In this document: piece after piece, positions 1-64,000 of the stretch
Layout of the letters: every line of letters starts with the position of its first letter
How positions within the stretch are numbered: position 1 is the first letter of the stretch
NCBI GenBank assembly: GCA_905234735.1
Contig: CAJOJA010000015.1
Coordinates: 1 to 64,000 of the forward strand
DNA from: an uncultured Bacteroidaceae bacterium
GTDB lineage: Bacteria; Bacteroidota; Bacteroidia; Bacteroidales; Bacteroidaceae
Direction: 5' to 3'
Length of the DNA: 64,000 nt
Notes under the pieces: model-generated
What the model was told of the DNA's origin: nothing
Databases searched by the model: none
What the model saw: the letters and a program-made list of their open reading frames with translations, nothing else
Translations under genes and position numbers: made by a program

Positions 1-22
1 GTTAACATGATTAAGAGCAAAA

Positions 23-304
23 TTGCCCATGGCAAGTTTGGAGAGGTTTACTTCGTGTCTGGATTACGAAAAGGAACTACCTGCCAACATTCAGATTGTG
101 CCTAATGAAGAACTGATGCCAGCTTATGAGTCGGACTACAACGAAATGAAGGAAAGTTTCATTTATGGGGATGCGCTTAAATTTGACGAGTTATTAAAAA
201 GCTTTGCCCTCGGGGGTCAAACACGCGCGGCTTTTCCAGCAAGGTTACGAATAAGTGAGCGAAAAAGCAAACTATTTGTCCATTTTCGTAAAACATACAT
301 TTGA
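23..304 (+). pseudogene. Remnant of an AbiEii-like nucleotidyltransferase gene (C-terminal part)
   Basis: The frame opens only with a TTG and a stop codon lies just upstream in the same frame (8-10), so the 5' part is missing or degraded. Residues about 21-61 (IQIVPNEELMPAYESDYNEM, then FIYGD...FDELL) resemble the C-terminal end of AbiEii/AbiGii-type nucleotidyltransferase toxins, where a W/Y-x2-DY-x2-M pattern is usual. After LLKSF the translation runs into what looks like intergenic DNA, so the natural stop has also been lost. No antitoxin partner is visible because the window starts here. The family call is from pattern memory only; the broken state is fairly clear. Confidence 0.4.
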
Positions 305-310
305 GCGTCG

Positions 311-412
311 CGTCGCAAACTGCAGCCGTCGGCGATGAACGGACATTCATCGTCGATGAACCAGCGTCCGTCGGCGGTGGATGTCCATTCATCGGTCGGT
401 GTACGAAGTTGT
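311..412. repeat. GC-rich intergenic palindromic repeat element, copy 1
   Basis: Near-palindromic units built on GATGAACGGACATTCATC and GGATGTCCATTCATC occur in both orientations beside CTGCAGCCGTCGG. The reverse complement of the element at 28660-28745 has the same order (CTGCAGCC, then GAACGGACATCC units), so this is a dispersed family. It fills the gap upstream of the helicase promoter. Confidence 0.6.
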
Positions 413-492
413 CTTCGTGAGGTTGGAAATATTGTTTTCCCACGCGCGTATATTTATTAGGTAAGGATGGCGGATATGTCGGGAATTTGTCG

Positions 493-500
493 TACCTTTG
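493..500 (+). promoter_or_regulatory. Bacteroidetes -7 box TACCTTTG
   Basis: TACCTTTG lies 20 bp before the ATG at 521. It would make the longer possible start at 467 untranscribed, which decides the helicase start. Confidence 0.6.
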
Positions 501-520
501 CGCCCAAATTCCAAGAAGAC

Positions 521-2422
521 ATGACAGATTTCAGAGATTTGGGCCTCGGCGACGAGTTGTTGAAGGCCATTGCAGAACAAGGTTACGAACATCCCATGCC
601 TGTGCAGGAGCAGGTTGTCCCTTGGTTGCTGGGCAGCGAACAGCGCGACCTGGTGGCCCTGGCTCAGACGGGTACTGGCAAGACGGCTGCCTTCGGATTG
701 CCTTTGTTACAACGACTGATGACGGAGTGTTCCGAATATTCTGATTATTCCGAATCTTCTGAATATTCTGAACCGTCGGATTTCTTCAAAAGGTCTGACT
801 ATCCGAGGATAGTCATCTTGAGTCCCACGCGCGAACTTTGTCTGCAGATAGCCGACGACCTGCAGGGCTTTGCCAAATATTTGCCCGAGGTGCGCATACT
901 GGCTGTCTACGGCGGTGCAAACATCGAGCCGCAGATTCGTGCCCTGAAGCACGGAGTGGACATCATCGTGGCCACGCCGGGCCGACTGGTGGACCTGATG
1001 AAGCGCAAGAAGGTGGCCGTGCTGGACGCCGTGCGCTACCTGGTGCTGGACGAGGCCGACGAAATGCTCTCGATGGGTTTCCAGGAAGACCTGGATGCCA
1101 TCCTGGAAGGTGTGCCCGAGGAGCACCGCACGCTGCTCTTCTCCGCCACGATGAGCAAGGAGATAGAGCGCATTGCGAAGAAGTATCTGCGCGATGCCCA
1201 CGAGATACAGATAGGCAGCCGCAACGAGGGGGCCGAGAACGTGAACCACGTCTACTACATGGTGCAGGCCAAGGACAAGTACCTGGCTCTGAAGCGCGTG
1301 GTGGACTACTATCCCAGAATCTACGCCATCATCTTCTGCCGCACTCGGTTGGAGACGCAGGAGGTGGCCGACAAACTCATACGCGACGGCTACAATGCCG
1401 ATGCCCTGCACGGCGAACTGAGCCAACAGCAGCGCGACCTGACGATGCAGCGCTTCCGCCAGCACCGTGTGCAGTTGCTGGTGGCTACTGACGTGGCTGC
1501 ACGCGGACTGGACGTGGACGACCTGACGCACGTCATCAACTACGGTCTGCCCGATGATGTGGAGTACTACACCCATCGCAGCGGCCGTACGGGACGTGCA
1601 GGCAAGAAGGGAACCTCGATAAGTATCGTTCACGTGCGTGAGAAACAGAAGATACGGCAGATAGAACAGGCCATCCAGAAGGAGTTTGTGCGCCAGACCC
1701 TGCCCGAACCGAAGGAAATCTGCGGCAAGCAGCTCTACCACGTCATCGACGAGATAGAGCGCGTGGAGGTGGACGAGGAGCAGATAGCCCCCTTCATGGA
1801 GGACGTGCAGAAGCGCTGGGCCTGGCTCGACAAGGACGACATCGTGAAGCGCATCCTCAGCCGCGAGTTCGGCCGGTTCCTGCGCTACTATGCCAGTGCG
1901 CCGGAGATTGAAGAAGTCAGTGAGAAGGGGCAAGGGACAAAGAGCAAGGATAAAGACGGAAGGAAGGAAAAGCGTAAGAAGGGTGACCATACGGCCGAGG
2001 AGGGCTACACCCGTCTGTTCCTCTCGGTGAGCAAGATAGATGGATTCTTCGCCAAGGAAATCATCAAGCTCATCAACGACAAGGTGAAGGGACAGAAGGT
2101 GGAGATAGGCCGCATCGACCTCCTGAAGAACATCTCCTTCGTGGAGGTGGCCGAGGAGGATGCCGAACGCGTCTTGAAGGGCCTGAAGGGTCTGCGTGTG
2201 AAGGGTCGCGAAATCGTTGTTGACTATGCCGACAACCCCTCCCACAGCCCCTCTTCCCATTCCCCTCGTGGGGGTGAAGGCTCTGCTTTCAAGAGTAAGA
2301 AAAAGGAGAAGAAGAAAGACAAGAAGACTAAGCCCTCGCGCGAAGAGCGCGGCTACACGGAGCCCAGGGGCAAGAAGTATAAGAAAGAAGACTGGATGAA
2401 GTTCCTACACCCTGATGCGTAG
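521..2422 (+). CDS. DEAD-box ATP-dependent RNA helicase with DbpA-type RNA-binding domain
   Basis: This 633-residue protein unwinds RNA using ATP and probably acts in ribosome assembly or RNA turnover. Visible motifs are the Q-motif region at the N terminus, AQTGTGKT (48-55), PTREL, TPGR, DEAD (177-180), SAT (208-210) and HRSGRTGRAG from about 352. A lysine-rich linker follows, then a DbpA-like RRM at about 495-575 (YTRLFLSVSKIDG to IVVDYAD) and a basic tail. In the DbpA family that domain targets 23S rRNA. I start at 521 rather than 467 because the -7 box lies between them. Two oddities are in-frame insertions: a Ser/Glu/Tyr-rich tract at about residues 69-90 between motif I and PTREL, and a proline/serine tract near 572-587 that coincides with a dispersed palindromic repeat. 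Confidence 0.93.
   Translation: MTDFRDLGLGDELLKAIAEQGYEHPMPVQEQVVPWLLGSEQRDLVALAQTGTGKTAAFGLPLLQRLMTECSEYSDYSESSEYSEPSDFFKRSDYPRIVILSPTRELCLQIADDLQGFAKYLPEVRILAVYGGANIEPQIRALKHGVDIIVATPGRLVDLMKRKKVAVLDAVRYLVLDEADEMLSMGFQEDLDAILEGVPEEHRTLLFSATMSKEIERIAKKYLRDAHEIQIGSRNEGAENVNHVYYMVQAKDKYLALKRVVDYYPRIYAIIFCRTRLETQEVADKLIRDGYNADALHGELSQQQRDLTMQRFRQHRVQLLVATDVAARGLDVDDLTHVINYGLPDDVEYYTHRSGRTGRAGKKGTSISIVHVREKQKIRQIEQAIQKEFVRQTLPEPKEICGKQLYHVIDEIERVEVDEEQIAPFMEDVQKRWAWLDKDDIVKRILSREFGRFLRYYASAPEIEEVSEKGQGTKSKDKDGRKEKRKKGDHTAEEGYTRLFLSVSKIDGFFAKEIIKLINDKVKGQKVEIGRIDLLKNISFVEVAEEDAERVLKGLKGLRVKGREIVVDYADNPSHSPSSHSPRGGEGSAFKSKKKEKKKDKKTKPSREERGYTEPRGKKYKKEDWMKFLHPDA
728..778 (+). repeat. In-frame tandem low-complexity repeat inside the helicase gene
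   Basis: Variants of TCTGAATAT/TCCGAATCT repeat about every 9 bp and encode a SEYSDYSESSEYSEPSD-type tract. The tract interrupts the normally short segment between helicase motifs I and Ia. Confidence 0.6.
2235..2280. repeat. C/G-rich palindromic repeat inside helicase CDS
   Basis: CCCCTCCCACAGCCCCTCTTCC followed closely by CCCCTCGTGGGGGTG belongs to the family also seen at 5649, 6521, 21861, 21953, 22535 and 43768. It is in frame and encodes a Pro/Ser/Gly-rich stretch. Confidence 0.55.
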
Positions 2423-2436
2423 GCACTTCATCCAGT
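2391..2436. terminator. Perfect hairpin spanning the helicase stop codon
   Basis: ACTGGATGAAGT (2391-2402) pairs perfectly with ACTTCATCCAGT (2425-2436), with an inner CCTAC/GTAGG pair. The TAG stop lies in the inner arm. There is no U-run on either side, so it may be a 3'-end-stabilising or bidirectional transcript-separating structure rather than a classical terminator. Confidence 0.45.
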
Positions 2437-2463
2437 CGGCAGTTCGCAGGACTTGAGAAAACC

Positions 2464-4023
2464 CTATCGGTTGAGGTATTTCCTGCCGTTGCGGATGTAA
2501 ACTCCCTTGTTGCGTGTGGAGCCAGTGGATGTGGCTGGTTCGAGGATGCGTCGGCCCGAGAGGTCGTAGCAGCTCGGATCGGCCGATTTGTTGTTTGCCA
2601 CGTCAATATTCTGAATGCCATCCTCGCCGCGGTCAATCATGAAGATGAACGTGTTGAGACTGCGCTCGGGCAGAGGGATAGTCAGTTCGCTCACGGGCTC
2701 GTCGATGGCGATGGGTGTCTCCTTGCAGAGGGACTCGTTGGACGTGGAGAGCAGATGCACACCGCTCTTCACCTTCACGGGCAGGAGTAGCCTCAGGTTG
2801 TTGCCAGTTCCTGTGGTGTCGATGGCCATGACGATGAGCGAATCGCCCTTGATGTAGGCCGAGTTCTCGAAGTAGGCATTTGTGGCAATAGCCACGTTGG
2901 CACGGGTGTTGAGGCGGGTGGAGTTGGTGAGGTGCTTGGAGAAGTGCGACATGACGTAGGCGCGCGGCAGCAGTTTGTTCTTGCCGTTGCCAGGCATGTG
3001 CTGCTCTTCGCCAGTCCCCACAAACGACCAGTGGGCGCGCATGTACCAGTAGATGTAGGCATTGCAGCCTGCCAGCAGACATTCGTTGACCTCCTCGGCA
3101 AAGAGCAGCTGTTCGTGCCACGTGGGCAGTCCGTTGTGGTTGCCGATGTTGTCCACCGAGTGCTCCGTCATCCACACCTCTTTGCCGTACTTGGCGGCAA
3201 GGGTGGCAGCATCCTTCAGATTTCCCTTGTCCAGAGGAGCGTGACCGTAGATGTGTCCGGCAATGATGTCAATCTGCTTGCGTGCCGTCGTGTCGTTCAG
3301 CAGGGCATTGGAGTATTTGGGATCGAATCCCAGAGGTTCGGCACTAATCAGGCGCACGCCATCGTAGGTCTCACGGTCGAGCAGGTGGGCATAGTTCTTG
3401 ACGAGGTTGACCTGCTGCTGGGGGGTGTAGAGACAACCGGAGTAGTCCACCCACCAGTCGGGTTCGTTCTGTACGGACACGGCATCGACGTCCACCCCCT
3501 TCGATTTCATGTACTTCAGGAAGGTGTTCATCCAGGGGAAGAACTTCTCGTAGCAGTCCTCGCGCAGTTCGCCGCGCTGGTAGCCTTGCTCTTCGTTGTT
3601 GCCCCCTTGAGCCGTACCGTTGGTCTTGTATTCGCCTGGTGGCGACCAGGGCGTGCCGAAGACAATGCCGCCGCGTCGCTTAACGATTTTGGCCGAGGGC
3701 ACAGAACCCTGCCAATCGTAGGGCGAGTCCCAGTTGCCCCACTCGGGCACAACGATGTCGCCCACGAAGTTTGGCGAGATTTCCATGCGCATGATGTTCA
3801 GTCCTATCTTCGACTGTGGCCCATAGAGCAAGCTCACGGGCTGTGTGTCGGTGGCATAGGGGCACATGGCACCGTCGCAGCAGGCGGCACCAAAGCCCGT
3901 TATCGTCTGACAGGGGGTGTCGGTCACTACTACGGTGATGGTTTTGGCCTGAATGTCCGTAGTGAGGGATGCGGCAAGCAATGTGGCAGCCAGTGTGGTA
4001 CGGGTTAGAACGGAGGTTGACAT
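2464..4023 (-). CDS. Secreted glycoside hydrolase family 30 enzyme
   Basis: A 519-residue exported beta-glycosidase of the GH30 type (glucosylceramidase, beta-1,6-glucanase or glucuronoxylanase-like). An N-terminal signal peptide ends near QAKTITV. The opening TITGFGAACCDGA is the usual GH30 start of the barrel. The acid/base is the Glu in VQNEPDW (E187) and the nucleophile the Glu in VWMTEHS (E287), spaced as in the family. The C terminus carries the tail YDLSGRRI...NKGVYIRNGRKYLNR, shared with three other exported proteins here. I infer that the tail directs export or surface attachment. It lies 18 bp after the GNAT gene and is probably co-transcribed with it. Substrate cannot be told from sequence. 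Confidence 0.87.
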   Translation of the reverse strand: MSTSVLTRTTLAATLLAASLTTDIQAKTITVVVTDTPCQTITGFGAACCDGAMCPYATDTQPVSLLYGPQSKIGLNIMRMEISPNFVGDIVVPEWGNWDSPYDWQGSVPSAKIVKRRGGIVFGTPWSPPGEYKTNGTAQGGNNEEQGYQRGELREDCYEKFFPWMNTFLKYMKSKGVDVDAVSVQNEPDWWVDYSGCLYTPQQQVNLVKNYAHLLDRETYDGVRLISAEPLGFDPKYSNALLNDTTARKQIDIIAGHIYGHAPLDKGNLKDAATLAAKYGKEVWMTEHSVDNIGNHNGLPTWHEQLLFAEEVNECLLAGCNAYIYWYMRAHWSFVGTGEEQHMPGNGKNKLLPRAYVMSHFSKHLTNSTRLNTRANVAIATNAYFENSAYIKGDSLIVMAIDTTGTGNNLRLLLPVKVKSGVHLLSTSNESLCKETPIAIDEPVSELTIPLPERSLNTFIFMIDRGEDGIQNIDVANNKSADPSCYDLSGRRILEPATSTGSTRNKGVYIRNGRKYLNR

Positions 4024-4041
4024 TCTTTTCGTTTTATAATA

Positions 4042-4515
4042 TTAATAATTGTGTTTCAGCTTGATTTCCATAGTCGTTTTCTGTACTTGCATGCCCATGT
4101 TCTTGTAGAAGTGCCAGGCGGGGTCGTTGCCCTCCCAGACGTTTAGGGTGATGTTGTCGCAGCCAATCGACGTTGCATAGTCGCGCACGTATTCGTACAA
4201 GGCCTTGCCTACGTGTTTGCCGCGGGCACGCTCGTCCACACAAATGTCATCGATGTACAGCGTCTTGACGTCCTCCAACAATAGGTTGTCCTTGACCTCA
4301 GAGACTTGACAGAAGGCATGGCCCAGCACTTCTCCGTCCACGTAGACGAAGACGGGTTTGCTGTCGTCGTTGAGCAGCGATTCCAGTTCTTGTTCGCTGT
4401 ATTTCGTTGTGTGGGGTTTGAACAGGTCGGGGCGTATCGTGTGATGCACCATGTTCACCTGGTGCAACAGTTCGATGATGCGCCCGATGTCTTCTTTGCT
4501 TGCTTTTCGAAGCAT
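4042..4515 (-). CDS. GNAT family N-acetyltransferase
   Basis: A 157-residue acetyl-CoA-dependent acyltransferase. The GNAT fold shows as the N-terminal MLRKASKEDIGRIIELL, the central beta-strand LYIDDICVDERARGKHVGKALYEYV with the acetyl-CoA pyrophosphate loop (R-x2-G-x-G/A variant RGKHVG), and the C-terminal NVWEGNDPAWHFYKNMGMQV. The acceptor is unknown. A -7 box lies 21 bp upstream and GH30 follows 18 bp downstream, so the two probably share a transcript, though a functional link is not evident. Confidence 0.85.
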   Translation of the reverse strand: MLRKASKEDIGRIIELLHQVNMVHHTIRPDLFKPHTTKYSEQELESLLNDDSKPVFVYVDGEVLGHAFCQVSEVKDNLLLEDVKTLYIDDICVDERARGKHVGKALYEYVRDYATSIGCDNITLNVWEGNDPAWHFYKNMGMQVQKTTMEIKLKHNY

Positions 4516-4535
4516 AATTTAAGTATTATCGTACG

Positions 4536-4543
4536 CAAAGGTA
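4536..4543 (-). promoter_or_regulatory. -7 box (TACCTTTG on minus strand)
   Basis: CAAAGGTA on the plus strand reads TACCTTTG on the minus strand, 21 bp before the GNAT start at 4515. Confidence 0.6.
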
Positions 4544-4618
4544 CGAAGATTCCGGAGCATATCCAAATCAATCTTATTTTTTTAAGGCGCATATATCATG
4601 AAAATGCCAGGAAATTAC

Positions 4619-4626
4619 TAACTTTG
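4619..4626 (+). promoter_or_regulatory. -7 box TAACTTTG
   Basis: TAACTTTG lies 44 bp upstream of the SGNH hydrolase ATG at 4671. Confidence 0.55.
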
Positions 4627-4670
4627 CGCAGTTATTACCATAGATTCGACTCCAAATAACAGATACTGAG

Positions 4671-5372
4671 ATGAAAAGAAGAACCAAAATTGCGTTCGTT
4701 TGCCTACTGGCATTCCTGGCCATAGCCCCTGCAGCCGTAGCCCAGGATGCCACATTCGAGGGCAAGACGATGGTGGTCATAGGCGACAGCTACGTGCGCA
4801 ACCACCGCCGCCCCGTGGAAGAGACGTGGCACGCACGAGTGGCCGCACGACTGGGTATGAACTACCGCAACTACGGGCGTAACGGCAACTGCATCGCCTT
4901 CGACCGCACAGACCGGGGATTCGGGAAGAGTATGCTGGAACGCTACCATGAGATGACGGACACGGCGGACTTCGTGCTCGTCATTGCCGGTCACAATGAT
5001 GCGTACAAGGTGCTGAACAGCCAGGACACGCTGGCGCTGTTCCGACAGCGACTGGACTCGCTCTGCACGAGACTCCGCGCCAAGTATCCGCAGGCGGCTA
5101 TCGGTTTCGTCACGCCGTGGGCCGTGGAGCGCCCCGGCTTTGCCGAGGTCTCGGCTTCCATCCGCGAGATATGTGCCAGGCATGGGTTCCCCGTGCTTGA
5201 TGCAGCACGCACCAGTGGCATCCGACCGATGGACGCAGACTTCCGCCACCGCTATTTCCAGGCAGACAAGGACGAAGCCCACCTCAATGCCGACGGCCAC
5301 GCTCTGCTCCTGGATTGGGGAGAGCAATTCCTGCGGCGAATGAACCACTCAAGAGACAATGTCACGGACTAA
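4671..5372 (+). CDS. Secreted SGNH/GDSL-family hydrolase
   Basis: A 233-residue exported esterase or acylhydrolase. A signal peptide covers about residues 1-25 (IAFVCLLAFLAIAPAAVAQ). The SGNH blocks are visible in order: VVIGDSYV with the nucleophile Ser, YGRNGNC for the Gly block, VIAGHND for the Asn block, and DEAHLNADGH with the catalytic Asp/His. Substrates in the family include acetylated polysaccharides and lipids. The last 14 bp overlap the start of the cytochrome assembly gene, which suggests translational coupling without an obvious functional link. Confidence 0.85.
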   Translation: MKRRTKIAFVCLLAFLAIAPAAVAQDATFEGKTMVVIGDSYVRNHRRPVEETWHARVAARLGMNYRNYGRNGNCIAFDRTDRGFGKSMLERYHEMTDTADFVLVIAGHNDAYKVLNSQDTLALFRQRLDSLCTRLRAKYPQAAIGFVTPWAVERPGFAEVSASIREICARHGFPVLDAARTSGIRPMDADFRHRYFQADKDEAHLNADGHALLLDWGEQFLRRMNHSRDNVTD

Positions 5373-6861
5373 ACCATATACTATGCGAGAGGGCTTCCTC
5401 ATCGGAGGAGGCCTCATCATTGTGGGACTGCTGCTCGAAGCGATTGTCGGTCCTGTCGATTGGGGGACCTTCCGCTGGCCTGTAAACGGGGTGGTGATGG
5501 GCCTCTTTCTAATGCTCATTGGGGCCATGCATCTGCTCCAGAAGAGGGTGTATGTCTTTCAGTTCATGGGTACCAGCAAGGCGGCTGTACCTGCGCTGGT
5601 GTACGTCGTCGTGCTGACGGTCGTCATGGGATTGGTGCCGCAGAAAAGCCTCACCCCCGGCCCCTCTTCAATGGGCGAGGGGAGTTTCTGGATCAACTAT
5701 ATGTTGAATTTCTGGCCCTTTGTACTCACTTACGTCTATATCGATGTGATTCTGGGACTGGCAGTCATTCGTCAGGTTAAGACGTGGGCGGCCAATCATT
5801 TTTCACTCTCCACTTTTCGCTTTTCACTCTTGTCACACCTTGGTCTGTTCCTTGCCATGACTGCCGCCACGCTGGGCAATGCCGATATGCAACGGCTGAA
5901 GATGATTGTGGTGAGGGGCGAAGCGGAATGGCGGGCGATGACCCCGCAGTTGCAGGTGGTGGAGATGCCTATTGCCATTGAGCTCAGAGAGTTCATCATG
6001 GAGGTGTACGACAATGGCAAACCCAAGCGCTATGCCTCGGACGTTCAGATACTGACGCGGACGGGCAAGAGCATCCATGCCATCGTGGAGGTGAACAAAC
6101 CCGTGAAGGTGGAGGGCTGGAAGATTTATCAGTATAGCTACGACACCCAGAAGGGTCCCATGAGCCAGACCTCGATACTGGAGCTTGTGTGCGACCCGTG
6201 GTTGCCAGTTGTCTATGTGGGCATCTACCTGATGCTGGCTGGTGCGGTGTGCTTCATGTTGCGTTCCATACCCTGGGCTGGCGGATGGCGACGGGCCAGG
6301 GAACACCCCAGGCGTGCACTCTCGATAGCGGTGCTGATAGGCGCGGTCTTCTTCTGTGTCCACCACTTCATGCCCATCCTCCATTCCGACACCCTGGTAC
6401 CTGCCCTGCAGAGTCCGTGGTTCAGGCCTCACATCATCGCCTACATGCTGGCCTACACGCTGATGGGCTCTGCCGCCGTCATGGCTCTGTATCAATTGGT
6501 TAGAGACCGTGCTCTTAGTTCCTCACCCCTTACTGTCTCCTCCCCTCGGGGAGGTCGGGAGGGGGTAGGCTCACTCGTTTTTGTCGGTCTTTCGCTGATT
6601 ACCATCGGCATGCTCTTCGGTGCCCTCTGGGCCAAGGAGGCGTGGGGGCACTACTGGTCGTGGGATCCCAAGGAGACGTGGGCCGCCATCACCTGGTTCT
6701 CCTATCTGGTGTTTGTGCATTATCGACAAATACCTGCTCACAAGCCGAAGCTTGCGCTGTGGCTGTTGCTCATCTCGTTCGCACTGCTGCAGATGTGCTG
6801 GTGGGGCATCAAATTCCTGCCCTCTGCCCAGGAAACCAGCGTACACGTTTACGGTACGTAG
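5359..6861 (+). CDS. Cytochrome c biogenesis protein, fused ResB-like and CcsA parts
   Basis: A 500-residue multipass inner-membrane protein for haem delivery and ligation to c-type cytochromes (system II). The N-terminal half has four hydrophobic segments followed by a ResB-like periplasmic region (about 185-285, IELREFIMEVYDNGKPKRYASD). The C-terminal half carries the CcsA haem-handling signature WGHYWSWDPKETWA at about 428-441. Three stretches look like dispersed repeats read in frame: KSLTPGPSSMGEG (from 5649), NHFSLSTFRFSLLSH (from 5798) and SSSPLTVSSPRGGREGVGS (from 6521), all in loops between membrane segments. It is shorter than fused CcsBA proteins. No cytochrome gene is adjacent. 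Confidence 0.85.
   Translation: MSRTKPYTMREGFLIGGGLIIVGLLLEAIVGPVDWGTFRWPVNGVVMGLFLMLIGAMHLLQKRVYVFQFMGTSKAAVPALVYVVVLTVVMGLVPQKSLTPGPSSMGEGSFWINYMLNFWPFVLTYVYIDVILGLAVIRQVKTWAANHFSLSTFRFSLLSHLGLFLAMTAATLGNADMQRLKMIVVRGEAEWRAMTPQLQVVEMPIAIELREFIMEVYDNGKPKRYASDVQILTRTGKSIHAIVEVNKPVKVEGWKIYQYSYDTQKGPMSQTSILELVCDPWLPVVYVGIYLMLAGAVCFMLRSIPWAGGWRRAREHPRRALSIAVLIGAVFFCVHHFMPILHSDTLVPALQSPWFRPHIIAYMLAYTLMGSAAVMALYQLVRDRALSSSPLTVSSPRGGREGVGSLVFVGLSLITIGMLFGALWAKEAWGHYWSWDPKETWAAITWFSYLVFVHYRQIPAHKPKLALWLLLISFALLQMCWWGIKFLPSAQETSVHVYGT
5649..5684. repeat. C/G-rich palindromic repeat, in frame
   Basis: CCTCACCCCCGGCCCCTCTT then GGGCGAGGGGAG. Same family as the copies at 2235 and 6521; it encodes a loop of the cytochrome assembly protein. 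Confidence 0.6.
5798..5838. repeat. A/T-rich 'TTTTCACTCT' repeat, in frame
   Basis: Runs of TTTTTCACTCTCCACTTTTC and TTTTCACTCTTG resemble the intergenic TTTTCAACTTTCAA element at 56166 and 57093. Here it encodes NHFSLSTFRFSLLSH. Confidence 0.45.
6521..6570. repeat. C/G-rich palindromic repeat, in frame
   Basis: CCTCACCCCTTACTGTCTCC followed by TCCCCTCGGGGAGGTCGGGA; the inner CCCCTCGGGGAGG part is palindromic. It encodes a soluble loop before the last CcsA segments. Confidence 0.6.
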
Positions 6862-6874
6862 CCGCGAGTCGGCT

Positions 6875-7825
6875 TCAGTTCCGATTCTGGGTTGGTTCCG
6901 ACTTGCGATACAGATAAGCCACAGCCGCTCCGGACAGATTGTGCCAGACGCTGAAGACGGCACCGGGAATGGTGGCAAGCGGGTAGGCAGCAAAATGTAT
7001 GGTTGCCAGGCTGCTGGCCAATCCGGAGTTCTGCATGCCCACCTCGATGGATATGGCCCGCTTCTTGGGTTCTGAGAGTTTCAACCATCGTCCTATCAGG
7101 TAGCCAAGGCCCAGTCCGCAAACGTTGTGGAGCATGACCACCAGCACAATCAGCAGTCCGCCGGCCAGCAGCTTGTCGGCGTTGGCCGAGACGACGATGG
7201 CGACAATGAAGGCAATGGCTATCGACGAGAAGGCCGGAAGAAAGTCCGTTGCCCTTTCCGTGAACTTGGGCCAGAGCCACTTCACCAGTAAACCGACGAC
7301 GATGGGGAGTATGACCACCCAGAGGATGCTCAGCAACATGCCCGCCACATCCACGTCGACACTCTTTCCGGCCAGGGCCCAGGTCAGCAAGGGTGTCAGC
7401 AACGGGGCAAGTAGGGTGGAAACGCCGGTCATGCCGACCGACAGCGCAAGGTCGCCCCGGGCCAGGTAGGTGATGACGTTGGAAGCCGTTCCGCCCGGAC
7501 AGCAGCCCACCAGCACTACGCCCAGGGCCAGCGCTTCGTCGAGTGCAAAGATGCGGGTCAGCCCCCAGGCCAGCAGCGGCATGACAGTGAACTGTGCCAG
7601 ACAGCCCGTAGCGACATCCTTCGGACGGGCAAAGACAATCTTGAAGTCCTGGAGGTTCAGCGTCAGTCCCATGCCGAACATGACCACGCCCAGCAGATAG
7701 TTGATGACCTTCGGGCGTATCGTTTCCAGCACATCGGGGAACACCAGTGCCAGCACGGCAGCGGCCAGCACCAGTAGACCCATGTATGTTGATATCCAAT
7801 GGCAGAGTTTGCGAATCATAGTCAT
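6875..7825 (-). CDS. Bile acid:sodium symporter (BASS) family transporter
   Basis: A 316-residue inner-membrane carrier with about nine or ten hydrophobic helices. Family marks include VMFGMGLTL near the first crossing region, the GCCPGGTASN motif at about 108-117 (the unwound helix that helps form the sodium sites), and TGVSTLLAPLLTPLLTW. Members move organic anions such as bile acids, pantoate or keto acids with sodium; the substrate here is not readable. It starts 15 bp after the stop of the acetyltransferase gene, so the two are probably one transcript. Confidence 0.87.
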   Translation of the reverse strand: MTMIRKLCHWISTYMGLLVLAAAVLALVFPDVLETIRPKVINYLLGVVMFGMGLTLNLQDFKIVFARPKDVATGCLAQFTVMPLLAWGLTRIFALDEALALGVVLVGCCPGGTASNVITYLARGDLALSVGMTGVSTLLAPLLTPLLTWALAGKSVDVDVAGMLLSILWVVILPIVVGLLVKWLWPKFTERATDFLPAFSSIAIAFIVAIVVSANADKLLAGGLLIVLVVMLHNVCGLGLGYLIGRWLKLSEPKKRAISIEVGMQNSGLASSLATIHFAAYPLATIPGAVFSVWHNLSGAAVAYLYRKSEPTQNRN

Positions 7826-7840
7826 GCGTTTTTCCAGTTT

Positions 7841-8371
7841 CTATCGACAGTTGGGGGCGGCTAACAGTTTCTCCATCCAGACAATGTCGTACCAGCGACC
7901 GAATTTCTTGCCACACGCGTGGAAATGTGCCACCTGGGCATACCCCAGATGCTCGTGGAAGCGGATGCTGTCAAGTGTCAGGTATTCGTCCTCTGCCTCC
8001 GTGTAGGCGATGCAGGCGTTCATGTTCAGGATGCCCTGTTGCCTTAGCCGCGATTCCAGGGCCTGGTGAAGTTGTTTGCCGATGCCTTTGCCCCGCTCGT
8101 CCATGCTCACATAGATGGAGGTCTCAACCGCCCACTGGAAGGCCGCCCGCTCTCTGAACAGACTGGCATAGGCATAGCCCAGGATGCGTCCGTCGGCCTC
8201 GGCCACCAACCAGGGATAGCGTTGGGTGACATTCACTATCCGCCCGGTGAAATTCTCCAGCGTAGGCACTTCGTATTCGAAGGTGATGGCCGTATGCTCC
8301 ACGTATGGGGCATAGATGGCCAACAGTCTGGCTGCATCTTCCGTCCGAACCTGTCTGATGAGGTTTGTCAT
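7841..8371 (-). CDS. GNAT acetyltransferase, phosphinothricin/methionine-sulfoximine type
   Basis: A 176-residue acetyltransferase resembling the Pat/MnaT group that acetylates amino groups of amino-acid analogues. Marks are IRQVRTEDAARLLAIYAPYVEHTAITFEYE at the N terminus, SIYVSMDERGKGIGKQLHQALE with the acetyl-CoA loop RGKGIG, and the terminal FHEHLGYAQVAHFHACGKKFGRWYDIVWME, typical of the subgroup. I use the ATG at 8369-8371; a GTG four codons upstream is possible. It lies between GH43 and the BASS transporter with short gaps on both sides. Confidence 0.85.
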   Translation of the reverse strand: MTNLIRQVRTEDAARLLAIYAPYVEHTAITFEYEVPTLENFTGRIVNVTQRYPWLVAEADGRILGYAYASLFRERAAFQWAVETSIYVSMDERGKGIGKQLHQALESRLRQQGILNMNACIAYTEAEDEYLTLDSIRFHEHLGYAQVAHFHACGKKFGRWYDIVWMEKLLAAPNCR

Positions 8372-8414
8372 AGGCGTATACACTATTCTTGTTTATTACG
8401 ACATTTCGTTCTTT

Positions 8415-9410
8415 TTAATTCTGACTTGCGGCATCGATTGTGGGCCATCCGTCGCCGTCCCACTGTATCCGGCGCAGGATGAGGCGGGAGGCGCCATTCT
8501 GCGTGGCGCTGTAGCCGTGACAGACGAAGAAGTCCTGGTCCTGGAAGGTGTAGGCTGCGCAGTGTCCGGCTGCCTCATACTCCCGTTTGTCGCCCTCCAG
8601 AACTATCCTGCCGCCGCCCTGCCGCATATCCAGGCCCTTGTCATCCACGTAGGGTCCCGCCACCGACCGACTGCGCCCGACGGCAACGCGATAGGTGCTC
8701 AGGGGGCCTCGGCAGCAGTAGTCCCACGACACAAAGAGGTAATAGTAGCCGTCGTGGCGGAAGATGAAGGGAGCCTCGATGGCATTGGTTCCCGCGTACT
8801 TGGACGTGGGGTTCGGTTCGGTTATCTCAGCTCCGGGGTCATAGCGACGGGCGATGGTCTGGGGGCGTTGGTCCCTGGCCATGTGCATGGTGCTGTCCAG
8901 GCGCACGAGTTGGATGCCGTCCCAGAACGAGCCCCACACCATCCACGGAGTGTCCGTCTCGTCGATGACGATGTTCGGGTCTATGGCGTTCCAGTTGTCG
9001 CGTTTCTCGCGTGAGCAGACGATGCATCCCTCGTCGTTCCAGATGGGCGACGAGAGTGAGCGCGATGAGAGGAGTCCGATGGCAGAACTGTTTCTTCCGA
9101 AGGTGGAACAGCTGTAGGTCATCCACCAGCGTCCGTGCCAGCGGATGATGTCTGGAGCCCACACGTGGCCGCGGAAGCCCGGCACGGAGTCGTGTGTCCA
9201 CTTGGGGATAACCGTCATCACGGGTTCTCGTTTCGTTGTCCACACTTCCCTGTCTGTGGAGGTGAAGTGTTGGATGCCCAAGCCTGTGCCGTACAAGTGG
9301 TAGGTTCCATTCTCGTAGGCCATCACGGGGTCGTGAATCGCCGGTGTCTCTTGGGCAAAGGCGTTGCAGAGCACGAGCGTGTAAAGTAGTAGCAATCCTA
9401 TCCGTTTCAT
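8415..9410 (-). CDS. Secreted glycoside hydrolase family 43 enzyme (arabinanase-like)
   Basis: A 331-residue exported five-bladed beta-propeller glycosidase. The signal peptide is MKRIGLLLLYTLVLCNAFAQ. The catalytic base Asp is in IHDPVMAYENGTYHLYGTG, the pKa-modulating Asp in NAIDPNIVIDE, and the acid Glu in GTNAIEAPFIFRHDGYYYLFVSW. The Trp-rich first half (HVWAPDIIRWHGRWWMTYSCS) fits arabinan endo-1,5-alpha-L-arabinosidases, but the exact subfamily is uncertain. A minus-strand -7 box lies about 64 bp upstream. With GH30 nearby it suggests plant cell-wall or dietary glycan use, but no SusC/D pair is present. Confidence 0.87.
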   Translation of the reverse strand: MKRIGLLLLYTLVLCNAFAQETPAIHDPVMAYENGTYHLYGTGLGIQHFTSTDREVWTTKREPVMTVIPKWTHDSVPGFRGHVWAPDIIRWHGRWWMTYSCSTFGRNSSAIGLLSSRSLSSPIWNDEGCIVCSREKRDNWNAIDPNIVIDETDTPWMVWGSFWDGIQLVRLDSTMHMARDQRPQTIARRYDPGAEITEPNPTSKYAGTNAIEAPFIFRHDGYYYLFVSWDYCCRGPLSTYRVAVGRSRSVAGPYVDDKGLDMRQGGGRIVLEGDKREYEAAGHCAAYTFQDQDFFVCHGYSATQNGASRLILRRIQWDGDGWPTIDAASQN

Positions 9411-9473
9411 AGTTGTTAGTTTCTTTCCCGTAGGTAATCAAACAAGTTAACTGTTCCTGCATCCTCTGTTTTG

Positions 9474-9481
9474 CAAAGGTA
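9474..9481 (-). promoter_or_regulatory. -7 box (TACCTTTG, minus strand)
   Basis: CAAAGGTA on the plus strand; oriented towards GH43 and divergent from the box at 9523. Confidence 0.6.
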
Positions 9482-9522
9482 CGAATTTTCTTTCAAATAG
9501 CGGGGCATAACGGATATTTTTG

Positions 9523-9530
9523 TACCTTTG
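9523..9530 (+). promoter_or_regulatory. -7 box TACCTTTG
   Basis: Lies 29 bp upstream of the S46 peptidase ATG at 9560. Confidence 0.6.
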
Positions 9531-9559
9531 TACGGAAATTCAAATAATTAGTACAAAAT

Positions 9560-11698
9560 ATGAAGCGAATTATTCTCTCTATGCTGCTCCTGTGCAGCAT
9601 GGCCTCCAAGGCCGACGAAGGCATGTGGATGCTAAACCGAATCGACCCGAAGACGGCCGAAGTAATGAAAAGTCTGGGGCTGCAACTCACCCCCGGCCAA
9701 CTCTATAACCCCGAAGGCGAGAGCCTGAAGGACTGCGTGGTGGACTTTTGCGACTTCTGTTCGGGGGTAGTGGTCAGCCCGCAGGGACTGGTGTTCACGA
9801 ACCACCACTGCGGATTCTCGGGCATACAGGCGCTCTCGACCACCGACGACGACATTCTGAAGAACGGATTCGCCGCCCGTTCGTTCGAGGAAGAGCGCCC
9901 CGTGGAGGGCTTCTTCGTGCGCTTCCTCGACCGTACAGAAGAATGTACGGGCCGCGTGATGCGTGCCATGAACGAGATATACAAGGCCAACCCCGACGTA
10001 GAAGCCAAGGTGCTGGACTACCAGAAACTGGACTCAGTGATGACGGCCGTCGAGAAGGAGTACACCCAGGCGAACCCCGACCGCGACTGCCTCGTGAAGT
10101 CGTACTACGGCGGCAATCGCTACTTTGTATCTATCTATAAGGTATACAACGACATCCGATTGGTCTTCACGCCCACCCAGACGTTGGGCAAGTTCGGAGG
10201 AGACACCGACAACTGGATGTGGCCACGCCAGACATGCGACTTCAGCGTCTTCCGCATCTATGCCACGAAGGACGGTGAGCCGGCCGACTACTCGAAGGAC
10301 AACGTCCCCCTGAAGGCCAAGCGCTATGCCCGAGTGAGTCTCGACGGCTTCCAGCCTGGCGACTACTGCATGACGGTGGGCTATCCGGGCAGCACCGACC
10401 GCTATCTCAGCAGCTATGGCATCCGCGAACGCGTGGACGGCTCGAACGTGGCCATGATTGACGTCCGCGGCAAGAAGCAGCAAGTCTGGAAGCACTGGAT
10501 GGAATCGGACCGCGCCATCGCCATCAAGTATGCCTCGAAGTTTGCCTCCTCGTCCAACTACTGGAAGAACTCCATCGGCATGAACAAGGCTGTGAAGGAA
10601 CTTAACGTCATCGGTCAGAAGCAGCAGCTGGAGGAGGACATCCGTCGGTGGTATGGTAGGGACGCCGGCCTGAAGATTCGTTTCGGCACGATGTTCGACG
10701 AGCTGGAGAAGGCCTACAGCAACCGCTTCGAGGCCGTTCGCGCCTACACCTTCTTCTCGGAAACGTTTCTGCGCGGCATGGAACTGCGGCGTGTGGCCGC
10801 TGTGGCCGCATCGAAGCCCAGGGACATGGACTCAACGGAAGTGGCCTTGGCGCGCGAAGAGCTGCAGGCCTTCTACAAGGACTATGATGCCCGCGTCGAC
10901 GAGGAGACGATGGCCGTACTGCTCGACAACTATCGCCGGCAGGTGAAGAAGGAATATCTGCCCAGCATCTACGAAACCATTGACCGAGACTTCAAGGGCG
11001 ACACGAAGGCCTACGTCCGCGACATCTTCGCACGCACCGCACTGACCGACATCTCGTGTGTGGAGAAATACATCTCCGACAGCACCCTGACCGACACCGA
11101 TCCGATGTTCAAGTTCCAAAAGAGTGTGCGCAACATGCAGACGACCATCAACCAGCGCATCCGCAGCGACCGGCAGACCATCGAGTACAACGAACGCCTG
11201 CTGACCCAGGCCATTCTGGAGCGCGACCAGGATACACCGCACTACAGCGATGCCAACTTCTCGCTGCGTCTCTCTTACGGTTACATCCAGGACTATACGG
11301 CCGGCTCCCAGCACTTCGACTACTACACCGCTAGCCAGAGCCTGTTGGACAAGGCTGCCCGCCAGGGCGAAATCAAGGATTACGAACTGGAGCCGGACAT
11401 CATCTCGCTCATCAAGGAGCGCGATTTCGGTCGCTACGCCGATTCCAAGGACAAGGACTTGCACCTCTGTTTCCTCTCCAACAACGACATTACGGGCGGC
11501 AACTCTGGTTCGCCCATGTTCAACGGCAAGGGTGAACTCATCGGACTGGCCTTCGACGGCAACTGGGAGGCTATGTCGGGCGACATCACCTTCAACCCCG
11601 ACCTCCAGCGCTGCATCGGTGTGGACATACGTTTCGTCCTCTACCTCATCGAGAAATGGGGCAAGGCCGACAGGCTGATAGAGGAGATGGGATTGTAG
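9560..11698 (+). CDS. dpp7: S46 family dipeptidyl-peptidase, DPP7-like
   Basis: A 712-residue periplasmic serine exopeptidase that removes dipeptides from peptide N termini, a main nutrient route in asaccharolytic and oral Bacteroidetes. A signal peptide ends near SKADEG. The triad is visible: NHHCG at 81-85, the Asp in QTCDFSVFR (D227) and the Ser in TGGNSGSP (S649). The residue 18 positions after the Ser sets P1 choice in the family: Arg in DPP11 (acidic P1), Gly in DPP7 (mostly hydrophobic P1). Here it is Gly (FDGNWEAMSGD), which points to DPP7. Length is normal for the family. It is convergent with the LuxR-type gene, 21 bp away. Confidence 0.92.
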   Translation: MKRIILSMLLLCSMASKADEGMWMLNRIDPKTAEVMKSLGLQLTPGQLYNPEGESLKDCVVDFCDFCSGVVVSPQGLVFTNHHCGFSGIQALSTTDDDILKNGFAARSFEEERPVEGFFVRFLDRTEECTGRVMRAMNEIYKANPDVEAKVLDYQKLDSVMTAVEKEYTQANPDRDCLVKSYYGGNRYFVSIYKVYNDIRLVFTPTQTLGKFGGDTDNWMWPRQTCDFSVFRIYATKDGEPADYSKDNVPLKAKRYARVSLDGFQPGDYCMTVGYPGSTDRYLSSYGIRERVDGSNVAMIDVRGKKQQVWKHWMESDRAIAIKYASKFASSSNYWKNSIGMNKAVKELNVIGQKQQLEEDIRRWYGRDAGLKIRFGTMFDELEKAYSNRFEAVRAYTFFSETFLRGMELRRVAAVAASKPRDMDSTEVALAREELQAFYKDYDARVDEETMAVLLDNYRRQVKKEYLPSIYETIDRDFKGDTKAYVRDIFARTALTDISCVEKYISDSTLTDTDPMFKFQKSVRNMQTTINQRIRSDRQTIEYNERLLTQAILERDQDTPHYSDANFSLRLSYGYIQDYTAGSQHFDYYTASQSLLDKAARQGEIKDYELEPDIISLIKERDFGRYADSKDKDLHLCFLSNNDITGGNSGSPMFNGKGELIGLAFDGNWEAMSGDITFNPDLQRCIGVDIRFVLYLIEKWGKADRLIEEMGL

Positions 11699-11719
11699 AA
11701 AGTCTTTAGACCTTTGCCT

Positions 11720-12301
11720 TTAGATGTCCTCTGTGCTGACGATGCCGTGGGTCACGGCATAGATGGTGAGGGAGGACACGGAGCGCAGGTGGAGTTTCTC
11801 GCAGATGTTCTTGCGATGCGTGATGACCGTGGGCAGTGAGATGCACAGGCGGTCGGCTATTTCCTTGTTGATGAATCCGCGAACGACGAGTGCCAACACC
11901 TCGACTTCGCGTGGCGAAAGCTCGGGCTGACTCGCCGTCTGTGGCAGGGGGTGCTGACTGTGCCCGCGCTGGAACAGGGTGAGGATGCTCTTCAGCAGGT
12001 CGTGCTCCGCCTGCGTGATGTCGAGTGTAAGGAAGTTCTCGAACTGCCTCTTGGCTGCGGGTTGGGCCAGGAGGATAATGGTCTGCTTCTGATGTTTCAG
12101 GAAGAACTCGGCGTTGGCGATGAACACCTGCGACGAGACGAAGAAGTGCACAACGGGTATCTCTGCGTCGAACTCCTGAACGACGTCCTCTACAGAGGCG
12201 AATGTGCAGACATCGGCCATCGGCGCAATGTCGGAAATGATGGATTTCAGCCCTGTGGCCTCCAGCGTATTCTGGTCGATGATGGCAATGCGGGGAATCA
12301 T
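11720..12301 (-). CDS. LuxR-type regulator with a receiver-like domain lacking the phospho-acceptor
   Basis: A 193-residue DNA-binding protein. Residues 1-110 look like a receiver (RIAIIDQNTLEATGLKSII), but the strand that normally ends in the phosphorylated Asp reads IPVVHFFVSSQ, with no acidic residue, and only one Asp of the acidic pocket (D9) is evident. The C-terminal HTH is standard for LuxR/NarL (LSPREVEVLALVVRGFINKEIADRLCISLPTVITHRKNICEKL). It is therefore probably controlled by something other than phosphorylation. It lies 15 bp downstream of the sugar kinase gene in the same direction, so the two likely share a transcript. Confidence 0.85.
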   Translation of the reverse strand: MIPRIAIIDQNTLEATGLKSIISDIAPMADVCTFASVEDVVQEFDAEIPVVHFFVSSQVFIANAEFFLKHQKQTIILLAQPAAKRQFENFLTLDITQAEHDLLKSILTLFQRGHSQHPLPQTASQPELSPREVEVLALVVRGFINKEIADRLCISLPTVITHRKNICEKLHLRSVSSLTIYAVTHGIVSTEDI

Positions 12302-12316
12302 TTATAAATGCAAAGT

Positions 12317-13246
12317 TTAAGAGTTCAAGATGTGTTGGGAAAAGTCTTTGCTGACGAAGTTGTCTGTGCTCTGGCAGGCTTGGGCGGCAAAGGCCGTGCC
12401 GTAGTGTACGAGGCGCTGCCATTGGTCGCGGCCGAGGGTGCAAAGCTGGTTGCGGGTGATGCCCTCATGCATCAGGCCGTAGATGAAGCCGGCATTGAAG
12501 TTGTCGCCAGCCCCTACGGTGCTCACCACGTTGTCCACCCGAGGAGCCGTGAAGTCGTAGCAGCCCGAGGGGGTACAGACGGTTATCGTACCTGCCCCTG
12601 CCGTGCAGATGAAGAGCGGACAGTACTTCGTAATGTGATGGGTGTAGATGGTGCGTGCGTCGCGACTCTGGTACATCACTTCGAAGTCGTCGGCCGATCC
12701 GCGCACGATGGTGCTCTGGCGGAAATTCTGATGTATGGCGGGAAACAGTTTCTCCAACTCGTGGGCGTGACTGCGGCGAAAGTTCAGGTCGTAGTAGAGG
12801 ATGGCCCCAGCGCGCTGGGCAGCCTCCAGGGTGGGAGCCACCTGAGGCCTCATGCCCTCGCAGATGGCGTAGTACGAACCGAACAGCAGCACGTCGTCCG
12901 CCTGGAAGTCGGGCATCGTCCAGTTGCGGTGGGCCCGTGGGGTGTTCTTATAGAACTGGTAGGTGGCATCGCCGTTTTCGTCCAGATAGGCCAGCGAGAT
13001 GGCACTCTTCTCGTCGTCTCTGGTTTCAAAGTTTTCCACGGAAACTCCGTTTTCAAGCAGGAAGGCTTGTGTGTCGCTGCCCACATGGTCGTTCCCGGTG
13101 TAGCCGATGAAGCTACAGGGCAGTCCTGTTCGTCCGATGGAGATGATGGAGTTGAAGCAACTGCCTCCTGGCACGGCTGCCACGGGCTGTCCGTTGCGGA
13201 AAAGTATGTCCATGATGGTTTCGCCCATCCCTGTTATCTTGCGCAT
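12317..13246 (-). CDS. PfkB-family sugar kinase (fructokinase-like)
   Basis: A 309-residue ribokinase-fold kinase that phosphorylates a sugar or nucleoside with ATP. It opens with ITGMGETIMDILFRNGQPVAAVPGGSCFNSIISIGRTG, containing the glycine pair that binds the substrate. The second PfkB signature is NVVSTVGAGDNFNAGFIYGL, with the catalytic Asp in GAGD. Fructokinase is the most likely activity but is not proven. The minus-strand -7 box at 13262 lies 15 bp before the start, giving a short leader. A LuxR-type regulator follows in the same transcript. Confidence 0.87.
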   Translation of the reverse strand: MRKITGMGETIMDILFRNGQPVAAVPGGSCFNSIISIGRTGLPCSFIGYTGNDHVGSDTQAFLLENGVSVENFETRDDEKSAISLAYLDENGDATYQFYKNTPRAHRNWTMPDFQADDVLLFGSYYAICEGMRPQVAPTLEAAQRAGAILYYDLNFRRSHAHELEKLFPAIHQNFRQSTIVRGSADDFEVMYQSRDARTIYTHHITKYCPLFICTAGAGTITVCTPSGCYDFTAPRVDNVVSTVGAGDNFNAGFIYGLMHEGITRNQLCTLGRDQWQRLVHYGTAFAAQACQSTDNFVSKDFSQHILNS

Positions 13247-13261
13247 AAGCTAAATTTTTTG

Positions 13262-13269
13262 CAAAGATA
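13262..13269 (-). promoter_or_regulatory. -7 box (TATCTTTG, minus strand)
   Basis: CAAAGATA on the plus strand, directed at the PfkB kinase gene. Confidence 0.6.
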
Positions 13270-13299
13270 CAACTTTTTTTGAAAAAAACTCCTAAAATG

Positions 13300-13331
13300 T
13301 TTGGATACTTCGGGGAAAGTGCTTACCTTTG
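13300..13331 (+). promoter_or_regulatory. Promoter of tRNA-Gln (TTTG and TACCTTTG boxes)
   Basis: TTTG at 13300-13303 and TACCTTTG at 13324-13331 are 20 bp apart, matching the Bacteroidetes -33/-7 arrangement. The mature tRNA begins 10 bp downstream. Confidence 0.7.
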
Positions 13332-13341
13332 CAGTCGCAAT

Positions 13342-13412
13342 TGGGCTATGGTGTAATGGTAACACTGCAGATTCTGGTCCTGCCTTTCCTGGTTCGAGTC
13401 CGGGTAGCCCAA
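13342..13412 (+). tRNA. tRNA-Gln (anticodon CTG)
   Basis: A 71-nt cloverleaf can be drawn by hand: acceptor TGGGCTA/TAGCCCA, D stem GTGT/ACAC with loop AATGGTA, anticodon stem GCAGA/CCTGC with one mismatch, anticodon loop TTCTGGT giving CTG, T arm CCTGG/CCGGG with loop TTCGAGT, and discriminator A. CCA is not encoded. A good promoter precedes it and a strong terminator follows 5 bp later, so it is a single-gene transcript. Confidence 0.95.
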
Positions 13413-13417
13413 CTGAG

Positions 13418-13456
13418 AAAACGGATGTATCGAGAGATATGTCCGTTTTATTTTTT
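13418..13456 (+). terminator. Rho-independent terminator after tRNA-Gln
   Basis: AAAACGGATGTATC (13418-13431) and GATATGTCCGTTTT (13436-13449) form a 14-bp stem with two G-U pairs and a GAGA loop, followed by ATTTTTT. It overlaps the stop codon of the convergent flippase gene and could also serve that strand. Confidence 0.85.
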
Positions 13457-14875
13457 GCGTATCTCATGCCAGTAGACATGGGCACAGAAAAGTAGAATCA
13501 GCAGGGTATTCAGGGCGAGGCGCAAGGCCAGGTGCCATTCGGTGGTCAGGGACATGACGGCATAGAACAGGGCCGTCATCAGTACGTAGACCATGATACT
13601 CTTCATCGGGTATGGGATGGGATTCTTGACCTGACCGACGATGTACGAGAGCACCATCGCCGTTCCGTAACCGGCTACACCGCCCCAGGCGCAAGCCATG
13701 TAGCTGTACTGGGGGATGAACAGGTAGTTGACGAGGAACAGCACGGCACAGCCTGCCAGCGAGAACCAGGCCCCGTAGATGGTTTTGTCTATCAACTTGT
13801 ACCAGAACGACAGGTTGAAGTACACACCCATCATGATTTCTGCCACCATCACGATGGGTACGACGGCCATTCCCTCGCGATAGCCCTTGCCCAGGATGAG
13901 CTGCAGCACATCGATGTAACCCATCACGCACAAGAAGGCCAGCAGGGTGAAGATGAGGAAATACTTCATGGCCACGGCGTAGTATTCTGTGCTGTCCTTG
14001 TCCTTGGCTTTGGCGAAAACGATGGGCTCGTAGGCATAACGGAAGGCTTGCGTTATCATGGCCATAATCATGGCTATCTTCACACAACCGCCGTAGATGC
14101 CCAGCTGCACATTGGCCTCGGCCTTGTCGGGATAGACCAAGGGGAACATAATCTTGTCCGCCACCTGGTTCAGTATGCCTGCCACACCCAGGATGAGTAT
14201 GGGCCACGAGTAGCTGAGCATCCTTTTCAGTAGTGTCCCGTCGAAGTTCCAGCGAATCTTGAACAATTCGGGGATGAAACACAGTGAGATGAGACTGGTA
14301 CATGCCAGGTTGATGGCAAAGACGTAGAACACACTGGTCTTGCCGAGCACCACGAAGTAGAGCACGTTCAGCCCAATGTTGAAGGCGATGAACAGCAACT
14401 TCAGCGTAGCAAACCGGATAGGTCGCTTCTGGAATCGCAGGTACGAGAAGGGCAATGCCTGCAGGGCATCCATCGCCACCACTACGGCCATCATCAGCAA
14501 ATAGTCGTGGTGCTCGGCATACCCCAGATGGTCGGCAATGGGCGTGATGAACCCGAAGATGCAGGCCAGGAACAAGGCCGTGAGCGAGGCTATCAGCCCG
14601 AAGCCCGTAGAGAACACCGTGTCGGGCCAGGACCCTCTCCCAGCCGTCCCTGGTCCGTCATTGGCAAAGCGGAACAGCGTCGTCTCCATGCCGAAGGTCA
14701 GCAGCACCAGAATGAGTGCCGTGTAGGCATAGACGTTGGTCGAAATGCCGTAGTCGCCCGACTCGGTGGGCATATAGTGCGTATAGAGCGGCACGAGCAG
14801 ATAGTTGAGGAATCGCCCCACGATGCTCGACAGTCCGTAAATGGCCGTGTCCTTAAAAAGCGATTTGAAGTTCAT
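13448..14875 (-). CDS. Polysaccharide flippase (Wzx/MATE-like oligosaccharide transporter)
   Basis: A 475-residue protein with about 12-14 hydrophobic helices and the typical start MNFKSLFKDTAIYGLSSIVGRFLNYLLVPLYT of O-antigen/exopolysaccharide flippases, which move undecaprenyl-linked oligosaccharides across the inner membrane. RFANDG after the second helix is usual in the group; the following PGTAGRGSWPD loop is proline/glycine-rich and may stem from a short repeat. No glycosyltransferase genes are adjacent, so the substrate is unknown. A minus-strand -7 box lies 25 bp upstream. Confidence 0.85.
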   Translation of the reverse strand: MNFKSLFKDTAIYGLSSIVGRFLNYLLVPLYTHYMPTESGDYGISTNVYAYTALILVLLTFGMETTLFRFANDGPGTAGRGSWPDTVFSTGFGLIASLTALFLACIFGFITPIADHLGYAEHHDYLLMMAVVVAMDALQALPFSYLRFQKRPIRFATLKLLFIAFNIGLNVLYFVVLGKTSVFYVFAINLACTSLISLCFIPELFKIRWNFDGTLLKRMLSYSWPILILGVAGILNQVADKIMFPLVYPDKAEANVQLGIYGGCVKIAMIMAMITQAFRYAYEPIVFAKAKDKDSTEYYAVAMKYFLIFTLLAFLCVMGYIDVLQLILGKGYREGMAVVPIVMVAEIMMGVYFNLSFWYKLIDKTIYGAWFSLAGCAVLFLVNYLFIPQYSYMACAWGGVAGYGTAMVLSYIVGQVKNPIPYPMKSIMVYVLMTALFYAVMSLTTEWHLALRLALNTLLILLFCAHVYWHEIRKK

Positions 14876-14900
14876 GTGTGATGATGTTTTTTATCGACTG

Positions 14901-14908
14901 CAAAATTA
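14901..14908 (-). promoter_or_regulatory. -7 box (TAATTTTG, minus strand)
   Basis: CAAAATTA on the plus strand, 25 bp before the flippase start. Confidence 0.5.
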
Positions 14909-14995
14909 CAAAACATACGACAAATGGACAAACATCGTTCAATCTTTTTGCGGAATCCGCAGATTCACCAATCATCAAAGCCCGGCAAGTGTCCT

Positions 14996-17359
14996 TTATT
15001 CCGTCTTGATTCCTTCAATGGGATTCCGTGTGGCTATGCTCAGGGTTTGACCCAGCACGGACAAGACGATGATGAGCATGGTGAGGCAGGCGGACAGGGG
15101 AATGACCGCCCAAGGGAAAGGTATTTGATAATAGAAGCCTTGTAGGTAGTAGCGCATCACCTTCACGCACAGGGGTATGGCTACAACCACAGCCGCCAGC
15201 GACAGCGCGATGAACGGCCACGACAGCTTCCATGCCGATTCGCCGACAGAGGCTCCCAGAATCTTGCGGAGGGCTATCTCTTTGCTGTGCTGTTCGCAAT
15301 AGTTGACAGACATGGCGAAGAGCCCGAGCGCAGAGATGAGGATGGAGATGAACATGAAGCACAGGACAAGCTGCATGGTGTGGCGTTCCTGGCTCAAGGC
15401 ATCCTTTAAGAGGTCGTCCAAGTAGGTACAATGGAGTTCCTTGGGATAACCGGTTAATTCTCTTGTCGTTTCCTGACACACCTTCCTGATGGCGGCCAGC
15501 GCTTCCGCACGGTCGCCCCGGACCTTGACGATTTGTCTCCATGCCCAGTCGTTGGGACCCATCAGCTGAATCACATTGTGTCCATCCTCAAACTTGGGTG
15601 CATCGTTCGCCATTCCGGCGCGGTAGTTCTCGATGATGCCACACACCTTGTATTTAGGTCGCATGACAATTTTCCCTGTCGTGCCCCCAGCATTCCCGTC
15701 GATGCAGGGATGGGCATCCGTGATGCCGTAGCGCACCTTCGTGTCGCGGTCTATCCAGCAGAGGCTGTCCGTTGGGGCGCAAAACTGTTCCACAACGCGA
15801 AAGCCCAACAGGCGGAACGTGGTGGTGTCCATGTGCGAGTAGCAAATCCACGACCTGTTGCCCTCAGCATCGGTTAGGCCGTTGTACGATGGTCCGTAGG
15901 GGATGCTGCCCGCCATTCCCACAGCCTCCACCTGGGGCAGTGCGAGCAGGCGTTGCCGGAGAATCTCCTGTCGCTCGGGCGTATAGCCGATGTCCCAGGA
16001 CTCAACGTCTATGAGTCCCTCCGTCTCATAGCCCATGGGCAGGGTCAGCAGGTGGTGCATCTGCAGGGTCATCGTGATGGCCACCGCCATCAGCGTCATG
16101 CTGATGATGTGCTGCACAATGATGAAGACCCGGCTGAACACCATCTTGTTCTTGAGTTGGAAAGTGCCCTTCACCACATCCAGGGGCTTGAATTGAAGCA
16201 CAAGGGTCGAAGGCAGGATGCTGGACACCAAGGCCAGGAGCAGCAGAAGCCCTGCGCCCGTCACCACCATCTGCCCGTCGGGGATGAGTGGGATGCTCGT
16301 TGCCAGCCACTCCTCGAATAGCGAATGAAACAGGAAGGCCACAAGGATTCCCAGAAGGAAACATCCCGACGTGAACAGCAGCGCTTCCATGAAATAGCGG
16401 AAGCGGATGCCCGTCGTCTGCTCGCCCAGCACGCGTCGCATGGTCATCTCCTTGGCACGTTTGCCCGTCAGAGCTACGGTGAGGTTCACGTAGTTGAAAC
16501 AGGCCGAAACCAATAGCACGAAGGCCACGAGCAGCAGCACATCGACCAGCGTCCTGTTTCCGCTTTTGATGATGCTGTAACTTTTACTCGTTGAGAAATA
16601 CGCCTTGTCGAAGCGAGTCAGCGTCGAACCCCACAGCATGGTACCCTTACTGCTGTCATCGGCATAGAAGGTCGGCCAGTATTCCACATACTTCTTGAGT
16701 AGTTTGTCTGCCAGCATCTCGCTGTCCGTGCCAGACTGGAGCGTCAGGAAGGTCAGCGTGTTGCCGAAGTTGTCCATGCGCTGATAGTAGTTGTAGGCCC
16801 GCTTGATACTGAAGAACAGGTCTATGTTCGTGAACAAATCTTTGCGCCCAAAGTCTTCCACGACCCCGCAGATGGTGTAGTACGCTTCGCCCGCTTTCAT
16901 CCGCTTGCCCACAGGCTCCTCGCCAGCAAAGGCTTTACGGGCAAACGACTCCGAAATGATGACCTCGTCCTCATTCGCCAGCACCCGTTCCCGCGGACAC
17001 CCCGTCAGTCGGTAGTCGAACAGTTGGAAGAAGGTGGAATCGATATATACAGATTTCACCTTGAAGTAATCATCCTCCACCGTGACATCCTCTTCCATGC
17101 CGTTGGCAATGCGTGTCCAGCGGTCAATCTCGGGGAACTGGTGGAAGAACTCAACGGGCGTGTCGAGTGTCAGGCCAAACATGTCGCCAGTGCCCAGCAC
17201 ATAGATGTTGTCGGCATCCTTGATGTTCTTGCCCACACTATATTCTGTCTTGGCGTAGGACAGCAGCAGGATGACGAACCCCAGGGCAAACGCCATGCCG
17301 AATGCCTCGATACAGGTATAGAGCTTGTTCCTCGACAGAAACTGGATATAGCTTTTCAT
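14996..17359 (-). CDS. ABC transporter permease, MacB/FtsX type (A)
   Basis: A 787-residue inner-membrane permease with the two-block plan of Bacteroidetes MacB-like proteins: an N-terminal helix, a MacB-type periplasmic domain (about 45-255), three helices with the coupling segment GKRAKEMTMRRVLGEQTTGIRFRYFMEALLF (about 300-330), then a second periplasmic domain and a second FtsX block (EIALRKILGASVGESAWKLSWPF). Such permeases do not translocate through a channel but pass force to a periplasmic partner. It is last in the operon, 9 bp after the ATPase gene. With the membrane fusion and TolC-like genes it forms a tripartite efflux system of unknown substrate. Confidence 0.87.
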   Translation of the reverse strand: MKSYIQFLSRNKLYTCIEAFGMAFALGFVILLLSYAKTEYSVGKNIKDADNIYVLGTGDMFGLTLDTPVEFFHQFPEIDRWTRIANGMEEDVTVEDDYFKVKSVYIDSTFFQLFDYRLTGCPRERVLANEDEVIISESFARKAFAGEEPVGKRMKAGEAYYTICGVVEDFGRKDLFTNIDLFFSIKRAYNYYQRMDNFGNTLTFLTLQSGTDSEMLADKLLKKYVEYWPTFYADDSSKGTMLWGSTLTRFDKAYFSTSKSYSIIKSGNRTLVDVLLLVAFVLLVSACFNYVNLTVALTGKRAKEMTMRRVLGEQTTGIRFRYFMEALLFTSGCFLLGILVAFLFHSLFEEWLATSIPLIPDGQMVVTGAGLLLLLALVSSILPSTLVLQFKPLDVVKGTFQLKNKMVFSRVFIIVQHIISMTLMAVAITMTLQMHHLLTLPMGYETEGLIDVESWDIGYTPERQEILRQRLLALPQVEAVGMAGSIPYGPSYNGLTDAEGNRSWICYSHMDTTTFRLLGFRVVEQFCAPTDSLCWIDRDTKVRYGITDAHPCIDGNAGGTTGKIVMRPKYKVCGIIENYRAGMANDAPKFEDGHNVIQLMGPNDWAWRQIVKVRGDRAEALAAIRKVCQETTRELTGYPKELHCTYLDDLLKDALSQERHTMQLVLCFMFISILISALGLFAMSVNYCEQHSKEIALRKILGASVGESAWKLSWPFIALSLAAVVVAIPLCVKVMRYYLQGFYYQIPFPWAVIPLSACLTMLIIVLSVLGQTLSIATRNPIEGIKTE

Positions 17360-17368
17360 GTTCCCCTT

Positions 17369-18037
17369 TTATAGTCCTTCTGTTATCTGACCATCCAGCA
17401 TCTCGACGATGCGGCTGGCGTAGTTGGCATCGCGCTGCGAGTGTGTGACCATGACGATGGTGGTACCTTCCTGGTTGAGTTGGGTCAGCAGTTGCATCAC
17501 CTCCAGGCCGTTCTTCGAGTCGAGGTTACCCGTGGGCTCGTCGGCCAAGATGAGTTTCGGGTTGCTGACTACGGCGCGGGCTATGGCCACGCGTTGCTGC
17601 TGACCGCCGGAAAGTTGGTTGGGGAAGTGCTTCGAGCGATGGCTGATGGCCATGCGTTGCAGGATTTCCTCCACGCGCTTCTTGCGTTCGCGGGCAGGCA
17701 CACCGAGGTATCGCAGGGGCAGTTCCACGTTCTGCTCCACGTTCAATTCCTCGATGAGGTTGAACGACTGGAATACGAAGCCTATCTTCCCTTTCCTTAC
17801 CCGTGTGCGCTGGCGCTCCTTCAGAGTGCCCACTTCCTCGCCGTCGAGCACATAGCGGCCCGAGGTGGGGTTGTCGAGCAGGCCCAGCACATTGAGCAAC
17901 GTGGACTTGCCACAGCCGCTGGGCCCCATGACGGCCACGAACTCGCCAGGGCGGACATTCAACGATACGCCATTCAAGGCAACGGTTTCTACTTCTTCGG
18001 TGCGGAACACCTTGGTGATGTCGGTTAGTTGTAACAT
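17369..18037 (-). CDS. ABC transporter ATP-binding protein, MacB/LolD type
   Basis: A 222-residue ATPase that powers the neighbouring permeases. It shows Walker A GPSGCGKST, the Q-loop region GFVFQSFNLIEELNVEQN, the signature LSGGQQQRVAIARA, Walker B LILADEPTGNLDS and the switch His in VMVTHSQ. I place the start at the ATG 18035-18037 (MLQLTDITKVF), where family similarity begins; a longer frame starting at 18070 would overlap the upstream gene. The single ATPase presumably serves both permease genes that flank it. Confidence 0.93.
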   Translation of the reverse strand: MLQLTDITKVFRTEEVETVALNGVSLNVRPGEFVAVMGPSGCGKSTLLNVLGLLDNPTSGRYVLDGEEVGTLKERQRTRVRKGKIGFVFQSFNLIEELNVEQNVELPLRYLGVPARERKKRVEEILQRMAISHRSKHFPNQLSGGQQQRVAIARAVVSNPKLILADEPTGNLDSKNGLEVMQLLTQLNQEGTTIVMVTHSQRDANYASRIVEMLDGQITEGL

Positions 18038-18062
18038 AACGCTTAATTTAATGATTCTATGA

Positions 18063-20479
18063 TTATTCATTCTTAATGCTGTTTATCGGATTCTCGTTGG
18101 CCGTGCGCCAGCTTTGGACGACGACGGTGGCGAGGGTGATGGTACCAACGGCCATGAGGGCCAAGGGGAAGAGCCACCAGTGGATGGGCGTGCGTTCGGC
18201 AAAGGATAGTAGCCATTGCTGGCCGATGTACCACGCAAGGGGAACGGCCATGACGAAACTGATGAGGAGCAGGACGAGGTAGCGGCGGCTGAGCAGTGCG
18301 AGGATTTCCTCTTCGGTGCTGCCGAACACCTTGCGGATGCCTATCTCCTTGCGGCGATACTCCGTCTCGAAGAGCGTCAGACAAAAGACACCGATAAGTG
18401 TAATGACGAGGCAGATGATGGAAAATACCAGTACCTGACGAATGAAGCGGAACTCCTCCTGATAGAGGTTCTCAAGTTGCTGGTCGAGGAAGCGAACGGT
18501 GACCTCGGCGTCGCCATTCATCTCGCGCAGTTTATCTTCTATCTGGTGGCGCAGTTCCACCTTATTGCTATTTTGTGCGAGACGGACGTTGAGAATGTCC
18601 AGCCGGTCGCCCCATGAGGCATATTTCTCGCCGAGGATGACGAAGGCCACGGGGTCGGTCGTACGGTCTTGATGTACGCTGCCGTAGCGAACGTTTTCGC
18701 AGACACCAATGACTGGCAGGTCGCCGTCCGTCAGTTCCTTGTCCATCTCCACCCAGCTCCAGCGCTGGCGCGCGGCCTCGTTGATGATGTAGCAGTCGCC
18801 GTCGTGCTCGTTGAAGTCGCGACCCTCATCGTGCGAAGATAGCGCCAGTCCACGGGAAAGCAGGTGAAGGTGATGGCGTGGTCGCCGTTGCCGCGTCCCC
18901 AGCCCATATACCTGGGCTGCGAGCCGAGCACGAAATTGGAGTAGCTGACATCTTCCACACCGCCCATCTGCAGTAGTTCGGTACGCACGGCATCCTTCTT
19001 TCCCTTCAGTTCGTTAGACAATTGGCAATAGAGGAGTTCATCCTTGTTAAAACCGTAGTCGGAGTGATAGATGAAGTGGCTCTGAAGGTAAAGAATGCCG
19101 ATATAGGTGACAAGGATGAGGCTAATGAACACTTGCAGGGCGATGAGGGTGGTGCGCAGACGGCGACCCTTGGGCGTGAGGCCGAAGGAACCCTTCAGCA
19201 CTAATGCAGGTTGGAAAGAAGTAACAAAGAAGGCTGGATAGGTGCCAGCGATGATGCCGATGAGAACTGCGATGGCGGCTATCCACCCCACCTGCGGCCA
19301 GTGACCCATAAGGGAGATGTTGCCAGAGAAGAGTTCTGCGATGGCGGGCCACTGCGAGAGCAGATAGATGACTCCTAAACTAAGGACGAAGGCAAAGAGG
19401 GCGGTGACAACGGTCTCGGCGATGAGGCTCAACCACAATGTGCTTTCTTGTTCGCCCAAGACGCGCCGTGTGTTCACGCCCTTCACACGCATCGGAGCTT
19501 CGGCCAGTGTGAAGTTGAGGAAGTTGATGGCGGCTACAAGCAGGATGACCACACATGCCCACACGAGAATCAGGTGTACGGTGCGGTTGCCCTTGTCGCT
19601 TGGATCCACGCCTGAGAAATAGGTCTCCGTGAGCGGCGTGACGCGGAAATCCTGTCTGCCGAAGTAATCCTCGATCTGCTGGTCCCACTCGGCACGCTCC
19701 TCCGCGTTGAGCTTCTCGTATTCATCGGCATTCTCAGCCATGACGATTTTGCGAAAGGTGGCCTTCACCCGCTCTTTGAACTCAGCGCGGAAGGCGTCAG
19801 CATCCACAGAGGCATAGATGCGTAGGTAGCCGATGAAACTCCATTCGCTGTAGTTGTGACGTTCTTCCTCGCCTATGGGTACATAGATGGCGTTCTGCAG
19901 AAAGCAGTTCTCAGGGAAGTCTCGATAGACACCCATTACGCGCACGCTATCCTGCCCCGTCCAGAGGTATTGCCCTGCTGCCATTGTTGTGTCGAAGAAG
20001 CGTTCCGCCAGCGAGGCCGGGATGAGAACACCTGTAGAGGAACCGTCGTTCCATGTCAGTTTGCCGTCTAAGCATTCGGGGCCGAAGGGCAGCAGCGACA
20101 ACTCTCCATGAATTTTCGATACCTCATATTCCACAGGAGTCTCGCCCTGATATAGCTCTTTCGTCCCTCCCCACATAGGCAGGATGGTACCCGTTTCCAC
20201 TTCGGGCAGTTGCATCATCATTTCCAGCACAGGGCGGTTGCAGTGCACGCCCCAGGGTGCATCCAGGTTCATCTTCGCCTCCACACGGAAGAGGCGTTCG
20301 GCATCGGGGAGGCCGCGATTGTAGCCCGCGTTATACTGCACCTGCGTCATCAGCAGGTAGAAGGCGGTGAAGGTCACGGTGAGGCCAATGAGGTTAAGTG
20401 CGGTCGCCGTCCGGAAGCAGCGGGCCATGTAGTAAAGGTTTCGTAGTGTGTCTGTCATTGTTTCGTATGTTTTTGCCAT
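18063..20479 (-). pseudogene. ABC transporter permease, MacB/FtsX type (B), frameshifted
   Basis: Two overlapping frames make one permease. The first (18731-20479) runs from the N-terminal helix through the first FtsX block (EAPMRVKGVNTRRVLGEQESTLWLSLIAETV) to PVDWRYLRTM. Near 18826-18829 the frame changes: the other frame continues EGRDFNEHDGDCYIINEAARQRWSWVEMDKEL and then the second FtsX block (YRRKEIGIRKVFGSTEEEILALLSRRY) to 18063. A few residues normally found between RTM and EGRDF are also missing, so a short deletion is more likely than a one-base slip. Without repair the main product stops after a run of meaningless Ser/Thr/Arg. Either the gene is inactivated, the product is split, or there is an assembly error. 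Confidence 0.8.
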
Positions 20480-20510
20480 TTACTATATTTATTTTCATCC
20501 CCTTCAATAT

Positions 20511-20602
20511 ATTGACGGTACTACCATCATTATATTGACGGAGGTACCGTCAACGTATTGACGGAACTACCGTCAAACTATTGACGGATTTTTGACGGTA
20601 CT
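20511..20602. repeat. Four tandem 23-bp units, each with an inverted repeat
   Basis: Four units of exactly 23 bp start at 20511, 20534, 20557 and 20580, each beginning ATTGACGG. Units 1-3 carry TTGACGG...(T)ACCGTCAA or a close variant, an inverted pair able to form a hairpin. The array fills most of the gap between the permease B start and the membrane fusion gene stop, and its last bases touch that stop codon. Confidence 0.85.
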
Positions 20603-21854
20603 ATTTAATCTCCAGTCTTTCATAGTCTTTGTACGCCTCATAGCCACTCGTTATCACCTGTTCGCCCTCGGACAGTCCTTCCAGCACCTCGTAGTAGCGT
20701 GGGTTCTGTCGCCCGATGCGGATGTTTCTCCTGTAGGCCCTGCTCCCGTCCTTCGAGAGGACGAATATCCACTGTCCGCCCGTCGTTTGGAAGAAGGTGC
20801 CGCGTGGCACGAGCACGGCTTCCTCACTCTGTCCCAGTTCTACGTTGAGGTAGAACGTCTGGCCGGAGCGCATCTGCTCGGGGCGTTCCCCATCGAACAC
20901 GAAGTCGACGCGGAACTTCCCCTCCCTGACTTCGGGATATACTTTGCGGACGCGCAACGTGTAGCGTTGCCCCTCGCGCTCCATCGTGGCAAAGAGACCC
21001 TGGCGCAGCCGCTCGATGTAGTGCTCGTCGACGAGGGCCTGTATCTTGAAGTCGCGCAGGTCGTTTATCTGTCCTATCTTCATGCCTGGCTGTATGCTCT
21101 GCCCCAGCTCCACGTCCAGTAGGCCCAGTTCGCCGTCTATCGTGGCGCGCACCTCCAGTTTCTCCTTCCGTTGCCGCACGAGCACGACGTTGCGGCGCAT
21201 GTTGGCCAGGTTGTCCTCCATCTGGTCCATCTGCACGGAGCGGTAGATGCTGTCCTGCCGAAGCCGCTGGCTGACGAGCCTGCGCTTGCGCTCCGCCAGT
21301 TCCCAGTCCTCGCGGCTTTGCACGTAGTCCTCCTGGCTGAGGAGCCGTTCGGCGTAGAGCCGTTCGTTCTGCTCCTTGGTGCGTCGCTTGCGTTCCGTGT
21401 CCATGTCCAGTTGTGCCTCCTCGGTCAGGTTGTTCAACCTGTCCTGTTCCATGGCCACCTGCGTATTGCGCAGCATGTTCTGCTTCTCGGCCAGTTCGGC
21501 CTCGGCATTGAGGATTTGCAGGTCGAGGTTGGCGTTCGACAGGCGCACGATGACGTCGCCCCGACGCACGCTTGCACCTTCCTCCGCCACCTTCTCCATG
21601 ACGATGCCACCTTCCTCCGGCGCTATCTGCACCACCTGGATGGGCATCACCTGCCCCGAGGTGCGGACGTAGTCCTTGAACTCGGCCCGGCTCACCGTGC
21701 TCAGCGTCAGTTCTTCCTTTGGCACGCGCAGTGTTGCGCTGTGATTGCCCACTGCGAGCCACAGCACCGCCCCTGCCACCGCTGCGACTGCTGCCGCCAG
21801 TGGCCACCATTTGCGCAGCCTGTAGCCGCGCGGCTTTTCTAACTTCCTATCCAT
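20601..21854 (-). CDS. Membrane fusion (HlyD/MacA-like) efflux protein
   Basis: A 417-residue periplasmic adaptor linking the inner-membrane ABC transporter to the outer-membrane channel. An N-terminal anchor helix lies at about 16-35 (WWPLAAAVAAVAGAVLWLAV). The biotinyl-lipoyl half motifs are VVQIAPEEGGIVMEKVAEEGASVRRGDVIVRL and VRATIDGELGLLDVELGQSIQPGMKIG. Between them lies a long coiled-coil hairpin (about 115-235) rich in Glu, Arg and Gln. Beta-barrel and membrane-proximal domains follow (VLVPRGTFFQTTGGQWIFVL). It sits between the TolC-like gene and the permeases in one operon. Confidence 0.9.
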   Translation of the reverse strand: MDRKLEKPRGYRLRKWWPLAAAVAAVAGAVLWLAVGNHSATLRVPKEELTLSTVSRAEFKDYVRTSGQVMPIQVVQIAPEEGGIVMEKVAEEGASVRRGDVIVRLSNANLDLQILNAEAELAEKQNMLRNTQVAMEQDRLNNLTEEAQLDMDTERKRRTKEQNERLYAERLLSQEDYVQSREDWELAERKRRLVSQRLRQDSIYRSVQMDQMEDNLANMRRNVVLVRQRKEKLEVRATIDGELGLLDVELGQSIQPGMKIGQINDLRDFKIQALVDEHYIERLRQGLFATMEREGQRYTLRVRKVYPEVREGKFRVDFVFDGERPEQMRSGQTFYLNVELGQSEEAVLVPRGTFFQTTGGQWIFVLSKDGSRAYRRNIRIGRQNPRYYEVLEGLSEGEQVITSGYEAYKDYERLEIK

Positions 21855-21860
21855 AAGGTT

Positions 21861-21898
21861 CTCCTCCGTCCCCCTCCCTGCGCAGGGGAGGGGAGTGG
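21861..21898. repeat. C/G-rich palindromic repeat, intergenic
   Basis: CTCCGTCCCCCTCCCTGCGC followed by AGGGGAGGGGAG, between the TolC-like and membrane fusion genes. Confidence 0.6.
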
Positions 21899-21904
21899 TT
21901 ACTT

Positions 21905-23320
21905 TTAGTTATTGATTCTTGCTATCTTCTTATGCCCCATGTTCTCCATCATACTCCCCTCGCTCGGGAGGGGTGAGGGGGCGGGGCCGTAATACTGTGC
22001 CAGTCGTGCTTTTAGCACTGCCATCAACCTTGCCTGCAAGGCGGTGGCGCGACTGTTGAGCAGGGCGGCCGAGGTGTTCGTCACGTCGATGGCCGTCGAC
22101 AGGCCTTCTTCCCACTGGCGGCGCGTCAGCGCGTAGGCCAGGCTGTCCGCCTCCACCTTCTTCCGCATTCCCTGGGCCTCACGGCGGTAGGCCTCGGCAT
22201 CCATCACCGCTTCGCGGCGCAGACGCTCCAGTTCCTCGCGCTTCTGTTCGTAATTCTCCATGGCATACCTATAATTATTGCGCGCACGGCGGATGCTCGT
22301 CACCGTGCCCAGCCGACCGAAGAGTGGGAACGAGAGGCTTGCGGCCACCCATTCGCCACGGTTTTCCCGCATCTGCTGACGCCACGAAAGATTTGCAGGC
22401 GCGTCCAGCGTCTTGTAGTACGTCGTGCTCCATCCGGCCGAGAGGCTGATGCTTGGCCACAGGCTTGCCTTCGTACGGCGCAGGGTGTGACGGGCGGATT
22501 CCATAGCGAAGAAGGCCTGGCGCTCCTCAGGAAGTCCCTCTCCCCCGTAGTCGGACGGCCGCAGGTCTGCGCTTGGCCCGTTCAGGAATGGGAGGGGAGT
22601 TTGGGTAACTTCTTCCCCCTCCCATTTGGGGAAAGGGGCTAAGGGGAGAGGGGCCTCTTCCTGCCAGTTCATCGTATTCTTTAATATCAGCATCCCCTGT
22701 TCCAAGCGGTTTTTTTGCCTGACCACCTCCACTTCGGCCTCGGCAGCCTGGGCCTCCATCTGTGCCACGTCGGCGGGCGACTTGCGACCCACCTCCTCCA
22801 TCACGCGAGTCTGTCGTAGCAGGGCATCGCTCTCGCGCAGTTTCTCCTCTGCCATTGCCACAGTGCCCTGATAATACTGGACGTTGATGAAAGCCTGTAG
22901 CGTCTCCAGGGCCACTTGGTGCTGCTGTTGCTGCAAGGCCGACTTGCCCATGAGCACGTCCGCCTTGGCCGCACGCAGGGCATGGAGGCGTGCCAGCCCG
23001 TCGAACACGGGCAGCGAGGCCGAGGTGCCGAATCCCTGATGGAAGGTCGTTACGTTGGTATAGGTGTTCGTCTTGGGGTCGATGCCACGACCGAAATTGT
23101 ACTGTGCCGAAGCGTTGGCCGACACGGCGGGCAGGAACTCGCCGATGGCACTGAGGCGATTAGCCTGGTAGTTGTCCAATGTCAGTTCCGCCTTCCGCAC
23201 CTCACGGTTGTGCGCCACGGCGTAGGCAATGCACTCGTCGACGGTCATGGGTTTCGACTCTTGGGCTGTGCCCCAGTGGCAGCAGGCGGAACAGAGGGTT
23301 ATGAGTAGGGTCTTCTTCAT
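21905..23320 (-). CDS. TolC-family outer membrane efflux protein
   Basis: A 471-residue outer-membrane channel protein. A signal peptide ends near GTAQESKP. The first TolC repeat follows (MTVDECIAYAVAHNREVRKAELTLDNYQANRL), with long amphipathic helices and the second repeat in the C-terminal half. Two stretches look inserted: about residues 220-260 (LPLAPFPKWEGEEV, then LPFLNGPSADLRPSDYGGEG), which coincide with two copies of the dispersed palindromic repeat, and PAPSPLPSEGSMMEN near the C terminus, which reads through another copy. Both lie outside the core helices. It is first in the efflux operon, behind the promoter at 23360. Confidence 0.9.
   Translation of the reverse strand: MKKTLLITLCSACCHWGTAQESKPMTVDECIAYAVAHNREVRKAELTLDNYQANRLSAIGEFLPAVSANASAQYNFGRGIDPKTNTYTNVTTFHQGFGTSASLPVFDGLARLHALRAAKADVLMGKSALQQQQHQVALETLQAFINVQYYQGTVAMAEEKLRESDALLRQTRVMEEVGRKSPADVAQMEAQAAEAEVEVVRQKNRLEQGMLILKNTMNWQEEAPLPLAPFPKWEGEEVTQTPLPFLNGPSADLRPSDYGGEGLPEERQAFFAMESARHTLRRTKASLWPSISLSAGWSTTYYKTLDAPANLSWRQQMRENRGEWVAASLSFPLFGRLGTVTSIRRARNNYRYAMENYEQKREELERLRREAVMDAEAYRREAQGMRKKVEADSLAYALTRRQWEEGLSTAIDVTNTSAALLNSRATALQARLMAVLKARLAQYYGPAPSPLPSEGSMMENMGHKKIARINN
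21953..21988. repeat. C/G-rich palindromic repeat inside TolC-like CDS end
   Basis: ACTCCCCTCGCTCGGGAGGG followed by GTGAGGGGGCGGGGC; it encodes the proline-rich C-terminal tail. Confidence 0.6.
22535..22655. repeat. Two C/G-rich palindromic repeats in tandem, in frame
   Basis: CCCTCTCCCCCGTAGTC...GGGAGGGGAG and then CTTCCCCCTCCCATTTGGGG with AAGGGGAGAGGGG. Together they add about 40 codons to the TolC-like protein. Confidence 0.6.
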
Positions 23321-23359
23321 TGTCGTTCAGGAAAGCTGTTCGTTCTTTCAAATTCATTG

Positions 23360-23367
23360 CAAAGGTA
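23360..23367 (-). promoter_or_regulatory. -7 box (TACCTTTG, minus strand) of the efflux operon
   Basis: CAAAGGTA on the plus strand, 40 bp before the TolC-like start; divergent from the regulator promoter at 23527. Confidence 0.6.
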
Positions 23368-23526
23368 GGGTGTTCGTCTTGGCACGGCAAACTATTTTCG
23401 ACGAAAAACGGCAAGTGTAAAGGGATTTAACACAAAAGTGTATCGTTTCTTTACACTTTTCGCCTTTCGTGGGGGCGAACCGTCACTTTTCAGCGGTGCG
23501 AGGCAGGGGCTTTCGCGAAATGTTCC

Positions 23527-23534
23527 TATCTTTG
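23527..23534 (+). promoter_or_regulatory. -7 box TATCTTTG
   Basis: Lies 18 bp upstream of the response regulator start. Confidence 0.6.
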
Positions 23535-23552
23535 TGGTGCTAATAGGAAAGA

Positions 23553-24077
23553 ATGATGAAATACGGAACCCTGCTCATCGTGGACGACAACGAAACGGTG
23601 CTCACGGCCCTGCGCCTGGCACTGGAACCGATGTTCACCCGAATAAAGACATTGGATGCCCCCGACCTGTTGCTGAAGGCAATGGACGGGGAGGAGGTCG
23701 ATATGGTGCTGTTGGACATGAACTTCTCGCTTGGCGTGAACTCGGGCAATGAGGGCCTGTTCTGGCTGCGTGCCCTGCGGAAGCGCCATCCCTCCGTGCC
23801 CGTGGTGCTGCTGACGGCCTATGCCGACGTGAACCTTGCTGTCCGAGGACTGAAGGCGGGTGCCTCGGACTTCATCGTGAAGCCCTGGGACAACGAGGAA
23901 CTGATGCGCAAGCTCCGCGACGTGATGGAACAGCACAGCAACATGCCCACGCTGGATGCCTTGGAGAACGAACATATCCGCCGGGCCCTGGACGTGAGCC
24001 GCGGCAACATGTCGAAGGCTGCCGACCTGCTCGGCATCAGTCGCCCCACATTGTACAAGAAACTGAAAAGGAAATAA
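23553..24077 (+). CDS. Response regulator: receiver plus Fis-type HTH, no AAA+ domain
   Basis: A 174-residue two-component regulator. The receiver has the acidic pair D11/D12, phospho-acceptor D55 (VDMVLLDMNF), the Thr in VVLLTAYAD and the Lys in FIVKPWD. A short linker leads directly to a Fis-like helix-turn-helix (HIRRALDVSRGNMSKAADLLGISRPTLYKKLKRK, about 141-174). Sigma-54-dependent NtrC regulators carry an AAA+ ATPase between these parts; it is absent here, as in RegA/PrrA-type regulators, so it should act as an ordinary activator or repressor. It is divergent from the efflux operon and upstream of its kinase by 7 bp. Confidence 0.9.
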   Translation: MMKYGTLLIVDDNETVLTALRLALEPMFTRIKTLDAPDLLLKAMDGEEVDMVLLDMNFSLGVNSGNEGLFWLRALRKRHPSVPVVLLTAYADVNLAVRGLKAGASDFIVKPWDNEELMRKLRDVMEQHSNMPTLDALENEHIRRALDVSRGNMSKAADLLGISRPTLYKKLKRK

Positions 24078-24084
24078 AAGAACT

Positions 24085-24939
24085 ATGTTGTATATTATAA
24101 TAGGTATTGGGGTTGTGGCAGTGGCCTTCCTCGTGGTGCACCACCAGCGAAGGCTGCGCATCCGTGCCCATCTGATGCAGGAGGCCATCAGGAACCGCGA
24201 CTTCCAATTCCGGCTGCCTACGGACGGACTGCTCTCAGGCGAACGGGCGATGCAGGAAACCCTGAACCAGTTGGGCGACGTGATTCGCCAACAGACGCGC
24301 CGCAGTGAGGTGGAATCGTGGGAGCGGCTGACACGCGTGCTGACCCACGAAATCATGAACGCCACGGCCCCCATCGCCAGCATCAGCCAGTCGATGCTCG
24401 GACGCGAGGACGTGAAGGATACGCCTCTGGAGGAAGGGATGCGTGCCATACATACGGCAGCAAGGCATTTAGGAACGTTTGTGGATTCGTACCGCAAGTT
24501 CTCGCAACTGCAGCAGTCCGTGCCCGAGGATGTGCTGTTGGCCGGCGTTGTAACCGAGGTGCAGGGACTGTATCCCGACCTGCAGTGGGACGTGACCATA
24601 GCCGACGGGACAATGGTGCATACCGACCCGGGCCTGTTGCGCCAGGTGCTGATAAACCTGACAAAGAATGCCGTGGAGGCAGGGGCTAAACGGATAAGGT
24701 GCGAAGCAAAACCTCGCAACTTGCAACATGGAGGTGCCAGCCGCGTCAGCATCTATGTCTCGAACGACGGGGCATCCATTCCTGCCGAAGCACGGCCCAG
24801 TATCTTCGTACCGTTCTTTACCACTAAAAAAGGCGGCTCAGGGATTGGACTCTCCCTAAGTCGCCGAATGTTGTCGCTGCAAGGCGGTGACCTGGAACTC
24901 ACCGATGCCCCGCAGACCACCTTCCTGATAAGTTTCTGA
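24085..24939 (+). CDS. Sensor histidine kinase partnered with the receiver-Fis regulator
   Basis: A 284-residue kinase with one N-terminal membrane helix (about 2-20) and almost no periplasmic part, so the signal is probably sensed in the membrane or cytoplasm. The phosphorylated His lies in RVLTHEIMNATAPI (H88). The ATP-binding domain shows the N box QVLINLTKNAVEAG, a D/G box in VSNDGASIP, and the F/G2 boxes FVPFFTTKKGGSGIGLSLSRRM. It is co-transcribed with the regulator, and by position the likely control system of the divergent ABC efflux operon. Confidence 0.9.
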   Translation: MLYIIIGIGVVAVAFLVVHHQRRLRIRAHLMQEAIRNRDFQFRLPTDGLLSGERAMQETLNQLGDVIRQQTRRSEVESWERLTRVLTHEIMNATAPIASISQSMLGREDVKDTPLEEGMRAIHTAARHLGTFVDSYRKFSQLQQSVPEDVLLAGVVTEVQGLYPDLQWDVTIADGTMVHTDPGLLRQVLINLTKNAVEAGAKRIRCEAKPRNLQHGGASRVSIYVSNDGASIPAEARPSIFVPFFTTKKGGSGIGLSLSRRMLSLQGGDLELTDAPQTTFLISF

Positions 24940-24977
24940 ATGCACCGTGTGGCTCCCGTTCGAAGTCGGGATAACGC

Positions 24978-26264
24978 TTAATAGAAGAACAGGTATGCCA
25001 CTCCGATGGCGGCCAACACACCCACAAGGTCGGTCAGCAGGCCGGCAGCAACGGCATGGCGCGTGTTGCGGACACCCACGGAGCCGAAGTAGACGGCGAG
25101 GATGTAGAAGGTAGTGTCTGTTGCCCCTTGGAAGATGCACGAGAGGCGACCCACGAAGGAGTCGGCACCGTACGTCGTCATGGCATCCACCATCATGCCG
25201 CGTGCTCCGCTTCCGCTCAGGGGCTTCATCAGTGCTGTGGGCAGGGCACCCACGAAGTCGGCATTGATGCCCATGAACTGGAACCCCTTTTCTATGCCGC
25301 TAATCAACACATCCATTGCCCCAGAGGCCCGGAAGACGCCGATGGCGACGAGTATGGCCACCAGATAAGGGATGATGCGAACCGCTGTTTCGAAGCCACC
25401 CTTGGCACCCTCGATGAAAGCCTCGTAGACGTTCACCTTCTTGCGCATACCAGCCACGATGAAGGCTACGATGATGCCAAACAAAAGGACGTTGGCCACG
25501 GTGGTGCTATAGAGATTCAAGTCTTCGCGACTGAGTCGTGAAGCACAGAACGCCATGCCGCTCACCAGCAGGCACAGTCCCAGCATGGTGCCCATGATGG
25601 CGCGGTTGAAGAGGTTGATGCGCTGGTAGAGGCTGGTGATGATGATGCCTGCCATTGTGGCGATGGTGGTGGCTAATAATATAGGTATAAAGACATCGGT
25701 GGGCTGTGCGGCTCCCAGTTGGGCACGATAGACAAGGATGGAGACGGGGATGAGCGTCAGTCCGCTGGTGTTCAGCACGAGGAACATAATCATCGGATTG
25801 GAGGCCGTCTCCCGAAGCCGTTGCATCTCGGCGTCGTCAATCTCACCCCGCTCTTTTTTAATTTTTAGTTTTTCATTTTTAATTTCCTGAAGACCTTCCA
25901 TCGCCTTCAGGCCGAGGGGAGTGGCAGCATTGTCCAGTCCCAGCATGTTGGCTCCGAGGTTCATGAAGATGTGCCCGAATACGGGATGCCCTTCGGGAAT
26001 TTCCGGGAACAACCGCTTAAATAAAGGATTAAGCGCACGCGCGAGGGCATTCACCAGTCCGCCCTTCTCGCCAATCTTCATAATACCCATCCACAGGGCC
26101 AGCGTACCCGTCAGTCCCAAGGAGATTTCGAACGCCGTCTTGGATGACGCAAAAGTGCTCTCGATGATGGCAGGGAACACCTCGGTGTTGCCCATGCACA
26201 GTTCTACCGTCGCAATAAGGAATGCGATGAGGAAGAAACCAATCCAAATGTAATTCAGTACCAT
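24978..26264 (-). CDS. Nucleoside-recognition/SpmA-SpmB-like fused membrane protein
   Basis: A 428-residue inner-membrane protein that joins SpmA-like and SpmB-like halves, each with the nucleoside recognition (Gate) helices: FEISLGLTGTLALWMGIMKIGEKGG in the first half and FETAVRIIPYLVAILVAIGVFRASG in the second, plus NLGANMLGLDNAATPLGLKAM. This non-sporulating lineage keeps the fusion, but its function is unknown. EIKNEKLKIKKERGEIDD at about 126-143 looks like an A/T-rich dispersed repeat read in frame within a cytoplasmic loop. It is convergent with the kinase gene; a short TCCCG/CGGGA hairpin lies between. Confidence 0.85.
   Translation of the reverse strand: MVLNYIWIGFFLIAFLIATVELCMGNTEVFPAIIESTFASSKTAFEISLGLTGTLALWMGIMKIGEKGGLVNALARALNPLFKRLFPEIPEGHPVFGHIFMNLGANMLGLDNAATPLGLKAMEGLQEIKNEKLKIKKERGEIDDAEMQRLRETASNPMIMFLVLNTSGLTLIPVSILVYRAQLGAAQPTDVFIPILLATTIATMAGIIITSLYQRINLFNRAIMGTMLGLCLLVSGMAFCASRLSREDLNLYSTTVANVLLFGIIVAFIVAGMRKKVNVYEAFIEGAKGGFETAVRIIPYLVAILVAIGVFRASGAMDVLISGIEKGFQFMGINADFVGALPTALMKPLSGSGARGMMVDAMTTYGADSFVGRLSCIFQGATDTTFYILAVYFGSVGVRNTRHAVAAGLLTDLVGVLAAIGVAYLFFY
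25852..25886. repeat. A/T-rich dispersed repeat, in frame
   Basis: On the minus strand it reads GAAATTAAAAATGAAAAACT, continuing AAAAATTAAAAAAG, and encodes KNEKLKIKK in the SpmA/B-like protein. Similar elements lie between genes elsewhere in the window. Confidence 0.5.
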
Positions 26265-26268
26265 ACTG

Positions 26269-26276
26269 CAAAATTA
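26269..26276 (-). promoter_or_regulatory. -7 box (TAATTTTG, minus strand)
   Basis: CAAAATTA on the plus strand, directly upstream of the SpmA/B-like gene; the leader would be very short. An A/T-rich repeat (26281-26318) lies just upstream of it. Confidence 0.45.
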
Positions 26277-26330
26277 GTACTTTTAATTGAAAATAGAAAA
26301 TAGAGAATTGAAAATCGAACAAAGAAGCAT

Positions 26331-26361
26331 AAAAAAAGAGCCGCAGACGAATCCGCGGCTC
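26331..26361 (-). terminator. Rho-independent terminator of the OB-fold protein gene
   Basis: On the minus strand GAGCCGC and GCGGCTC arms (26355-26361 and 26338-26344) are followed by TTTTTTT. It lies 17 bp after the stop of the 26379-28508 gene. Confidence 0.85.
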
Positions 26362-26378
26362 CCTTATTACGTTTTACT

Positions 26379-28508
26379 TTAGAAAACCACCTTTTTGCCG
26401 TTCACGATGTAGATGCCCTTCTGGGCCTTCTCTACGCGACGACCGCTCAGGTCGAAGATGGCGCCGTTCTTCACGACTTCGATGCTGCGGATGCCGCTGG
26501 CAATGGCATCGTTCACCTTGCAGAGCTGACCGCTGACAAGTTCGTAGGTGTTGTTATCCCCATTGCTGTAGAGCTTCAGCGTACCGTAGGCGATAATCTC
26601 GTCGCCCACCTTCAGCTGGTCTTCGGCTGTGAAGGCCTCGTTGTCGAGATACTTGGTGCGGAATATGGTGAACTGGGCGTTGGCCTCGTCGGTGATGTCA
26701 AAGGTGGCATTGCCATACTGGGTGCTGATTTCCTTGATGGAGGTAATCTTACCCTTTACGTAAACCGGTGTTGTCAGGTCCTTGGCGGCATCGATGAGAG
26801 CGATGGCCTCGGTGGCCGTGTAGGCCGTCTCGGCTGTGTTGGCGATGGTGTAGACGGGTTCGCTGCCCTTCTCGTGGCTGACGTAGATAGCCTTGACGAT
26901 TTGGGGAGCGTCCTTGAAGGTGGTGTAGGTGCCCACGATGGTCAGCAGGTCGCCCTCGTTTACGTCCAGCGATTCCCAAATCTTGTTGTTGTTCAGGTCG
27001 TCCTGCTTAACCACGCCGTAGATGTAGATTTTGGTGTCCTCGTTGTTCTTGTCGCAGAGGTCGAAGTTACCGTAGGTGGTGTTCTTGATATTGCGGACCA
27101 CGCCGGTCAGCTTATACATCGTGAGCGTGTCGGCTTTTGTCAGGAAGTCGGCAATCGAGATAGCCTCCACCTTGGCGTACGGGTCTTCCTCTTGGCCGTC
27201 GCTGGTCTTGCCGTTGAGCGAGTAGATGTAGTTGTTGGCATCAATCTCGTAAGTGGTGTTGTACAGGGTCAGCTTACCACAGACGATAACCTCGTCGCCC
27301 ACCTTAATCTGGTCGTTAGCCGTGAAGTCGGCACCACCCAGGTAGTAGCCGTTGTACACCTGAATGCTGTCGGTGCTGCTGTTGTCGGCAATCCAGTACT
27401 GAGCACGTACATACTTGTCCACATCAATGCTCTTGATGTTCACGATGGTGCCCTTGGTGTAGACCTCCTTCGACATGTCGTACTGGTCCTTGTTGTTGAT
27501 GATTTCGATGGCCTGTGCGATGGTGTAGGCCGACTCGGGCTTGTTACTGGGATCCTTCAGCGTGGGAGCTGCCTCGGCAGCCTTGGCGTTAGTCACCTTC
27601 ACGTTCTTGATTTCCCATGTGGCAGCAAAGTCCTCGCTACTGGTGTAGCGGAAGCGGAGGTGGATGGTCTTGCCTGCATAGGCAGACAGGTCAATGTCGC
27701 CGCTGCTGACGAAGTTCCAGTCTTCGCCAGTGCTGTAGGTGGGAATGGGAAGCTGGTATTCCCAACTCTCATTTTCTTTACCGCAAATCCAGAGGGTCAG
27801 CTGTGTGGAGGGGTCTTCGGCTCCGTAGCGCTGTACGTGGTCGAAGGTGAGCACGCTGTTCTCCTTCAGGATGATGGCGGGCGACACGAGATAGCTCTCG
27901 CTGACATGTTTTGTCTGGTTGGCAAAGGCAGTGGCCTTCATGCCGTAGTTGCTGGTCTGCTGCCAGATGTAGGTGAGGCCTTCGGGCAGGGTCACGTCCT
28001 CGAACGTCCAGTTACCCTTGCCGTCGGTCAGGGCAGCCTCGTAGTTGTCACCCTGTGGCTGGGGAGTGGGGTCCACGCCCTCGCCGCTCAGCTCGAACTC
28101 AGCAATGTTCTTGATGCCCACCACGCTGAAGTACTTCGAGATGGTACCGCTTACGAGCAGCACGCGACCCAGGTTGGTGGGGTTGTCGATGAGGTTCAGG
28201 CTCTTGCGGGCATCGCTGCCGCTCGAAAGCTGTACGGGCACGCACTTCGTGTAGTCCGTTTCCGACTGTGCATCGGCAATCATCAGGTTCGAAGCCACGG
28301 CACCTTCAGCGGTGGTGATGAGGTTTTCCAGCTTGTTCTGAGCAGAACCCACGATGTAGGCCTTCACCCATGCAGCCTCGTCGGTCAAGGCATTGGCATC
28401 CATAGCCTGCAAGTCGGCCACGGTGTAGGGATTAGCCTTTGTGCCGTCGCCGGCGAAGGCAAACGTTGCAGTCAGAGCTGCAAAGAGAGTGAGTAAAAGT
28501 TTTTTCAT
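26379..28508 (-). CDS. Large secreted protein with DUF6359/OB-fold-like repeats and sorting tail
   Basis: A 709-residue exported protein. A signal peptide ends at TFAFAG. The opening GTKANPYTVADLQAMDA...AWVKAYIVGSAQN is the start of a DUF6359-type domain, and the pattern 'YTIAQAIEIINN...YTKGTIVNIKSI...DQIKVGDEVIVCGKLTLYN' recurs three more times (about residues 350-430, 450-550 and 580-670), resembling repeated OB folds. Between them (about 155-320) is a jelly-roll-like domain (LVSPAIILKENSVLTFDHVQRYG) often called choice-of-anchor. It ends in FDLSGRRVEKAQKGIYIVNGKKVVF, the tail shared with other exported proteins here. Ligand and role are unknown. It is a monocistron with its own promoter and terminator. 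Confidence 0.8.
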   Translation of the reverse strand: MKKLLLTLFAALTATFAFAGDGTKANPYTVADLQAMDANALTDEAAWVKAYIVGSAQNKLENLITTAEGAVASNLMIADAQSETDYTKCVPVQLSSGSDARKSLNLIDNPTNLGRVLLVSGTISKYFSVVGIKNIAEFELSGEGVDPTPQPQGDNYEAALTDGKGNWTFEDVTLPEGLTYIWQQTSNYGMKATAFANQTKHVSESYLVSPAIILKENSVLTFDHVQRYGAEDPSTQLTLWICGKENESWEYQLPIPTYSTGEDWNFVSSGDIDLSAYAGKTIHLRFRYTSSEDFAATWEIKNVKVTNAKAAEAAPTLKDPSNKPESAYTIAQAIEIINNKDQYDMSKEVYTKGTIVNIKSIDVDKYVRAQYWIADNSSTDSIQVYNGYYLGGADFTANDQIKVGDEVIVCGKLTLYNTTYEIDANNYIYSLNGKTSDGQEEDPYAKVEAISIADFLTKADTLTMYKLTGVVRNIKNTTYGNFDLCDKNNEDTKIYIYGVVKQDDLNNNKIWESLDVNEGDLLTIVGTYTTFKDAPQIVKAIYVSHEKGSEPVYTIANTAETAYTATEAIALIDAAKDLTTPVYVKGKITSIKEISTQYGNATFDITDEANAQFTIFRTKYLDNEAFTAEDQLKVGDEIIAYGTLKLYSNGDNNTYELVSGQLCKVNDAIASGIRSIEVVKNGAIFDLSGRRVEKAQKGIYIVNGKKVVF

Positions 28509-28553
28509 AGATTTAATTTTTTAGTTATTGGATGTTGTGAATATAATCGAGTA

Positions 28554-28561
28554 CAAAGATA
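28554..28561 (-). promoter_or_regulatory. -7 box (TATCTTTG, minus strand)
   Basis: CAAAGATA on the plus strand, 45 bp before the OB-fold protein start. Confidence 0.6.
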
Positions 28562-28659
28562 GACTTTTTCGTGCGAAATACAAAATGATTCTACCGATAT
28601 TTCTTCTTGCCGCCGTAAAACCTTTTTGAGAACTTCATAGGGATAACTCCGTACACCGG

Positions 28660-28745
28660 GCGATGTACGGACGTTCACCGACGACGGATGTCCGTTCGCC
28701 GTCGATGGATGTCCGTTCGCCGTCGATGGCTGCAGTTCCCGTTGT
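28660..28745. repeat. GC-rich intergenic repeat, copy 2, with two perfect 21-bp units
   Basis: A 21-bp unit starting GGATGTCCGTTCGCC occurs twice without mismatch (28686-28706 and 28707-28727), preceded by a degenerate third unit and followed by GGCTGCAG. The reverse complement matches the element at 311-412. Apart from this and the promoters, the 359-bp gap 28509-28867 holds nothing I can name. Confidence 0.75.
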
Positions 28746-28818
28746 GAGGATCCCGTAAAATCTTTACCTCTATTGGAAGATTTTCGGAAGACTTTAAGGT
28801 GGATTGCAAAAATTTGTG

Positions 28819-28826
28819 TAATTTTG
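28819..28826 (+). promoter_or_regulatory. -7 box TAATTTTG
   Basis: Lies 41 bp upstream of the Panacea-domain gene and would drive the two-gene operon. Confidence 0.45.
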
Positions 28827-28867
28827 TCCAGTATTATGGACATAGCAAATAGTAGAAAGGGCTCAAC

Positions 28868-29413
28868 ATGACGAGGCAACCCGTATTCAAGAAAGATAAG
28901 GCTGTCAATGCCATCCTCTATGTTGCCAGCAAATTGGAATGCAGCGACATACACAAAATCTGCAAGATACTCTATTTTGCAGACCAGAAGTCGATGTCAG
29001 AGTGTGGCCGCAGCATTACTGGTGACACCTATATCGCCATGACATACGGGCCTGTTCCTTCGTATATCGAGGACATCTTCAAGGCAGTCAGACACCAGAG
29101 CTATTTCTCACAGTATGCAAAGGAGTTCGAGGGCGTGTTCTCGTTTCAGAACGACTACATTCTGAAAGCAGGGCGGGAACCTGACATGCAGCACCTTTCC
29201 AAGAGCGACGTAGAATGCCTTGACTATGCCATAGCGAAGTGCAAGGATCTCGATTTTGGACAGCTTACGCTGCTATCGCATGGTTATGCTTGGAGCAGCA
29301 CTGCCAAAGACCGTCCCATCTCCGTGGATGACATCTTGAAGGAGGCTGGCGACCGCGACGAGTATATCGACTTCGTCAATGAGATGATTACTTTGGAGAG
29401 AGCTACGGTATGA
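28868..29413 (+). CDS. Panacea-domain (DUF4065/SocA-like) putative antitoxin
   Basis: A 181-residue protein of the Panacea/DUF4065 family, whose members act as antitoxins for many unrelated toxins and include the proteolysis adaptor SocA. Family features are AVNAILYVASKLECSDIHKICKILYFADQKSMSECGRSITGDTYIAMTYGPVPSYIEDIF in the N-terminal half, including the conserved YGPVPS. The C-terminal half ends with helices (PISVDDILKEAGDRDEYIDFVNEM). It overlaps the next gene by 4 bp (ATGA), which indicates coupled translation. The upstream gap carries a foreign-looking repeat. I infer a two-gene toxin-antitoxin unit. Confidence 0.85.
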   Translation: MTRQPVFKKDKAVNAILYVASKLECSDIHKICKILYFADQKSMSECGRSITGDTYIAMTYGPVPSYIEDIFKAVRHQSYFSQYAKEFEGVFSFQNDYILKAGREPDMQHLSKSDVECLDYAIAKCKDLDFGQLTLLSHGYAWSSTAKDRPISVDDILKEAGDRDEYIDFVNEMITLERATV

Positions 29414-29835
29414 TGGAGTTACCCGCAGGCCTCATCGAGCACACCATACGCCGTGGTACCATCATCCACTCTTACGGCTTCACGGATATAGACCACGGCA
29501 AATTCTTTGTGGTGGTTGGTTTCAACGGCGAGAGTTTAGTTGGTTTCTTCTTCATCAACTCTGCCATCAACCGGATGATATTCGGAAAGCAACGCCTGTT
29601 GGACATGCAGTACCCAATGAAACAGGCTGACTATCCTTTCTTGAGATATGATTCTTTCCTGTGCGCCACCAACATAATGACCATAGAGAAGAGCGCCCTT
29701 GCTACAGACATTGCTGATGGTACTGCAAGCGTTGTTGGTGAAATGCAGCCAGTCCATCTCTCTGAACTCCTTTCCGCTGCCCGCGAGTCCGATTTGTTCA
29801 CAGACTATGAGAAAGCCACATTCCTAAGCGACTAA
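29410..29835 (+). CDS. Hypothetical protein, candidate MazF/PemK-like toxin partner of the Panacea protein
   Basis: A 141-residue protein of no family I know firmly. The order of features resembles MazF/PemK-fold endoribonucleases: an early strand RRGTIIHSYGFTDIDHGKFFVVVG, then GFFFINSAINRMI, and late DSFLCATNIMTIEKSALA, which parallels the DSxxxxxQIxTIDKxxL strand-helix of MazF. Catalytic Arg and Thr/Ser positions cannot be assigned with confidence. The 4-bp overlap with a Panacea antitoxin supports a toxin role. The alternative is an accessory protein without toxicity. Confidence 0.6.
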   Translation: MMELPAGLIEHTIRRGTIIHSYGFTDIDHGKFFVVVGFNGESLVGFFFINSAINRMIFGKQRLLDMQYPMKQADYPFLRYDSFLCATNIMTIEKSALATDIADGTASVVGEMQPVHLSELLSAARESDLFTDYEKATFLSD

Positions 29836-29902
29836 GCCAGTTAATTTCTGCCTTCCCTTTCATTTTTTTGCCATTACGTGCGTAGTTTCCCGAATATTTT
29901 TG

Positions 29903-29910
29903 TACATTTG
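29903..29910 (+). promoter_or_regulatory. -7 box TACATTTG ahead of structured non-coding DNA
   Basis: TACATTTG follows a T-rich stretch (GAATATTTTTG). No ORF starts nearby. The next hairpin begins one base later, so a transcript would start inside it, around 29917. Confidence 0.4.
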
Positions 29911-29916
29911 TGGCCG

Positions 29917-30004
29917 TATCTGTCCGTCAGAGGCCATTCTGAGCGAAGATTGCCAGTGGGCAGGACACTACATATTAAAAGGCGTTACTGACGCTTTGTT
30001 TTTG
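29917..30004 (+). ncRNA. Candidate small RNA with its own terminator-like hairpin
   Basis: From the expected start to 30004 there is no ORF. GCGT/ACGC with flanking AAA/TTT pairs (29978-29997) is followed by GTTTTTGG, like an intrinsic terminator. A TGGCC/GGCCA stem (29911-29936) overlaps the promoter edge. No known RNA family was recognised. Confidence 0.35.
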
Positions 30005-30046
30005 GTCATTCGAAATTAGCACTTTCCATTGAGAACAAAGACAAAT

Positions 30047-30234
30047 GCAGGGGTGACTGCCACGGGGTGTAGCGTATACTCTCCGTAGTGTGCGCGAGGA
30101 ACGGGTTTCCTCATCGCACACTTTACGGTGTATAGCATACTCCCTGCGTGGATGTTTCTCTGTCTGTTTTTTCTCAAGGGCCGTGCTAAGCCTCGGATGA
30201 CAAACAGGCAGATGTAAACATCCATGCTTTTTTT
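30047..30234 (+). other. Two large adjacent hairpins followed by a U-run (unknown structured RNA or leader)
   Basis: Hairpin 1: closing GCAGGG (30047) with CCCTGC (to 30147), inner GTATACT/AGCATAC with one mismatch, CCGT/ACGG, AGTGTGCG/CGCACACT (perfect) and GAGGAA/TTCCTC around a CGGGT loop. Hairpin 2: TGGATGTTT (from 30149) with AAACATCCA (to 30224), inner CTGTCTGTTT with AAACAGGCAG, then TGC and TTTTTTT. It lies 47 bp before the first gene of the exported-protein run. It could be a leader with terminator, an sRNA or a decayed mobile element; it matches no riboswitch I know. Confidence 0.6.
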
Positions 30235-30280
30235 GTGTGTAGATAAAGCAGAACGATTCACAAAACAAAAACATACAACT

Positions 30281-31285
30281 ATGAAAAAGATTTTTTTCCT
30301 TACCCTCCTTGCCCTGTTCACCTTTATGGGCAAGACTTATGCACAGAATCACTTGGTTGCGACCCTCGACCATGAGGGGACTGTGTCTGTGTTTACTGGC
30401 AAAGATGCCTTTATTAATGCACATGAAGCAGCTATTGATGGTGATGTGATTACATTGTCAAGTGGAGAATTTAATGCCACTGAAATCACCAAAGCAATAT
30501 CGTTGTACGGAGCAGGTGTACTCCCTTATGAAAATGCAACACACCTAATTACTAGAGATTCATTGAAGATAGCAATACCTCTTGACTCAACTAAAAAATT
30601 GATGGTGGAAGGAATTCGCTTTCCCTTTACGACTACTTTCTCTTTAAATTATGCCCTATTTAAGAAATGTACATTCGAAAATAATTTAAATTATCGTGGA
30701 GGTGAATATGGTGCAGAATTCATACATTGCAGGTTTGATTATAATTTGTATAACATAGCAGGCCATGCAATTCTTATCAACTGCATCGTTCATGGTTTAT
30801 ATAATTACTACAAAGATTCAACTTCCTATGATTGCTACAATTGTTTCATTTGGCCAGGCTATAAAGGTTATCCTACAAATGCTCATCAGTTATTCCGTTC
30901 TACTTTTACAAATTGTATTCTATATAGCTATAATACTATTTATGAATTATCCAGTGATAATTCACTTATTTCTTGTCTTATCCCTACTGGCTCTATGGAT
31001 AGATATATTACCATCGAAAAAAACTCATTAATGTACTACAATAATTCCGATAGTATTTTTAGTACGTATAAAACTGATAATGGTGGATCTTTTGGTAGAA
31101 CAGAATCCTTTCAACTTACAAATAACGCAAAGAAATCTTTTCTTGGCAACGATGGCACCGAAGTGGGAATATATGGGGGTGCCATGCCCTACAATCCTAC
31201 TCCTTCGGTGCCAAGAATTAAGAGTTTCCGTATGGATGCAAAGCCTTCAGAAGGAATCCTAAAAGCAGATGTTGAAGTCGAATAA
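30281..31285 (+). CDS. Secreted parallel beta-helix-like protein
   Basis: A 334-residue exported protein. The signal peptide is MKKIFFLTLLALFTFMGKTYA. After a short domain (DGDVITLSSGEFNATEITKAISLYGAG, reminiscent of the start of pectate-lyase-like solenoids) come repeated short strands with Asn/Cys stacks (LFKKCTFENN, FIHCRFDYNL, LINCIVHGL, FTNCILYS, LISCLIPTG), as expected for a right-handed beta-helix. The end GIYGGAMPYNPTPSVPRIKSFRMDAKPSEGILKADVEVE is a common ending of such Bacteroidetes proteins. Codon use is visibly more A/T-rich than in the neighbours. I start at the ATG 30281 because the signal peptide begins there. It is first of a six-gene run. Confidence 0.75.
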   Translation: MKKIFFLTLLALFTFMGKTYAQNHLVATLDHEGTVSVFTGKDAFINAHEAAIDGDVITLSSGEFNATEITKAISLYGAGVLPYENATHLITRDSLKIAIPLDSTKKLMVEGIRFPFTTTFSLNYALFKKCTFENNLNYRGGEYGAEFIHCRFDYNLYNIAGHAILINCIVHGLYNYYKDSTSYDCYNCFIWPGYKGYPTNAHQLFRSTFTNCILYSYNTIYELSSDNSLISCLIPTGSMDRYITIEKNSLMYYNNSDSIFSTYKTDNGGSFGRTESFQLTNNAKKSFLGNDGTEVGIYGGAMPYNPTPSVPRIKSFRMDAKPSEGILKADVEVE

Positions 31286-31295
31286 GCGATTGAGC

Positions 31296-33173
31296 ATGAT
31301 GCGCAAGTTTTCATTATTCGTATTCTTCCTCTTTGCACTTCAAGCCGCAAGAGGACAGACCGATTACAACTATCGTTATTGGATAAATGACGATAAAGCA
31401 ACAGTGCGTGTGGGCACATTACCCGAAGACGGAAAGATAAGCCTTCCGGTGAATGGTCTCACGGGCTGGCTGAACTACCTACACTTCCAAGTCTGCGACA
31501 ACACGGGAAAGTGGAGCCCGGCGGTCACACGGCATTTCATGCTGGTGGAGGATTCCATCGACGGTTTCTCTGAGGGAGCCAAGTACCGCTATTGGCTGAA
31601 CGACGATGCAGGGAGCGTGGTCACTGGAGATTTGACCTCAAAGGTGATGCCCCTAAGCCTACCTGTCAATAACCTCACGGGCTGGCTGAACTACCTACAT
31701 TTCCAAGTCTGCGACAACACGGAAAAGTGGAGCCCGGCGGTCACACGGCATTTCATGCTAGTGGAGGATTCCATCGACGGTTTCTCTGAGGGAGCCAAGT
31801 ACCGTTATTGGCTGAACGACGATGCAGGGAGCGTGGTCACTGGAGATTTGACCTCAAAGGTGATGCCCCTAAGCCTACCTGTCAATAACCTCACGGACTG
31901 GCTGAACTACCTACACTTCCAAGTCTGCGACAACACGGGAAAGTGGAGCCCGGCGGTCACACGCATCTTTGCCATCGTCCCGGATTTTTCTGACCGCTTC
32001 ACGGATTCTGCAAAATTCTGCTATTGGATTGACGACCAAAAAGCCAATGTTGTTACGGGAACAAACTATGGCGGGCTGATGGAACTGAATCTTCCTATCG
32101 ACACCCTTGCAGCCACTGAACATACCCTGTACTTACAAGTTCAAGACAAATTTGGCATGTGGAGTCAAGTGGCCTCTGCCACATTTACGCTCACTACGAG
32201 CGCCCTTACCATTATGACAACGGGTAATGGAACCGTAACGTACAACAATGATGAGTTCCGCGATGACGTGAAAGACTTCGAAACCGTCGTGGGGAATACG
32301 GTGGAGTTAAGCTTGAAGCCTGATGAAGGATATGTTGTGGGCAGCGTAATCGTGAATGGAACAGAGGATGTAACAGACCGTGTAGAGGACAACAAAGTGA
32401 GCGTCTATGCCACAGAGGGAATGTCCATAGCAGTCACTTTCGAACTGACAGACTTCACGAAACTTGGCGACGTAAACAACGACAATCGCATATCTGTGGC
32501 AGACCTTTCCCTCTCGGTGGATTACTTGGTGGGAGGTCATCCGTCGCCCTTCGTGCTCCGTCAGGCTGATGCGAACAATGACGGAGAAGTGAATGTCGGC
32601 GATGTTGCCCGCATTGTCGATTTGATTACGGGAGCCGTGGAGCGCGGCCGTCATGCACCTGCCCTGCATCGCGAAGCAGAAGATGACGGTAACAATGTAC
32701 TGACAGGGCAAATCAAGGGCTCCCTATTGTCCCTGGATTTGGCAAACTCTACGGAATATACTTGCTTCCAGTTGTCCTTGACGCTACCGGAAGGAGCAGA
32801 TGTCAAAGACTTGCGCCTCACTCGTGGCAACAATCACGTTTTGACCAGCGGCGTATGCGGTGACGGACGAATGAAGGTCGTGGTATATTCGGGCGACAAC
32901 AGCCCGTTGGAGGGTTCTGACGGGCAACTGTTGCAAGTGCAGACGACAAGACCGATTGAAGGCGAAGTGTTGGTAGATGACATCGTTTTCGTCACAAAAC
33001 GGGGGCATACCCAAAAGTTCAGTCCCATTCTTGCTAATGGCACCACAGGAATTTCGGAGAGGTCGCAAATCGCTACGCGGTCGTCTGCGTTTGACCTCAA
33101 TGGACGTATTGTGCCGGCAAAGCCACGAAGAGGCATCTATATTATCGGTGGAAAGAAAATCATATTCAAATGA
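31296..33173 (+). CDS. Secreted protein with near-identical tandem repeats, dockerin-like pair and sorting tail
   Basis: A 625-residue exported protein. A signal peptide ends near AARGQ. Next come four beta-rich units of about 72 residues with the core YRYWINDDKA...GWLNYLHFQVCDNTGKWSPAV; units 2 and 3 are almost identical in DNA. A bacterial-repeat-like domain (about 300-390) follows. Then two dockerin-like calcium loops appear (GDVNNDNRISVADLSLSVDYL and ADANNDGEVNVGDVARIVDLI), then a cohesin-like beta-domain (GSLLSLDLANSTEYTCFQLSLTLPEG), and the tail FDLNGRIVPAKPRRGIYIIGGKKIIFK. I use the first ATG of MMRK. The next gene overlaps by 4 bp. Confidence 0.75.
   Translation: MMRKFSLFVFFLFALQAARGQTDYNYRYWINDDKATVRVGTLPEDGKISLPVNGLTGWLNYLHFQVCDNTGKWSPAVTRHFMLVEDSIDGFSEGAKYRYWLNDDAGSVVTGDLTSKVMPLSLPVNNLTGWLNYLHFQVCDNTEKWSPAVTRHFMLVEDSIDGFSEGAKYRYWLNDDAGSVVTGDLTSKVMPLSLPVNNLTDWLNYLHFQVCDNTGKWSPAVTRIFAIVPDFSDRFTDSAKFCYWIDDQKANVVTGTNYGGLMELNLPIDTLAATEHTLYLQVQDKFGMWSQVASATFTLTTSALTIMTTGNGTVTYNNDEFRDDVKDFETVVGNTVELSLKPDEGYVVGSVIVNGTEDVTDRVEDNKVSVYATEGMSIAVTFELTDFTKLGDVNNDNRISVADLSLSVDYLVGGHPSPFVLRQADANNDGEVNVGDVARIVDLITGAVERGRHAPALHREAEDDGNNVLTGQIKGSLLSLDLANSTEYTCFQLSLTLPEGADVKDLRLTRGNNHVLTSGVCGDGRMKVVVYSGDNSPLEGSDGQLLQVQTTRPIEGEVLVDDIVFVTKRGHTQKFSPILANGTTGISERSQIATRSSAFDLNGRIVPAKPRRGIYIIGGKKIIFK
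31458..31963 (+). repeat. 216-bp in-frame tandem repeat
   Basis: Copies begin at 31458, 31674 and 31890 (the third partial), each with CTCACGG then CTGGCTGAACTACCTACA. The period is exactly 216 bp (72 codons) and differences are few, so the array expanded recently or is kept uniform by recombination. Confidence 0.9.
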
Positions 33174-36100
33174 AGCGCATACTCATCATCTTAAACATCA
33201 TACTTGCCATAGTAAACGAAGTCCGGGCCGACAGCCTTACCTCCACTGCCGTTCATTTTGGGCATGAAGATGCAGCAGCACTCACGTTGTCGCTCCAGAA
33301 CGAAAATGAGCAGTGGAACTCTTATCAGTTCGTGCTCACATTGCCCGAGGGCATGGAATGGAAAAAGAGTGCCAAGGGGGAGTTCCTCTACGAACTCTCC
33401 TCGCGCCACGATGCCAGCTACGCCCTGACGGTTCACCAGCAGACCCCGACCCGTTACTCCGTGGTATGCTATTCTTCCAATGGCACTCCGCTAACAGGGA
33501 CTGAAGGCGAACTCATCTCCTTGACCATAGAGGCAAACGACTCGCTACGTGGGAAAAAACTGACAGCCCAGGTAAGCGAGATTCTATTCTCAACTAAGGC
33601 GGGGGAAGAAACGGCACTTGATGACCTCGCCATAGAAATACATGTGACGGCACCGCTGACGGTGACGGCAAACAGTTACACCCGCGAATATGGCGACCCC
33701 AACCCGACGTTTGATTATTCAACCAGCGGACCAGAAATAATTGGGATTCCCATGATATATTGTGAAGCCAATTCCACAACTCCCGTCGGTACATATCCTA
33801 TCGTCATCAGCAAAGGTAGTGTGGAAAACGAGAATGACTATTATGTCAACGGCACATTGACCATCATCAAGGCCCCGTTGACTATAACCGTCAGTTCTGC
33901 TACGAAACAACAGGGCGATCCAATGCCAGAGTTCACCATCACATACAGCGGATTCAAGAACGGCGAGACGGATGCTGTGCTGACAACATTGCCAACCGTC
34001 CAATGTGAGGCGACTGCAGGAAGCCCCAGTGGCACGTACCCTATAACACTAAGCGGGGCAGAAGCACAGAACTATGAAATCAAGTATGTCCATGCTTCTC
34101 TAACCGTGACAGAAGCTCCTCTTGTGATTGTGACGGCCAATAGCTACAGCCGCGAGTATGGCGACGAGAATCCATCATTTGGTTTCACGTCCGAAGGTGC
34201 TCCATTAGTGGGTGCGCCTACGATTACGTGTGAGGCCACGCCAACCTCCGTCGTTGGCACCTATCCGATAGTCATCAGCAAAGGCAGTGTTGCCAATTTC
34301 AACGATCGCTATGTCAACGGCACACTGACGGTGACAAAGGCTCCGCTGACCATTACCGTTAATGCTGTCAGCAAGCAGCAAGGCGACCCAATGCCAGAGT
34401 TCACGCTGACCTATGAGGGATTCAAAAACGGTGAGTCAAGTGCGGTGCTGACGACGCAGCCCACCATCACATGTGAAGCCACAGCCGATAGTCCCACTGG
34501 CACATATCCCATCAAGGTAAGCAATGCCGAGGCGCAGAACTATGAAATCACGTATGTAGACGGTACGCTCACCATATATAATGGCATCGTTTTCACTGCC
34601 AACAGCTACAGTCGAGAGTATGGTGAAGAAAACCCTACATTCAATTATATTTGGGAGGGAGCAGAACCGATAGGTACGCCTAACATCACTTGTACTGCTA
34701 CTTCATCATCCCCTGTAGGAACCTACCCGATTGTAATATCACGAGGTAGTGTCACCAATGTTGGCGATAGCTATGTAAATGGTACACTAACCATCATCCC
34801 TGCACCATTGACGGCAAAGGGTAAGGATGTGAGCCGCTATGAAGGAGAAGAGAATCCAACGCTGGAAGTGGAGTATAGCGGGTGGAAGTTGGATGATGAC
34901 GAGAGTGTACTTTCAGAGAAGGCTGTGGCTGTGACAGATGCTGACAGGAGCAGTCCGCCCGGAGATTATGCGATAAAGGTGACAGGCGGAGCCGCAGAGA
35001 ACTACGAGATAAAATATGAATCTGGCACATTGACTGTGCTGCCACTGCCGTCGTATCTTATTCCTCATGACGGAATGACATTCTATATTCCGGATGCCCA
35101 GGTCCATGAAGTGGTATTGACAACTAGTGAGGAAAAAGCACATGTGGAGATTCCCTCCTCTGTGCAGTTCGGAGAACAGACATGGACAGTGACATCGATT
35201 GCTGACAGTGTGTTTGCAGGGCATACGACTCTGATGACAGTAGTGATACCTGCCACTATCAAGGTCGTGGGCAAGGATGTTTTTGACGGATGCCGACATC
35301 TTGCGGCCATTGTGTGGCACTCGTCTTTGAAAATGACCAGTGATATGATGGGAAAATTCAGCAATCCTAACCTGTTGCTCTATGTTGCAGATAGGGAAAG
35401 CGCTCTGGATGGCGTGAAGAACCTCATAGACCTGAACGCCCTAACAGCAGAGAACATCGTGCTGACCGATGAGGGCAACACCAATGACTTCTATTGTCCA
35501 ATAGAGTTTACGGCAACCGATATCAGGTACAGCCATGAATATCTGCAGGAGACCCCTGCGGGTAGCAACCAGGGATGGGATGCGCTGACATTGCCCTTCG
35601 ACGTGTCAACTATAGAACATGAGGAGAAAGGCGAGATTCATCCCTTTGCCACATTGACGGACGATCAAATTCTCAAAGACGGAATGAAGCCTTTCTGGCT
35701 ATACGAGTACTCAGCCGAGGGATTCAAGGCGGCAGGCAGCATCGTGGCCAATACCCCGTATATTATATCCATGCCCAACGAGGATGCTCTGTGGGAGGGT
35801 TTTATCCTCAAGGGTACGGTGACGTTCCGTGCTGCGAACACTACCGTACGTGCCACAGCCGATGCTATCGAAGTGAAGGGCAGCGACCATACCTTCCATC
35901 CCAACTTCAGCAATCACGCTGGCGAAGGGGTCTATCTGTTGAACGTCGGTGAGCAGTGGAACGGTCGTGCCGAGGGTAGCGTGTTTGTGCAGGCACTGCG
36001 TGTGGCCCACCCCTTCGAGGCCTGCTTCACCAGCACTTCGGGTGTGAAGGCGTTCGGCATACAGACGGCAATGACCGATGGCATGGAGGAGATAATGAAG

Positions 36101-36205
36101 AATGAAGAGAATTCTCAACCCTTCTTCGACTTGACAGGCCGCTGCGTGGCGAAGCCGATGAAGGGCTTGTACATTGTGGGCGGAAAGAAATACATCAAAC
36201 GATAA
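33170..36205 (+). CDS. Large secreted MBG-repeat protein with BspA-like LRR and sorting tail
   Basis: A 1011-residue exported protein. A short signal peptide ends near VRADS, followed by a cohesin-like domain (about 25-160: LQNENEQWNSYQFVLTLPEGMEW). Six MBG-type repeats of about 75-80 residues follow (about 160-625), each with TANSYSREYGDENPTF or KQQGDPMPEFTL, then GTYPI and YVNGTLTI/YEIKYVDGTLT. A BspA-type leucine-rich segment (IADSVFAGHTTLMTVVIPATIKVVGKDVFDGC) comes next, then a C-terminal beta region and the tail FFDLTGRCVAKPMKGLYIVGGKKYIKR. MBG and BspA repeats are usual in adhesins. It is translationally coupled to the preceding gene (ATGA) and the next starts 2 bp after its stop. Confidence 0.83.
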   Translation: MKRILIILNIILAIVNEVRADSLTSTAVHFGHEDAAALTLSLQNENEQWNSYQFVLTLPEGMEWKKSAKGEFLYELSSRHDASYALTVHQQTPTRYSVVCYSSNGTPLTGTEGELISLTIEANDSLRGKKLTAQVSEILFSTKAGEETALDDLAIEIHVTAPLTVTANSYTREYGDPNPTFDYSTSGPEIIGIPMIYCEANSTTPVGTYPIVISKGSVENENDYYVNGTLTIIKAPLTITVSSATKQQGDPMPEFTITYSGFKNGETDAVLTTLPTVQCEATAGSPSGTYPITLSGAEAQNYEIKYVHASLTVTEAPLVIVTANSYSREYGDENPSFGFTSEGAPLVGAPTITCEATPTSVVGTYPIVISKGSVANFNDRYVNGTLTVTKAPLTITVNAVSKQQGDPMPEFTLTYEGFKNGESSAVLTTQPTITCEATADSPTGTYPIKVSNAEAQNYEITYVDGTLTIYNGIVFTANSYSREYGEENPTFNYIWEGAEPIGTPNITCTATSSSPVGTYPIVISRGSVTNVGDSYVNGTLTIIPAPLTAKGKDVSRYEGEENPTLEVEYSGWKLDDDESVLSEKAVAVTDADRSSPPGDYAIKVTGGAAENYEIKYESGTLTVLPLPSYLIPHDGMTFYIPDAQVHEVVLTTSEEKAHVEIPSSVQFGEQTWTVTSIADSVFAGHTTLMTVVIPATIKVVGKDVFDGCRHLAAIVWHSSLKMTSDMMGKFSNPNLLLYVADRESALDGVKNLIDLNALTAENIVLTDEGNTNDFYCPIEFTATDIRYSHEYLQETPAGSNQGWDALTLPFDVSTIEHEEKGEIHPFATLTDDQILKDGMKPFWLYEYSAEGFKAAGSIVANTPYIISMPNEDALWEGFILKGTVTFRAANTTVRATADAIEVKGSDHTFHPNFSNHAGEGVYLLNVGEQWNGRAEGSVFVQALRVAHPFEACFTSTSGVKAFGIQTAMTDGMEEIMKNEENSQPFFDLTGRCVAKPMKGLYIVGGKKYIKR

Positions 36206-36207
36206 GC

Positions 36208-37794
36208 ATGATGAAGGAAAAATCAAGGATAAGGGGCATATCGGCGGTGCTGACATTGCTGCTGCTACTGGTGGCGAGTTCTGCTGTGGCCCAACTGCGA
36301 GTGGACAAGTTCGAGGAACTCGTCAATGACCAAACGGCAAATAACTCCACAACCCGAGTCGAGGACGGCAATGGAAAATACTGTGCTCTGATAAAAGTGA
36401 AAGCACCACCCGTGGGGTTGGACAAATTTTACTTCAATGCCGGTGCCTTCGGTGTGAAGAAAAAAGCCGTCAATGGCAACGAGATTTGGGTCTATATCCC
36501 TCGTGAGGTGGAGAGCATCGCCATCAGCCATGAGCGGTTCACGGGAACGGAACTGGAATTTCCTGAACGGCTTCGTGACGGCAGCACGTACGAGTTGCTG
36601 CTGAACGTGGGCGGCGGACGGTTTGTGAACATCTTCACCCAAGGGGCAGAAGGAGCGCGTGTCACGGTTGATGACATTGAAGCGGGCTTGTCCCCTGTCT
36701 ACAACTACTACCTGCCCTTCGGCAAGCATCAATTGTCTGCCGTGAAAGATAAGTTTGAAGGACATTCGGAGGTGATGGTGGTAGAGGGCGAAGGCCTACA
36801 ATCCACCTACGTGCAACTTGCCGACCAGTCCTCGCACTTTGGCGATGTCCTCATCGAGGTGGACGACCCTAATGCGGAGATTTATTTCCAGGGCAAGCGA
36901 CGGGCTGCAGGCAGTTGGCGAACGGAACTGAGAGAGGGACACTACGAAGTGGTGACCCGGAAAAAGGACTGCCAAGATGCCGTCACGGTCTTCGATGTGG
37001 TGGCCGGTCAGGAGAACCGGGTGAGTGCCAAGCGTCCGGAGCCCTTCACGGGTAGTCTTCAACTGTATGTGCGCCCCCGTGGCACGAAGATTGTCTATGA
37101 CAACGATCAGACCTTTGACCCGTCGGAGGTGCGTGTGCTGCCTGTCGGGTTGCATCAGTTCCAGTTTAAGCATAGCGATTATGTGACGCAGGAACGCGAA
37201 ATCAGCGTGCGCAGAGATTCATTGACGGCTGATACCATAGTGCTGGAAGGAATCAACTACCTGAAGAGCAAGTGGGCATTTTACTTCGGTGTCGGTTATA
37301 CCTTGAGTAGTCTGGGCGGACTGACGGCTTATCTGGGTGGCGTGTACAGGCACGTGGATGTACAACTCAGTTACACCTTCGGTCTGAACAAAAGCAAGAA
37401 CGTGTATATGTACCAAAAAGCTGCAGAGGGGCACGAACTCCTGAGCGGAAATACCTACAAGATGAACGCAATGGCAGTGCGCGTGGGTTACCAATTCCGT
37501 CTGATTCCCCGTTTGGGCATCACGCCGCAGATCGGTTATCAGCAGCAGACGTTGACAGCACAAGTATTGAACGGTTATACTGGTAAATATTCCGATGGGG
37601 CCAAAGCTAGCAATTTAACGATAGGAGCCAAGATTCTGGTTGTACCCATTCATCGGGTCTATCTGTTCGTGAATCCCGAGTATGCTGTGAATATTAGCAA
37701 AGAGGAGTCTTTCAGCATGGCTGCAAAAGCTGCTGACTTCAGTGTCGGGGGATTCTCTGTAAGTGCAGGCGTGCTCGTGAATATCGGAAAGTGA
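36208..37794 (+). CDS. PEGA-domain protein with C-terminal outer-membrane barrel
   Basis: A 528-residue exported protein. A signal peptide ends at SSAVAQ. Several PEGA-like beta-domains follow (SSHFGDVLIEVDDPNAEIYFQGKRRAAGSWRTELREGHYEVVTRKKDCQD and GSLQLYVRPRGTKIVYDNDQ...LPVGLHQFQFKHSDYVTQEREISV). From about 345 on, alternating hydrophobic/aromatic strands (WAFYFGVGYTLSSLGGLTAYLGGVYRHVDVQLSYTFGL to FSVSAGVLVNIGK) suggest a small outer-membrane beta-barrel. PEGA domains commonly sit in envelope assemblies. By position it is the likely membrane anchor or assembly platform of the six-gene locus. Function is not known. Confidence 0.75.
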   Translation: MMKEKSRIRGISAVLTLLLLLVASSAVAQLRVDKFEELVNDQTANNSTTRVEDGNGKYCALIKVKAPPVGLDKFYFNAGAFGVKKKAVNGNEIWVYIPREVESIAISHERFTGTELEFPERLRDGSTYELLLNVGGGRFVNIFTQGAEGARVTVDDIEAGLSPVYNYYLPFGKHQLSAVKDKFEGHSEVMVVEGEGLQSTYVQLADQSSHFGDVLIEVDDPNAEIYFQGKRRAAGSWRTELREGHYEVVTRKKDCQDAVTVFDVVAGQENRVSAKRPEPFTGSLQLYVRPRGTKIVYDNDQTFDPSEVRVLPVGLHQFQFKHSDYVTQEREISVRRDSLTADTIVLEGINYLKSKWAFYFGVGYTLSSLGGLTAYLGGVYRHVDVQLSYTFGLNKSKNVYMYQKAAEGHELLSGNTYKMNAMAVRVGYQFRLIPRLGITPQIGYQQQTLTAQVLNGYTGKYSDGAKASNLTIGAKILVVPIHRVYLFVNPEYAVNISKEESFSMAAKAADFSVGGFSVSAGVLVNIGK

Positions 37795-37816
37795 TTTTAT
37801 TAGTTCAATATAGATT

Positions 37817-39133
37817 ATGAGAACAGACAATACATACATAATTGGGTGGTTGGCGGCAGTGCTTCTCCTACTGACAGCCTGCAACGGCGACAACCAGCAG
37901 CCCGATGTGATGAGTGCTGACCTGCTGGCGGTAGGCAGTGCCATTGAGGTCAGTGGAGGTGCATCAAAAGATACCATCCAAGTGGAGGCCAATTGCAACT
38001 GGACGGTTACGACCCAGAACAGTTGGATTCATATCATCAATCCGAAAGACGGTCATGGAAGTGGTACCCAGAACCTGGTGCTTGACATTGATGCCAGTCC
38101 GCTAATTACGTCGCAAACCGGCAAACTGATTATCCGTAGCACGGATGGTATTGAGCGCATTGTCACCGTGACGCAGCGTGCTGGGGATGCAATAATTGAC
38201 ATGGACACCACAGAAGTTTTTTTCAAGTTTTCCGGTGGGGAAAAAACAATCAATATTAAAAGTAATGTACAGTGGACCGCCACCTGCGACGAGAGTTGGT
38301 TGAAAGTGAGCATAGACTCCGAAAAATGGGATTCTGAGGTGACGGCTAATGGTGACCCCAAACCATTTGACCAAAAACTATACTTGCATGCGGATGCCAA
38401 CAATAGTGTGGAACAACTGGAAGGTACTATTACTTTTCGTGCCCAGGATGGAAACAGAACATCCAAAGTGAGGGTAACAGTGGGAAGTCGTGAACCCAAT
38501 ATGAGAATTCTACCCCCAAATGACACCATTCAGATACCTGCCTTGGGTAATAGAGTGGATACATTTTATGTGAACTGTAACTATGATTGGGAGGCCACTG
38601 CAACAATGGCAGACGGTGGAGAATGGTTTCATTTTACAGAAGGCAATCCTTCCTATCACTATCGTGGTCAGGCCAACAATAACTATTTTTCTCTAAGTTG
38701 GTTTTTAGATCCCAATCCCTCACTGCTAAAACGTACTGCCAAAGTCACATTTAGCATTGGCAATAAGGACTATGCAACGCGTATAGTCATACAAGATGTA
38801 GGCACACTCCCTAATATCGTGAATGTGAAATGCAGAGACATTACACATACTTCTGCCACTATTTCTTTCCAACAGAGTTACGACACCTTTGAAATTAAGG
38901 AATGTGGTGTGCGCTACAGTACGGATGAATCTAATGTACAAAATGGTAAAGATGAAAAGGGTACTGTGCAGGATAAGCCCGAAATAAACTTGAAAGACTT
39001 ATCTCCAAACACTGTATATTACGTCTGTGCCTATGCCACCAATGCCGTGGGCACCCGATATAGCAGTGTGGTATCCTTCCGGACACGTAGTGTGCCGGGA
39101 CGGGATGATCACGGGGATCCCGATATAGAATAG
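37817..39133 (+). CDS. BACON-domain lipoprotein with C-terminal fibronectin-type domain
   Basis: A 438-residue lipoprotein. The lipobox is LLLTAC, so lipid attachment is at Cys24 or close by. Two to three BACON-type domains follow (IEVSGGASKDTIQVEANCNWTVTTQNSWIHI; VFFKFSGGEKTINIKSNVQWTATCDESWLKV; a third weaker one with TFYVNCNYDWEATATM). A fibronectin type III-like domain closes the protein (ITHTSATISFQQSYDTFEIKECGVRYSTDE to YYVCAYATNAVGTRYSSVVSFRT). BACON domains are found in surface glycan- or mucin-binding proteins. The central part is A/T-rich. The gap to the previous gene is 22 bp. There is no catalytic domain, so a binding or structural role is likely. Confidence 0.82.
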   Translation: MRTDNTYIIGWLAAVLLLLTACNGDNQQPDVMSADLLAVGSAIEVSGGASKDTIQVEANCNWTVTTQNSWIHIINPKDGHGSGTQNLVLDIDASPLITSQTGKLIIRSTDGIERIVTVTQRAGDAIIDMDTTEVFFKFSGGEKTINIKSNVQWTATCDESWLKVSIDSEKWDSEVTANGDPKPFDQKLYLHADANNSVEQLEGTITFRAQDGNRTSKVRVTVGSREPNMRILPPNDTIQIPALGNRVDTFYVNCNYDWEATATMADGGEWFHFTEGNPSYHYRGQANNNYFSLSWFLDPNPSLLKRTAKVTFSIGNKDYATRIVIQDVGTLPNIVNVKCRDITHTSATISFQQSYDTFEIKECGVRYSTDESNVQNGKDEKGTVQDKPEINLKDLSPNTVYYVCAYATNAVGTRYSSVVSFRTRSVPGRDDHGDPDIE

Positions 39134-39164
39134 CAATGTATAAATAATGTATATCCAAGGAACA

Positions 39165-41087
39165 ATGAAGAGGCTATTTACGACAAGCTTTCTTGTAGTG
39201 CTCATGCTGTCGGTGATGCCGACGAATGCGCAGAACCTGAAAGAGAACAGGCAAAAGGCAGAAGTAATTCAGAGGGACGACTCCTACTATTCGGCTATTG
39301 GTACGGGCAAGGACGAGTACGAGGCAGGGAAAATAGCTCGAGTTGAACTGATGAACCAGATATCCTCTACGATTGAAAGCAAATTTGACTGGAACCTGAA
39401 GGAACTGAATCAGGGCGGAAACCTCACCACCCACAGTGTGATGAACAATATCATGAAGACCTATTCGGGTGGAGAGTTGAAAGATACAAAGCCTTTGGTG
39501 CTGGAGCGCAAGGGGGGCGAGGTTACCGTGATGTGTTATGTTGCCAAATCCACAGTAGAGGGGGTCTTCCGTAAGCGTGTGGAACGGGTGCTTCAATATG
39601 TGATTGATGGTTTGGGTGCCGAAGAGCAGGGCAAGATAGACGTGGCACTGAAAAGTTTCACCTGGGCTCTGGGCTTGCTGCGAACTGTCCAATATCCCAG
39701 CGACCTCACCTATGCCGTTGAGGGACCGACGGCCGGAAACAAGATTCTCGTAAATTGGCTGCCCATGCACATCAATAACATCCTCAAGAACCTGAAGACG
39801 CAAATCTCTGACATAGATGAACAGAAGGTTCAACTATGGGTAACCTATCACGGGAAGCCTGTCACCAGCATTGACCTGCAATATGACGGAGATGACAATC
39901 GCAGTCACTCGATTGGAATCGGGGACGGAAAAGGGTGTTACGATCTCCAAAGAGGCCAATCGGCGGACAATATTGTGATGAAATATAAGTATGCCTACGA
40001 AAATGAAATGGCCAATGACAACGAATTGAGAATGGTGTCGGAGTTCTTTAAGGTGCCATCCTTCGAGAGTGCAGAGTTCACCGTTTACAAGGGTGGCAAA
40101 CGGGAGATGAAGGCTGCAGCCGAGCAGTTCCAGACCTCGGCGCAGGAGGCTGCCACACCCCACACGGGCTTCCTCAAGCGCAACCAGGCCAAAGACTACA
40201 TTGGTACTGTGATGAGGATTGCAGAGGCAGTACAGCGCAAGGAGTATGAGAGTGTGAGGGAACTGTTCACGCCAGAAGGTTATGAGATATATGAAAAGTT
40301 GCTACACTACGGGCAGGCCCGCATCCTGACTATTCCCGAACTGCACTGCTACCCCTACAGCGACAAAGAAAAGAAAGTCATCTGCCGCAGCATACCTATG
40401 CAGTTCACCTATCCAGGCACCCAGCGCTCGTTCACGGAAGATGTCTATTTTACCTTTAACGCTCAGGACATGATAGAATGTGTTGCCTTTGGGCTGGACA
40501 AGGCTACACGGAATGAAATAAACACGGACGAGCATCTGGCAGCATGGGGAGAGGAGAAGTGTGAGTTGCTGAACATCTTCCTGGAAGACTACAAGACGGC
40601 CTGGGCACTGAAACGACTGGATTACATCGAGGGTATCTTTGCCGACAATGCCCGTATCATCACGGGCCACGTGCTCAAACCGGCTGTGCTTAGCAACCGC
40701 ACACAGGGTGATGGGGTTAAGCACCTATACAGTCATCCGCTGATAAAATATACCGAGCAGAACAAGCAGGAATATATGAAAAACCTGGAGAAGTGTTTCA
40801 AAAGCAATGAGTTCATTAACATTCGCTTCACCGACTGCATGATTAAGAAACTGGCAGGGGAGCACTTCTACGTCAATATCCGGCAGGATTATTACTCCAA
40901 TACCTATAGTGACACGGGATTCCTCTGTCTGATGGTGGATGTGTCCAATCCGCTGACGCCACTCATCCAGTACCGTACCTGGCAACCGGAGCGCGATCCC
41001 AACATTAATAATAAGTGGAAGGAGGAAGAGCGCGCCAGTGGTGATGGCCGCTTCTGGGGTGTCATTACCGGAAGTTCTTTCAAATAG
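39165..41087 (+). CDS. Exported LPP20-like protein of unknown function
   Basis: A 640-residue protein. A signal peptide ends at PTNAQN. The first 130 residues (YYSAIGTGKDEYEAGKIARVELMNQISSTIESKF) resemble the LPP20 lipoprotein domain, but there is no lipobox Cys. The remainder (about 190-640) contains no domain I recognise; GTVMRIAEAVQRKEYESVRELFTPEGYEIYEKLL and a later WALKRLDYIEGIFADNARIITG look like two NTF2/SnoaL-like units, which is only a suggestion. I use the ATG 39165 where the signal peptide begins. It is last in the six-gene run and convergent with xerD, 6 bp apart. Confidence 0.65.
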   Translation: MKRLFTTSFLVVLMLSVMPTNAQNLKENRQKAEVIQRDDSYYSAIGTGKDEYEAGKIARVELMNQISSTIESKFDWNLKELNQGGNLTTHSVMNNIMKTYSGGELKDTKPLVLERKGGEVTVMCYVAKSTVEGVFRKRVERVLQYVIDGLGAEEQGKIDVALKSFTWALGLLRTVQYPSDLTYAVEGPTAGNKILVNWLPMHINNILKNLKTQISDIDEQKVQLWVTYHGKPVTSIDLQYDGDDNRSHSIGIGDGKGCYDLQRGQSADNIVMKYKYAYENEMANDNELRMVSEFFKVPSFESAEFTVYKGGKREMKAAAEQFQTSAQEAATPHTGFLKRNQAKDYIGTVMRIAEAVQRKEYESVRELFTPEGYEIYEKLLHYGQARILTIPELHCYPYSDKEKKVICRSIPMQFTYPGTQRSFTEDVYFTFNAQDMIECVAFGLDKATRNEINTDEHLAAWGEEKCELLNIFLEDYKTAWALKRLDYIEGIFADNARIITGHVLKPAVLSNRTQGDGVKHLYSHPLIKYTEQNKQEYMKNLEKCFKSNEFINIRFTDCMIKKLAGEHFYVNIRQDYYSNTYSDTGFLCLMVDVSNPLTPLIQYRTWQPERDPNINNKWKEEERASGDGRFWGVITGSSFK

Positions 41088-41093
41088 ATTCCG

Positions 41094-42029
41094 TTAGGTT
41101 CGTTTTTTCGTGTTGCGGGGATGGCAGGTCAGGATCTCCTCGCGCAGATGCTGACGGTCGAGATGCAAGTAGATTTCGGTGGTGGAGATGGACTCGTGGC
41201 CCAACATGGCCTGGACGCCGCGCAGGTTGGCTCCGCGTTCCAGCAGGTGGGTGGCAAAGGAGTGGCGGAAGGTGTGGGGCGAGATTTCCTTCTGTATGCC
41301 GGCCAGTTGGGCATACTGCTTGATGTTGTGGAAGACGGTGATGCGGCTTAGGTGGCGTCCGCGCTGAACGGAGACGAAGACGTAGTCCTCCTCGCCGGGC
41401 TTGATGTTTACCCGCTGGCGTACGACGAACCAGCGGCGCAGTTCTTCGATGGCCGTCTCGGAGATGGGGATGAGGCGGTCCTTGTTGCCCTTGCCGCGAA
41501 CGTGGATGTAGCCCTCCTCGAGGAAGAGGTCGGAGAACGTGAGGTTGCACAGTTCCGACACGCGCAGGCCGCAGCTGTAGAGGGCCTCGACGATGGCGTG
41601 GTCGCGTATGCCTTCGTCCTTAGACTGGTCGATGGATTGCAGAATCTGGTCGATTTCATCGAGGCTTAGCACCTGTGGCAGGTACAGCCCGCGGCTGGGC
41701 GAAGCCAGCAGTTCGGTGGGGTCTTGTCGGATTTCCTTCTCGACGAAAAGGAAATGGTAGAACGAGCGTACGCCTGCCAGGACGCGTGCAATGGTCTTGT
41801 GCGAAATGCCCCTGTCGAGCAGCGAGGCGGCAAAACGGTCGAGCTGTTCCAGCGTCACTTCGCGGAAGTCGATGCCCTCGCCGGTGTAGTAGTCGATGAG
41901 TTTTTGCAGGTCGCGCATGTAGGCGTCCAGCGTGTTTGCCGAAAAGGCCTTCTCCAGTCGCAGATACTGACTATAGCGACGCAGTATGGGGACGGGAATC
42001 ACGTTGTTATTTGTTATTTTTGCCTTCAT
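41094..42029 (-). CDS. xerD: Tyrosine recombinase XerD
   Basis: A 311-residue site-specific recombinase that with XerC normally resolves chromosome dimers at dif. The N-terminal SAM-like core-binding domain is about 12-105 (FSANTLDAYMRDLQKLIDYY). Catalytic residues are visible: Arg in SCGLRVSELCNL, Lys in GKGNKDRLIP, HTFRHSFATHLLERG with H-x2-R and His, and the Tyr nucleophile in STTEIYLHLD. Length and collinearity fit chromosomal XerD rather than an integrase, so the adjacent accessory genes need not be its mobile cargo. The minus-strand -7 box at 42037 sits inside a palindromic repeat. Confidence 0.92.
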   Translation of the reverse strand: MKAKITNNNVIPVPILRRYSQYLRLEKAFSANTLDAYMRDLQKLIDYYTGEGIDFREVTLEQLDRFAASLLDRGISHKTIARVLAGVRSFYHFLFVEKEIRQDPTELLASPSRGLYLPQVLSLDEIDQILQSIDQSKDEGIRDHAIVEALYSCGLRVSELCNLTFSDLFLEEGYIHVRGKGNKDRLIPISETAIEELRRWFVVRQRVNIKPGEEDYVFVSVQRGRHLSRITVFHNIKQYAQLAGIQKEISPHTFRHSFATHLLERGANLRGVQAMLGHESISTTEIYLHLDRQHLREEILTCHPRNTKKRT

Positions 42030-42036
42030 CGTCCTG

Positions 42037-42044
42037 CAAAGATA
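42037..42044 (-). promoter_or_regulatory. -7 box (TATCTTTG, minus strand) of xerD
   Basis: CAAAGATA on the plus strand, 7 bp before the xerD start, implying an almost leaderless message if used. Confidence 0.45.
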
Positions 42045-42134
42045 CGATTAAGCGAGGGATAAAACAAATTTATTTGATTTTATCCGAGCGTGAGTATCTT
42101 AGAACGCAGTTCAGAGTACGATTAAGCGAGGGAT
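42041..42134. repeat. Palindrome plus 18-bp direct repeat upstream of xerD
   Basis: TACGATTAAGCGAGGGAT occurs at 42043-42060 and again at 42117-42134. Between them GGATAAAACAAAT pairs with ATTTGATTTTATCC (one extra base), and outer GATAC pairs with GTATC, giving an imperfect palindrome over 42041-42098. Confidence 0.75.
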
Positions 42135-42239
42135 TTCTTGCTCCGTTTTACTGTGCAAGCGTAGGCCAAAGGCCGTCCGATTAGGAACAATGAATTGAAG
42201 AAAAGTCACTACCTATTTTGCGTTACACAAAAAAAGTAG

Positions 42240-42247
42240 TAACTTTG
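42240..42247 (+). promoter_or_regulatory. -7 box TAACTTTG
   Basis: Lies 27 bp upstream of the AAA ATPase ATG at 42275. Confidence 0.55.
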
Positions 42248-42274
42248 TAGCGCATATTACTAAATGTAACGACT

Positions 42275-43399
42275 ATGGAAAACCCTTTTGCTTTGATTCC
42301 TTATATCTCAAAATCAACATTTTGCGATAGAGAAAAGGAACTGCAGTTAATATGTGACTACATTCAGAATGGTTCAAATATCAGCCTGATTTCCCCTCGA
42401 AGATATGGGAAAACAGGACTAATCTATCGTGTTTTTGATGAAATAAATGACTTGAAACTGCCTCTGCGAACCTTCTATGTCGACATTTATGCTACACAAA
42501 ACCTTGAGGACTTCATTGAGAAATTGACCGAGGGGCTGGCGAATGTACTGAATAAGGGTTCTGTCCTAAAAAATTTGTTTAAAAGTATCAGCAATATCCG
42601 TCCCGTGCTGACCTACGATACTATCACACACAAGGCGAAACTCTCGTTTACCTTTGCGAATGAACAGGAAAAAAAGGCTAGTATTCAGAGTATTTTCAAT
42701 TTTCTGGAAGCACAAGAGACGCGCGTTCTGCTGGCTATTGACGAGTTTCAGCAGATACGTGAATACGATGGGGTGAACATGGAGGCTATGCTTCGTTCGT
42801 ATATCCAACCCCTGAAAAACGTGCAATTCATTTTCTGCGGCAGCAAAAAGCATATTATGGCAGAGATGTTCACAGATGCGCGTAGTCCTTTTTACGAAAG
42901 TACGAGACATATCTATCTTGATAAGATTGACAGAGAGACATACGCAAGTTTTATTGAAGAGAAATTCACAGAGAGCGGTAAGACCATCACCCGTGAAGCT
43001 GTCGACTACATTCTCGACTGGACACGCATCCACACGTTCTACACCCAGACGCTATGCAACACCGTATTCATGCAATGCCGTAGGAAGGCGACCCTGCTGG
43101 ACGTTTATCGGGCCATCGACCTCATCCTGACAACAAACACGGAAACATTCATGCAATGGCGCAGCATGCTGACACGTGCCCAGTGGAACTTCCTGCAAGC
43201 CGTGGCCAAAGAGGGCATTGTGGAACAACCGACGGCAGGTGAGTTCATTTCCAAATACAAGATTGGTACTCCCTCGAACTCCAAACGACTGCTTGACGCC
43301 CTGGTGGAGAAGGAACTTATTCTGCCTGCTATTGGTCCGCAATCTACGACCTATACTTTATACAATGTGTTCCTCTCTCGCTGGCTGGAAAGAATATGA
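42275..43399 (+). CDS. AAA family ATP-binding protein (archaeal-type ATPase_2-like)
   Basis: A 374-residue P-loop ATPase of the group often listed as archaeal ATPase or AAA_35-like, multi-copy in Bacteroidetes. Walker A is ISPRRYGKTGL (RRYGKT in place of the usual GxxGxGKT), Walker B is VLLAIDEFQQI, and the sensor-like IFCGSKKHIM follows. The C-terminal part (about 275-374: RAQWNFLQAVAKEGIVEQPTAGEFISKYKIGTPSNSKRLLDALVEKELI) looks like a winged helix. Biological role is unknown, and members are often mobile or defence-associated. The first half is A/T-rich relative to neighbours. It is a monocistron with its own promoter and terminator. Confidence 0.82.
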   Translation: MENPFALIPYISKSTFCDREKELQLICDYIQNGSNISLISPRRYGKTGLIYRVFDEINDLKLPLRTFYVDIYATQNLEDFIEKLTEGLANVLNKGSVLKNLFKSISNIRPVLTYDTITHKAKLSFTFANEQEKKASIQSIFNFLEAQETRVLLAIDEFQQIREYDGVNMEAMLRSYIQPLKNVQFIFCGSKKHIMAEMFTDARSPFYESTRHIYLDKIDRETYASFIEEKFTESGKTITREAVDYILDWTRIHTFYTQTLCNTVFMQCRRKATLLDVYRAIDLILTTNTETFMQWRSMLTRAQWNFLQAVAKEGIVEQPTAGEFISKYKIGTPSNSKRLLDALVEKELILPAIGPQSTTYTLYNVFLSRWLERI

Positions 43400-43417
43400 C
43401 AGGAAAATGTAGAAAAT

Positions 43418-43455
43418 ACTGGAAACACGGAAACGGAATCGTCTCCAGTTTTTTC
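43418..43455 (+). terminator. Terminator of the AAA ATPase gene
   Basis: ACTGGA (43418-43423) pairs with TCCAGT (43444-43449), inner ACG with CGT, followed by TTTTTT. Confidence 0.6.
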
Positions 43456-43489
43456 CGTTGAAAGTTATTGTTTTTTTTATGTTTTTTTG

Positions 43490-43497
43490 TACCTTTG
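43490..43497 (+). promoter_or_regulatory. -7 box TACCTTTG
   Basis: Lies about 41 bp upstream of the inositol-monophosphatase-family start. Confidence 0.6.
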
Positions 43498-43538
43498 TTG
43501 CCAAATACCATTTTAATCTTTGTTTTTAATTTTGTATT

Positions 43539-44345
43539 TTGAATACTGACCTAAAGCATCTGACCCAGGAGGTGTGCCGCATAGCCTGCGAGGCGGGAAA
43601 ATATCTGAGAGAGGAACAGCAGAAGTTGCACGCCGAACAGGTGGAGCGGAAACACGCCCACGACTATGTGTCGTATGTTGACCGCACCTGCGAGGAACTG
43701 GTTGTGGCCGGGCTGAAGAGCCTATTGCCCGAGGCCTCCTTCCTGACCGAGGAGGGTACCACGGAAAACTCTTTCCCGAAGGGGGAGGTTGGCGGAGGGG
43801 ACTCGCCCTGTTGGGTCGTCGACCCGCTGGACGGCACCACGAACTACATCCACGGGTTTAACCCCTTTGCTGTCTCCATCGCCCTGCGCAACGAGCGGGA
43901 GATACTGCTGGGCGTGGTCTACGAGGTCAGTCTCGACGAATGTTTCTATGCCTGGCAGGGAGGTGGAGCCTGGTTGAACGGAAACCCCATCCGCGTCAGC
44001 AACAAACCCATCGAGGAAGCCATGCTGGGCATCGAACTGCCCTACGATGCTGACAGTTATCGTGACACGGGCACCCGTCTCATCCGTCGTTTCTATGGGT
44101 TGTGCGGAGGCATCCGCATGAACGGCTCGGCAGCTGTGGCTCTGTGTAATGTGGCCTGCGGCCGTTGGGACGGATGGTTGGAACGCGGCATTCAGCCGTG
44201 GGACTTCATGGCTGCAGCCCTGTTGGTGCAGGAGGCGGGCGGAATCGTCACCACGTATGCGGGCGATGCATTCTTCCTGAACGGACACGAGGTGGTGGCC
44301 ACGAACGGACGCTTCCAGCAGGCGCTGTTGGAGGCAATTGAATAA
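43539..44345 (+). CDS. Inositol monophosphatase/CysQ-family phosphatase
   Basis: A 268-residue magnesium-dependent phosphatase. The metal-binding signature is WVVDPLDGTTNYIHGFNPFAVSIAL, preceded by a Glu in FLTEEGT, and the second motif is GIQPWDFMAAALLVQEAGGIV. Substrates in the family include inositol phosphates, PAP and fructose bisphosphate; which one applies is not clear. The frame has no ATG near its start: a stop at 43527-43529 bounds it, and TTG at 43539 is the best available start, consistent with the promoter at 43490. NSFPKGEVGGGDSP just before the metal motif lies on a dispersed palindromic repeat. Confidence 0.87.
   Translation: MNTDLKHLTQEVCRIACEAGKYLREEQQKLHAEQVERKHAHDYVSYVDRTCEELVVAGLKSLLPEASFLTEEGTTENSFPKGEVGGGDSPCWVVDPLDGTTNYIHGFNPFAVSIALRNEREILLGVVYEVSLDECFYAWQGGGAWLNGNPIRVSNKPIEEAMLGIELPYDADSYRDTGTRLIRRFYGLCGGIRMNGSAAVALCNVACGRWDGWLERGIQPWDFMAAALLVQEAGGIVTTYAGDAFFLNGHEVVATNGRFQQALLEAIE
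43768..43803. repeat. C/G-rich palindromic repeat, in frame
   Basis: CTCTTTCCCGAAGGGGGAGG then GGCGGAGGGGAC, in the loop before the metal-binding motif of the phosphatase. Confidence 0.45.
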
Positions 44346-44471
44346 CTTCTTCAGAATGATGTTGACGGTGGCGGTCACGTCGGCATGCCTTGTCCGCCTT
44401 GATTTCTGACTTTTCGGGGCAATTTGTTCCAGTTTTTATCTCGAATGGCTTGTAATCTCGGAAATTATATA

Positions 44472-44479
44472 TAAATTTG
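44472..44479 (+). promoter_or_regulatory. -7 box TAAATTTG
   Basis: Lies 6 bp upstream of the M24 peptidase ATG, so the leader would be nearly absent. Confidence 0.45.
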
Positions 44480-44485
44480 CATCGT

Positions 44486-45874
44486 ATGAAGAAAGAAACT
44501 TATATTCGCCGCAGGGCGAAACTGAAAAAAGACATGGGCAGTGGAATACTGCTCTTTCTGGGTAACGACGAGGCTGGCATGAACTATGCCGACAATACTT
44601 ACCGCTTCCGTCAGGATTCGACATTTCTTTATTTCTTCGGCCTCGACTATGCCGGGCTGGCCGCTGTCATCGACATTGATGCCGACACGGAGATTGTGTT
44701 TGGCAATGAACTGACCATCGACGACATCGTTTGGACGGGCATTCAGCCAACTCTCAGCGAAAAGGCATCTGCTGTCGGGGTCACAAAGACAATGGCGCTG
44801 AATGATTTGAAAGGTTACGTGGACAGGGCTCGCAGCAAGGGACAGACGGTGCATTTCCTGCCACCCTACAGAGGCGACCACCGCGTGTGGCTGTGGGAAC
44901 TGCTCGGCGTGGAGCCCAAGGCACAGACGGACAAGGCCTCAGTGCCATTCATCAAGGCCATAGTGGAACAGCGCAACCACAAGGACGAAGAGGAAATCAG
45001 CGCCATCGAGGTATCGGTGGACCTGAGTACCGAGATGCACTTGGCGGCCTACCGCATGGTGCGCCCGGGTGTCCACGAGTCGCAGGTGGCTGCCGCTGTT
45101 GAGGAGGTGGCTTGTCGTCACGGCAATGCACTGGCATTCCCCACCATCGCTACGGTACAGGGGCAGGTGTTGCATAATCACGGATTCATCCATGAACTGA
45201 AGGAGGGCGACATCTTCCTGCTTGATGCCGGAGCAGAGACAAACGAGCACTATGCCGGCGACCTGTCTTCGTCGATGCCCGTCGGTGAACACTTCACAGA
45301 ACGGCAGGCTGAAGTATATAACATCCATTTAGAGAGTTTTTACGCTGCCGTGGACAAACTGAAGCCGGGCGTTCCCTTCCGTGAGGCTCATATCGCTGCT
45401 GCCACGAAGATAGCAGAAGGGATGAAGGGGCTGGGCCTGATGAAGGGCGATCCAGCCGAGGCGGCGGAGATAGGTGCATACGCCATGTTCTTCCCCTGTG
45501 GACTGGGTCACATGATGGGGCTGGACGTACACGACATGGAGAACCTTGGTGAACAATATGTAGGCTATTCCGAGGGGATGGTGAAAAGCCGACAGTTCGG
45601 CTTCAAGTCGCTGCGCCTGGCCCGTCCGTTGGAACCAGGGTTCGTGTTCACCGTCGAGCCAGGCATTTATTTCATTCCCGAACTGATGGATAAATGGCGT
45701 GCTGAGCACAAGTTTGAGGACTTCATCTGTTATGACAAACTCGATGCCTGGCGCGACTTCACGGGGCTGCGCAACGAGCTGAACTACCTGATAACGCCCA
45801 CTGGTGCCCGCCTTTTAGGCAGTATTAAGAAACCGATGACTATCGAAGAAGTTTACGAAGCAAAAAACAAGTAG
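44486..45874 (+). CDS. M24 metallopeptidase, Xaa-Pro aminopeptidase (PepP-like)
   Basis: A 462-residue cytosolic aminopeptidase that removes the N-terminal residue before a proline. The N-terminal creatinase-like domain starts with YIRRRAKLKKDMGSGILLFLGNDEAGMNYADNTYRFRQDSTFLYFFG. The C-terminal pita-bread domain has metal ligands in GDIFLLDAGAETNEHYAGDLSSSMPVG (two Asp), GLGHMMGLDVHD (His), FTVEPGIYF (Glu) and a final Glu near GLRNELNYL. The aminopeptidase P N-terminal domain makes PepP the best match. I use the ATG 44486; a candidate start three codons upstream would precede the likely transcript start. It is convergent with cstA, 2 bp apart. Confidence 0.9.
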   Translation: MKKETYIRRRAKLKKDMGSGILLFLGNDEAGMNYADNTYRFRQDSTFLYFFGLDYAGLAAVIDIDADTEIVFGNELTIDDIVWTGIQPTLSEKASAVGVTKTMALNDLKGYVDRARSKGQTVHFLPPYRGDHRVWLWELLGVEPKAQTDKASVPFIKAIVEQRNHKDEEEISAIEVSVDLSTEMHLAAYRMVRPGVHESQVAAAVEEVACRHGNALAFPTIATVQGQVLHNHGFIHELKEGDIFLLDAGAETNEHYAGDLSSSMPVGEHFTERQAEVYNIHLESFYAAVDKLKPGVPFREAHIAAATKIAEGMKGLGLMKGDPAEAAEIGAYAMFFPCGLGHMMGLDVHDMENLGEQYVGYSEGMVKSRQFGFKSLRLARPLEPGFVFTVEPGIYFIPELMDKWRAEHKFEDFICYDKLDAWRDFTGLRNELNYLITPTGARLLGSIKKPMTIEEVYEAKNK

Positions 45875-45876
45875 GG

Positions 45877-47351
45877 TTAAGGTAGCATCTTGAAACGGCG
45901 GACAAAGCACAGGGTGGCCAGCAGCGTGACGGCCGAGGCCAGCGCAAGCGACAGCCAGTAGTCCAGCCCGAGTATGGTGGGGGAGACGAAGAAGAAGTCC
46001 GTGACCACCATCGTCATGAACATGGCGGGCAGGAGGGTTATAAAGTAGAATTTCTTCTCCTGGCGCAGATAGACGGTGCACATCCATAGCGTGATGGCGG
46101 CCATCACCTGTGTGCCCCAGGCCACATACTGCCACACGGTACCAAAGCCCGACGGGTTGCCTATCTGCCAAGCCAGCAGGGCGATGCCCACGGCAAAGAC
46201 GGGCAGGCTGAGCATCAGGCGGCTATGTACGGGGAGCTCTGTTTCAGACCAAAGGCTTCAGACAAAATGAGACGGGCGGCACGGAACGACGAACCACCCG
46301 TGGTGATGGGGGCTGCCACGATGCCCAGCAGGGCCAGGATGCTGCCAAAGGTGCCCAGCCATGAGGCACAGACAATGTTGACCACTGTGGGAGCATCGAA
46401 GAACTGGATGAGCGACAGTGCCGTCTGTCCCTCGAACTTGGCAATCACCTCAGGCGGACACACTTCGCGCCAACCTCCGTAGAAGAAGAAATAGCTTGAT
46501 ATGGTGGCCCAGACGAGGGCTACGATGCCCTCCGTAATCATGGCTCCGTAGAAGATGGCACGCCCCTGGCGCTCCGACTTCATGCAACGGGCCATCATGG
46601 GCGACTGCGTGGCGTGGAAACCGCTGACGGCTCCGCAGGCGATGGTGACAAACAGGGCAGGGAAGATGCTTTGCTTCAGTCCCAGACGCTCTTGCCCCCA
46701 GTTGCCCAGCCCGTCCCACACCTCGGGCAAGACGGGATGCTTGATACAGAGCACCACACCCAGGGCCAGCACCATGAAGAGCATGGACAGCGCAAAGAGG
46801 GGGTAGATGCGACCGATGACCTTGTCGATGGGCATCATCGTGGTGGCCACGTAGTAGGCAAAGATGACGAATACCCACATCATCTTGTCGCCCCAGATGC
46901 CGCTGAGGATGATGGCCGGGCAGTAGACGAAGAAGGCTCCCACGAGCACCATCATCAGCATCGTGAACACAATCAGCAACTTGCGTGCCACTGGACCCAG
47001 ATAGCGACCAGTCAGTTCGGCCAATCCCTCGCCGTCGTGGCGCAGCGAGAGCATACCGCTCATGTAGTCGTGAACGGCACCGCCGAAGATGCAGCCCAGT
47101 ACAATCCAAAGGTAAGCCGAGGGACCGAACCACATACCCATGATGGCTCCGAAGATGGGGCCTGTTCCAGCGATGTTGAGGAACTGAATCATGAAGATGC
47201 GCCAGCCGGGCAGCACGATGTAGTCGATGCCGTCGGCCTTGCGGATAGCCGCTGTCTCGTGGTCGTTGGGACCAAATACACGTTCCACCACGCGACCATA
47301 AACAAAGTAGCCAGCGACGAGGCACGCCAAACTTATCAGAAACGAAATCAT
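45877..47351 (-). pseudogene. cstA: Carbon starvation protein CstA, frameshifted near its C terminus
   Basis: CstA is a multipass inner-membrane importer of peptides or pyruvate. The first frame (46215-47351, 378 residues) contains the family core: YIVLPGWRIFMIQFLNIAGTGPIFGAI, FGGAVHDYMSGMLSLRHDGEGL, TIACGAVSGFHATQSPMMARCM and PITTGGSSFRAARLILSEAFGLKQ. It stops after PYIAA. The normal continuation is in another frame (45877-46215): RLMLSLPVFAVGIALLAWQIGNPSGFGTVWQYVAWGTQVMAAITLWMCTVYL, which includes the conserved final helices. The shift is around 46210-46230, and a TGATG stop-start overlap lies there, so the tail might still be made separately. It is either a true mutation, a split gene or a sequence error. 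Confidence 0.85.
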
Positions 47352-47388
47352 AGCTTTATCTTACCTTAAAAATCTCTAATTCAGTGGG

Positions 47389-47396
47389 CAAAGTTA
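47389..47396 (-). promoter_or_regulatory. -7 box (TAACTTTG, minus strand) of cstA
   Basis: CAAAGTTA on the plus strand, 37 bp before the cstA start. Confidence 0.55.
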
Positions 47397-47443
47397 CGAA
47401 AAGTCGAGCGAAAAGCCAAATAAGTATGACTGAAATACGTTTT

Positions 47444-48379
47444 TTACGTTTGATAAAGAATGAGCCTTCCCTGGCTGATGGCGGCTGCAAATCCACGATC
47501 GGGCCGGCCGGCCAGCAGTTGGTCGTCGCGCACCCCCCTGTCGAAGAGGAGCAGGGCCAGCAGGCCCATGGTCATGCGGAAGTTGATTTCCACGCAGGGA
47601 TGCACGCGGCCATCCGAGAGGCGCATCATGTCGATGCCCACTGGGCCTCGGTAGTTCAGTTGGGCCAACTCGCGCCGATGGTGTTCGACGAGACTTCGGA
47701 GAAGGTCGTCGGGCAGGGCGATGCGCTGCTGTAGCTGTTCCTGACTCTCGACGCAGTTGCCTCCATAATGACCCGTTTCATCGGCAAAAAAGACACTATA
47801 GCCCAGAAAACGGCACTGTCCGTCCTCGACCCAGAACTCCATGGCAAAGTCCAGGGCCTTGTTGGCATAATAGGGTTCCACCACGATGCCGCCCTGCTGG
47901 CGAATGATGCGCTCGATGCGTGCTGCGGTTTTGTCGTCGGGCCTGTCATTTACTACGATATTCCCACGTCCGCTGCTCGACCAGGGAGACTTTATAATTG
48001 AGACTTTATAATTGAAAATTGATAATTTGACCTCGTCGAGGCTGGTGCAGAAACGGGCCTGGCAGGGGATAATCCCATAGGTATCATAAGCCTTATATGT
48101 CCTGCAAATCCCATCATAGTAGGAAACGCCGAACTCTCGGCTGGAGAGCCGGCGCAGCTCGGCCAGCCATTCGTCGCTGGGCAGTTGGTCGGCAGGGATG
48201 CCCATCCGCAGATATCGCTGGCGGGTGGCCAGGCTCCACCCCCAGGGTCCCTCGTCCCAGAAGCGCGACAGACGGGCCAGGTCGGACTCCATCTGCTGGA
48301 TGCGTTGCGGCGGGAAATACTGCCGCACGTTGGCAGCCAGGGCCATGTCGTTGGACGGATTGAACAGAGATGGTAGCAT
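47444..48379 (-). CDS. ATP-grasp-like protein of unknown function
   Basis: A 311-residue protein seen across Bacteroidetes without a known role. The ATP-grasp plan is suggested by IIKSPWSSSGRGNIVV (glycine-rich lid loop after a Lys), GGIVVEPYYANKALDFAMEFWVEDG (hinge and substrate strand) and GPVGIDMMRLSDGRVHPCVEINFRMTMGL (metal-binding Glu-x-Asn). It opens with LFNPSNDMALAANVRQYFPP, typical of this group. EVKLSIFNYKVSIIK directly before the lid motif is encoded by an A/T-rich dispersed repeat. It is probably a carboxylate-amine or -thiol ligase, but no substrate can be named. A minus-strand -7 box lies 8 bp upstream. Confidence 0.75.
   Translation of the reverse strand: MLPSLFNPSNDMALAANVRQYFPPQRIQQMESDLARLSRFWDEGPWGWSLATRQRYLRMGIPADQLPSDEWLAELRRLSSREFGVSYYDGICRTYKAYDTYGIIPCQARFCTSLDEVKLSIFNYKVSIIKSPWSSSGRGNIVVNDRPDDKTAARIERIIRQQGGIVVEPYYANKALDFAMEFWVEDGQCRFLGYSVFFADETGHYGGNCVESQEQLQQRIALPDDLLRSLVEHHRRELAQLNYRGPVGIDMMRLSDGRVHPCVEINFRMTMGLLALLLFDRGVRDDQLLAGRPDRGFAAAISQGRLILYQT
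47988..48023. repeat. A/T-rich repeat inside the ATP-grasp CDS
   Basis: GACTTTATAATTGA occurs twice in tandem (47988-48001 and 48002-48015), followed by AAATTGATAATTTG. The intergenic relatives have the same ATTGAAAATTGA style. Confidence 0.7.
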
Positions 48380-48387
48380 AATTAATG

Positions 48388-48395
48388 CAAAGGTA
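48388..48395 (-). promoter_or_regulatory. -7 box (TACCTTTG, minus strand)
   Basis: CAAAGGTA on the plus strand, towards the ATP-grasp-like gene. A further A/T-rich repeat (48404-48433) separates it from the divergent box at 48441. Confidence 0.55.
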
Positions 48396-48440
48396 CGTTA
48401 AAAAAAGCGTAATTCATAATGTATAATTCATAATATTTTG

Positions 48441-48448
48441 TACCTTTG
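48441..48448 (+). promoter_or_regulatory. -7 box TACCTTTG
   Basis: Lies 15 bp upstream of the small exported protein ATG at 48464. Confidence 0.6.
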
Positions 48449-48463
48449 TGCAAAGTTAATGCG

Positions 48464-48868
48464 ATGAAGCGATTGTTTTTACTCATAACACTCGTTTTAT
48501 GCGCCCATTTCATATGGGCGCAGAGCGAGACACGTGACACTACGCAGAACGATACCACCATCGAGGGCGTGAAGATGAGGGAAGTGGTGGTGACGAAAGA
48601 CCGCCGCCTGCCTATCTTTGTCAGTCCGGAGTCGAAAAACCAGGGAGTGCGTGTGCCCAACCTCAGCGACCTTATCGGGCGGAGAGCCACCGACATGATA
48701 ATGCACCCCTTCGCCATTAAGCAGCGCAAGGAAGAACGCCGACGCAAGAAAGTGCTGAAGAAACTCTGGGAGTACGAGCACATCAAGACCGACCGCGAAC
48801 TCATACGCGAGGCTCTCCTTCGCGAGGGCATAGACCCCGACAGCCTGATGCGGGAACACTTTAAATAG
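48464..48868 (+). CDS. Small exported hypothetical protein, Bacteroidetes type
   Basis: A 134-residue protein with a signal peptide (LFLLITLVLCAHFIWAQ) and no domain I recognise. The mature part begins with an acidic/Thr-rich stretch, then EGVKMREVVVTKDRRLPIF. A highly basic segment HPFAIKQRKEERRRKKVLKKLWEYEHIK (about 83-110) precedes a short helix (DRELIREALLREGIDPDSL). The basic segment may contact membrane, nucleic acid or cell wall. I start at 48464 where the signal peptide begins, just after the -7 box. An A/T-rich repeat at 48867-48909 separates it from fumarase. Confidence 0.7.
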   Translation: MKRLFLLITLVLCAHFIWAQSETRDTTQNDTTIEGVKMREVVVTKDRRLPIFVSPESKNQGVRVPNLSDLIGRRATDMIMHPFAIKQRKEERRRKKVLKKLWEYEHIKTDRELIREALLREGIDPDSLMREHFK

Positions 48869-48916
48869 AGTTCAAAGTTCAAAGTTGTTGAAAGTTGATT
48901 CATAATACATAAAACT

Positions 48917-50557
48917 ATGGCAGATTTCAAGTACGCCCCGATGTTCCAGTTGGGCAAAGACGAGACCGAGTATTACCTCCTGTCGAAGGAGGGAGTTAGC
49001 GTGAGCGAATTCGAGGGGCACCCCATCCTGAAGGTGACGCCCGAGGCACTGACCATGATGTCGAAGCAGGCGTTTCACGACGTCAGTTTCCTGTTGCGCC
49101 GCAGCCACAACGAACAGGTGGCCAAGATTCTGCGCGACCCCGAGGCATCGGAGAACGACAAGTATGTGGCACTGACCTTCCTGCGCAATGCCGAAGTGGC
49201 TTGCAAGGGACAACTGCCCCTGTGTCAGGACACGGGTACGGCCATCATACATGGTGAGAAAGGCCAGCAGGTGTGGACAGGTTTCTGTGACGAGGAGGCC
49301 TTGTCGAAGGGTGTCTTTGAGACCTATACTGAGGACAACCTGCGCTACTCGCAGAACGCTCCGTTGACGATGTTCGACGAGGTGAACACCAAGTGCAACC
49401 TGCCCGCACAGATTGACATTGAGGCTGCCGAGGGCATGGAATACCGCTTCTTGATGGTGACCAAGGGCGGTGGTTCGGCCAACAAGACCTACCTGTATCA
49501 GGAGACGAAGGCCCGCATCCAGAACCGCGGCACGCTCATCCCCTTCCTCGTGGAGAAGATGAAGAGCCTCGGCACAGCAGCTTGTCCTCCCTACCACATT
49601 GCCATCGTCATCGGCGGCACATCGGCAGAAAGGAATCTGCTGACCGTGAAACTGGCCTCGACCCACTACTATGACTCGCTGCCTACCACTGGCGACGAGA
49701 CGGGACGCGCCTTCCGCGATGTGGAACTGGAGAATGAACTCCTGCAAGAGGCCTACAAGATTGGACTCGGAGCACAGTTCGGTGGCAAATATATGGCCCA
49801 CGACGTGCGTGTGGTTCGTCTGCCCCGCCACGGTGCCTCGTGCCCCATCGGTCTGGGCGTAAGCTGCTCGGCCGACCGCAACATCAAGGCCAAGATTAAC
49901 AAGGACGGCATCTGGATTGAGAAGATGGACGACAAACCCTTCGAACTCATTCCCGAAGAACTGCGCAAGGCAGGCGAGGGTGAAGTGGTGAAGGTGGACC
50001 TGAACCGCCCGATGAGCGAGGTGTGCAAGCAGCTCTCGCAGTATCCCGTGAGCACACGCCTTTCGCTAAACGGCACCATCATCGTGGGTCGCGACATTGC
50101 CCATGCCAAGATCAAGGCTCGCCTGGACGCCGGCGAGGGTATGCCCCAGTACCTGAAGGACCATCCCATCTACTACGCCGGACCGGCCAAGACTCCCTGC
50201 GGTATGGCTTGCGGCTCGATGGGTCCGACGACAGCCGGCCGCATGGACCCCTATGTCAACGAGTTCCAGGACAATGGCGGTTCGATGATTATGCTGGCCA
50301 AGGGCAACCGTTCGCAGGACGTGACGGATGCTTGCAAGAAGCATGGCGGTTTCTATCTGGGCTCCATTGGCGGTCCTGCTGCCATCTTGGCACAGAACAA
50401 CATCAAGTCCATTGAGTGCGTGGAATATCCCGAACTGGGCATGGAAGCCATCTGGAAGATTGAGGTGGAGGACTTCCCCGCCTTCATTCTGGTGGATGAC
50501 AAGGGTAACGACTTCTTCAAGCAGCTGAAACCCTGTCAGGGTTGTACCATTATTTAA
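48917..50557 (+). CDS. fumA: Fumarate hydratase class I (4Fe-4S)
   Basis: A 546-residue iron-sulfur enzyme that interconverts fumarate and malate in the reductive branch leading to succinate, central to Prevotella fermentation. The three cluster ligands are C103 (QLPLCQDTG), C223 (GTAACPPYH) and C309 (GASCPIG), spaced as in E. coli FumA. The C-terminal half carries [46 protein letters not shown] and [29 protein letters not shown], the FumB-type domain. Single-chain length is as expected. It starts right after an A/T-rich repeat and no -7 box is clear. Confidence 0.95.
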
Positions 50558-50584
50558 GGAAAGTTAAAGAAGTAAAAGAAGCAA

Positions 50585-52912
50585 ATGAAAAGATTCTTAA
50601 TGCTGCTGGCCTTCACAGGGCTGGCAGCAATGTTGTGGGCCGTCCCCGCCAAACGGGGTGTGACGAAGACCGTGATGGGAGCCGACGGACAGGAAATGAC
50701 CGTCACACTGCGTGGTGACGAGACTTTTCACTATTACGTAAACTCCAATGGAACACCCGTTTGCGAACAAGCCGACGGTACATGGGCCGAGGATACGCGC
50801 GATGTGAAGACGCTGTGGAAACAAGCCTATCAAAAGCGTAATTACAGTCGTTCGCAATTGGCCGAGCGTGTTCATAAAGCCATGAAGGCCCCCAAGCGAG
50901 TGGGCGAATCGACAGGAGTGACGGGCACCAAGAAGGGCTTGCTCATCTTGGTCAACTTTCAGGATGTGGAGATGCTCAACGGCAACGAATCTCAAGCTAT
51001 CTTTGACCAAATGCTCAATGCCATTGGTAACCCCTACGGCAAGAACTACGGAAGTGTGCGCGAGTATTTCCGTGCCCAAAGCTACGGACAGCTCGACATT
51101 GAGTTCGATGTGGTCGGCCCCGTGACGGTGTCGCAGAACATGAGTTACTATGGCGCGAACGACAGTGAAGGCAACGATAAGGCTCCTGAAAAAATGGTCA
51201 ACGAAGCTTGTCAATTGGTAAACAGCGAGGTGGACTTTTCTGACTACGACTGGGATGGAGACGGAGAAGTAGAAAACATCTACGTCACATATGCAGGATA
51301 TGGCGAGGCTGATGGTGGTGCAAGCAATACGATCTGGCCCCACCAATACTATCTTAGTGCTGCTTCGCTTTCGCTCAAACTGGATGGCGTGAAAATTGAC
51401 ACTTATGCCTGTGGTGCTGAATTGAACGGGGAAGGTGCAATCTCCGGCATCGGTACCATGTGTCACGAATACAGTCACTGTCTCGGATTACCCGACTTTT
51501 ATGATGTTGACTACAGCGGCGGACATGGAATGTTTGACTGGGATATCATGGACGGAGGAAGCTATAACGGTGACGGCTATTGCCCTGCAGGCTACACGGC
51601 CTACGAACGGTGGTTCAGCGGCTGGTTAGAACCTGTGGAACTCAATAGCAGCCGCAATGTGAATGGAATGAAGCCCATTGAGGACGAACCCGAAGCCTAC
51701 ATCATCTACAACGACGGGAATCGTAACGAGTACTACATGCTGGCCAACCATCAGCAGAAAGGATGGGATAAGGCTGAATCCGGAAAGGGATTGCTCATCC
51801 TGCACGTTGATTATAGCAAAAGTGTTTGGGATAACAACGGGCCAAATGATGACCCTGACCACCAGCGTATGACCATCATTCCTGCTGACAACAAGTTTAA
51901 CTATAGGACGTATCAAGGAGATAAGTATTATTATGGCAATGACGGCGACACATGGCCAGGCAGTACTAACAATACGGCACTGACTGACACCAGTACGCCC
52001 AAGGCTTCGCTCTATAATAAGAATACGGATGGAACGAACCTGATGCACAAACCCATCGAGGACATCACCGAGACGGACGGTCTCATCTCCTTCAATATAA
52101 CGATAGGAGATAGTGAACAACAAGAAAGTGAGGCTAAGTTGATAACGTTAGACTTCACCAGCAACACATGGGGCTTACCCGAAGGTTCTACGAATAAGAC
52201 TACGGCAACAAAATCCTTTACCGATAATGTAGGTAACACCATTACCTTGACAGGCAGTTCGGGGAATGGTTATTATTTCAATACCTCTTCTGGTTACCTG
52301 TTATTGGGTAAACAGGATGCCACTCTTACTCTACCTGTCTTCGATTTTGCTGTTAGCAAGATTGTCGTAACAGGTAAGTCTGGTGCATCTTCTTCAACTG
52401 GAATGAATGTTTATGTTGGCAACAATGAGGTCAGCACGTCCACTACGGGTAGTGCCGATGTAAACACCTACGAGATATCAGAGGCTTATCAAGCAGCGGG
52501 CAATGTATATACGCTGAAAATAACTACGGCGCACAACGCTCAATTCACGAAGATTGAAATCTACGGGGTTGACGACGAGACACCTGAGCTGCCACAATGC
52601 GCCAAGCCCAGTATCAGCTACAAGAACGGCAAACTGCAGTTCGATTGCGAGACAGAGGGTGTAGAATTTGTGTATAATGTTAGTAGTAAAGTATCTTCTG
52701 GCAAAATCACTTCTGGAACCGTTGACCTTGAAACCACCTTCACCGTAAGTGTATATGCCACACGTGAAGGCTATAAAAATTCCGAAACGGAAACTGTCAC
52801 CATCGATTTGGCAAAGGTTGGTGACATCAACGGCGACGGTGAAATCGGCATAGCCGACGTCACAGCCCTGGTCAACATCATCTTAGGTAAATCTACCCCA
52901 ACAGGTCGCTGA
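50585..52912 (+). CDS. Secreted M6-family metalloprotease with C-terminal dockerin-like repeat
   Basis: A 775-residue exported zinc protease of the immune inhibitor A/M6 type. A signal peptide ends near MLWAVPAK. The zinc motif is HEYSH (294-298) in GTMCHEYSHCLGLPDFYD, with the downstream Met-turn-like WDIMDGGSYNGDGYCPAGYTAYERWFSGWLEPV. From about 515, beta-sandwich regions follow (LITLDFTSNTWGLPEG...; KPSISYKNGKLQFDCETEGVEFVYN). The end KVGDINGDGEIGIADVTALVNIILGK is a single dockerin-like calcium loop; homologues usually have two plus a tail, so the C terminus may be shortened. The stop overlaps the convergent folK by 20 bp. Confidence 0.9.
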   Translation: MKRFLMLLAFTGLAAMLWAVPAKRGVTKTVMGADGQEMTVTLRGDETFHYYVNSNGTPVCEQADGTWAEDTRDVKTLWKQAYQKRNYSRSQLAERVHKAMKAPKRVGESTGVTGTKKGLLILVNFQDVEMLNGNESQAIFDQMLNAIGNPYGKNYGSVREYFRAQSYGQLDIEFDVVGPVTVSQNMSYYGANDSEGNDKAPEKMVNEACQLVNSEVDFSDYDWDGDGEVENIYVTYAGYGEADGGASNTIWPHQYYLSAASLSLKLDGVKIDTYACGAELNGEGAISGIGTMCHEYSHCLGLPDFYDVDYSGGHGMFDWDIMDGGSYNGDGYCPAGYTAYERWFSGWLEPVELNSSRNVNGMKPIEDEPEAYIIYNDGNRNEYYMLANHQQKGWDKAESGKGLLILHVDYSKSVWDNNGPNDDPDHQRMTIIPADNKFNYRTYQGDKYYYGNDGDTWPGSTNNTALTDTSTPKASLYNKNTDGTNLMHKPIEDITETDGLISFNITIGDSEQQESEAKLITLDFTSNTWGLPEGSTNKTTATKSFTDNVGNTITLTGSSGNGYYFNTSSGYLLLGKQDATLTLPVFDFAVSKIVVTGKSGASSSTGMNVYVGNNEVSTSTTGSADVNTYEISEAYQAAGNVYTLKITTAHNAQFTKIEIYGVDDETPELPQCAKPSISYKNGKLQFDCETEGVEFVYNVSSKVSSGKITSGTVDLETTFTVSVYATREGYKNSETETVTIDLAKVGDINGDGEIGIADVTALVNIILGKSTPTGR

Positions 52913-53306
52913 GCGGCCTTTTGACAAATTCGCGCTCCTCTATCAACGGATGGGGGAGCGTGAGTTTTTCTGTCCGTATGCAGAGGTCGTCGTAGTGCAG
53001 AAGATCGATGTCGATGGTGCGGTCGTGATACTGTCTATCCACGCTTTTCTGGGTGCGGCCCAGCTGGCGCTCGATGTGCTGCGTCGTGGCCAGACATTCG
53101 TGGGGTGTGAGACGGGTTGTCACCAGGGCAGCCGCGTTGAGAAAAGGATGTTCGGACTGGAAACCCCAAGGTGCTGTCTCGTAGAACCGGGAGACACGCT
53201 CCACATGCCCTACACATAAATCGACAAGCCGCAAGGCCTCCATGATGAGAGCCTTGCGGTTGCCCAGATTACTGCCCAATCCGATGTATAGCCTATGCTT
53301 AGTCAT
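52893..53306 (-). CDS. folK: 2-amino-4-hydroxy-6-hydroxymethyldihydropteridine pyrophosphokinase
   Basis: A 137-residue folate-biosynthesis enzyme that transfers pyrophosphate from ATP to the pterin alcohol. It shows the family start [11 protein letters not shown], the substrate region [21 protein letters not shown], and the signature [13 protein letters not shown] with catalytic Asp pair, then [18 protein letters not shown]. It overlaps queA by 8 bp and is last of the miaB-to-folK gene run. Confidence 0.94.
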
Positions 53307-54363
53307 TCAGGATGAGCATGGCGTCGCCATAGACACCGAAGCGATAGCGTTTGTCGGAGAGCGCCTCTTTATAGGCTCGCATCACGCGGTCGTAGCCTCC
53401 GTAGGCGCAGGTGAGCATGAGCATTGTGCTTTGCGGCAGGTAGAAGTTGGCCACCATGGCATCGGCAAGTTGGAAGTCATAGGGCGGGAAGATGAAGCGG
53501 TTGGTCCATCCGTCGAACGGTTTCAGTCGTCCGTCGGCCGATACAGCTGTTTCCAGTACGCGCTGTACGGTGGTGCCCACGGCGCAGATGCGGTGTCCGT
53601 TGGCTTTGGCATTGTTCACGATGTCGCAAGCCAGCTGTTCGACATGCATCTCCTCGCTGTCCATCTTGTGCTTGGTCAGGTCCTCGACGTCGATTTCGCG
53701 GAAGTTGCCCAGTCCGCAGTGCATGGTGACGTAGGCAAAATCCACCCCCTTTATCTCCAGTCGTTTGAGCAACTGGCGCGAGAAGTGCAGGCCCGACCCG
53801 GGTGCCGTGACGGCTCCCTCCTTCTGGGCATAGATGCACTGGAAGTTTTCCATGTCCTCGGGTTCGGCGGCGCGGTGTATTATTTCCTTGGGCAGTGGTG
53901 CTTCGCCCAGTGAGAAGAGTGCCTGCTTGAACTCCTCGTGGTCGCCGTCGTAGAGGAAGCGCAGTGTGCGCCCTCGGCTGGTGGTGTTGTCGATGACTTC
54001 GGCCACCATGGAGTCGTCCTCGCCAAAGTAGAGTTTGTTGCCGATACGAATCTTGCGTGCGGGGTCTACGAGTACATCCCAAAGGCGCAGTTTCTCGTTC
54101 AGTTCCCGCAGAAGGAATACTTCAATTCTGGCTCCCGTTTTCTCCTTGTTGCCGTAGAGGCGAGCGGGGAAGACCTTGGTGTCGTTGAACACGAAGACAT
54201 CCTTCTCGTCGAAGAACTCCAGAATGTCGCTGAACTGTTCGCGGTGCTCGATGATGCCCGTCTTGGCGTGGATGACCATCAGTCGGCAGTCGTCGCGATA
54301 AGGGGTTGGATACTGCGCAATGCGTTCTTCAGGTAGTTTGTAGTTGAATTGTGACAGCTTCAT
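53299..54363 (-). CDS. queA: tRNA ribosyltransferase-isomerase QueA
   Basis: A 354-residue enzyme that moves the ribosyl part of S-adenosylmethionine onto 7-aminomethyl-7-deazaguanine in tRNA to make epoxyqueuosine. Typical blocks are [68 protein letters not shown] and [21 protein letters not shown]. Length is normal for the family. An A/T-rich repeat at 54361-54413 sits between truB and this gene, and the first codons touch it. Confidence 0.95.
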
Positions 54364-54413
54364 ATATTTCTCAATTTCTCATTCTCTCAATTTCTCATTC
54401 TCTCAATCTCTCC
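54361..54413. repeat. A/T-rich tandem repeat between truB and queA
   Basis: TCTCAATTTCTCAT and TCTCAATTTCTCATTC recur in tandem, about 18 bp per unit; the array occupies the whole intergenic gap. Confidence 0.65.
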
Positions 54414-55093
54414 TCCATCCAGGCCTCAAAGTCCTCGATTTTCATGCACTCTTCCACTCGAACGTCGCCGATGCGGGTGCGGCGCAGCTCGATGAGGTGT
54501 GCTCCGCTCTGCAGGGCCTGTCCGATGTCGCGGGCCAGGGCACGTATGTAGGTTCCCTTCGAACATACGATGCGCAGGGTGAGTTGCATCCGGCTGGCAT
54601 CGAAGTTCACGAGTTCCAGTTCGTCGATGACCAGGACCTTCGGTTTCAGTGGCACGTCCTCGCCTTTGCGTGCGAGTTTGTAGGCTCGGTGGCCGTCGAC
54701 CTTGCAGGCCGAGAAGGCAGGAGGTATCTGCTCTATGCGTCCCATGAACTGCGGCAGAGCCTGTTGTATGAGTTCCAGTGTGATGTGTTCCGTGGGGAAT
54801 GTCTGGTCGATGGGGCGCTCCAGGTCGAAGCAGGGTGTTGTGGCCCCCAGTTGCAGTGTAGCCACATACTCCTTCGTGCCCGCCTGCAGTTCGTCGATGC
54901 GTTTTGTAGCCCGTCCTGTGCAGACGATGAGTACGCCCGTAGCCAGAGGGTCGAGCGTGCCGGCGTGTCCCACCTTCAGTTTCTTCACACCCAGGCGATG
55001 ACACAGCATCCAGCGCACCTTGGCCACCAGGTTGAAAGATGTCCAGCGGAGCGGTTTGTCGAAGTACAGTATCTCGCCCGATTCGAAGTCCAT
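54395..55093 (-). CDS. truB: tRNA pseudouridine-55 synthase TruB
   Basis: A 232-residue enzyme that makes pseudouridine at position 55 in the T loop of tRNAs. Catalytic D48 lies in VGHAGTLDPLATGVL. Other marks are YFDKPLRWTSFNLVAKVR near the start, EYVATLQLGATT, IPPAFSACKVDGHRAYKLAR and SKGTYIRALARDIGQAL. It lacks a C-terminal PUA extension, as usual in short bacterial forms. Its terminal residues are encoded by the A/T-rich repeat at 54361-54413. Confidence 0.95.
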   Translation of the reverse strand: MDFESGEILYFDKPLRWTSFNLVAKVRWMLCHRLGVKKLKVGHAGTLDPLATGVLIVCTGRATKRIDELQAGTKEYVATLQLGATTPCFDLERPIDQTFPTEHITLELIQQALPQFMGRIEQIPPAFSACKVDGHRAYKLARKGEDVPLKPKVLVIDELELVNFDASRMQLTLRIVCSKGTYIRALARDIGQALQSGAHLIELRRTRIGDVRVEECMKIEDFEAWMEERLRE

Positions 55094-55102
55094 GGCTATA
55101 TA

Positions 55103-55138
55103 GGTCTTATGGGTCTTATAGGTCTTATAGGTCTTATA
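55103..55138. repeat. 9-bp tandem repeat between uppP and truB
   Basis: Four copies of GGTCTTATA (the first with G at the end) run without a gap. On the minus strand the array supplies the last codons and TAA stop of uppP at 55134-55136. Confidence 0.8.
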
Positions 55139-55934
55139 GGAGTATTAGCAGCAGTCCGACGATGGCGCAATAGATGCCGAAGTATATGAGTTTGCCTCGG
55201 CGCACGATGTTTATCATCCATTTGCAGGCCAGGCAACCGCTGACGAAGGCTGTCAGGAACCCTATCAGCAGGGGCCATGTGCCTATGCTTGCTGTTGCGG
55301 TATCGGTGCCCTCCTTCATGGCTTTCAGTACGTCCAGCAGGACCTCGCCCAGGATGGGGGGGATGACCATGAGGAAGGAGAACTGCGCCAGCTGTTCCTT
55401 CTTATTGCCCAGGAGCAGTCCCGTGGCGATGGTGGAGCCCGACCGGCTCAGTCCCGGCAATACGGCCACGGCCTGTGCCAGACCGATGACGAAGGCGTCC
55501 CAGAGCGAGATTTCCTCCTTCTGTCGCGGACGAGCATAGTAGCTGAAGATGAGCAGCAAGGCCGTTGCTATCAGGCAGCAGCCCACGATGAACAGTCCGG
55601 AGCCAAAGATTTTCTCTACGTAGTCCTTGAAGAATACGCCCACGATGCCCACGGGAATCATGCTGACCAGTATGGCCAGCGTGTAGCGCTGTTCGCTGTT
55701 TAATTGTCCGTCCCAGCGGAAGATGCCCTTCAGCAGCCATACGATTTCCTTCCACAGGATGACCAGTGTGGAGAGTACAGTGGCCACGTGGACGGCAACC
55801 GTGAACGTAAGGTTCTGTTCGCCGTCCAGACCGAAGTAGTTCGACAGTATGGTCAGATGACCGCTACTGCTTACGGGCAGGTACTCTGTCAGTCCCTGCA
55901 CCAGTCCCAGGATAAATGCTTGCAGTTCGTTCAT
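55134..55934 (-). CDS. uppP: Undecaprenyl-diphosphatase UppP
   Basis: A 266-residue multipass membrane phosphatase that recycles the lipid carrier for peptidoglycan and surface polysaccharides; overproduction of the family gives bacitracin resistance. The first signature is [21 protein letters not shown] with the catalytic Glu and Ser/His, and the second is [19 protein letters not shown] with the essential Arg. I use ATG 55934 (MNELQAF) rather than a TTG three codons upstream. It starts 5 bp after the DUF3098 gene stop. Confidence 0.94.
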
Positions 55935-55939
55935 AACCT

Positions 55940-56170
55940 TCAATTTTCAACTTTAGGCTTGTGCATAATGCCATACATCATGAAGATGAAGCCCGCGAAG
56001 CATACGGCGGGAGCCAGTTTGATGCGACGTGCGCTGAAGATGTCGGGGGCGAAAGCCGTTTCGTTGCTGCCCGAACCAGACATCAGTATAAATCCCAGAA
56101 TAATCACTGCCATGCCTATGGCCAGCAGGATGTAATTCATACGCCCGAAGGCAAAGTTTTTCTTGTCCAT
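55940..56170 (-). CDS. DUF3098 family small membrane protein
   Basis: A 76-residue protein with two hydrophobic helices ([19 protein letters not shown] and [17 protein letters not shown]) separated by [19 protein letters not shown], the DUF3098 pattern. It is routinely found between ftsX and uppP in Bacteroidetes, so a role in envelope growth is inferred, not shown. The last codons (KVEN) come from the TTTTCAAC-type A/T-rich repeat. Confidence 0.9.
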
Positions 56171-56219
56171 ATCTTTTAACTTTCAATTTTCAACTTTCAA
56201 TTTTCAACTTTCAACTTCC
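56166..56219. repeat. A/T-rich tandem repeat between ftsX and the DUF3098 gene
   Basis: TTTCAATTTTCAACTTTCAA repeats with a period of 16 bp. It is the clearest intergenic example of the A/T-rich family and fills the whole gap. Confidence 0.75.
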
Positions 56220-56220
56220 C

Positions 56221-57090
56221 TCACTCATACATTTCCCCTTCGCGCATGCCCAGATAGTGGCTGACGCTGATGAATGTGCAGAGCAGTGTCAGTAGCAATC
56301 CGCACACCAGCACAGCGAGTGCCGTGATGCCCACGTTCTGCATGGTCACGTACTCCGACATGGAGGGGTCGTATTCCCACAGGGCATGCAGTCCGCCCAG
56401 CAGCACGCCATCGGCCAGAATGCCAGCTGCCAACCCTATCCAGAAAGCCCGCAACATGAACGGCCGGCGGATGAATCCCCACGAGGCTCCCACGAGTCGC
56501 ATGGTGTGGATGATGAAGCGGCGCGAGTAGACGCTCAGCCTGACGGTGTTGTTGATGAGCACCAGCGTCACCAGCAACAGCAGTCCAGCCATGCACAGAA
56601 GCACGAAGGTGACCCGTCGCAGGTTGCGATTCAGGCTCTCCACGATTTCCTTCTGGTAGATGACGTCGGTGACCAGTTTGTTCGACTTCAGTCGCTTGCT
56701 TATCCACAGCAGGCTGTCGGTACAGGCATAGTCGGCTTGGAGGTGCAGTTCCAGCAAGGGCGTGAAGGGGTTCTGTCCCAGAAATTCCGTGGGGTCTTGT
56801 CCCATGGCTTCGGTTTGTTCCTTCAGGGCTTGTTCGCGGCTGATGTAGTTGATGTCCTTCACCCAGGGACGTGTCTGCAGCCGTTTCTTCAGTTCTACGG
56901 TCTGTTGGTCGCTGGCATCGTCGCTCATCACGACGGTCACGGCCAGACTCTGGCGTACGCTCTCGCCCAGACGGTGAGCCGTCAGCGCACAGATGATGAC
57001 CAGTCCCATGAGAATGAGCACAAACGTGGTGCTGATGGTGCTGGTCAGTGCCTGCCAGCGCAGGCTTATCTTTCTTCTTTTTCGAGGCAT
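56221..57090 (-). CDS. ftsX: Cell division protein FtsX
   Basis: A 289-residue permease-like protein that with FtsE controls peptidoglycan hydrolases at the septum. It has the N-terminal helix (TSTISTTFVLILMGLVIICAL), an FtsX extracellular domain (about 45-160: VTVVMSDDASDQQTVELKKRLQTRPWVKDINYISREQAL) and the three-helix block with the coupling helix RLSVYSRRFIIHTMRLVGASWGFIRRPF. I start at ATG 57090 (MPRKRRK); seven codons upstream belong to an A/T-rich repeat. No ftsE is present in the window, which is common in this phylum. Confidence 0.92.
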   Translation of the reverse strand: MPRKRRKISLRWQALTSTISTTFVLILMGLVIICALTAHRLGESVRQSLAVTVVMSDDASDQQTVELKKRLQTRPWVKDINYISREQALKEQTEAMGQDPTEFLGQNPFTPLLELHLQADYACTDSLLWISKRLKSNKLVTDVIYQKEIVESLNRNLRRVTFVLLCMAGLLLLVTLVLINNTVRLSVYSRRFIIHTMRLVGASWGFIRRPFMLRAFWIGLAAGILADGVLLGGLHALWEYDPSMSEYVTMQNVGITALAVLVCGLLLTLLCTFISVSHYLGMREGEMYE

Positions 57091-57092
57091 TT

Positions 57093-57136
57093 TATGATTC
57101 TCAACTTTCAATTCTCAACTTTCAACTTTCAATTTC
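57093..57136. repeat. A/T-rich tandem repeat between miaB and ftsX
   Basis: CTCAACTTTCAATTCTCAAC and TTTCAACTTTCAATTTC; on the minus strand it provides the last codons and stop of miaB. Confidence 0.7.
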
Positions 57137-58432
57137 TCCTCCCTTCAGCGTGGCGCTGCTGGCTTCGGTGATGCGTACGCGGACGGTGTCGCCGATGTGG
57201 TGCCCCTGGCGGTCGATGATGACCACCTTGTTCTGCTCCGTGCGACCAAAGAGCTGGTCGCGCGAACGCTTGCTCACACCCTCCAGCAGCACGTCGTATT
57301 CCCGTCCGATGCAACGCTGATTGCTTTGGGCCGAGAGTTCGTTCTGCAGGGCAATGAGTTCGTTCAGTCGGCGTATCTTCACCTCCTCGGGGATGTCGTC
57401 GGGCAGATGCTTGCTGGCATACGTTCCTGGGCGCTCCGAGTACTTGAACATGAAGGCCGAGTCGTACTGACACTCGCGCATCAGCGAAAGCGACAGCTGG
57501 TGGTCCTCCTCCGTCTCACCGCAGTATCCGGCGAAGATGTCGGTCGATAGACCACAGTCGGGTACGATGCGGCGAATGGCGCTGACGCGGTCTAGATACC
57601 ACTCGCGCGTGTATCGCCGGTTCATGCGTTTCAGCACCTCGTTCGATCCGCTCTGCACGGGCAGGTGGATGTGTCGGCACACGTTAGGCTCCTCGGCTAT
57701 CACGCGCAGCGTCTCGTCCGACATGTCCTTCGGATGACTGGTGGTGAAGCGCACGCGCATCTCAGGCACCTCGCGGGCCACCATGCGCAGCAGTTCAGGA
57801 AAGCCCACCCCGGGGTGGGCATACGAGTTCACATTCTGCCCCAGCAGGGTCACCTCCTTGAATCCGCGGTCGCGCAGGTCGCGCACCTCGCGCAGGATGC
57901 TCTCCACGTCCCTGCTGCGTTCGCGGCCTCGGGTGTAGGGCACGATGCAGTAGTGGCAGAAGTTGTTGCAGCCGCGCATGATGCTGACGAACCCGCTGAT
58001 GTGCGGTCCGCAGATGCGTTGCGGCACGATGTCGCGGTACGTTTCGCTGGTGGACAACTCCACGTTGATGGCCTTCTGCCCCAGTTCGGCTTGGGCGATG
58101 AGGTCGGGCAGACTGAGGTAGGCATCGGGGCCTGCCACCAGGTCCACACCGTGCTCTTCCAGCAGTTCCTCGCGGACGCGTTCGGCCATGCAGCCCAGCA
58201 CGCCCAGTATCAGGCGACGTCCCTTCTTGCGCAGCGAACGGTAGTATTCCAGCCGGGACAGTATCTTCTGTTCGGCATTGTCGCGCACGGAGCAGGTGTT
58301 CAGGAAGACGGCATCGGCCTCGTCGACCGACTGGCACAACTCGTATCCAGCCATGCCCATGACGGAGGCAACTACCTCGCTGTCAGCCACGTTCATCTGG
58401 CATCCGTATGTCTCTATGAGGAGTTTTTTCAT
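57122..58432 (-). CDS. miaB: tRNA-2-methylthio-N6-dimethylallyladenosine synthase MiaB
   Basis: A 436-residue radical-SAM methylthiotransferase acting at A37 of tRNAs that read codons starting with U. The auxiliary cluster cysteines are C11, C47 and C81 (N-terminal UPF0004 domain). The radical-SAM cluster is C155/C159/C162 in MRGCNNFCHYCIVPYTRGRERSR. A TRAM domain closes the protein (CIGREYDVLLEGVSKRSRDQLFGRTEQNKVVII). It is first in a seven-gene same-strand run that continues to folK. Confidence 0.95.
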   Translation of the reverse strand: MKKLLIETYGCQMNVADSEVVASVMGMAGYELCQSVDEADAVFLNTCSVRDNAEQKILSRLEYYRSLRKKGRRLILGVLGCMAERVREELLEEHGVDLVAGPDAYLSLPDLIAQAELGQKAINVELSTSETYRDIVPQRICGPHISGFVSIMRGCNNFCHYCIVPYTRGRERSRDVESILREVRDLRDRGFKEVTLLGQNVNSYAHPGVGFPELLRMVAREVPEMRVRFTTSHPKDMSDETLRVIAEEPNVCRHIHLPVQSGSNEVLKRMNRRYTREWYLDRVSAIRRIVPDCGLSTDIFAGYCGETEEDHQLSLSLMRECQYDSAFMFKYSERPGTYASKHLPDDIPEEVKIRRLNELIALQNELSAQSNQRCIGREYDVLLEGVSKRSRDQLFGRTEQNKVVIIDRQGHHIGDTVRVRITEASSATLKGGEIES

Positions 58433-58975
58433 TGTCTTTTACGGATAAAAGGGGCATATCCCCCAATATCGAGCGCGAAGTTACAAAGAAAGATGCAAAA
58501 TTGCAAAAATATTTCCATGTTTCGTAGGGGAGAGACGAAATAAATAAAGGAACGCGCGTACGCTCGTACGTGCGCAGGCGTTGATGGACCGAGGCTTCGA
58601 CGATACTATGGTCGGGGCTCCAACGACGCGTCGACGAAGGCTCGACGATACGTCGACGAAGCTCCGGCGACGTAGGGAGTGTTGGGGGCTGATGACATTA
58701 TCGTGATGCTGGCCGTCATCGTGACTGTGCTCATCGTGATGGGCTGCTCAATGCCTCTTCGCGCATCCAGGCGGACACGCCAGTTCCTGCGCCGTAGAGC
58801 AGGAAATAAAATATCGACAATGGAGTTACTTGTTCGGGCATATTAAGAAAAGTTTTGTTATTATTTTTGTCATGTCATCGGCAGTTCGACTCTCATTTAA
58901 TGCAAAAATAGTCTCATTTAATGCAAAATCTTGCTCGCGGCGACTCTTGAACTTGCAATCCTCGTTTTTTTAGAG
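58433..58975. other. Long gap with GC-rich repeat and possible mini-ORF
   Basis: No gene is certain in this stretch. It holds a GC-rich repeat (58593-58672), self-complementary GCGTACGCTCGTACGTGCGC at 58555-58574, and further on CATCGTGA motifs. On the minus strand 58731-58841 is a 36-codon ORF (MPEQVTPLSIFYFLLYGAGT...) with no -7 box, perhaps a gene remnant. Near 58900 the 15-bp TCTCATTTAATGCAA occurs twice in tandem with spacer. Confidence 0.5.
58593..58672. repeat. GC-rich intergenic repeat with 22-bp period
   Basis: CGTCGACGAA occurs at 58629 and 58651, flanked by GCTCGACGATA and GCTCCGGCGACG; GCTTCGACGATACT at 58593 is a degenerate unit. It is similar in style, but not identical, to the elements at 311 and 28660. 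Confidence 0.5.
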
Positions 58976-58983
58976 TATCTTTG
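58976..58983 (+). promoter_or_regulatory. -7 box TATCTTTG of the small-ORF/fimbrillin operon
   Basis: TATCTTTG after TTTTTTTAGAG, 35 bp upstream of the first ATG at 59019. Confidence 0.6.
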
Positions 58984-59018
58984 TCGCGCAGAATAATATA
59001 CGATTACTAACGATAGTT

Positions 59019-59120
59019 ATGAAAAAGAGAATACTACTTATTTTTGCCCTGCTGTGCACGGTTGCACAGGGGGCGTGGGCAGAGACGAGCCGGGAATGTC
59101 GCACCACTACTACGAGATAA
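59019..59120 (+). pseudogene. 33-codon orphan signal peptide, probably a gene remnant
   Basis: MKKRILLIFALLCTVAQGAWA is a good signal peptide with a cleavage site after AWA, but only a dozen residues (ETSRECRTTTTR) follow before TAA. The promoter and ATG are typical of exported Prevotella proteins. I infer a larger gene whose body was deleted, leaving the start fused out of frame to the small ORF at 59096, which it overlaps. A real secreted mini-peptide is the alternative. Confidence 0.5.
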
Positions 59121-59212
59121 TGCGTGCCGATACATCCAGCGTCGCCACCGTGGAATACTATAAGCGGCTGGCCATGCAGTATCACGAATGTTTCGAACAT
59201 ATTAACGACTGA
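59096..59212 (+). CDS. 38-residue hypothetical protein
   Basis: The translation starts MSHHYYEIMRADTSSVATVE and ends in a His/Glu/Cys-rich helix (LAMQYHECFEHIND). It overlaps the orphan signal peptide out of frame and shares one base with the next ORF (TGATG), which supports real coupled translation. No family is recognised. Amphipathic helix and charged make-up argue for a small cytosolic protein rather than noise, but evidence is thin. Confidence 0.45.
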   Translation: MSHHYYEIMRADTSSVATVEYYKRLAMQYHECFEHIND

Positions 59213-59388
59213 TGAGTACCGTTTACGAGGTGAGGTGTTATGAGACTGGCGACGGCAGCGACTACCTTATCAAGTCTTTCCATAACCGTCAGGAAGCAGA
59301 TGAGTATATCCGGCGCCGCAACGAGGAACATCCGCAAGACGAGTTGTACGAACATTGGTACATTAAGCAGTCAGAAGCAATAAGGTAA
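59212..59388 (+). CDS. 58-residue hypothetical protein
   Basis: The translation begins MSTVYEVRCYETGDGSDYLI and continues through SFHNRQEADEYIRRRNEEHP to YEHWYIKQSEAIR. Charged residues alternate in a beta-beta-alpha-like pattern, as in small conserved proteins that carry sequence-modified termini. Its start overlaps the previous stop by one base and the next gene begins 7 bp after its stop, so it sits in an operon with a fimbrillin-like lipoprotein. No family is recognised and function is unknown. Confidence 0.6.
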   Translation: MSTVYEVRCYETGDGSDYLIKSFHNRQEADEYIRRRNEEHPQDELYEHWYIKQSEAIR

Positions 59389-59395
59389 AATTACG

Positions 59396-60238
59396 ATGAA
59401 AACAATTAATTTCAGTGTGTTGCTCATGGCAGGTCTCGCATTGGCGGCCTGCTCGTCAGACGACAGTCAGGTGGAACCTGCCGTCAAAACTTATACCATG
59501 ACCATAGATGCCACGAAAGGCGCGAATGAAGCCGCCGTACGTGCCGATACCCGTGCCCTGACACTCGACGGCCTTACGCTCAATGCCTCGTGGGCAGCCT
59601 CGGAGCAGGTCTATGTGCAAGGGAAGTTGTTGGCTAAAGACTCGTATTTCTGGTTCGAGGGTTCTCTCCAGCCTCAGTCAGTTGGAACCATCACCACACG
59701 GCTGAATGGGACTATCAGTCTGCCGGTAGACTGGAAAATTTCGATTGATGAGGCTATAGGCATACCTCATACATTGAATCTTCAGTTTCCGCGTTCTGGT
59801 AATTTAGATTATACAGGTCAGGTAGGAACGCTGGCAGATATTGCTGCGAAATATGACTATGCAAAAGCCGAAGGAGTGAGGGTGGACGTAAATGAAAACA
59901 ACGTAGTAGGGGTTTCACCCGTGACGCTCGAGAATCAGCAGGCCATCGTCAAGTTTACACTCAAAGACAAACTCAAAGACAAAGCCGACGAAACTACCTT
60001 GCTGAAACCAACGGCGCTGACCATCCAGTATGGTGCAGAAAGCCTGTCATTAGTGGACATCCCTGCATCCACCTATGACACCAATGGCAACGGCGTGCTC
60101 TTCGTGGCCATTCCCGGGTTCAGTGAAAAGACCGTTACGCTCACTGCCACCGTCGGCGATAAGACCTACACATTCACCAAGTCGAATGTTACTTTCACCA
60201 ACGGAAAGTATTACGAAATTAACGTGAAGATGAACTAA
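59396..60238 (+). CDS. Fimbrillin-like (Mfa/FimA-type) lipoprotein
   Basis: A 280-residue lipoprotein. The lipobox is LALAAC, so Cys19 is the expected lipidation site. The mature part has the usual fimbrillin-family elements: an early TMTIDATKGANEAAVRADTRALTLDG with an RA-type segment near ADTRAL, where type V pilin propeptides are cut by Arg-specific proteases, then beta-sandwich strands (VYVQGKLLAKDSYFWFEG; VTLENQQAIVKFTLKDKLKD; ALTIQYGAESLSLVDIPAS) and a terminal TFTKSNVTFTNGKYYEINVKMN. Structural pilin or surface component is inferred. It is last gene of a four-ORF transcript and is followed by a strong terminator. Confidence 0.78.
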   Translation: MKTINFSVLLMAGLALAACSSDDSQVEPAVKTYTMTIDATKGANEAAVRADTRALTLDGLTLNASWAASEQVYVQGKLLAKDSYFWFEGSLQPQSVGTITTRLNGTISLPVDWKISIDEAIGIPHTLNLQFPRSGNLDYTGQVGTLADIAAKYDYAKAEGVRVDVNENNVVGVSPVTLENQQAIVKFTLKDKLKDKADETTLLKPTALTIQYGAESLSLVDIPASTYDTNGNGVLFVAIPGFSEKTVTLTATVGDKTYTFTKSNVTFTNGKYYEINVKMN

Positions 60239-60253
60239 TCCATAAAAACAAAT

Positions 60254-60286
60254 ATTGCTGTCCGCGCAGGTTTGGCGGGCAGCAAT
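60254..60286. terminator. Bidirectional intrinsic terminator
   Basis: ATTGCTGTCCGC (60254-60265) pairs with GCGGGCAGCAAT (60275-60286), 12 bp with one G-U pair. AATTTT follows on the plus strand and ATTTGTTTTTA on the minus, serving both convergent genes. Confidence 0.85.
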
Positions 60287-60314
60287 AATTTTGTATGTGA
60301 GTTGTCTGAGAGAC

Positions 60315-61415
60315 TTACTTCAGGCACTGCTGGATGAAGGCCTGCATCTCGGGGTAATGGGCCTCGACGGAGAGGAGCAGGTGGAACTGGTTGTTGGCAC
60401 GGACGAAGTTGTGCTCGGGGTACTGGCACTTCCAGTACTTGTCGCCCGAGAGGTAGTCCCAGAGGAAGCGGACGCACTGCATGTAGGGGAACAGGGCGGC
60501 TGCGTAGGGCAGGTTCTCTATCTCGACGGGGAGCAGGAACGAGCGGGCGCTCTCAAGATAGCCCTCGGTGAAGGCCTTGAAAATCTCCATGTTGAAGCCC
60601 ACGGCCGTCATGTCGGCATTGTCCTCGGCCACGAAGTTGGCACCCGTGCGCAGGAAGTCGCCATAGTCGGAGAAGATGAAGTTGGGCATGACGGTGTCGA
60701 GGTCGATGACGCAGAGCACCTCGTTGCGGTCGTTGAACATCATGTTGTTGACCTTCGTGTCGCAGTGGCATACGCGCTTGGGCAGTGTGCCTTCACGTCC
60801 CATGCGCTCGGCCTTGGTCATTTCGTGAGCACGGGCATCAATTTCCTGCAGGAGGCACTGCACCTTGGGTTCGGAGACGCGGCCTACGGGGTCGCGGGAG
60901 ACAACCTCGCGCAACTGCTGCAGGCGGAACTCCATGTTGTGGAAGTCCTTGATGGTCTCGCCCAGCTGTACGGGAATGTCGGCCAGCATGGCCTGGAAGC
61001 GTCCGAAGGCGCGTCCGGCGTCGCGACTGGACTCGGGGTCGACGGCCTGCTTCGTGATGGCGTTGGGGATGAAGACCATCAGGCGCCAGTATTGTCCGTC
61101 GATGACGGTGTAGAGCCTCTGGTCGTTCTTGGCGGGGATGAAGCGCAGTACCTTGCGCTCAATGTCGTCCTCGCCGGCGGCTACGAGTTTCTTGCGGATG
61201 TGGTCGGTGACGGCGCCGATGTTGCGCATGACCATGTCCACGTCGGGGAAGACGTTGTCGTTGACGCGCTGCAGGACGTAGTCGGGGGCTGCCGGTTCGG
61301 CCGTGATGACCTTGTAGGTGTCGTTGATGAGGCCCTCGCCCAGTGGCTTGATTTGCTCAATGGTGCCTTCGACGGCAAACTTGCCGACGATAGCTTTCAG
61401 TTGGTTCTCTTCCAT
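60315..61415 (-). CDS. APH-fold kinase related to N-acetylhexosamine 1-kinase (NahK/MdsC-like)
   Basis: A 366-residue kinase of the aminoglycoside phosphotransferase fold. The catalytic loop is RVCHCDTKVNNMMF (H-x-D-x4-N) and the metal motif is VIDLDTVMPNFIFSDYGDFLR. The N-terminal part LGEGLINDTYKVI is the nucleotide loop. Relatives called NahK or, in Prevotella, MdsC of the mucin-desulfation locus phosphorylate N-acetylhexosamines released from host glycans. A sulfatase maturase lies directly upstream, as expected for that locus. A -7 box at 61460 gives it a separate promoter. The exact sugar is not proven. Confidence 0.82.
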   Translation of the reverse strand: MEENQLKAIVGKFAVEGTIEQIKPLGEGLINDTYKVITAEPAAPDYVLQRVNDNVFPDVDMVMRNIGAVTDHIRKKLVAAGEDDIERKVLRFIPAKNDQRLYTVIDGQYWRLMVFIPNAITKQAVDPESSRDAGRAFGRFQAMLADIPVQLGETIKDFHNMEFRLQQLREVVSRDPVGRVSEPKVQCLLQEIDARAHEMTKAERMGREGTLPKRVCHCDTKVNNMMFNDRNEVLCVIDLDTVMPNFIFSDYGDFLRTGANFVAEDNADMTAVGFNMEIFKAFTEGYLESARSFLLPVEIENLPYAAALFPYMQCVRFLWDYLSGDKYWKCQYPEHNFVRANNQFHLLLSVEAHYPEMQAFIQQCLK

Positions 61416-61459
61416 GATAGTTAGTGTTTTAAGATGCTGATGTTTAAGGTTTACGAGGG

Positions 61460-61467
61460 CAAATATA
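61460..61467 (-). promoter_or_regulatory. -7 box (TATATTTG, minus strand)
   Basis: CAAATATA on the plus strand, 44 bp before the kinase start; an A/T-rich repeat (61476-61504) lies behind it and contains the stop of the maturase gene. Confidence 0.5.
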
Positions 61468-61485
61468 AGAAATAATTCTCAATTG

Positions 61486-62610
61486 TCAATTATTCATGGT
61501 CAATTTATTTTTCATTTCGTCCATCCAGGGGGCAACATGCTGGAAAAAAATGCGATAGCCCTCGCACAGATAGTTGCGGCCGTCGGGTAGGATGCGGTTT
61601 TTGGGGCACTCGCCGTTGCAGGCGAAGAGCCACTCGCATTGGCGGCATCCGTCGGTGAGTGTGTCCTGTTTCATACGACCGAAGAGGGTTTGCTGTTCGC
61701 CGTACATCATCTCCAGAAGTGGGGTCTCGCGGATGTTGCCGAGTTTATATGCTGGGAAGACGAAGTGGTCGCACGAATAGACGTCGCCATTGAACTCCAT
61801 CACGGCAGCGTGGCCACAGGAGCGGCCCATCGTACAGACGCCAGGGGTGACTCTGCACCAGTTGCACAGCGTGGCATCGAACAGTTGGACGAACATCTCG
61901 CCCACATCGCCGTGGCTGACCCATTCGTCGAAGACGGCACAGAGGAACTGGCCCCACTGGCGAGGACGGACACTTTCTGGTGTCATCTGGCCATCGGACG
62001 TGCGTTCCACGATGGGCGTAAACTGCAAGTAGCGGCACTGCAGTTCGTCGCGAAAGAAACGATAGAAGCCGATGGGGTCGTCGCCGTTCAGATTGTTCAC
62101 CACAGCCATAGCGTTCCATTCCACATGGAAACGATTGAGCAGGTCAATTCCGTGACGCACTTTTGCCCACGAGGGGCGACCCTGTGGCGTGCGGCGATAG
62201 TGGTCGTGATATTCCTGTGGCCCGTCGATGCTGACGCCCACCAGCCACTGTTGGTCGTGGAGGAAGCGTGCCCACTCCTCGGTCAGCAGTGTGCCGTTGG
62301 TCTGAATGGCGTTGCTGATGACCTTGCCATTGGCGTAGCGCTGCTGCAGTTCTACGGCGCGCTGATAGAAGGAGAGCGGTCGCATCATAGTCTCCCCTCC
62401 GTGCCAGGTGAAGAGAACCTCGTCGGTGGTCTGGGCGGCGATGTATTGCTGGATGAACTCCTCCAGCAGGGCTTCGCTCATCACATGGCGCGGCACCTCG
62501 TCGTAGAGGTGTTTTTTCTCCAGATAATAGCAGTATTCGCACGCCAGGTTGCAATGTGCCCCAATGGGCTTGAGCATGACGTAGAGCGGACGGGCGAAGG
62601 GGGAAATCAT
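61486..62610 (-). CDS. Anaerobic sulfatase-maturating radical SAM enzyme
   Basis: A 374-residue radical-SAM/SPASM enzyme that converts a Cys or Ser of sulfatases to formylglycine. The SAM cluster is C20/C24/C27 in PIGAHCNLACEYCYYL. The GGE-like motif is TWHGGETMMR, and NAIQTNGTLL and VSIDGP follow. The SPASM cysteines are in CNWCRVTPGVCTMGRSCGH, YSCDHFV, DGCRQCEWLFACNGECPKNR and YLCEGY. I start at ATG 62610 because the first family motif begins there; it overlaps the preceding permease gene by ATGA. No sulfatase is in the window. Confidence 0.92.
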   Translation of the reverse strand: MISPFARPLYVMLKPIGAHCNLACEYCYYLEKKHLYDEVPRHVMSEALLEEFIQQYIAAQTTDEVLFTWHGGETMMRPLSFYQRAVELQQRYANGKVISNAIQTNGTLLTEEWARFLHDQQWLVGVSIDGPQEYHDHYRRTPQGRPSWAKVRHGIDLLNRFHVEWNAMAVVNNLNGDDPIGFYRFFRDELQCRYLQFTPIVERTSDGQMTPESVRPRQWGQFLCAVFDEWVSHGDVGEMFVQLFDATLCNWCRVTPGVCTMGRSCGHAAVMEFNGDVYSCDHFVFPAYKLGNIRETPLLEMMYGEQQTLFGRMKQDTLTDGCRQCEWLFACNGECPKNRILPDGRNYLCEGYRIFFQHVAPWMDEMKNKLTMNN

Positions 62611-63836
62611 CTTGGGTAGTTCTTTCTCACGGGGTACCATACGATGGCGGCGCTGGTCAGCAGGACGGTGAGCAGTATGAGCACGATGTCCCACGCACGT
62701 ACGACCACGGGGTAGGCCTCAACCAGGAAGGCCCCCTCGCTCTGGCCCATGGCGATGATGCCGAAGCGTTGTTGCAACCAGCAGAGCGCAACACCAAGTA
62801 TGGCTCCGACGATGGCTCCGAGCAGGCTAATCATGTTGCCCTCGAGGATGAAGATGCGGCTGATGTCGTGGGGGGATGCGCCCAGGTTGCGCAGGGTTTC
62901 GATGTCGCGCTCCTTGTCTATCATGAGCATGGACAGCGACCCCACGATGTTGAAACTGGCCACCATGAGGATGAAGGTGAGGAACAGGTAGGCAATGAAC
63001 TTCTCTATCTTCATGATGCGGAACACGTCGGCCTGCTGCTCGTAGCGGTCGCTGACGATGAAGCGCGAACCCAGCTGACGGGCGATGCTTCGCTGGGCAC
63101 GATGGGTGTTTGTGCCGGGCTTCAGTCGCAACTCCACTTGTGAGATGCGTCCTGGCTGGTCGAAGAGATTCTGGGCAAAGTTGAGCGAAGTGAGGATGTA
63201 GTGAGCGTCGTACTTGGACTGTTTCACCTGGAAGACAACACCTGAGCTGATCAGTTCGTCGCTGTTGAAACTGCTCATGGGGTTGCCCATATTCACACGC
63301 TCGCCCCGTTTCGGAGCATAGACTTGTAGCGGCGGCTCGAAGTCGGGGCGCAGTCCCATCTTCAGGGCCAGTTGTATGCCTGGGATGCTGTATTCCAGCA
63401 CGTCGGCGTGCAGCACGGGAGCCTCTTCCGTACTGGGATAGAGCAGTCGGGCGGTATTCAGCTGACGGCCATAGTTGTCGCTCATGCCCTTGATGGTCAC
63501 CACCATCTGTTTCCCGTCCCTGACCACCAGGGCCTGGTCTTCGAGGCAGAGCGTGGCGGTTTCGACATCGTCGCGCTTCTGCAGGTCGCGGATGGCGTGG
63601 TCGCTGGCCTCCAGGGTATGCCCTTCGGCAAGTGTTATCTTCAGTTCTGGATCGAAGTCCGTGAATAGGTCGGAGACGAGGCTCTGGAAACCATTGAAGA
63701 CGCTGAGCGTGCAGACCATAGCCAGCGTGGCCAACCCAACCCCACAGGCTGAGATGGCCGAGATGATGTTGATGGCATGATGACTCTTTTTGGAAAAGAG
63801 ATAGCGCCAGGCAATGAAAAGATGATAATTAGACAT
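62607..63836 (-). CDS. Lipoprotein-releasing ABC permease (LolC/LolE type)
   Basis: A 409-residue inner-membrane protein that extracts outer-membrane lipoproteins. It begins with the family's FIAWRYLFSKKSHHAINIISAISACGVGLATLAMVCTLSVFNGF. A large periplasmic domain spans about 50-265, and the C-terminal three helices include the coupling helix MLMIDKERDIETLRNLGASPHDISRIFILEGNMISLLG. Bacteroidetes often have a single LolC/E-like permease. It overlaps rbfA upstream by 8 bp and the maturase downstream by 4 bp, so the three are translationally linked. I start at ATG 63836. Confidence 0.92.
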   Translation of the reverse strand: MSNYHLFIAWRYLFSKKSHHAINIISAISACGVGLATLAMVCTLSVFNGFQSLVSDLFTDFDPELKITLAEGHTLEASDHAIRDLQKRDDVETATLCLEDQALVVRDGKQMVVTIKGMSDNYGRQLNTARLLYPSTEEAPVLHADVLEYSIPGIQLALKMGLRPDFEPPLQVYAPKRGERVNMGNPMSSFNSDELISSGVVFQVKQSKYDAHYILTSLNFAQNLFDQPGRISQVELRLKPGTNTHRAQRSIARQLGSRFIVSDRYEQQADVFRIMKIEKFIAYLFLTFILMVASFNIVGSLSMLMIDKERDIETLRNLGASPHDISRIFILEGNMISLLGAIVGAILGVALCWLQQRFGIIAMGQSEGAFLVEAYPVVVRAWDIVLILLTVLLTSAAIVWYPVRKNYPR

Positions 63837-64000
63837 TGCCCAATAGTTCGTCAATGTGCTCGGCATAGTCGAGCGAGTCATCGCGGAAGAACTTCAGTTC
63901 CGGAATGATGCGCAACTGATGGCGCATGCGGCTGCCCAACTCGAAGCGGACCTGTTTCTGGTTCGCATTGATGTTGGACACAATCTCTTCGGCGCGTTCG
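63829..64000 (-). CDS. rbfA: Ribosome-binding factor A, C-terminal part (cut by window end)
   Basis: The last 56 codons of a gene running off the right edge. The translation contains SNINANQKQVRFELGSRMRH and then RIIPELKFFRDDSLDYAEHIDELL, the RbfA end with the conserved P-x-L-x-F-x2-D-x-S pattern. RbfA binds the small ribosomal subunit late in assembly. The stop lies inside the start region of the LolC/E gene, giving an 8-bp overlap. The start codon is outside the window. Confidence 0.88.
   Translation of the reverse strand, partial: ERAEEIVSNINANQKQVRFELGSRMRHQLRIIPELKFFRDDSLDYAEHIDELLGNV

Follow-up and report, generated by a model that had tools for sequence, protein, structure and literature searches.

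We asked if six consecutive plus-strand genes of a Bacteroidaceae contig, g1 to g6, encode the parts of a single surface assembly. The genes span 30281-41087 of the window, which is the whole 64,000-nt stretch of DNA that was analyzed, and were found where the original prediction had placed them; with the starts used there, the intergenic gaps are 10, -4, 2, 22 and 31 bp. Read by eye, a hydrophobic leader begins each of the six proteins, in agreement with their predicted export, and a scan against Pfam and NCBIfam gave no enzyme family at cut-off in any of the six, as had also been claimed. PADLOC models for anti-phage defense matched none of the proteins, and the reading of the locus as a defense system was dropped on that result. 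No Rfam match was obtained in 26000-43000. A Bacteroidetes-type promoter motif occurred 9 times in the window against 0.61 expected and not at all in 29835-41087, and therefore no promoter was assigned to the locus. Counts of sigma-70-like sites (18 vs 13.7 in shuffles) and of terminator-like sites (2 vs 9.9 in shuffles) say little.

Recurrence of g4 and g6 homologs was used as a test of the proposed association, which was found within the same genome, across genomes and, once, with all six genes in order. In its own genome, g4 occurs at 9 places and g6 at 8, with 6 of the 8 g6 copies beside a g4; a profile search placed g4, g5 and g6 together at only 3 loci (C15, C16 and C17), and at locus C35 no g4 was called within the 19 kb examined. 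Among other Bacteroidales, 65 of 78 g6 loci, drawn from the best 80 of 340 with two left out for having no called g6 ORF (L092 and L108), have a g4, g5 or g3-type gene no more than 10 kb away and in the same orientation. These loci are mostly MAG contigs that are often cut, and one labelled Lachnospiraceae (L104) may be mis-binned; where both flanks reach at least 9 kb, 28 of 31 have such a neighbor and three (L042, L049 and L106) do not. Two loci (L120 and L121) repeat L073 from the same contig, and the pair, gap and tail counts given here are without duplicates. Adjacent g4-g5 pairs numbered 44 (one duplicated locus removed; median gap 25 bp) and adjacent g3-g6 pairs 30 (median gap 8.5 bp). 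Locus L046, from the culturable strain Prevotella sp. ne3005, shows the order g4-g5-g5-g3-g6. In an order-wide census of 149 genomes, in which at most 8 candidates for g6 and 10 for g4 were scored per genome at cut-offs of 1e-40 and 1e-15, respectively, g6 was present in 14 genomes and g4 in 18. With the genome of the window excluded (148 genomes), g4 was found in 11 of the 13 genomes that have g6 and in 6 of the 135 that lack it (Fisher p 7e-11). Two of the 11 co-occurring genomes (G054 and G058) have the nearby g4 in the reverse orientation to g6, and stop codons interrupt the g6 matches in G054 and G150. Among relatives, again excluding the genome itself, g4 was present in 3 of 4 g6-positive and 0 of 26 g6-negative genomes. 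MBG, PEGA, BACON and the other domains of this locus are common ones, as would suit six unrelated exported genes lying side by side by chance, yet the recurrence counts contradict that explanation and we find it hardly credible.

Alternatively, g4, g5 and g6 could be an envelope maintenance or stress module, such as a tether between the outer membrane and the cell wall, with the large cargo genes hitch-hiking in variable islands. Hitch-hiking is at odds with the tight spacing between the two groups, as the gap is at most 100 bp in 27 of 30 g3-g6 pairs and in 15 of 15 g5-g3 pairs, and with a buffalo-rumen genome (G167) that keeps all six genes in order at 34-62% identity. We regard this explanation as possible but unlikely. 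In the same rumen genome the g1-g2-g3 triple is duplicated, with a g1 homolog first in both triples. Mirror-tree correlations, computed without the duplicate on pairs filtered by length, were r 0.58 for g6-g4 (55 pairs), 0.67 for g4-g5 (41 pairs) and 0.59 for g6-g5 (42 pairs), each with 0 of 1000 permutations; they reflect species history in part, and the values are rough because two runs gave 0.47 and then 0.59 for g6-g5. The recurrence of these six genes for exported proteins suggests an undescribed surface-display system, and our searches of open papers turned up no account of a PEGA/LPP20/BACON locus from such bacteria.

The last three genes, g4, g5 and g6, may form an outer-membrane and periplasmic platform. 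The g4 gene (36211..37794, or from the alternative start at 36208) encodes a signal peptide, N-terminal beta domains that include the expected PEGA domain (Pfam, 37.7 bits), and an OmpA-like barrel at the C-terminus (residues 355-527; 37273..37791). The barrel had been proposed from sequence; the structure model (pLDDT 90) agrees, with nine longer strands listed from residue 355 onward, whereas the Pfam barrel match is below cut-off (20 vs 28.7). When residues 398-404 are read as an outer-loop hairpin, the model has an eight-strand outer-membrane barrel. The chains best aligned to it are OprF, OmpW and OmpA, and because the top-ranked chains are small barrels of the OmpA/OprF/OmpX type, a pore for export or assembly was judged unlikely. 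Compared with outer-membrane proteins of the OmpA/OprF type, g4 carries its PEGA-containing non-barrel part at the N-terminus and has no C-terminal peptidoglycan-binding OmpA domain, for which Pfam gave no match and the barrel itself forms the C-terminal end. With this arrangement the PEGA part should be periplasmic, and the barrel would serve as an outer-membrane anchor. Further down the Foldseek ranking for g4 come large porins, BamA and a leucine-rich-repeat protein, which overlap it poorly.

The g5 gene (37817..39133) encodes the predicted lipoprotein with BACON and fn3 domains, with two BACON_2 stretches, a BACON match of 50.5 bits, an fn3 domain and the lipobox LLTAC. Within the g5 family, at least two acidic residues follow the lipid cysteine in 37 of 50 members, compared with 25 of 109 other lipobox-like ORFs; the g5 of the window has one acidic residue among the five past the cysteine. 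The protein would be located at the outer membrane and may be exposed to the outside; with its BACON domains it is plausibly a surface lipoprotein, a likeness to Sus-like surface lipoprotein systems. The Pfam/NCBIfam scan of the six genes gave no SusC or SusD match. The product of g6 (39165..41087) has an LPP20-like N-domain, a helical/beta middle and an NTF2-like C-terminal domain (residues 459-613; 40539..41003). Its earlier description as LPP20-like holds for the family N-domain profile, which matches the solved LPP20 protein 4kzs at 3.1e-4, but not for Pfam LPP20, which scored below cut-off (16.8 vs 25.9). The g6 leader has neither a lipobox nor a cysteine for lipidation, and the sub-cut-off score together with the missing cysteine led us to reject the name LPP20 lipoprotein; the NTF2-like domain is a further difference from those proteins. 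We suggest that a periplasmic g6 could meet g4 and perhaps the cell wall, the latter via its NTF2-like domain. A second, inner NTF2-like domain of g6 was read by eye, and comparison of S212 with the g6 N-domain gave a probability of 24.

The first three genes would encode the cargo. A beta-helix had been assigned to g1 (30281..31285), a 334-residue exported protein without a CTD, and this label found no support, the best PDB sequence match reaching only E 0.91. The protein matches a family profile (cluster 8; 8.6e-30) that is present in 6 loci, and its family lies directly upstream of g3-type genes 6 times. Both predicted features of g2 (31296..33173) were recovered: a tandem repeat with a 216-bp (72-residue) unit, 2.3 copies and 97% matched (31458..31963), and dockerin-like loops that score as a type I dockerin (residues 390-440; 32463..32615; Pfam Dockerin_1, 30.4 bits against a cut-off of 22.9). 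Dockerin_1 is also above cut-off in both g2 homologs of the buffalo-rumen genome. For g3 (33170..36205), the MBG assignment was upheld by six MBG_2 stretches (306 bits), while the BspA-type LRR is weak, with LRR_5 below cut-off (22.1 vs 27.7). Fifteen relatives listed with PF00963 each contributed one domain copy to an HMM that identified cohesin-related domains in g2 (approximately residues 477-575; 32724..33020; E 4.7e-6) and in g3 (residues 37-138; 33278..33583; E 2.8e-15). The g2/g3 cohesin-related set gave an HHalign probability of 99.2, and the four relatives tested for the cohesin link were picked among those already listed with PF00963. The relation of the g2/g3 domains to PF00963 is seen only through relatives, as a direct Pfam scan of the g2 and g3 pieces gave no Cohesin match and PDB searches gave no cohesin match for either protein.

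The g2 and g3 proteins may be joined through pairing of the g2 dockerin with the cohesin-related domain that each of them carries, as with dockerins and cohesins in cellulosomes. Cohesin-related domains were found in few of the other loci, so such pairing cannot be general. The same domains could instead belong to a cellulosome-like scaffold, in which g2 and g3 recruit dockerin-bearing enzymes encoded elsewhere; g2 does carry both domain types, and among the listed members of a relative family with 1143 matches, 13 of 120 have both PF00404 and PF00963. Yet no enzyme domain over cut-off occurs in the locus, and we see little chance that this is the correct reading. Unlike in a cellulosome, the dockerin and cohesin-related domains here are borne by T9SS-type proteins of Bacteroidales. 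This bears on a statement in PMC5831590 that its genome lacks cohesins and dockerins, in line with other Bacteroidetes. Dockerin proteins in Bacteroidaceae are already named by public records.

We conclude that g2 and g3 are probably exported by T9SS, given their T9SS-like tails and the presence of the machinery in the same genome (SprA, 2679 bits; PorV, 424 bits; both over cut-off). Short T9SS signals have been shown in Prevotella intermedia (PMC11969387). Like that short-CTD cargo, g2 and g3 have a leader peptide, here a Sec signal peptide seen by eye, and a tail of about 41 residues with a GI or GM start, FDLxGR, GxYI and a basic end. The g2 tail (GISE..FDLNGR..GIYIIGGKKIIFK; 33048..33170) was assigned by motif comparison with the same paper and the g3 tail (36080..36202) by pattern match; both fit CTD motifs B, D and E under a pattern composed after viewing the tails. 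Pfam Por_Secre_tail had no match in either. A loose tail motif, likewise composed after viewing, was present in 42 of 43 g3-type proteins with an intact 3′ end, which excludes 2 of 45 ORFs cut there, compared with 26 of 933 other ORFs; a stricter pattern was present in 15 of 45 and 15 of 987, respectively. One genome (G015; 73% complete) has g4 and g6 and no SprA match. In contrast to the P. intermedia cargo, g2 and g3 are encoded beside g4-g5-g6, and T9SS export is predicted here. Anchoring of g2 and g3 is probably also by T9SS. The earlier proposal that barrel and lipoprotein assemble the three large proteins thus stands in that the genes recur together, but a barrel pore is unlikely and T9SS would provide export and anchoring instead.

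We tentatively favor, at slightly less than an even chance, a reading of the locus as one copy of a modular, multi-copy envelope cassette of Bacteroidales, in which a platform of g4 (PEGA and OmpA-type barrel), g5 (BACON/fn3 lipoprotein) and g6 (LPP20-like/NTF2 protein) accompanies variable exported cargo, represented by g1, g2 and g3 here and by giant LRR/MBG proteins elsewhere. Signal peptides would take all six proteins across the inner membrane, and the short tails would then route g2 and g3 out via T9SS, a step that we infer strongly. At the surface, the g2 dockerin could form a complex by binding a cohesin-related domain, either the one in g3 or the one in its own protein. Judging from the MBG, LRR and BACON domains, the assembly in the gut probably binds glycans, fiber or other cells. 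The export route of g2 and g3 is well supported, while the platform and the pairing are inferred. If this is a true assembly, it offers a defined gene set for the study of adhesion and fiber binding in gut Bacteroidales.

A different kind of control could come from transglutaminase-like proteases (family C545), which may resemble LapG. On this explanation the adhesins would be regulated as in LapA/LapG, with a CHASE2-controlled protease of neighboring or distant loci cutting the surface proteins and so releasing cells. Four aligned members share the invariant motif DCEDRS...YPGH...CDPT, the Transglut_core match of one member falls short of its cut-off (17.9 vs 23), and C545 is found no more than 10 kb from g6 at 29 of the 78 loci (from the best 80 of 340), with a tree correlation to g6 of r 0.36 over 30 pairs. 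The genome of the window has three C545 matches, on C1 and C26, but no such gene was called either in the window or at the first 10 other loci retrieved from that genome, and we think protease control a rather improbable account of the locus. Returning to the cassette, its fullest form would be an undescribed multi-copy display system of gut Bacteroidales with a g4-g5-g6 platform across outer membrane and periplasm and exchangeable giant T9SS cargo, some of it (g2-g3) assembled through dockerin and cohesin like a cellulosome without enzymes, and possibly controlled from a separate protease/CHASE2 locus; we consider this conceivable and doubtful. The best PDB match of C545, a TATA-binding protein at E 0.01, was taken as chance. 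An association with caspases was also considered and set aside: a secreted LRR caspase is encoded in L118, but whole-protein matches at g6 loci are mostly to its LRR part.

The open reading frame coordinates bear out the original prediction of six consecutive plus-strand genes (g1 to g6, window 30281..41087), separated by gaps of 10, −4, 2, 22 and 31 bp. The domains it had proposed were supported in part: Pfam recovered dockerin in g2, six MBG_2 copies in g3, PEGA in g4, and BACON-type and fn3 domains in g5, whereas LRR in g3, the barrel in g4 and LPP20 in g6 matched below curated cut-offs. Pfam gave no match over cut-off for g1, nor did NCBIfam for any of the six proteins. The repeats of g2 include near-identical 216-bp units (window 31458-31963), and for this reason repeat number may have been changing recently.

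The prediction's main test was recurrence of these genes together in other genomes, and the association held. Searching species genomes with the g6 alignment confirmed 340 sites; the 80 best of these were analyzed, all with Bacteroidales or Bacteroidia titles except one Lachnospiraceae contig, and ruminant-gut MAGs were numerous among them. In the 78 loci from this best 80 with a called g6 ORF, we counted g4 on the same strand within 10 kb in 47, g5 in 39, a large g3-type protein in 42, and the families S212 and C545 (transglutaminase-like) in 41 and 29, respectively. At least one of g4, g5 and g3 lay near g6 in 65 of the 78 loci, and in 28 of the 31 with both flanks at least 9 kb, with neighboring cassette genes closely spaced. 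An order-wide sample of 149 genomes held g6 in 14 and g4 in 18. Leaving out the window's own genome (G000), g4 occurred in 11 of 13 g6-positive versus 6 of 135 g6-negative genomes (Fisher p = 7e-11), and by coordinates all 11 placed at least one g4 match within 10 kb of a g6 match. Two of these genomes (G054 and G058) have g4 near g6 on the opposite strand, and in G054 and G150 stop codons occur within the g6 matches. Among the 31 nearest genomes g6 was present in only five and g4 in four, every one among those five, so the cassette is patchy even inside the genus. At five loci (L042, L044, L047, L049 and L058) g6 adjoins gene clusters 10, 11 and 12, judged by eye to be glycosidase-like, glycosidase-like and sigma-factor-like; g4-g5-g3 is present in the called gene run of L044 and absent from the other four.

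The full order g1-g2-g3-g4-g5-g6 is found on one contig of Bacteroidaceae bacterium RGIG8060, from water-buffalo rumen (the genome behind locus L034), with identities to the window of 38-40% (g1), 46-62% (g2), 34-62% (g3, by piece), 61% (g4), 39% (g5) and 54% (g6). A second g1-g2-g3 set lies immediately upstream of this run, indicating that g1-g2-g3 is able to duplicate separately from g4-g5-g6, and the g2/g3 overlap of −4 is preserved in both copies. Between the two sets is a 314-residue gene (L134 14886-15830; G167 contig C42 22885-23829), which by eye we take to resemble Rpn/PD-(D/E)XK transposase proteins.

G000 (2.95 Mb, 59 contigs, 87% complete) has nine g4 and eight g6 match sites. Ten further sites were fetched, genes were called and families were assigned by profile. 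Contig C16 repeats the window's g3-g4-g5-g6 order, C17 carries g6-g4-g5, C18, C2 and C20 have g4 together with g6, C1 and C41 have g4-g5 at contig ends, C32 has a g3-type gene with a short g4 and g5, C35 has g6 after a g3-type gene for a 3646-residue protein, and C6 has a weak g5 match with g6. Thus g4 adjoins six of eight g6 copies, where a hand estimate of chance gives about 0.5 of 8, the duplicated copies being non-independent; profiles place g4, g5 and g6 together at three loci (C15, C16 and C17). On C20, two small overlapping genes of 101 and 85 residues (L029 10609-11168), possibly an inserted pair, lie between g4 and g6.

Distance trees were compared after removal of one duplicated locus, with 1000 permutations. 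Correlations were 0.58 for g6-g4 (55 pairs), 0.67 for g4-g5 (41), 0.59 for g6-g5 (42) and 0.36 for g6-C545 (30), none equaled by a permutation, and only 0.16 for g6-S212 (41 pairs; 8/1000). An earlier run gave 0.58, 0.68, 0.47, 0.36 and 0.16, respectively, so the g6-g5 value (0.47 versus 0.59) is unstable. These between-genome correlations are inflated by species history; within G000, r was 0.61 for g6-g4 (six loci; 0/720 random permutations) and 0.99 for g4-g5 (five loci; 8/720).

Type IX secretion (T9SS) is well supported as the cargo route. G000 encodes the components SprA (2679 bits) and PorV (424 bits), and SprA is found in 25 of 31 relatives, including four of the five with g6; a SprA search of G015 (73% complete, with g4 and g6) gave no match. 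The last 41 residues of both g2 and g3 form a tail that shares the layout of the short T9SS signals described for Prevotella intermedia (PMC11969387). A loose tail motif occurs in 42 of the 43 g3-type proteins whose ends are intact versus 26 of 933 other ORFs, and in none of the g4, g5 and g6 families nor in g1. Pfam Por_Secre_tail was not found in seven tails scanned, and G000 as a whole has six matches, three over cut-off. Upstream, on the strand opposite g1-g6, the window encodes a 709-residue exported protein (26379-28508, minus) that matches DUF6359, choice-of-anchor J and OB-fold models and ends in a short T9SS-type tail.

There is good evidence, from sequence comparison, that a domain shared by g2 and g3 is related to cohesins; dockerin binding by it is putative. 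Dockerin is retained in g2 homologs (28.9 and 41.6 bits), and the domain following it is homologous to the g3 N-terminus (single-sequence E about 1e-5). A related domain at locus L127 scored 20.3 against Pfam Cohesin, just below the 24.1 cut-off. Relatives of the L127 protein gave 1143 matches; among the 120 listed, 15 carry PF00963 and 13 of these also PF00404. This listed family (P0146-P0265) includes several Bacteroidaceae by name, and some members have BspA-type LRRs. In all four of the 15 PF00963 relatives scanned, Cohesin exceeded its cut-off and overlay a copy of the g2/g3-type domain. A profile built from one domain copy of each of the 15, searched against called ORFs of the window and ten own-genome loci, matched only g3 (2.8e-15) and g2 (4.7e-6; next 0.41), and HHalign gave a probability of 99.2 for the cohesin-related domain comparison. 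PDB searches with the g2/g3 domain returned no cohesins. PMC5831590 describes a rumen genome without cohesins or dockerins, consistent with other Bacteroidetes.

The g4 model (mean pLDDT 90, pTM 0.48) places beta domains N-terminally and a barrel C-terminally, closest to OprF, OmpW and OmpA by structure comparison; we read eight predicted strands, assigning residues 398-404 to a loop hairpin. In barrels of the OprF/OmpA type both ends face the periplasm, and the PEGA part of g4 should therefore be periplasmic. The g6 model (pLDDT 86.5, pTM 0.86) is NTF2-like C-terminally, and its strand order suggests a second such domain at about 345-442. The g5 family is acid-rich after the lipid cysteine, with at least two acids in five residues in 37 of 50 members versus 25 of 109 other lipobox-like ORFs, resembling the surface-export signal described in PMC5080379; the window's own g5 has one such acid.

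Our best reading, with slightly under even confidence, is a modular envelope cassette of T9SS-exported cargo and a g4-g5-g6 platform. We infer this platform role, as well as a possible dockerin-cohesin pairing of g2 with g3. Our confidence is slightly lower because G015 has no SprA match and the g6-g5 correlation is unstable. A search of the open literature found no cassette description combining PEGA with LPP20, BACON or T9SS.

Other g6 loci also hold S212, C545 and CHASE2 proteins. In G000, contigs C1 and C26 carry S212 and C545; C545 occurs in seven of 31 relatives, four of them among the five bearing g6. The CHASE2 protein is on C1, together with a secreted, LRR-bearing caspase and a protein whose DUF4384 match is weak (below cut-off); this second exported-protein locus (L118 2-13749) also comprises S212, two C545 proteins and a beta-propeller. 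Its S212/DUF4384-like/unknown/caspase stretch has identical order in G018 (L128). Within the window, a SocA/Panacea antitoxin-like gene (82 bits) overlaps a 141-residue gene lacking a domain match (28868-29835, plus), a possible toxin-antitoxin pair. The motif TTTG-N(17-23)-TANNTTTG occurs nine times in the window, with 0.61 expected; none of these sites is inside the six-gene locus, and the nearest flank it.
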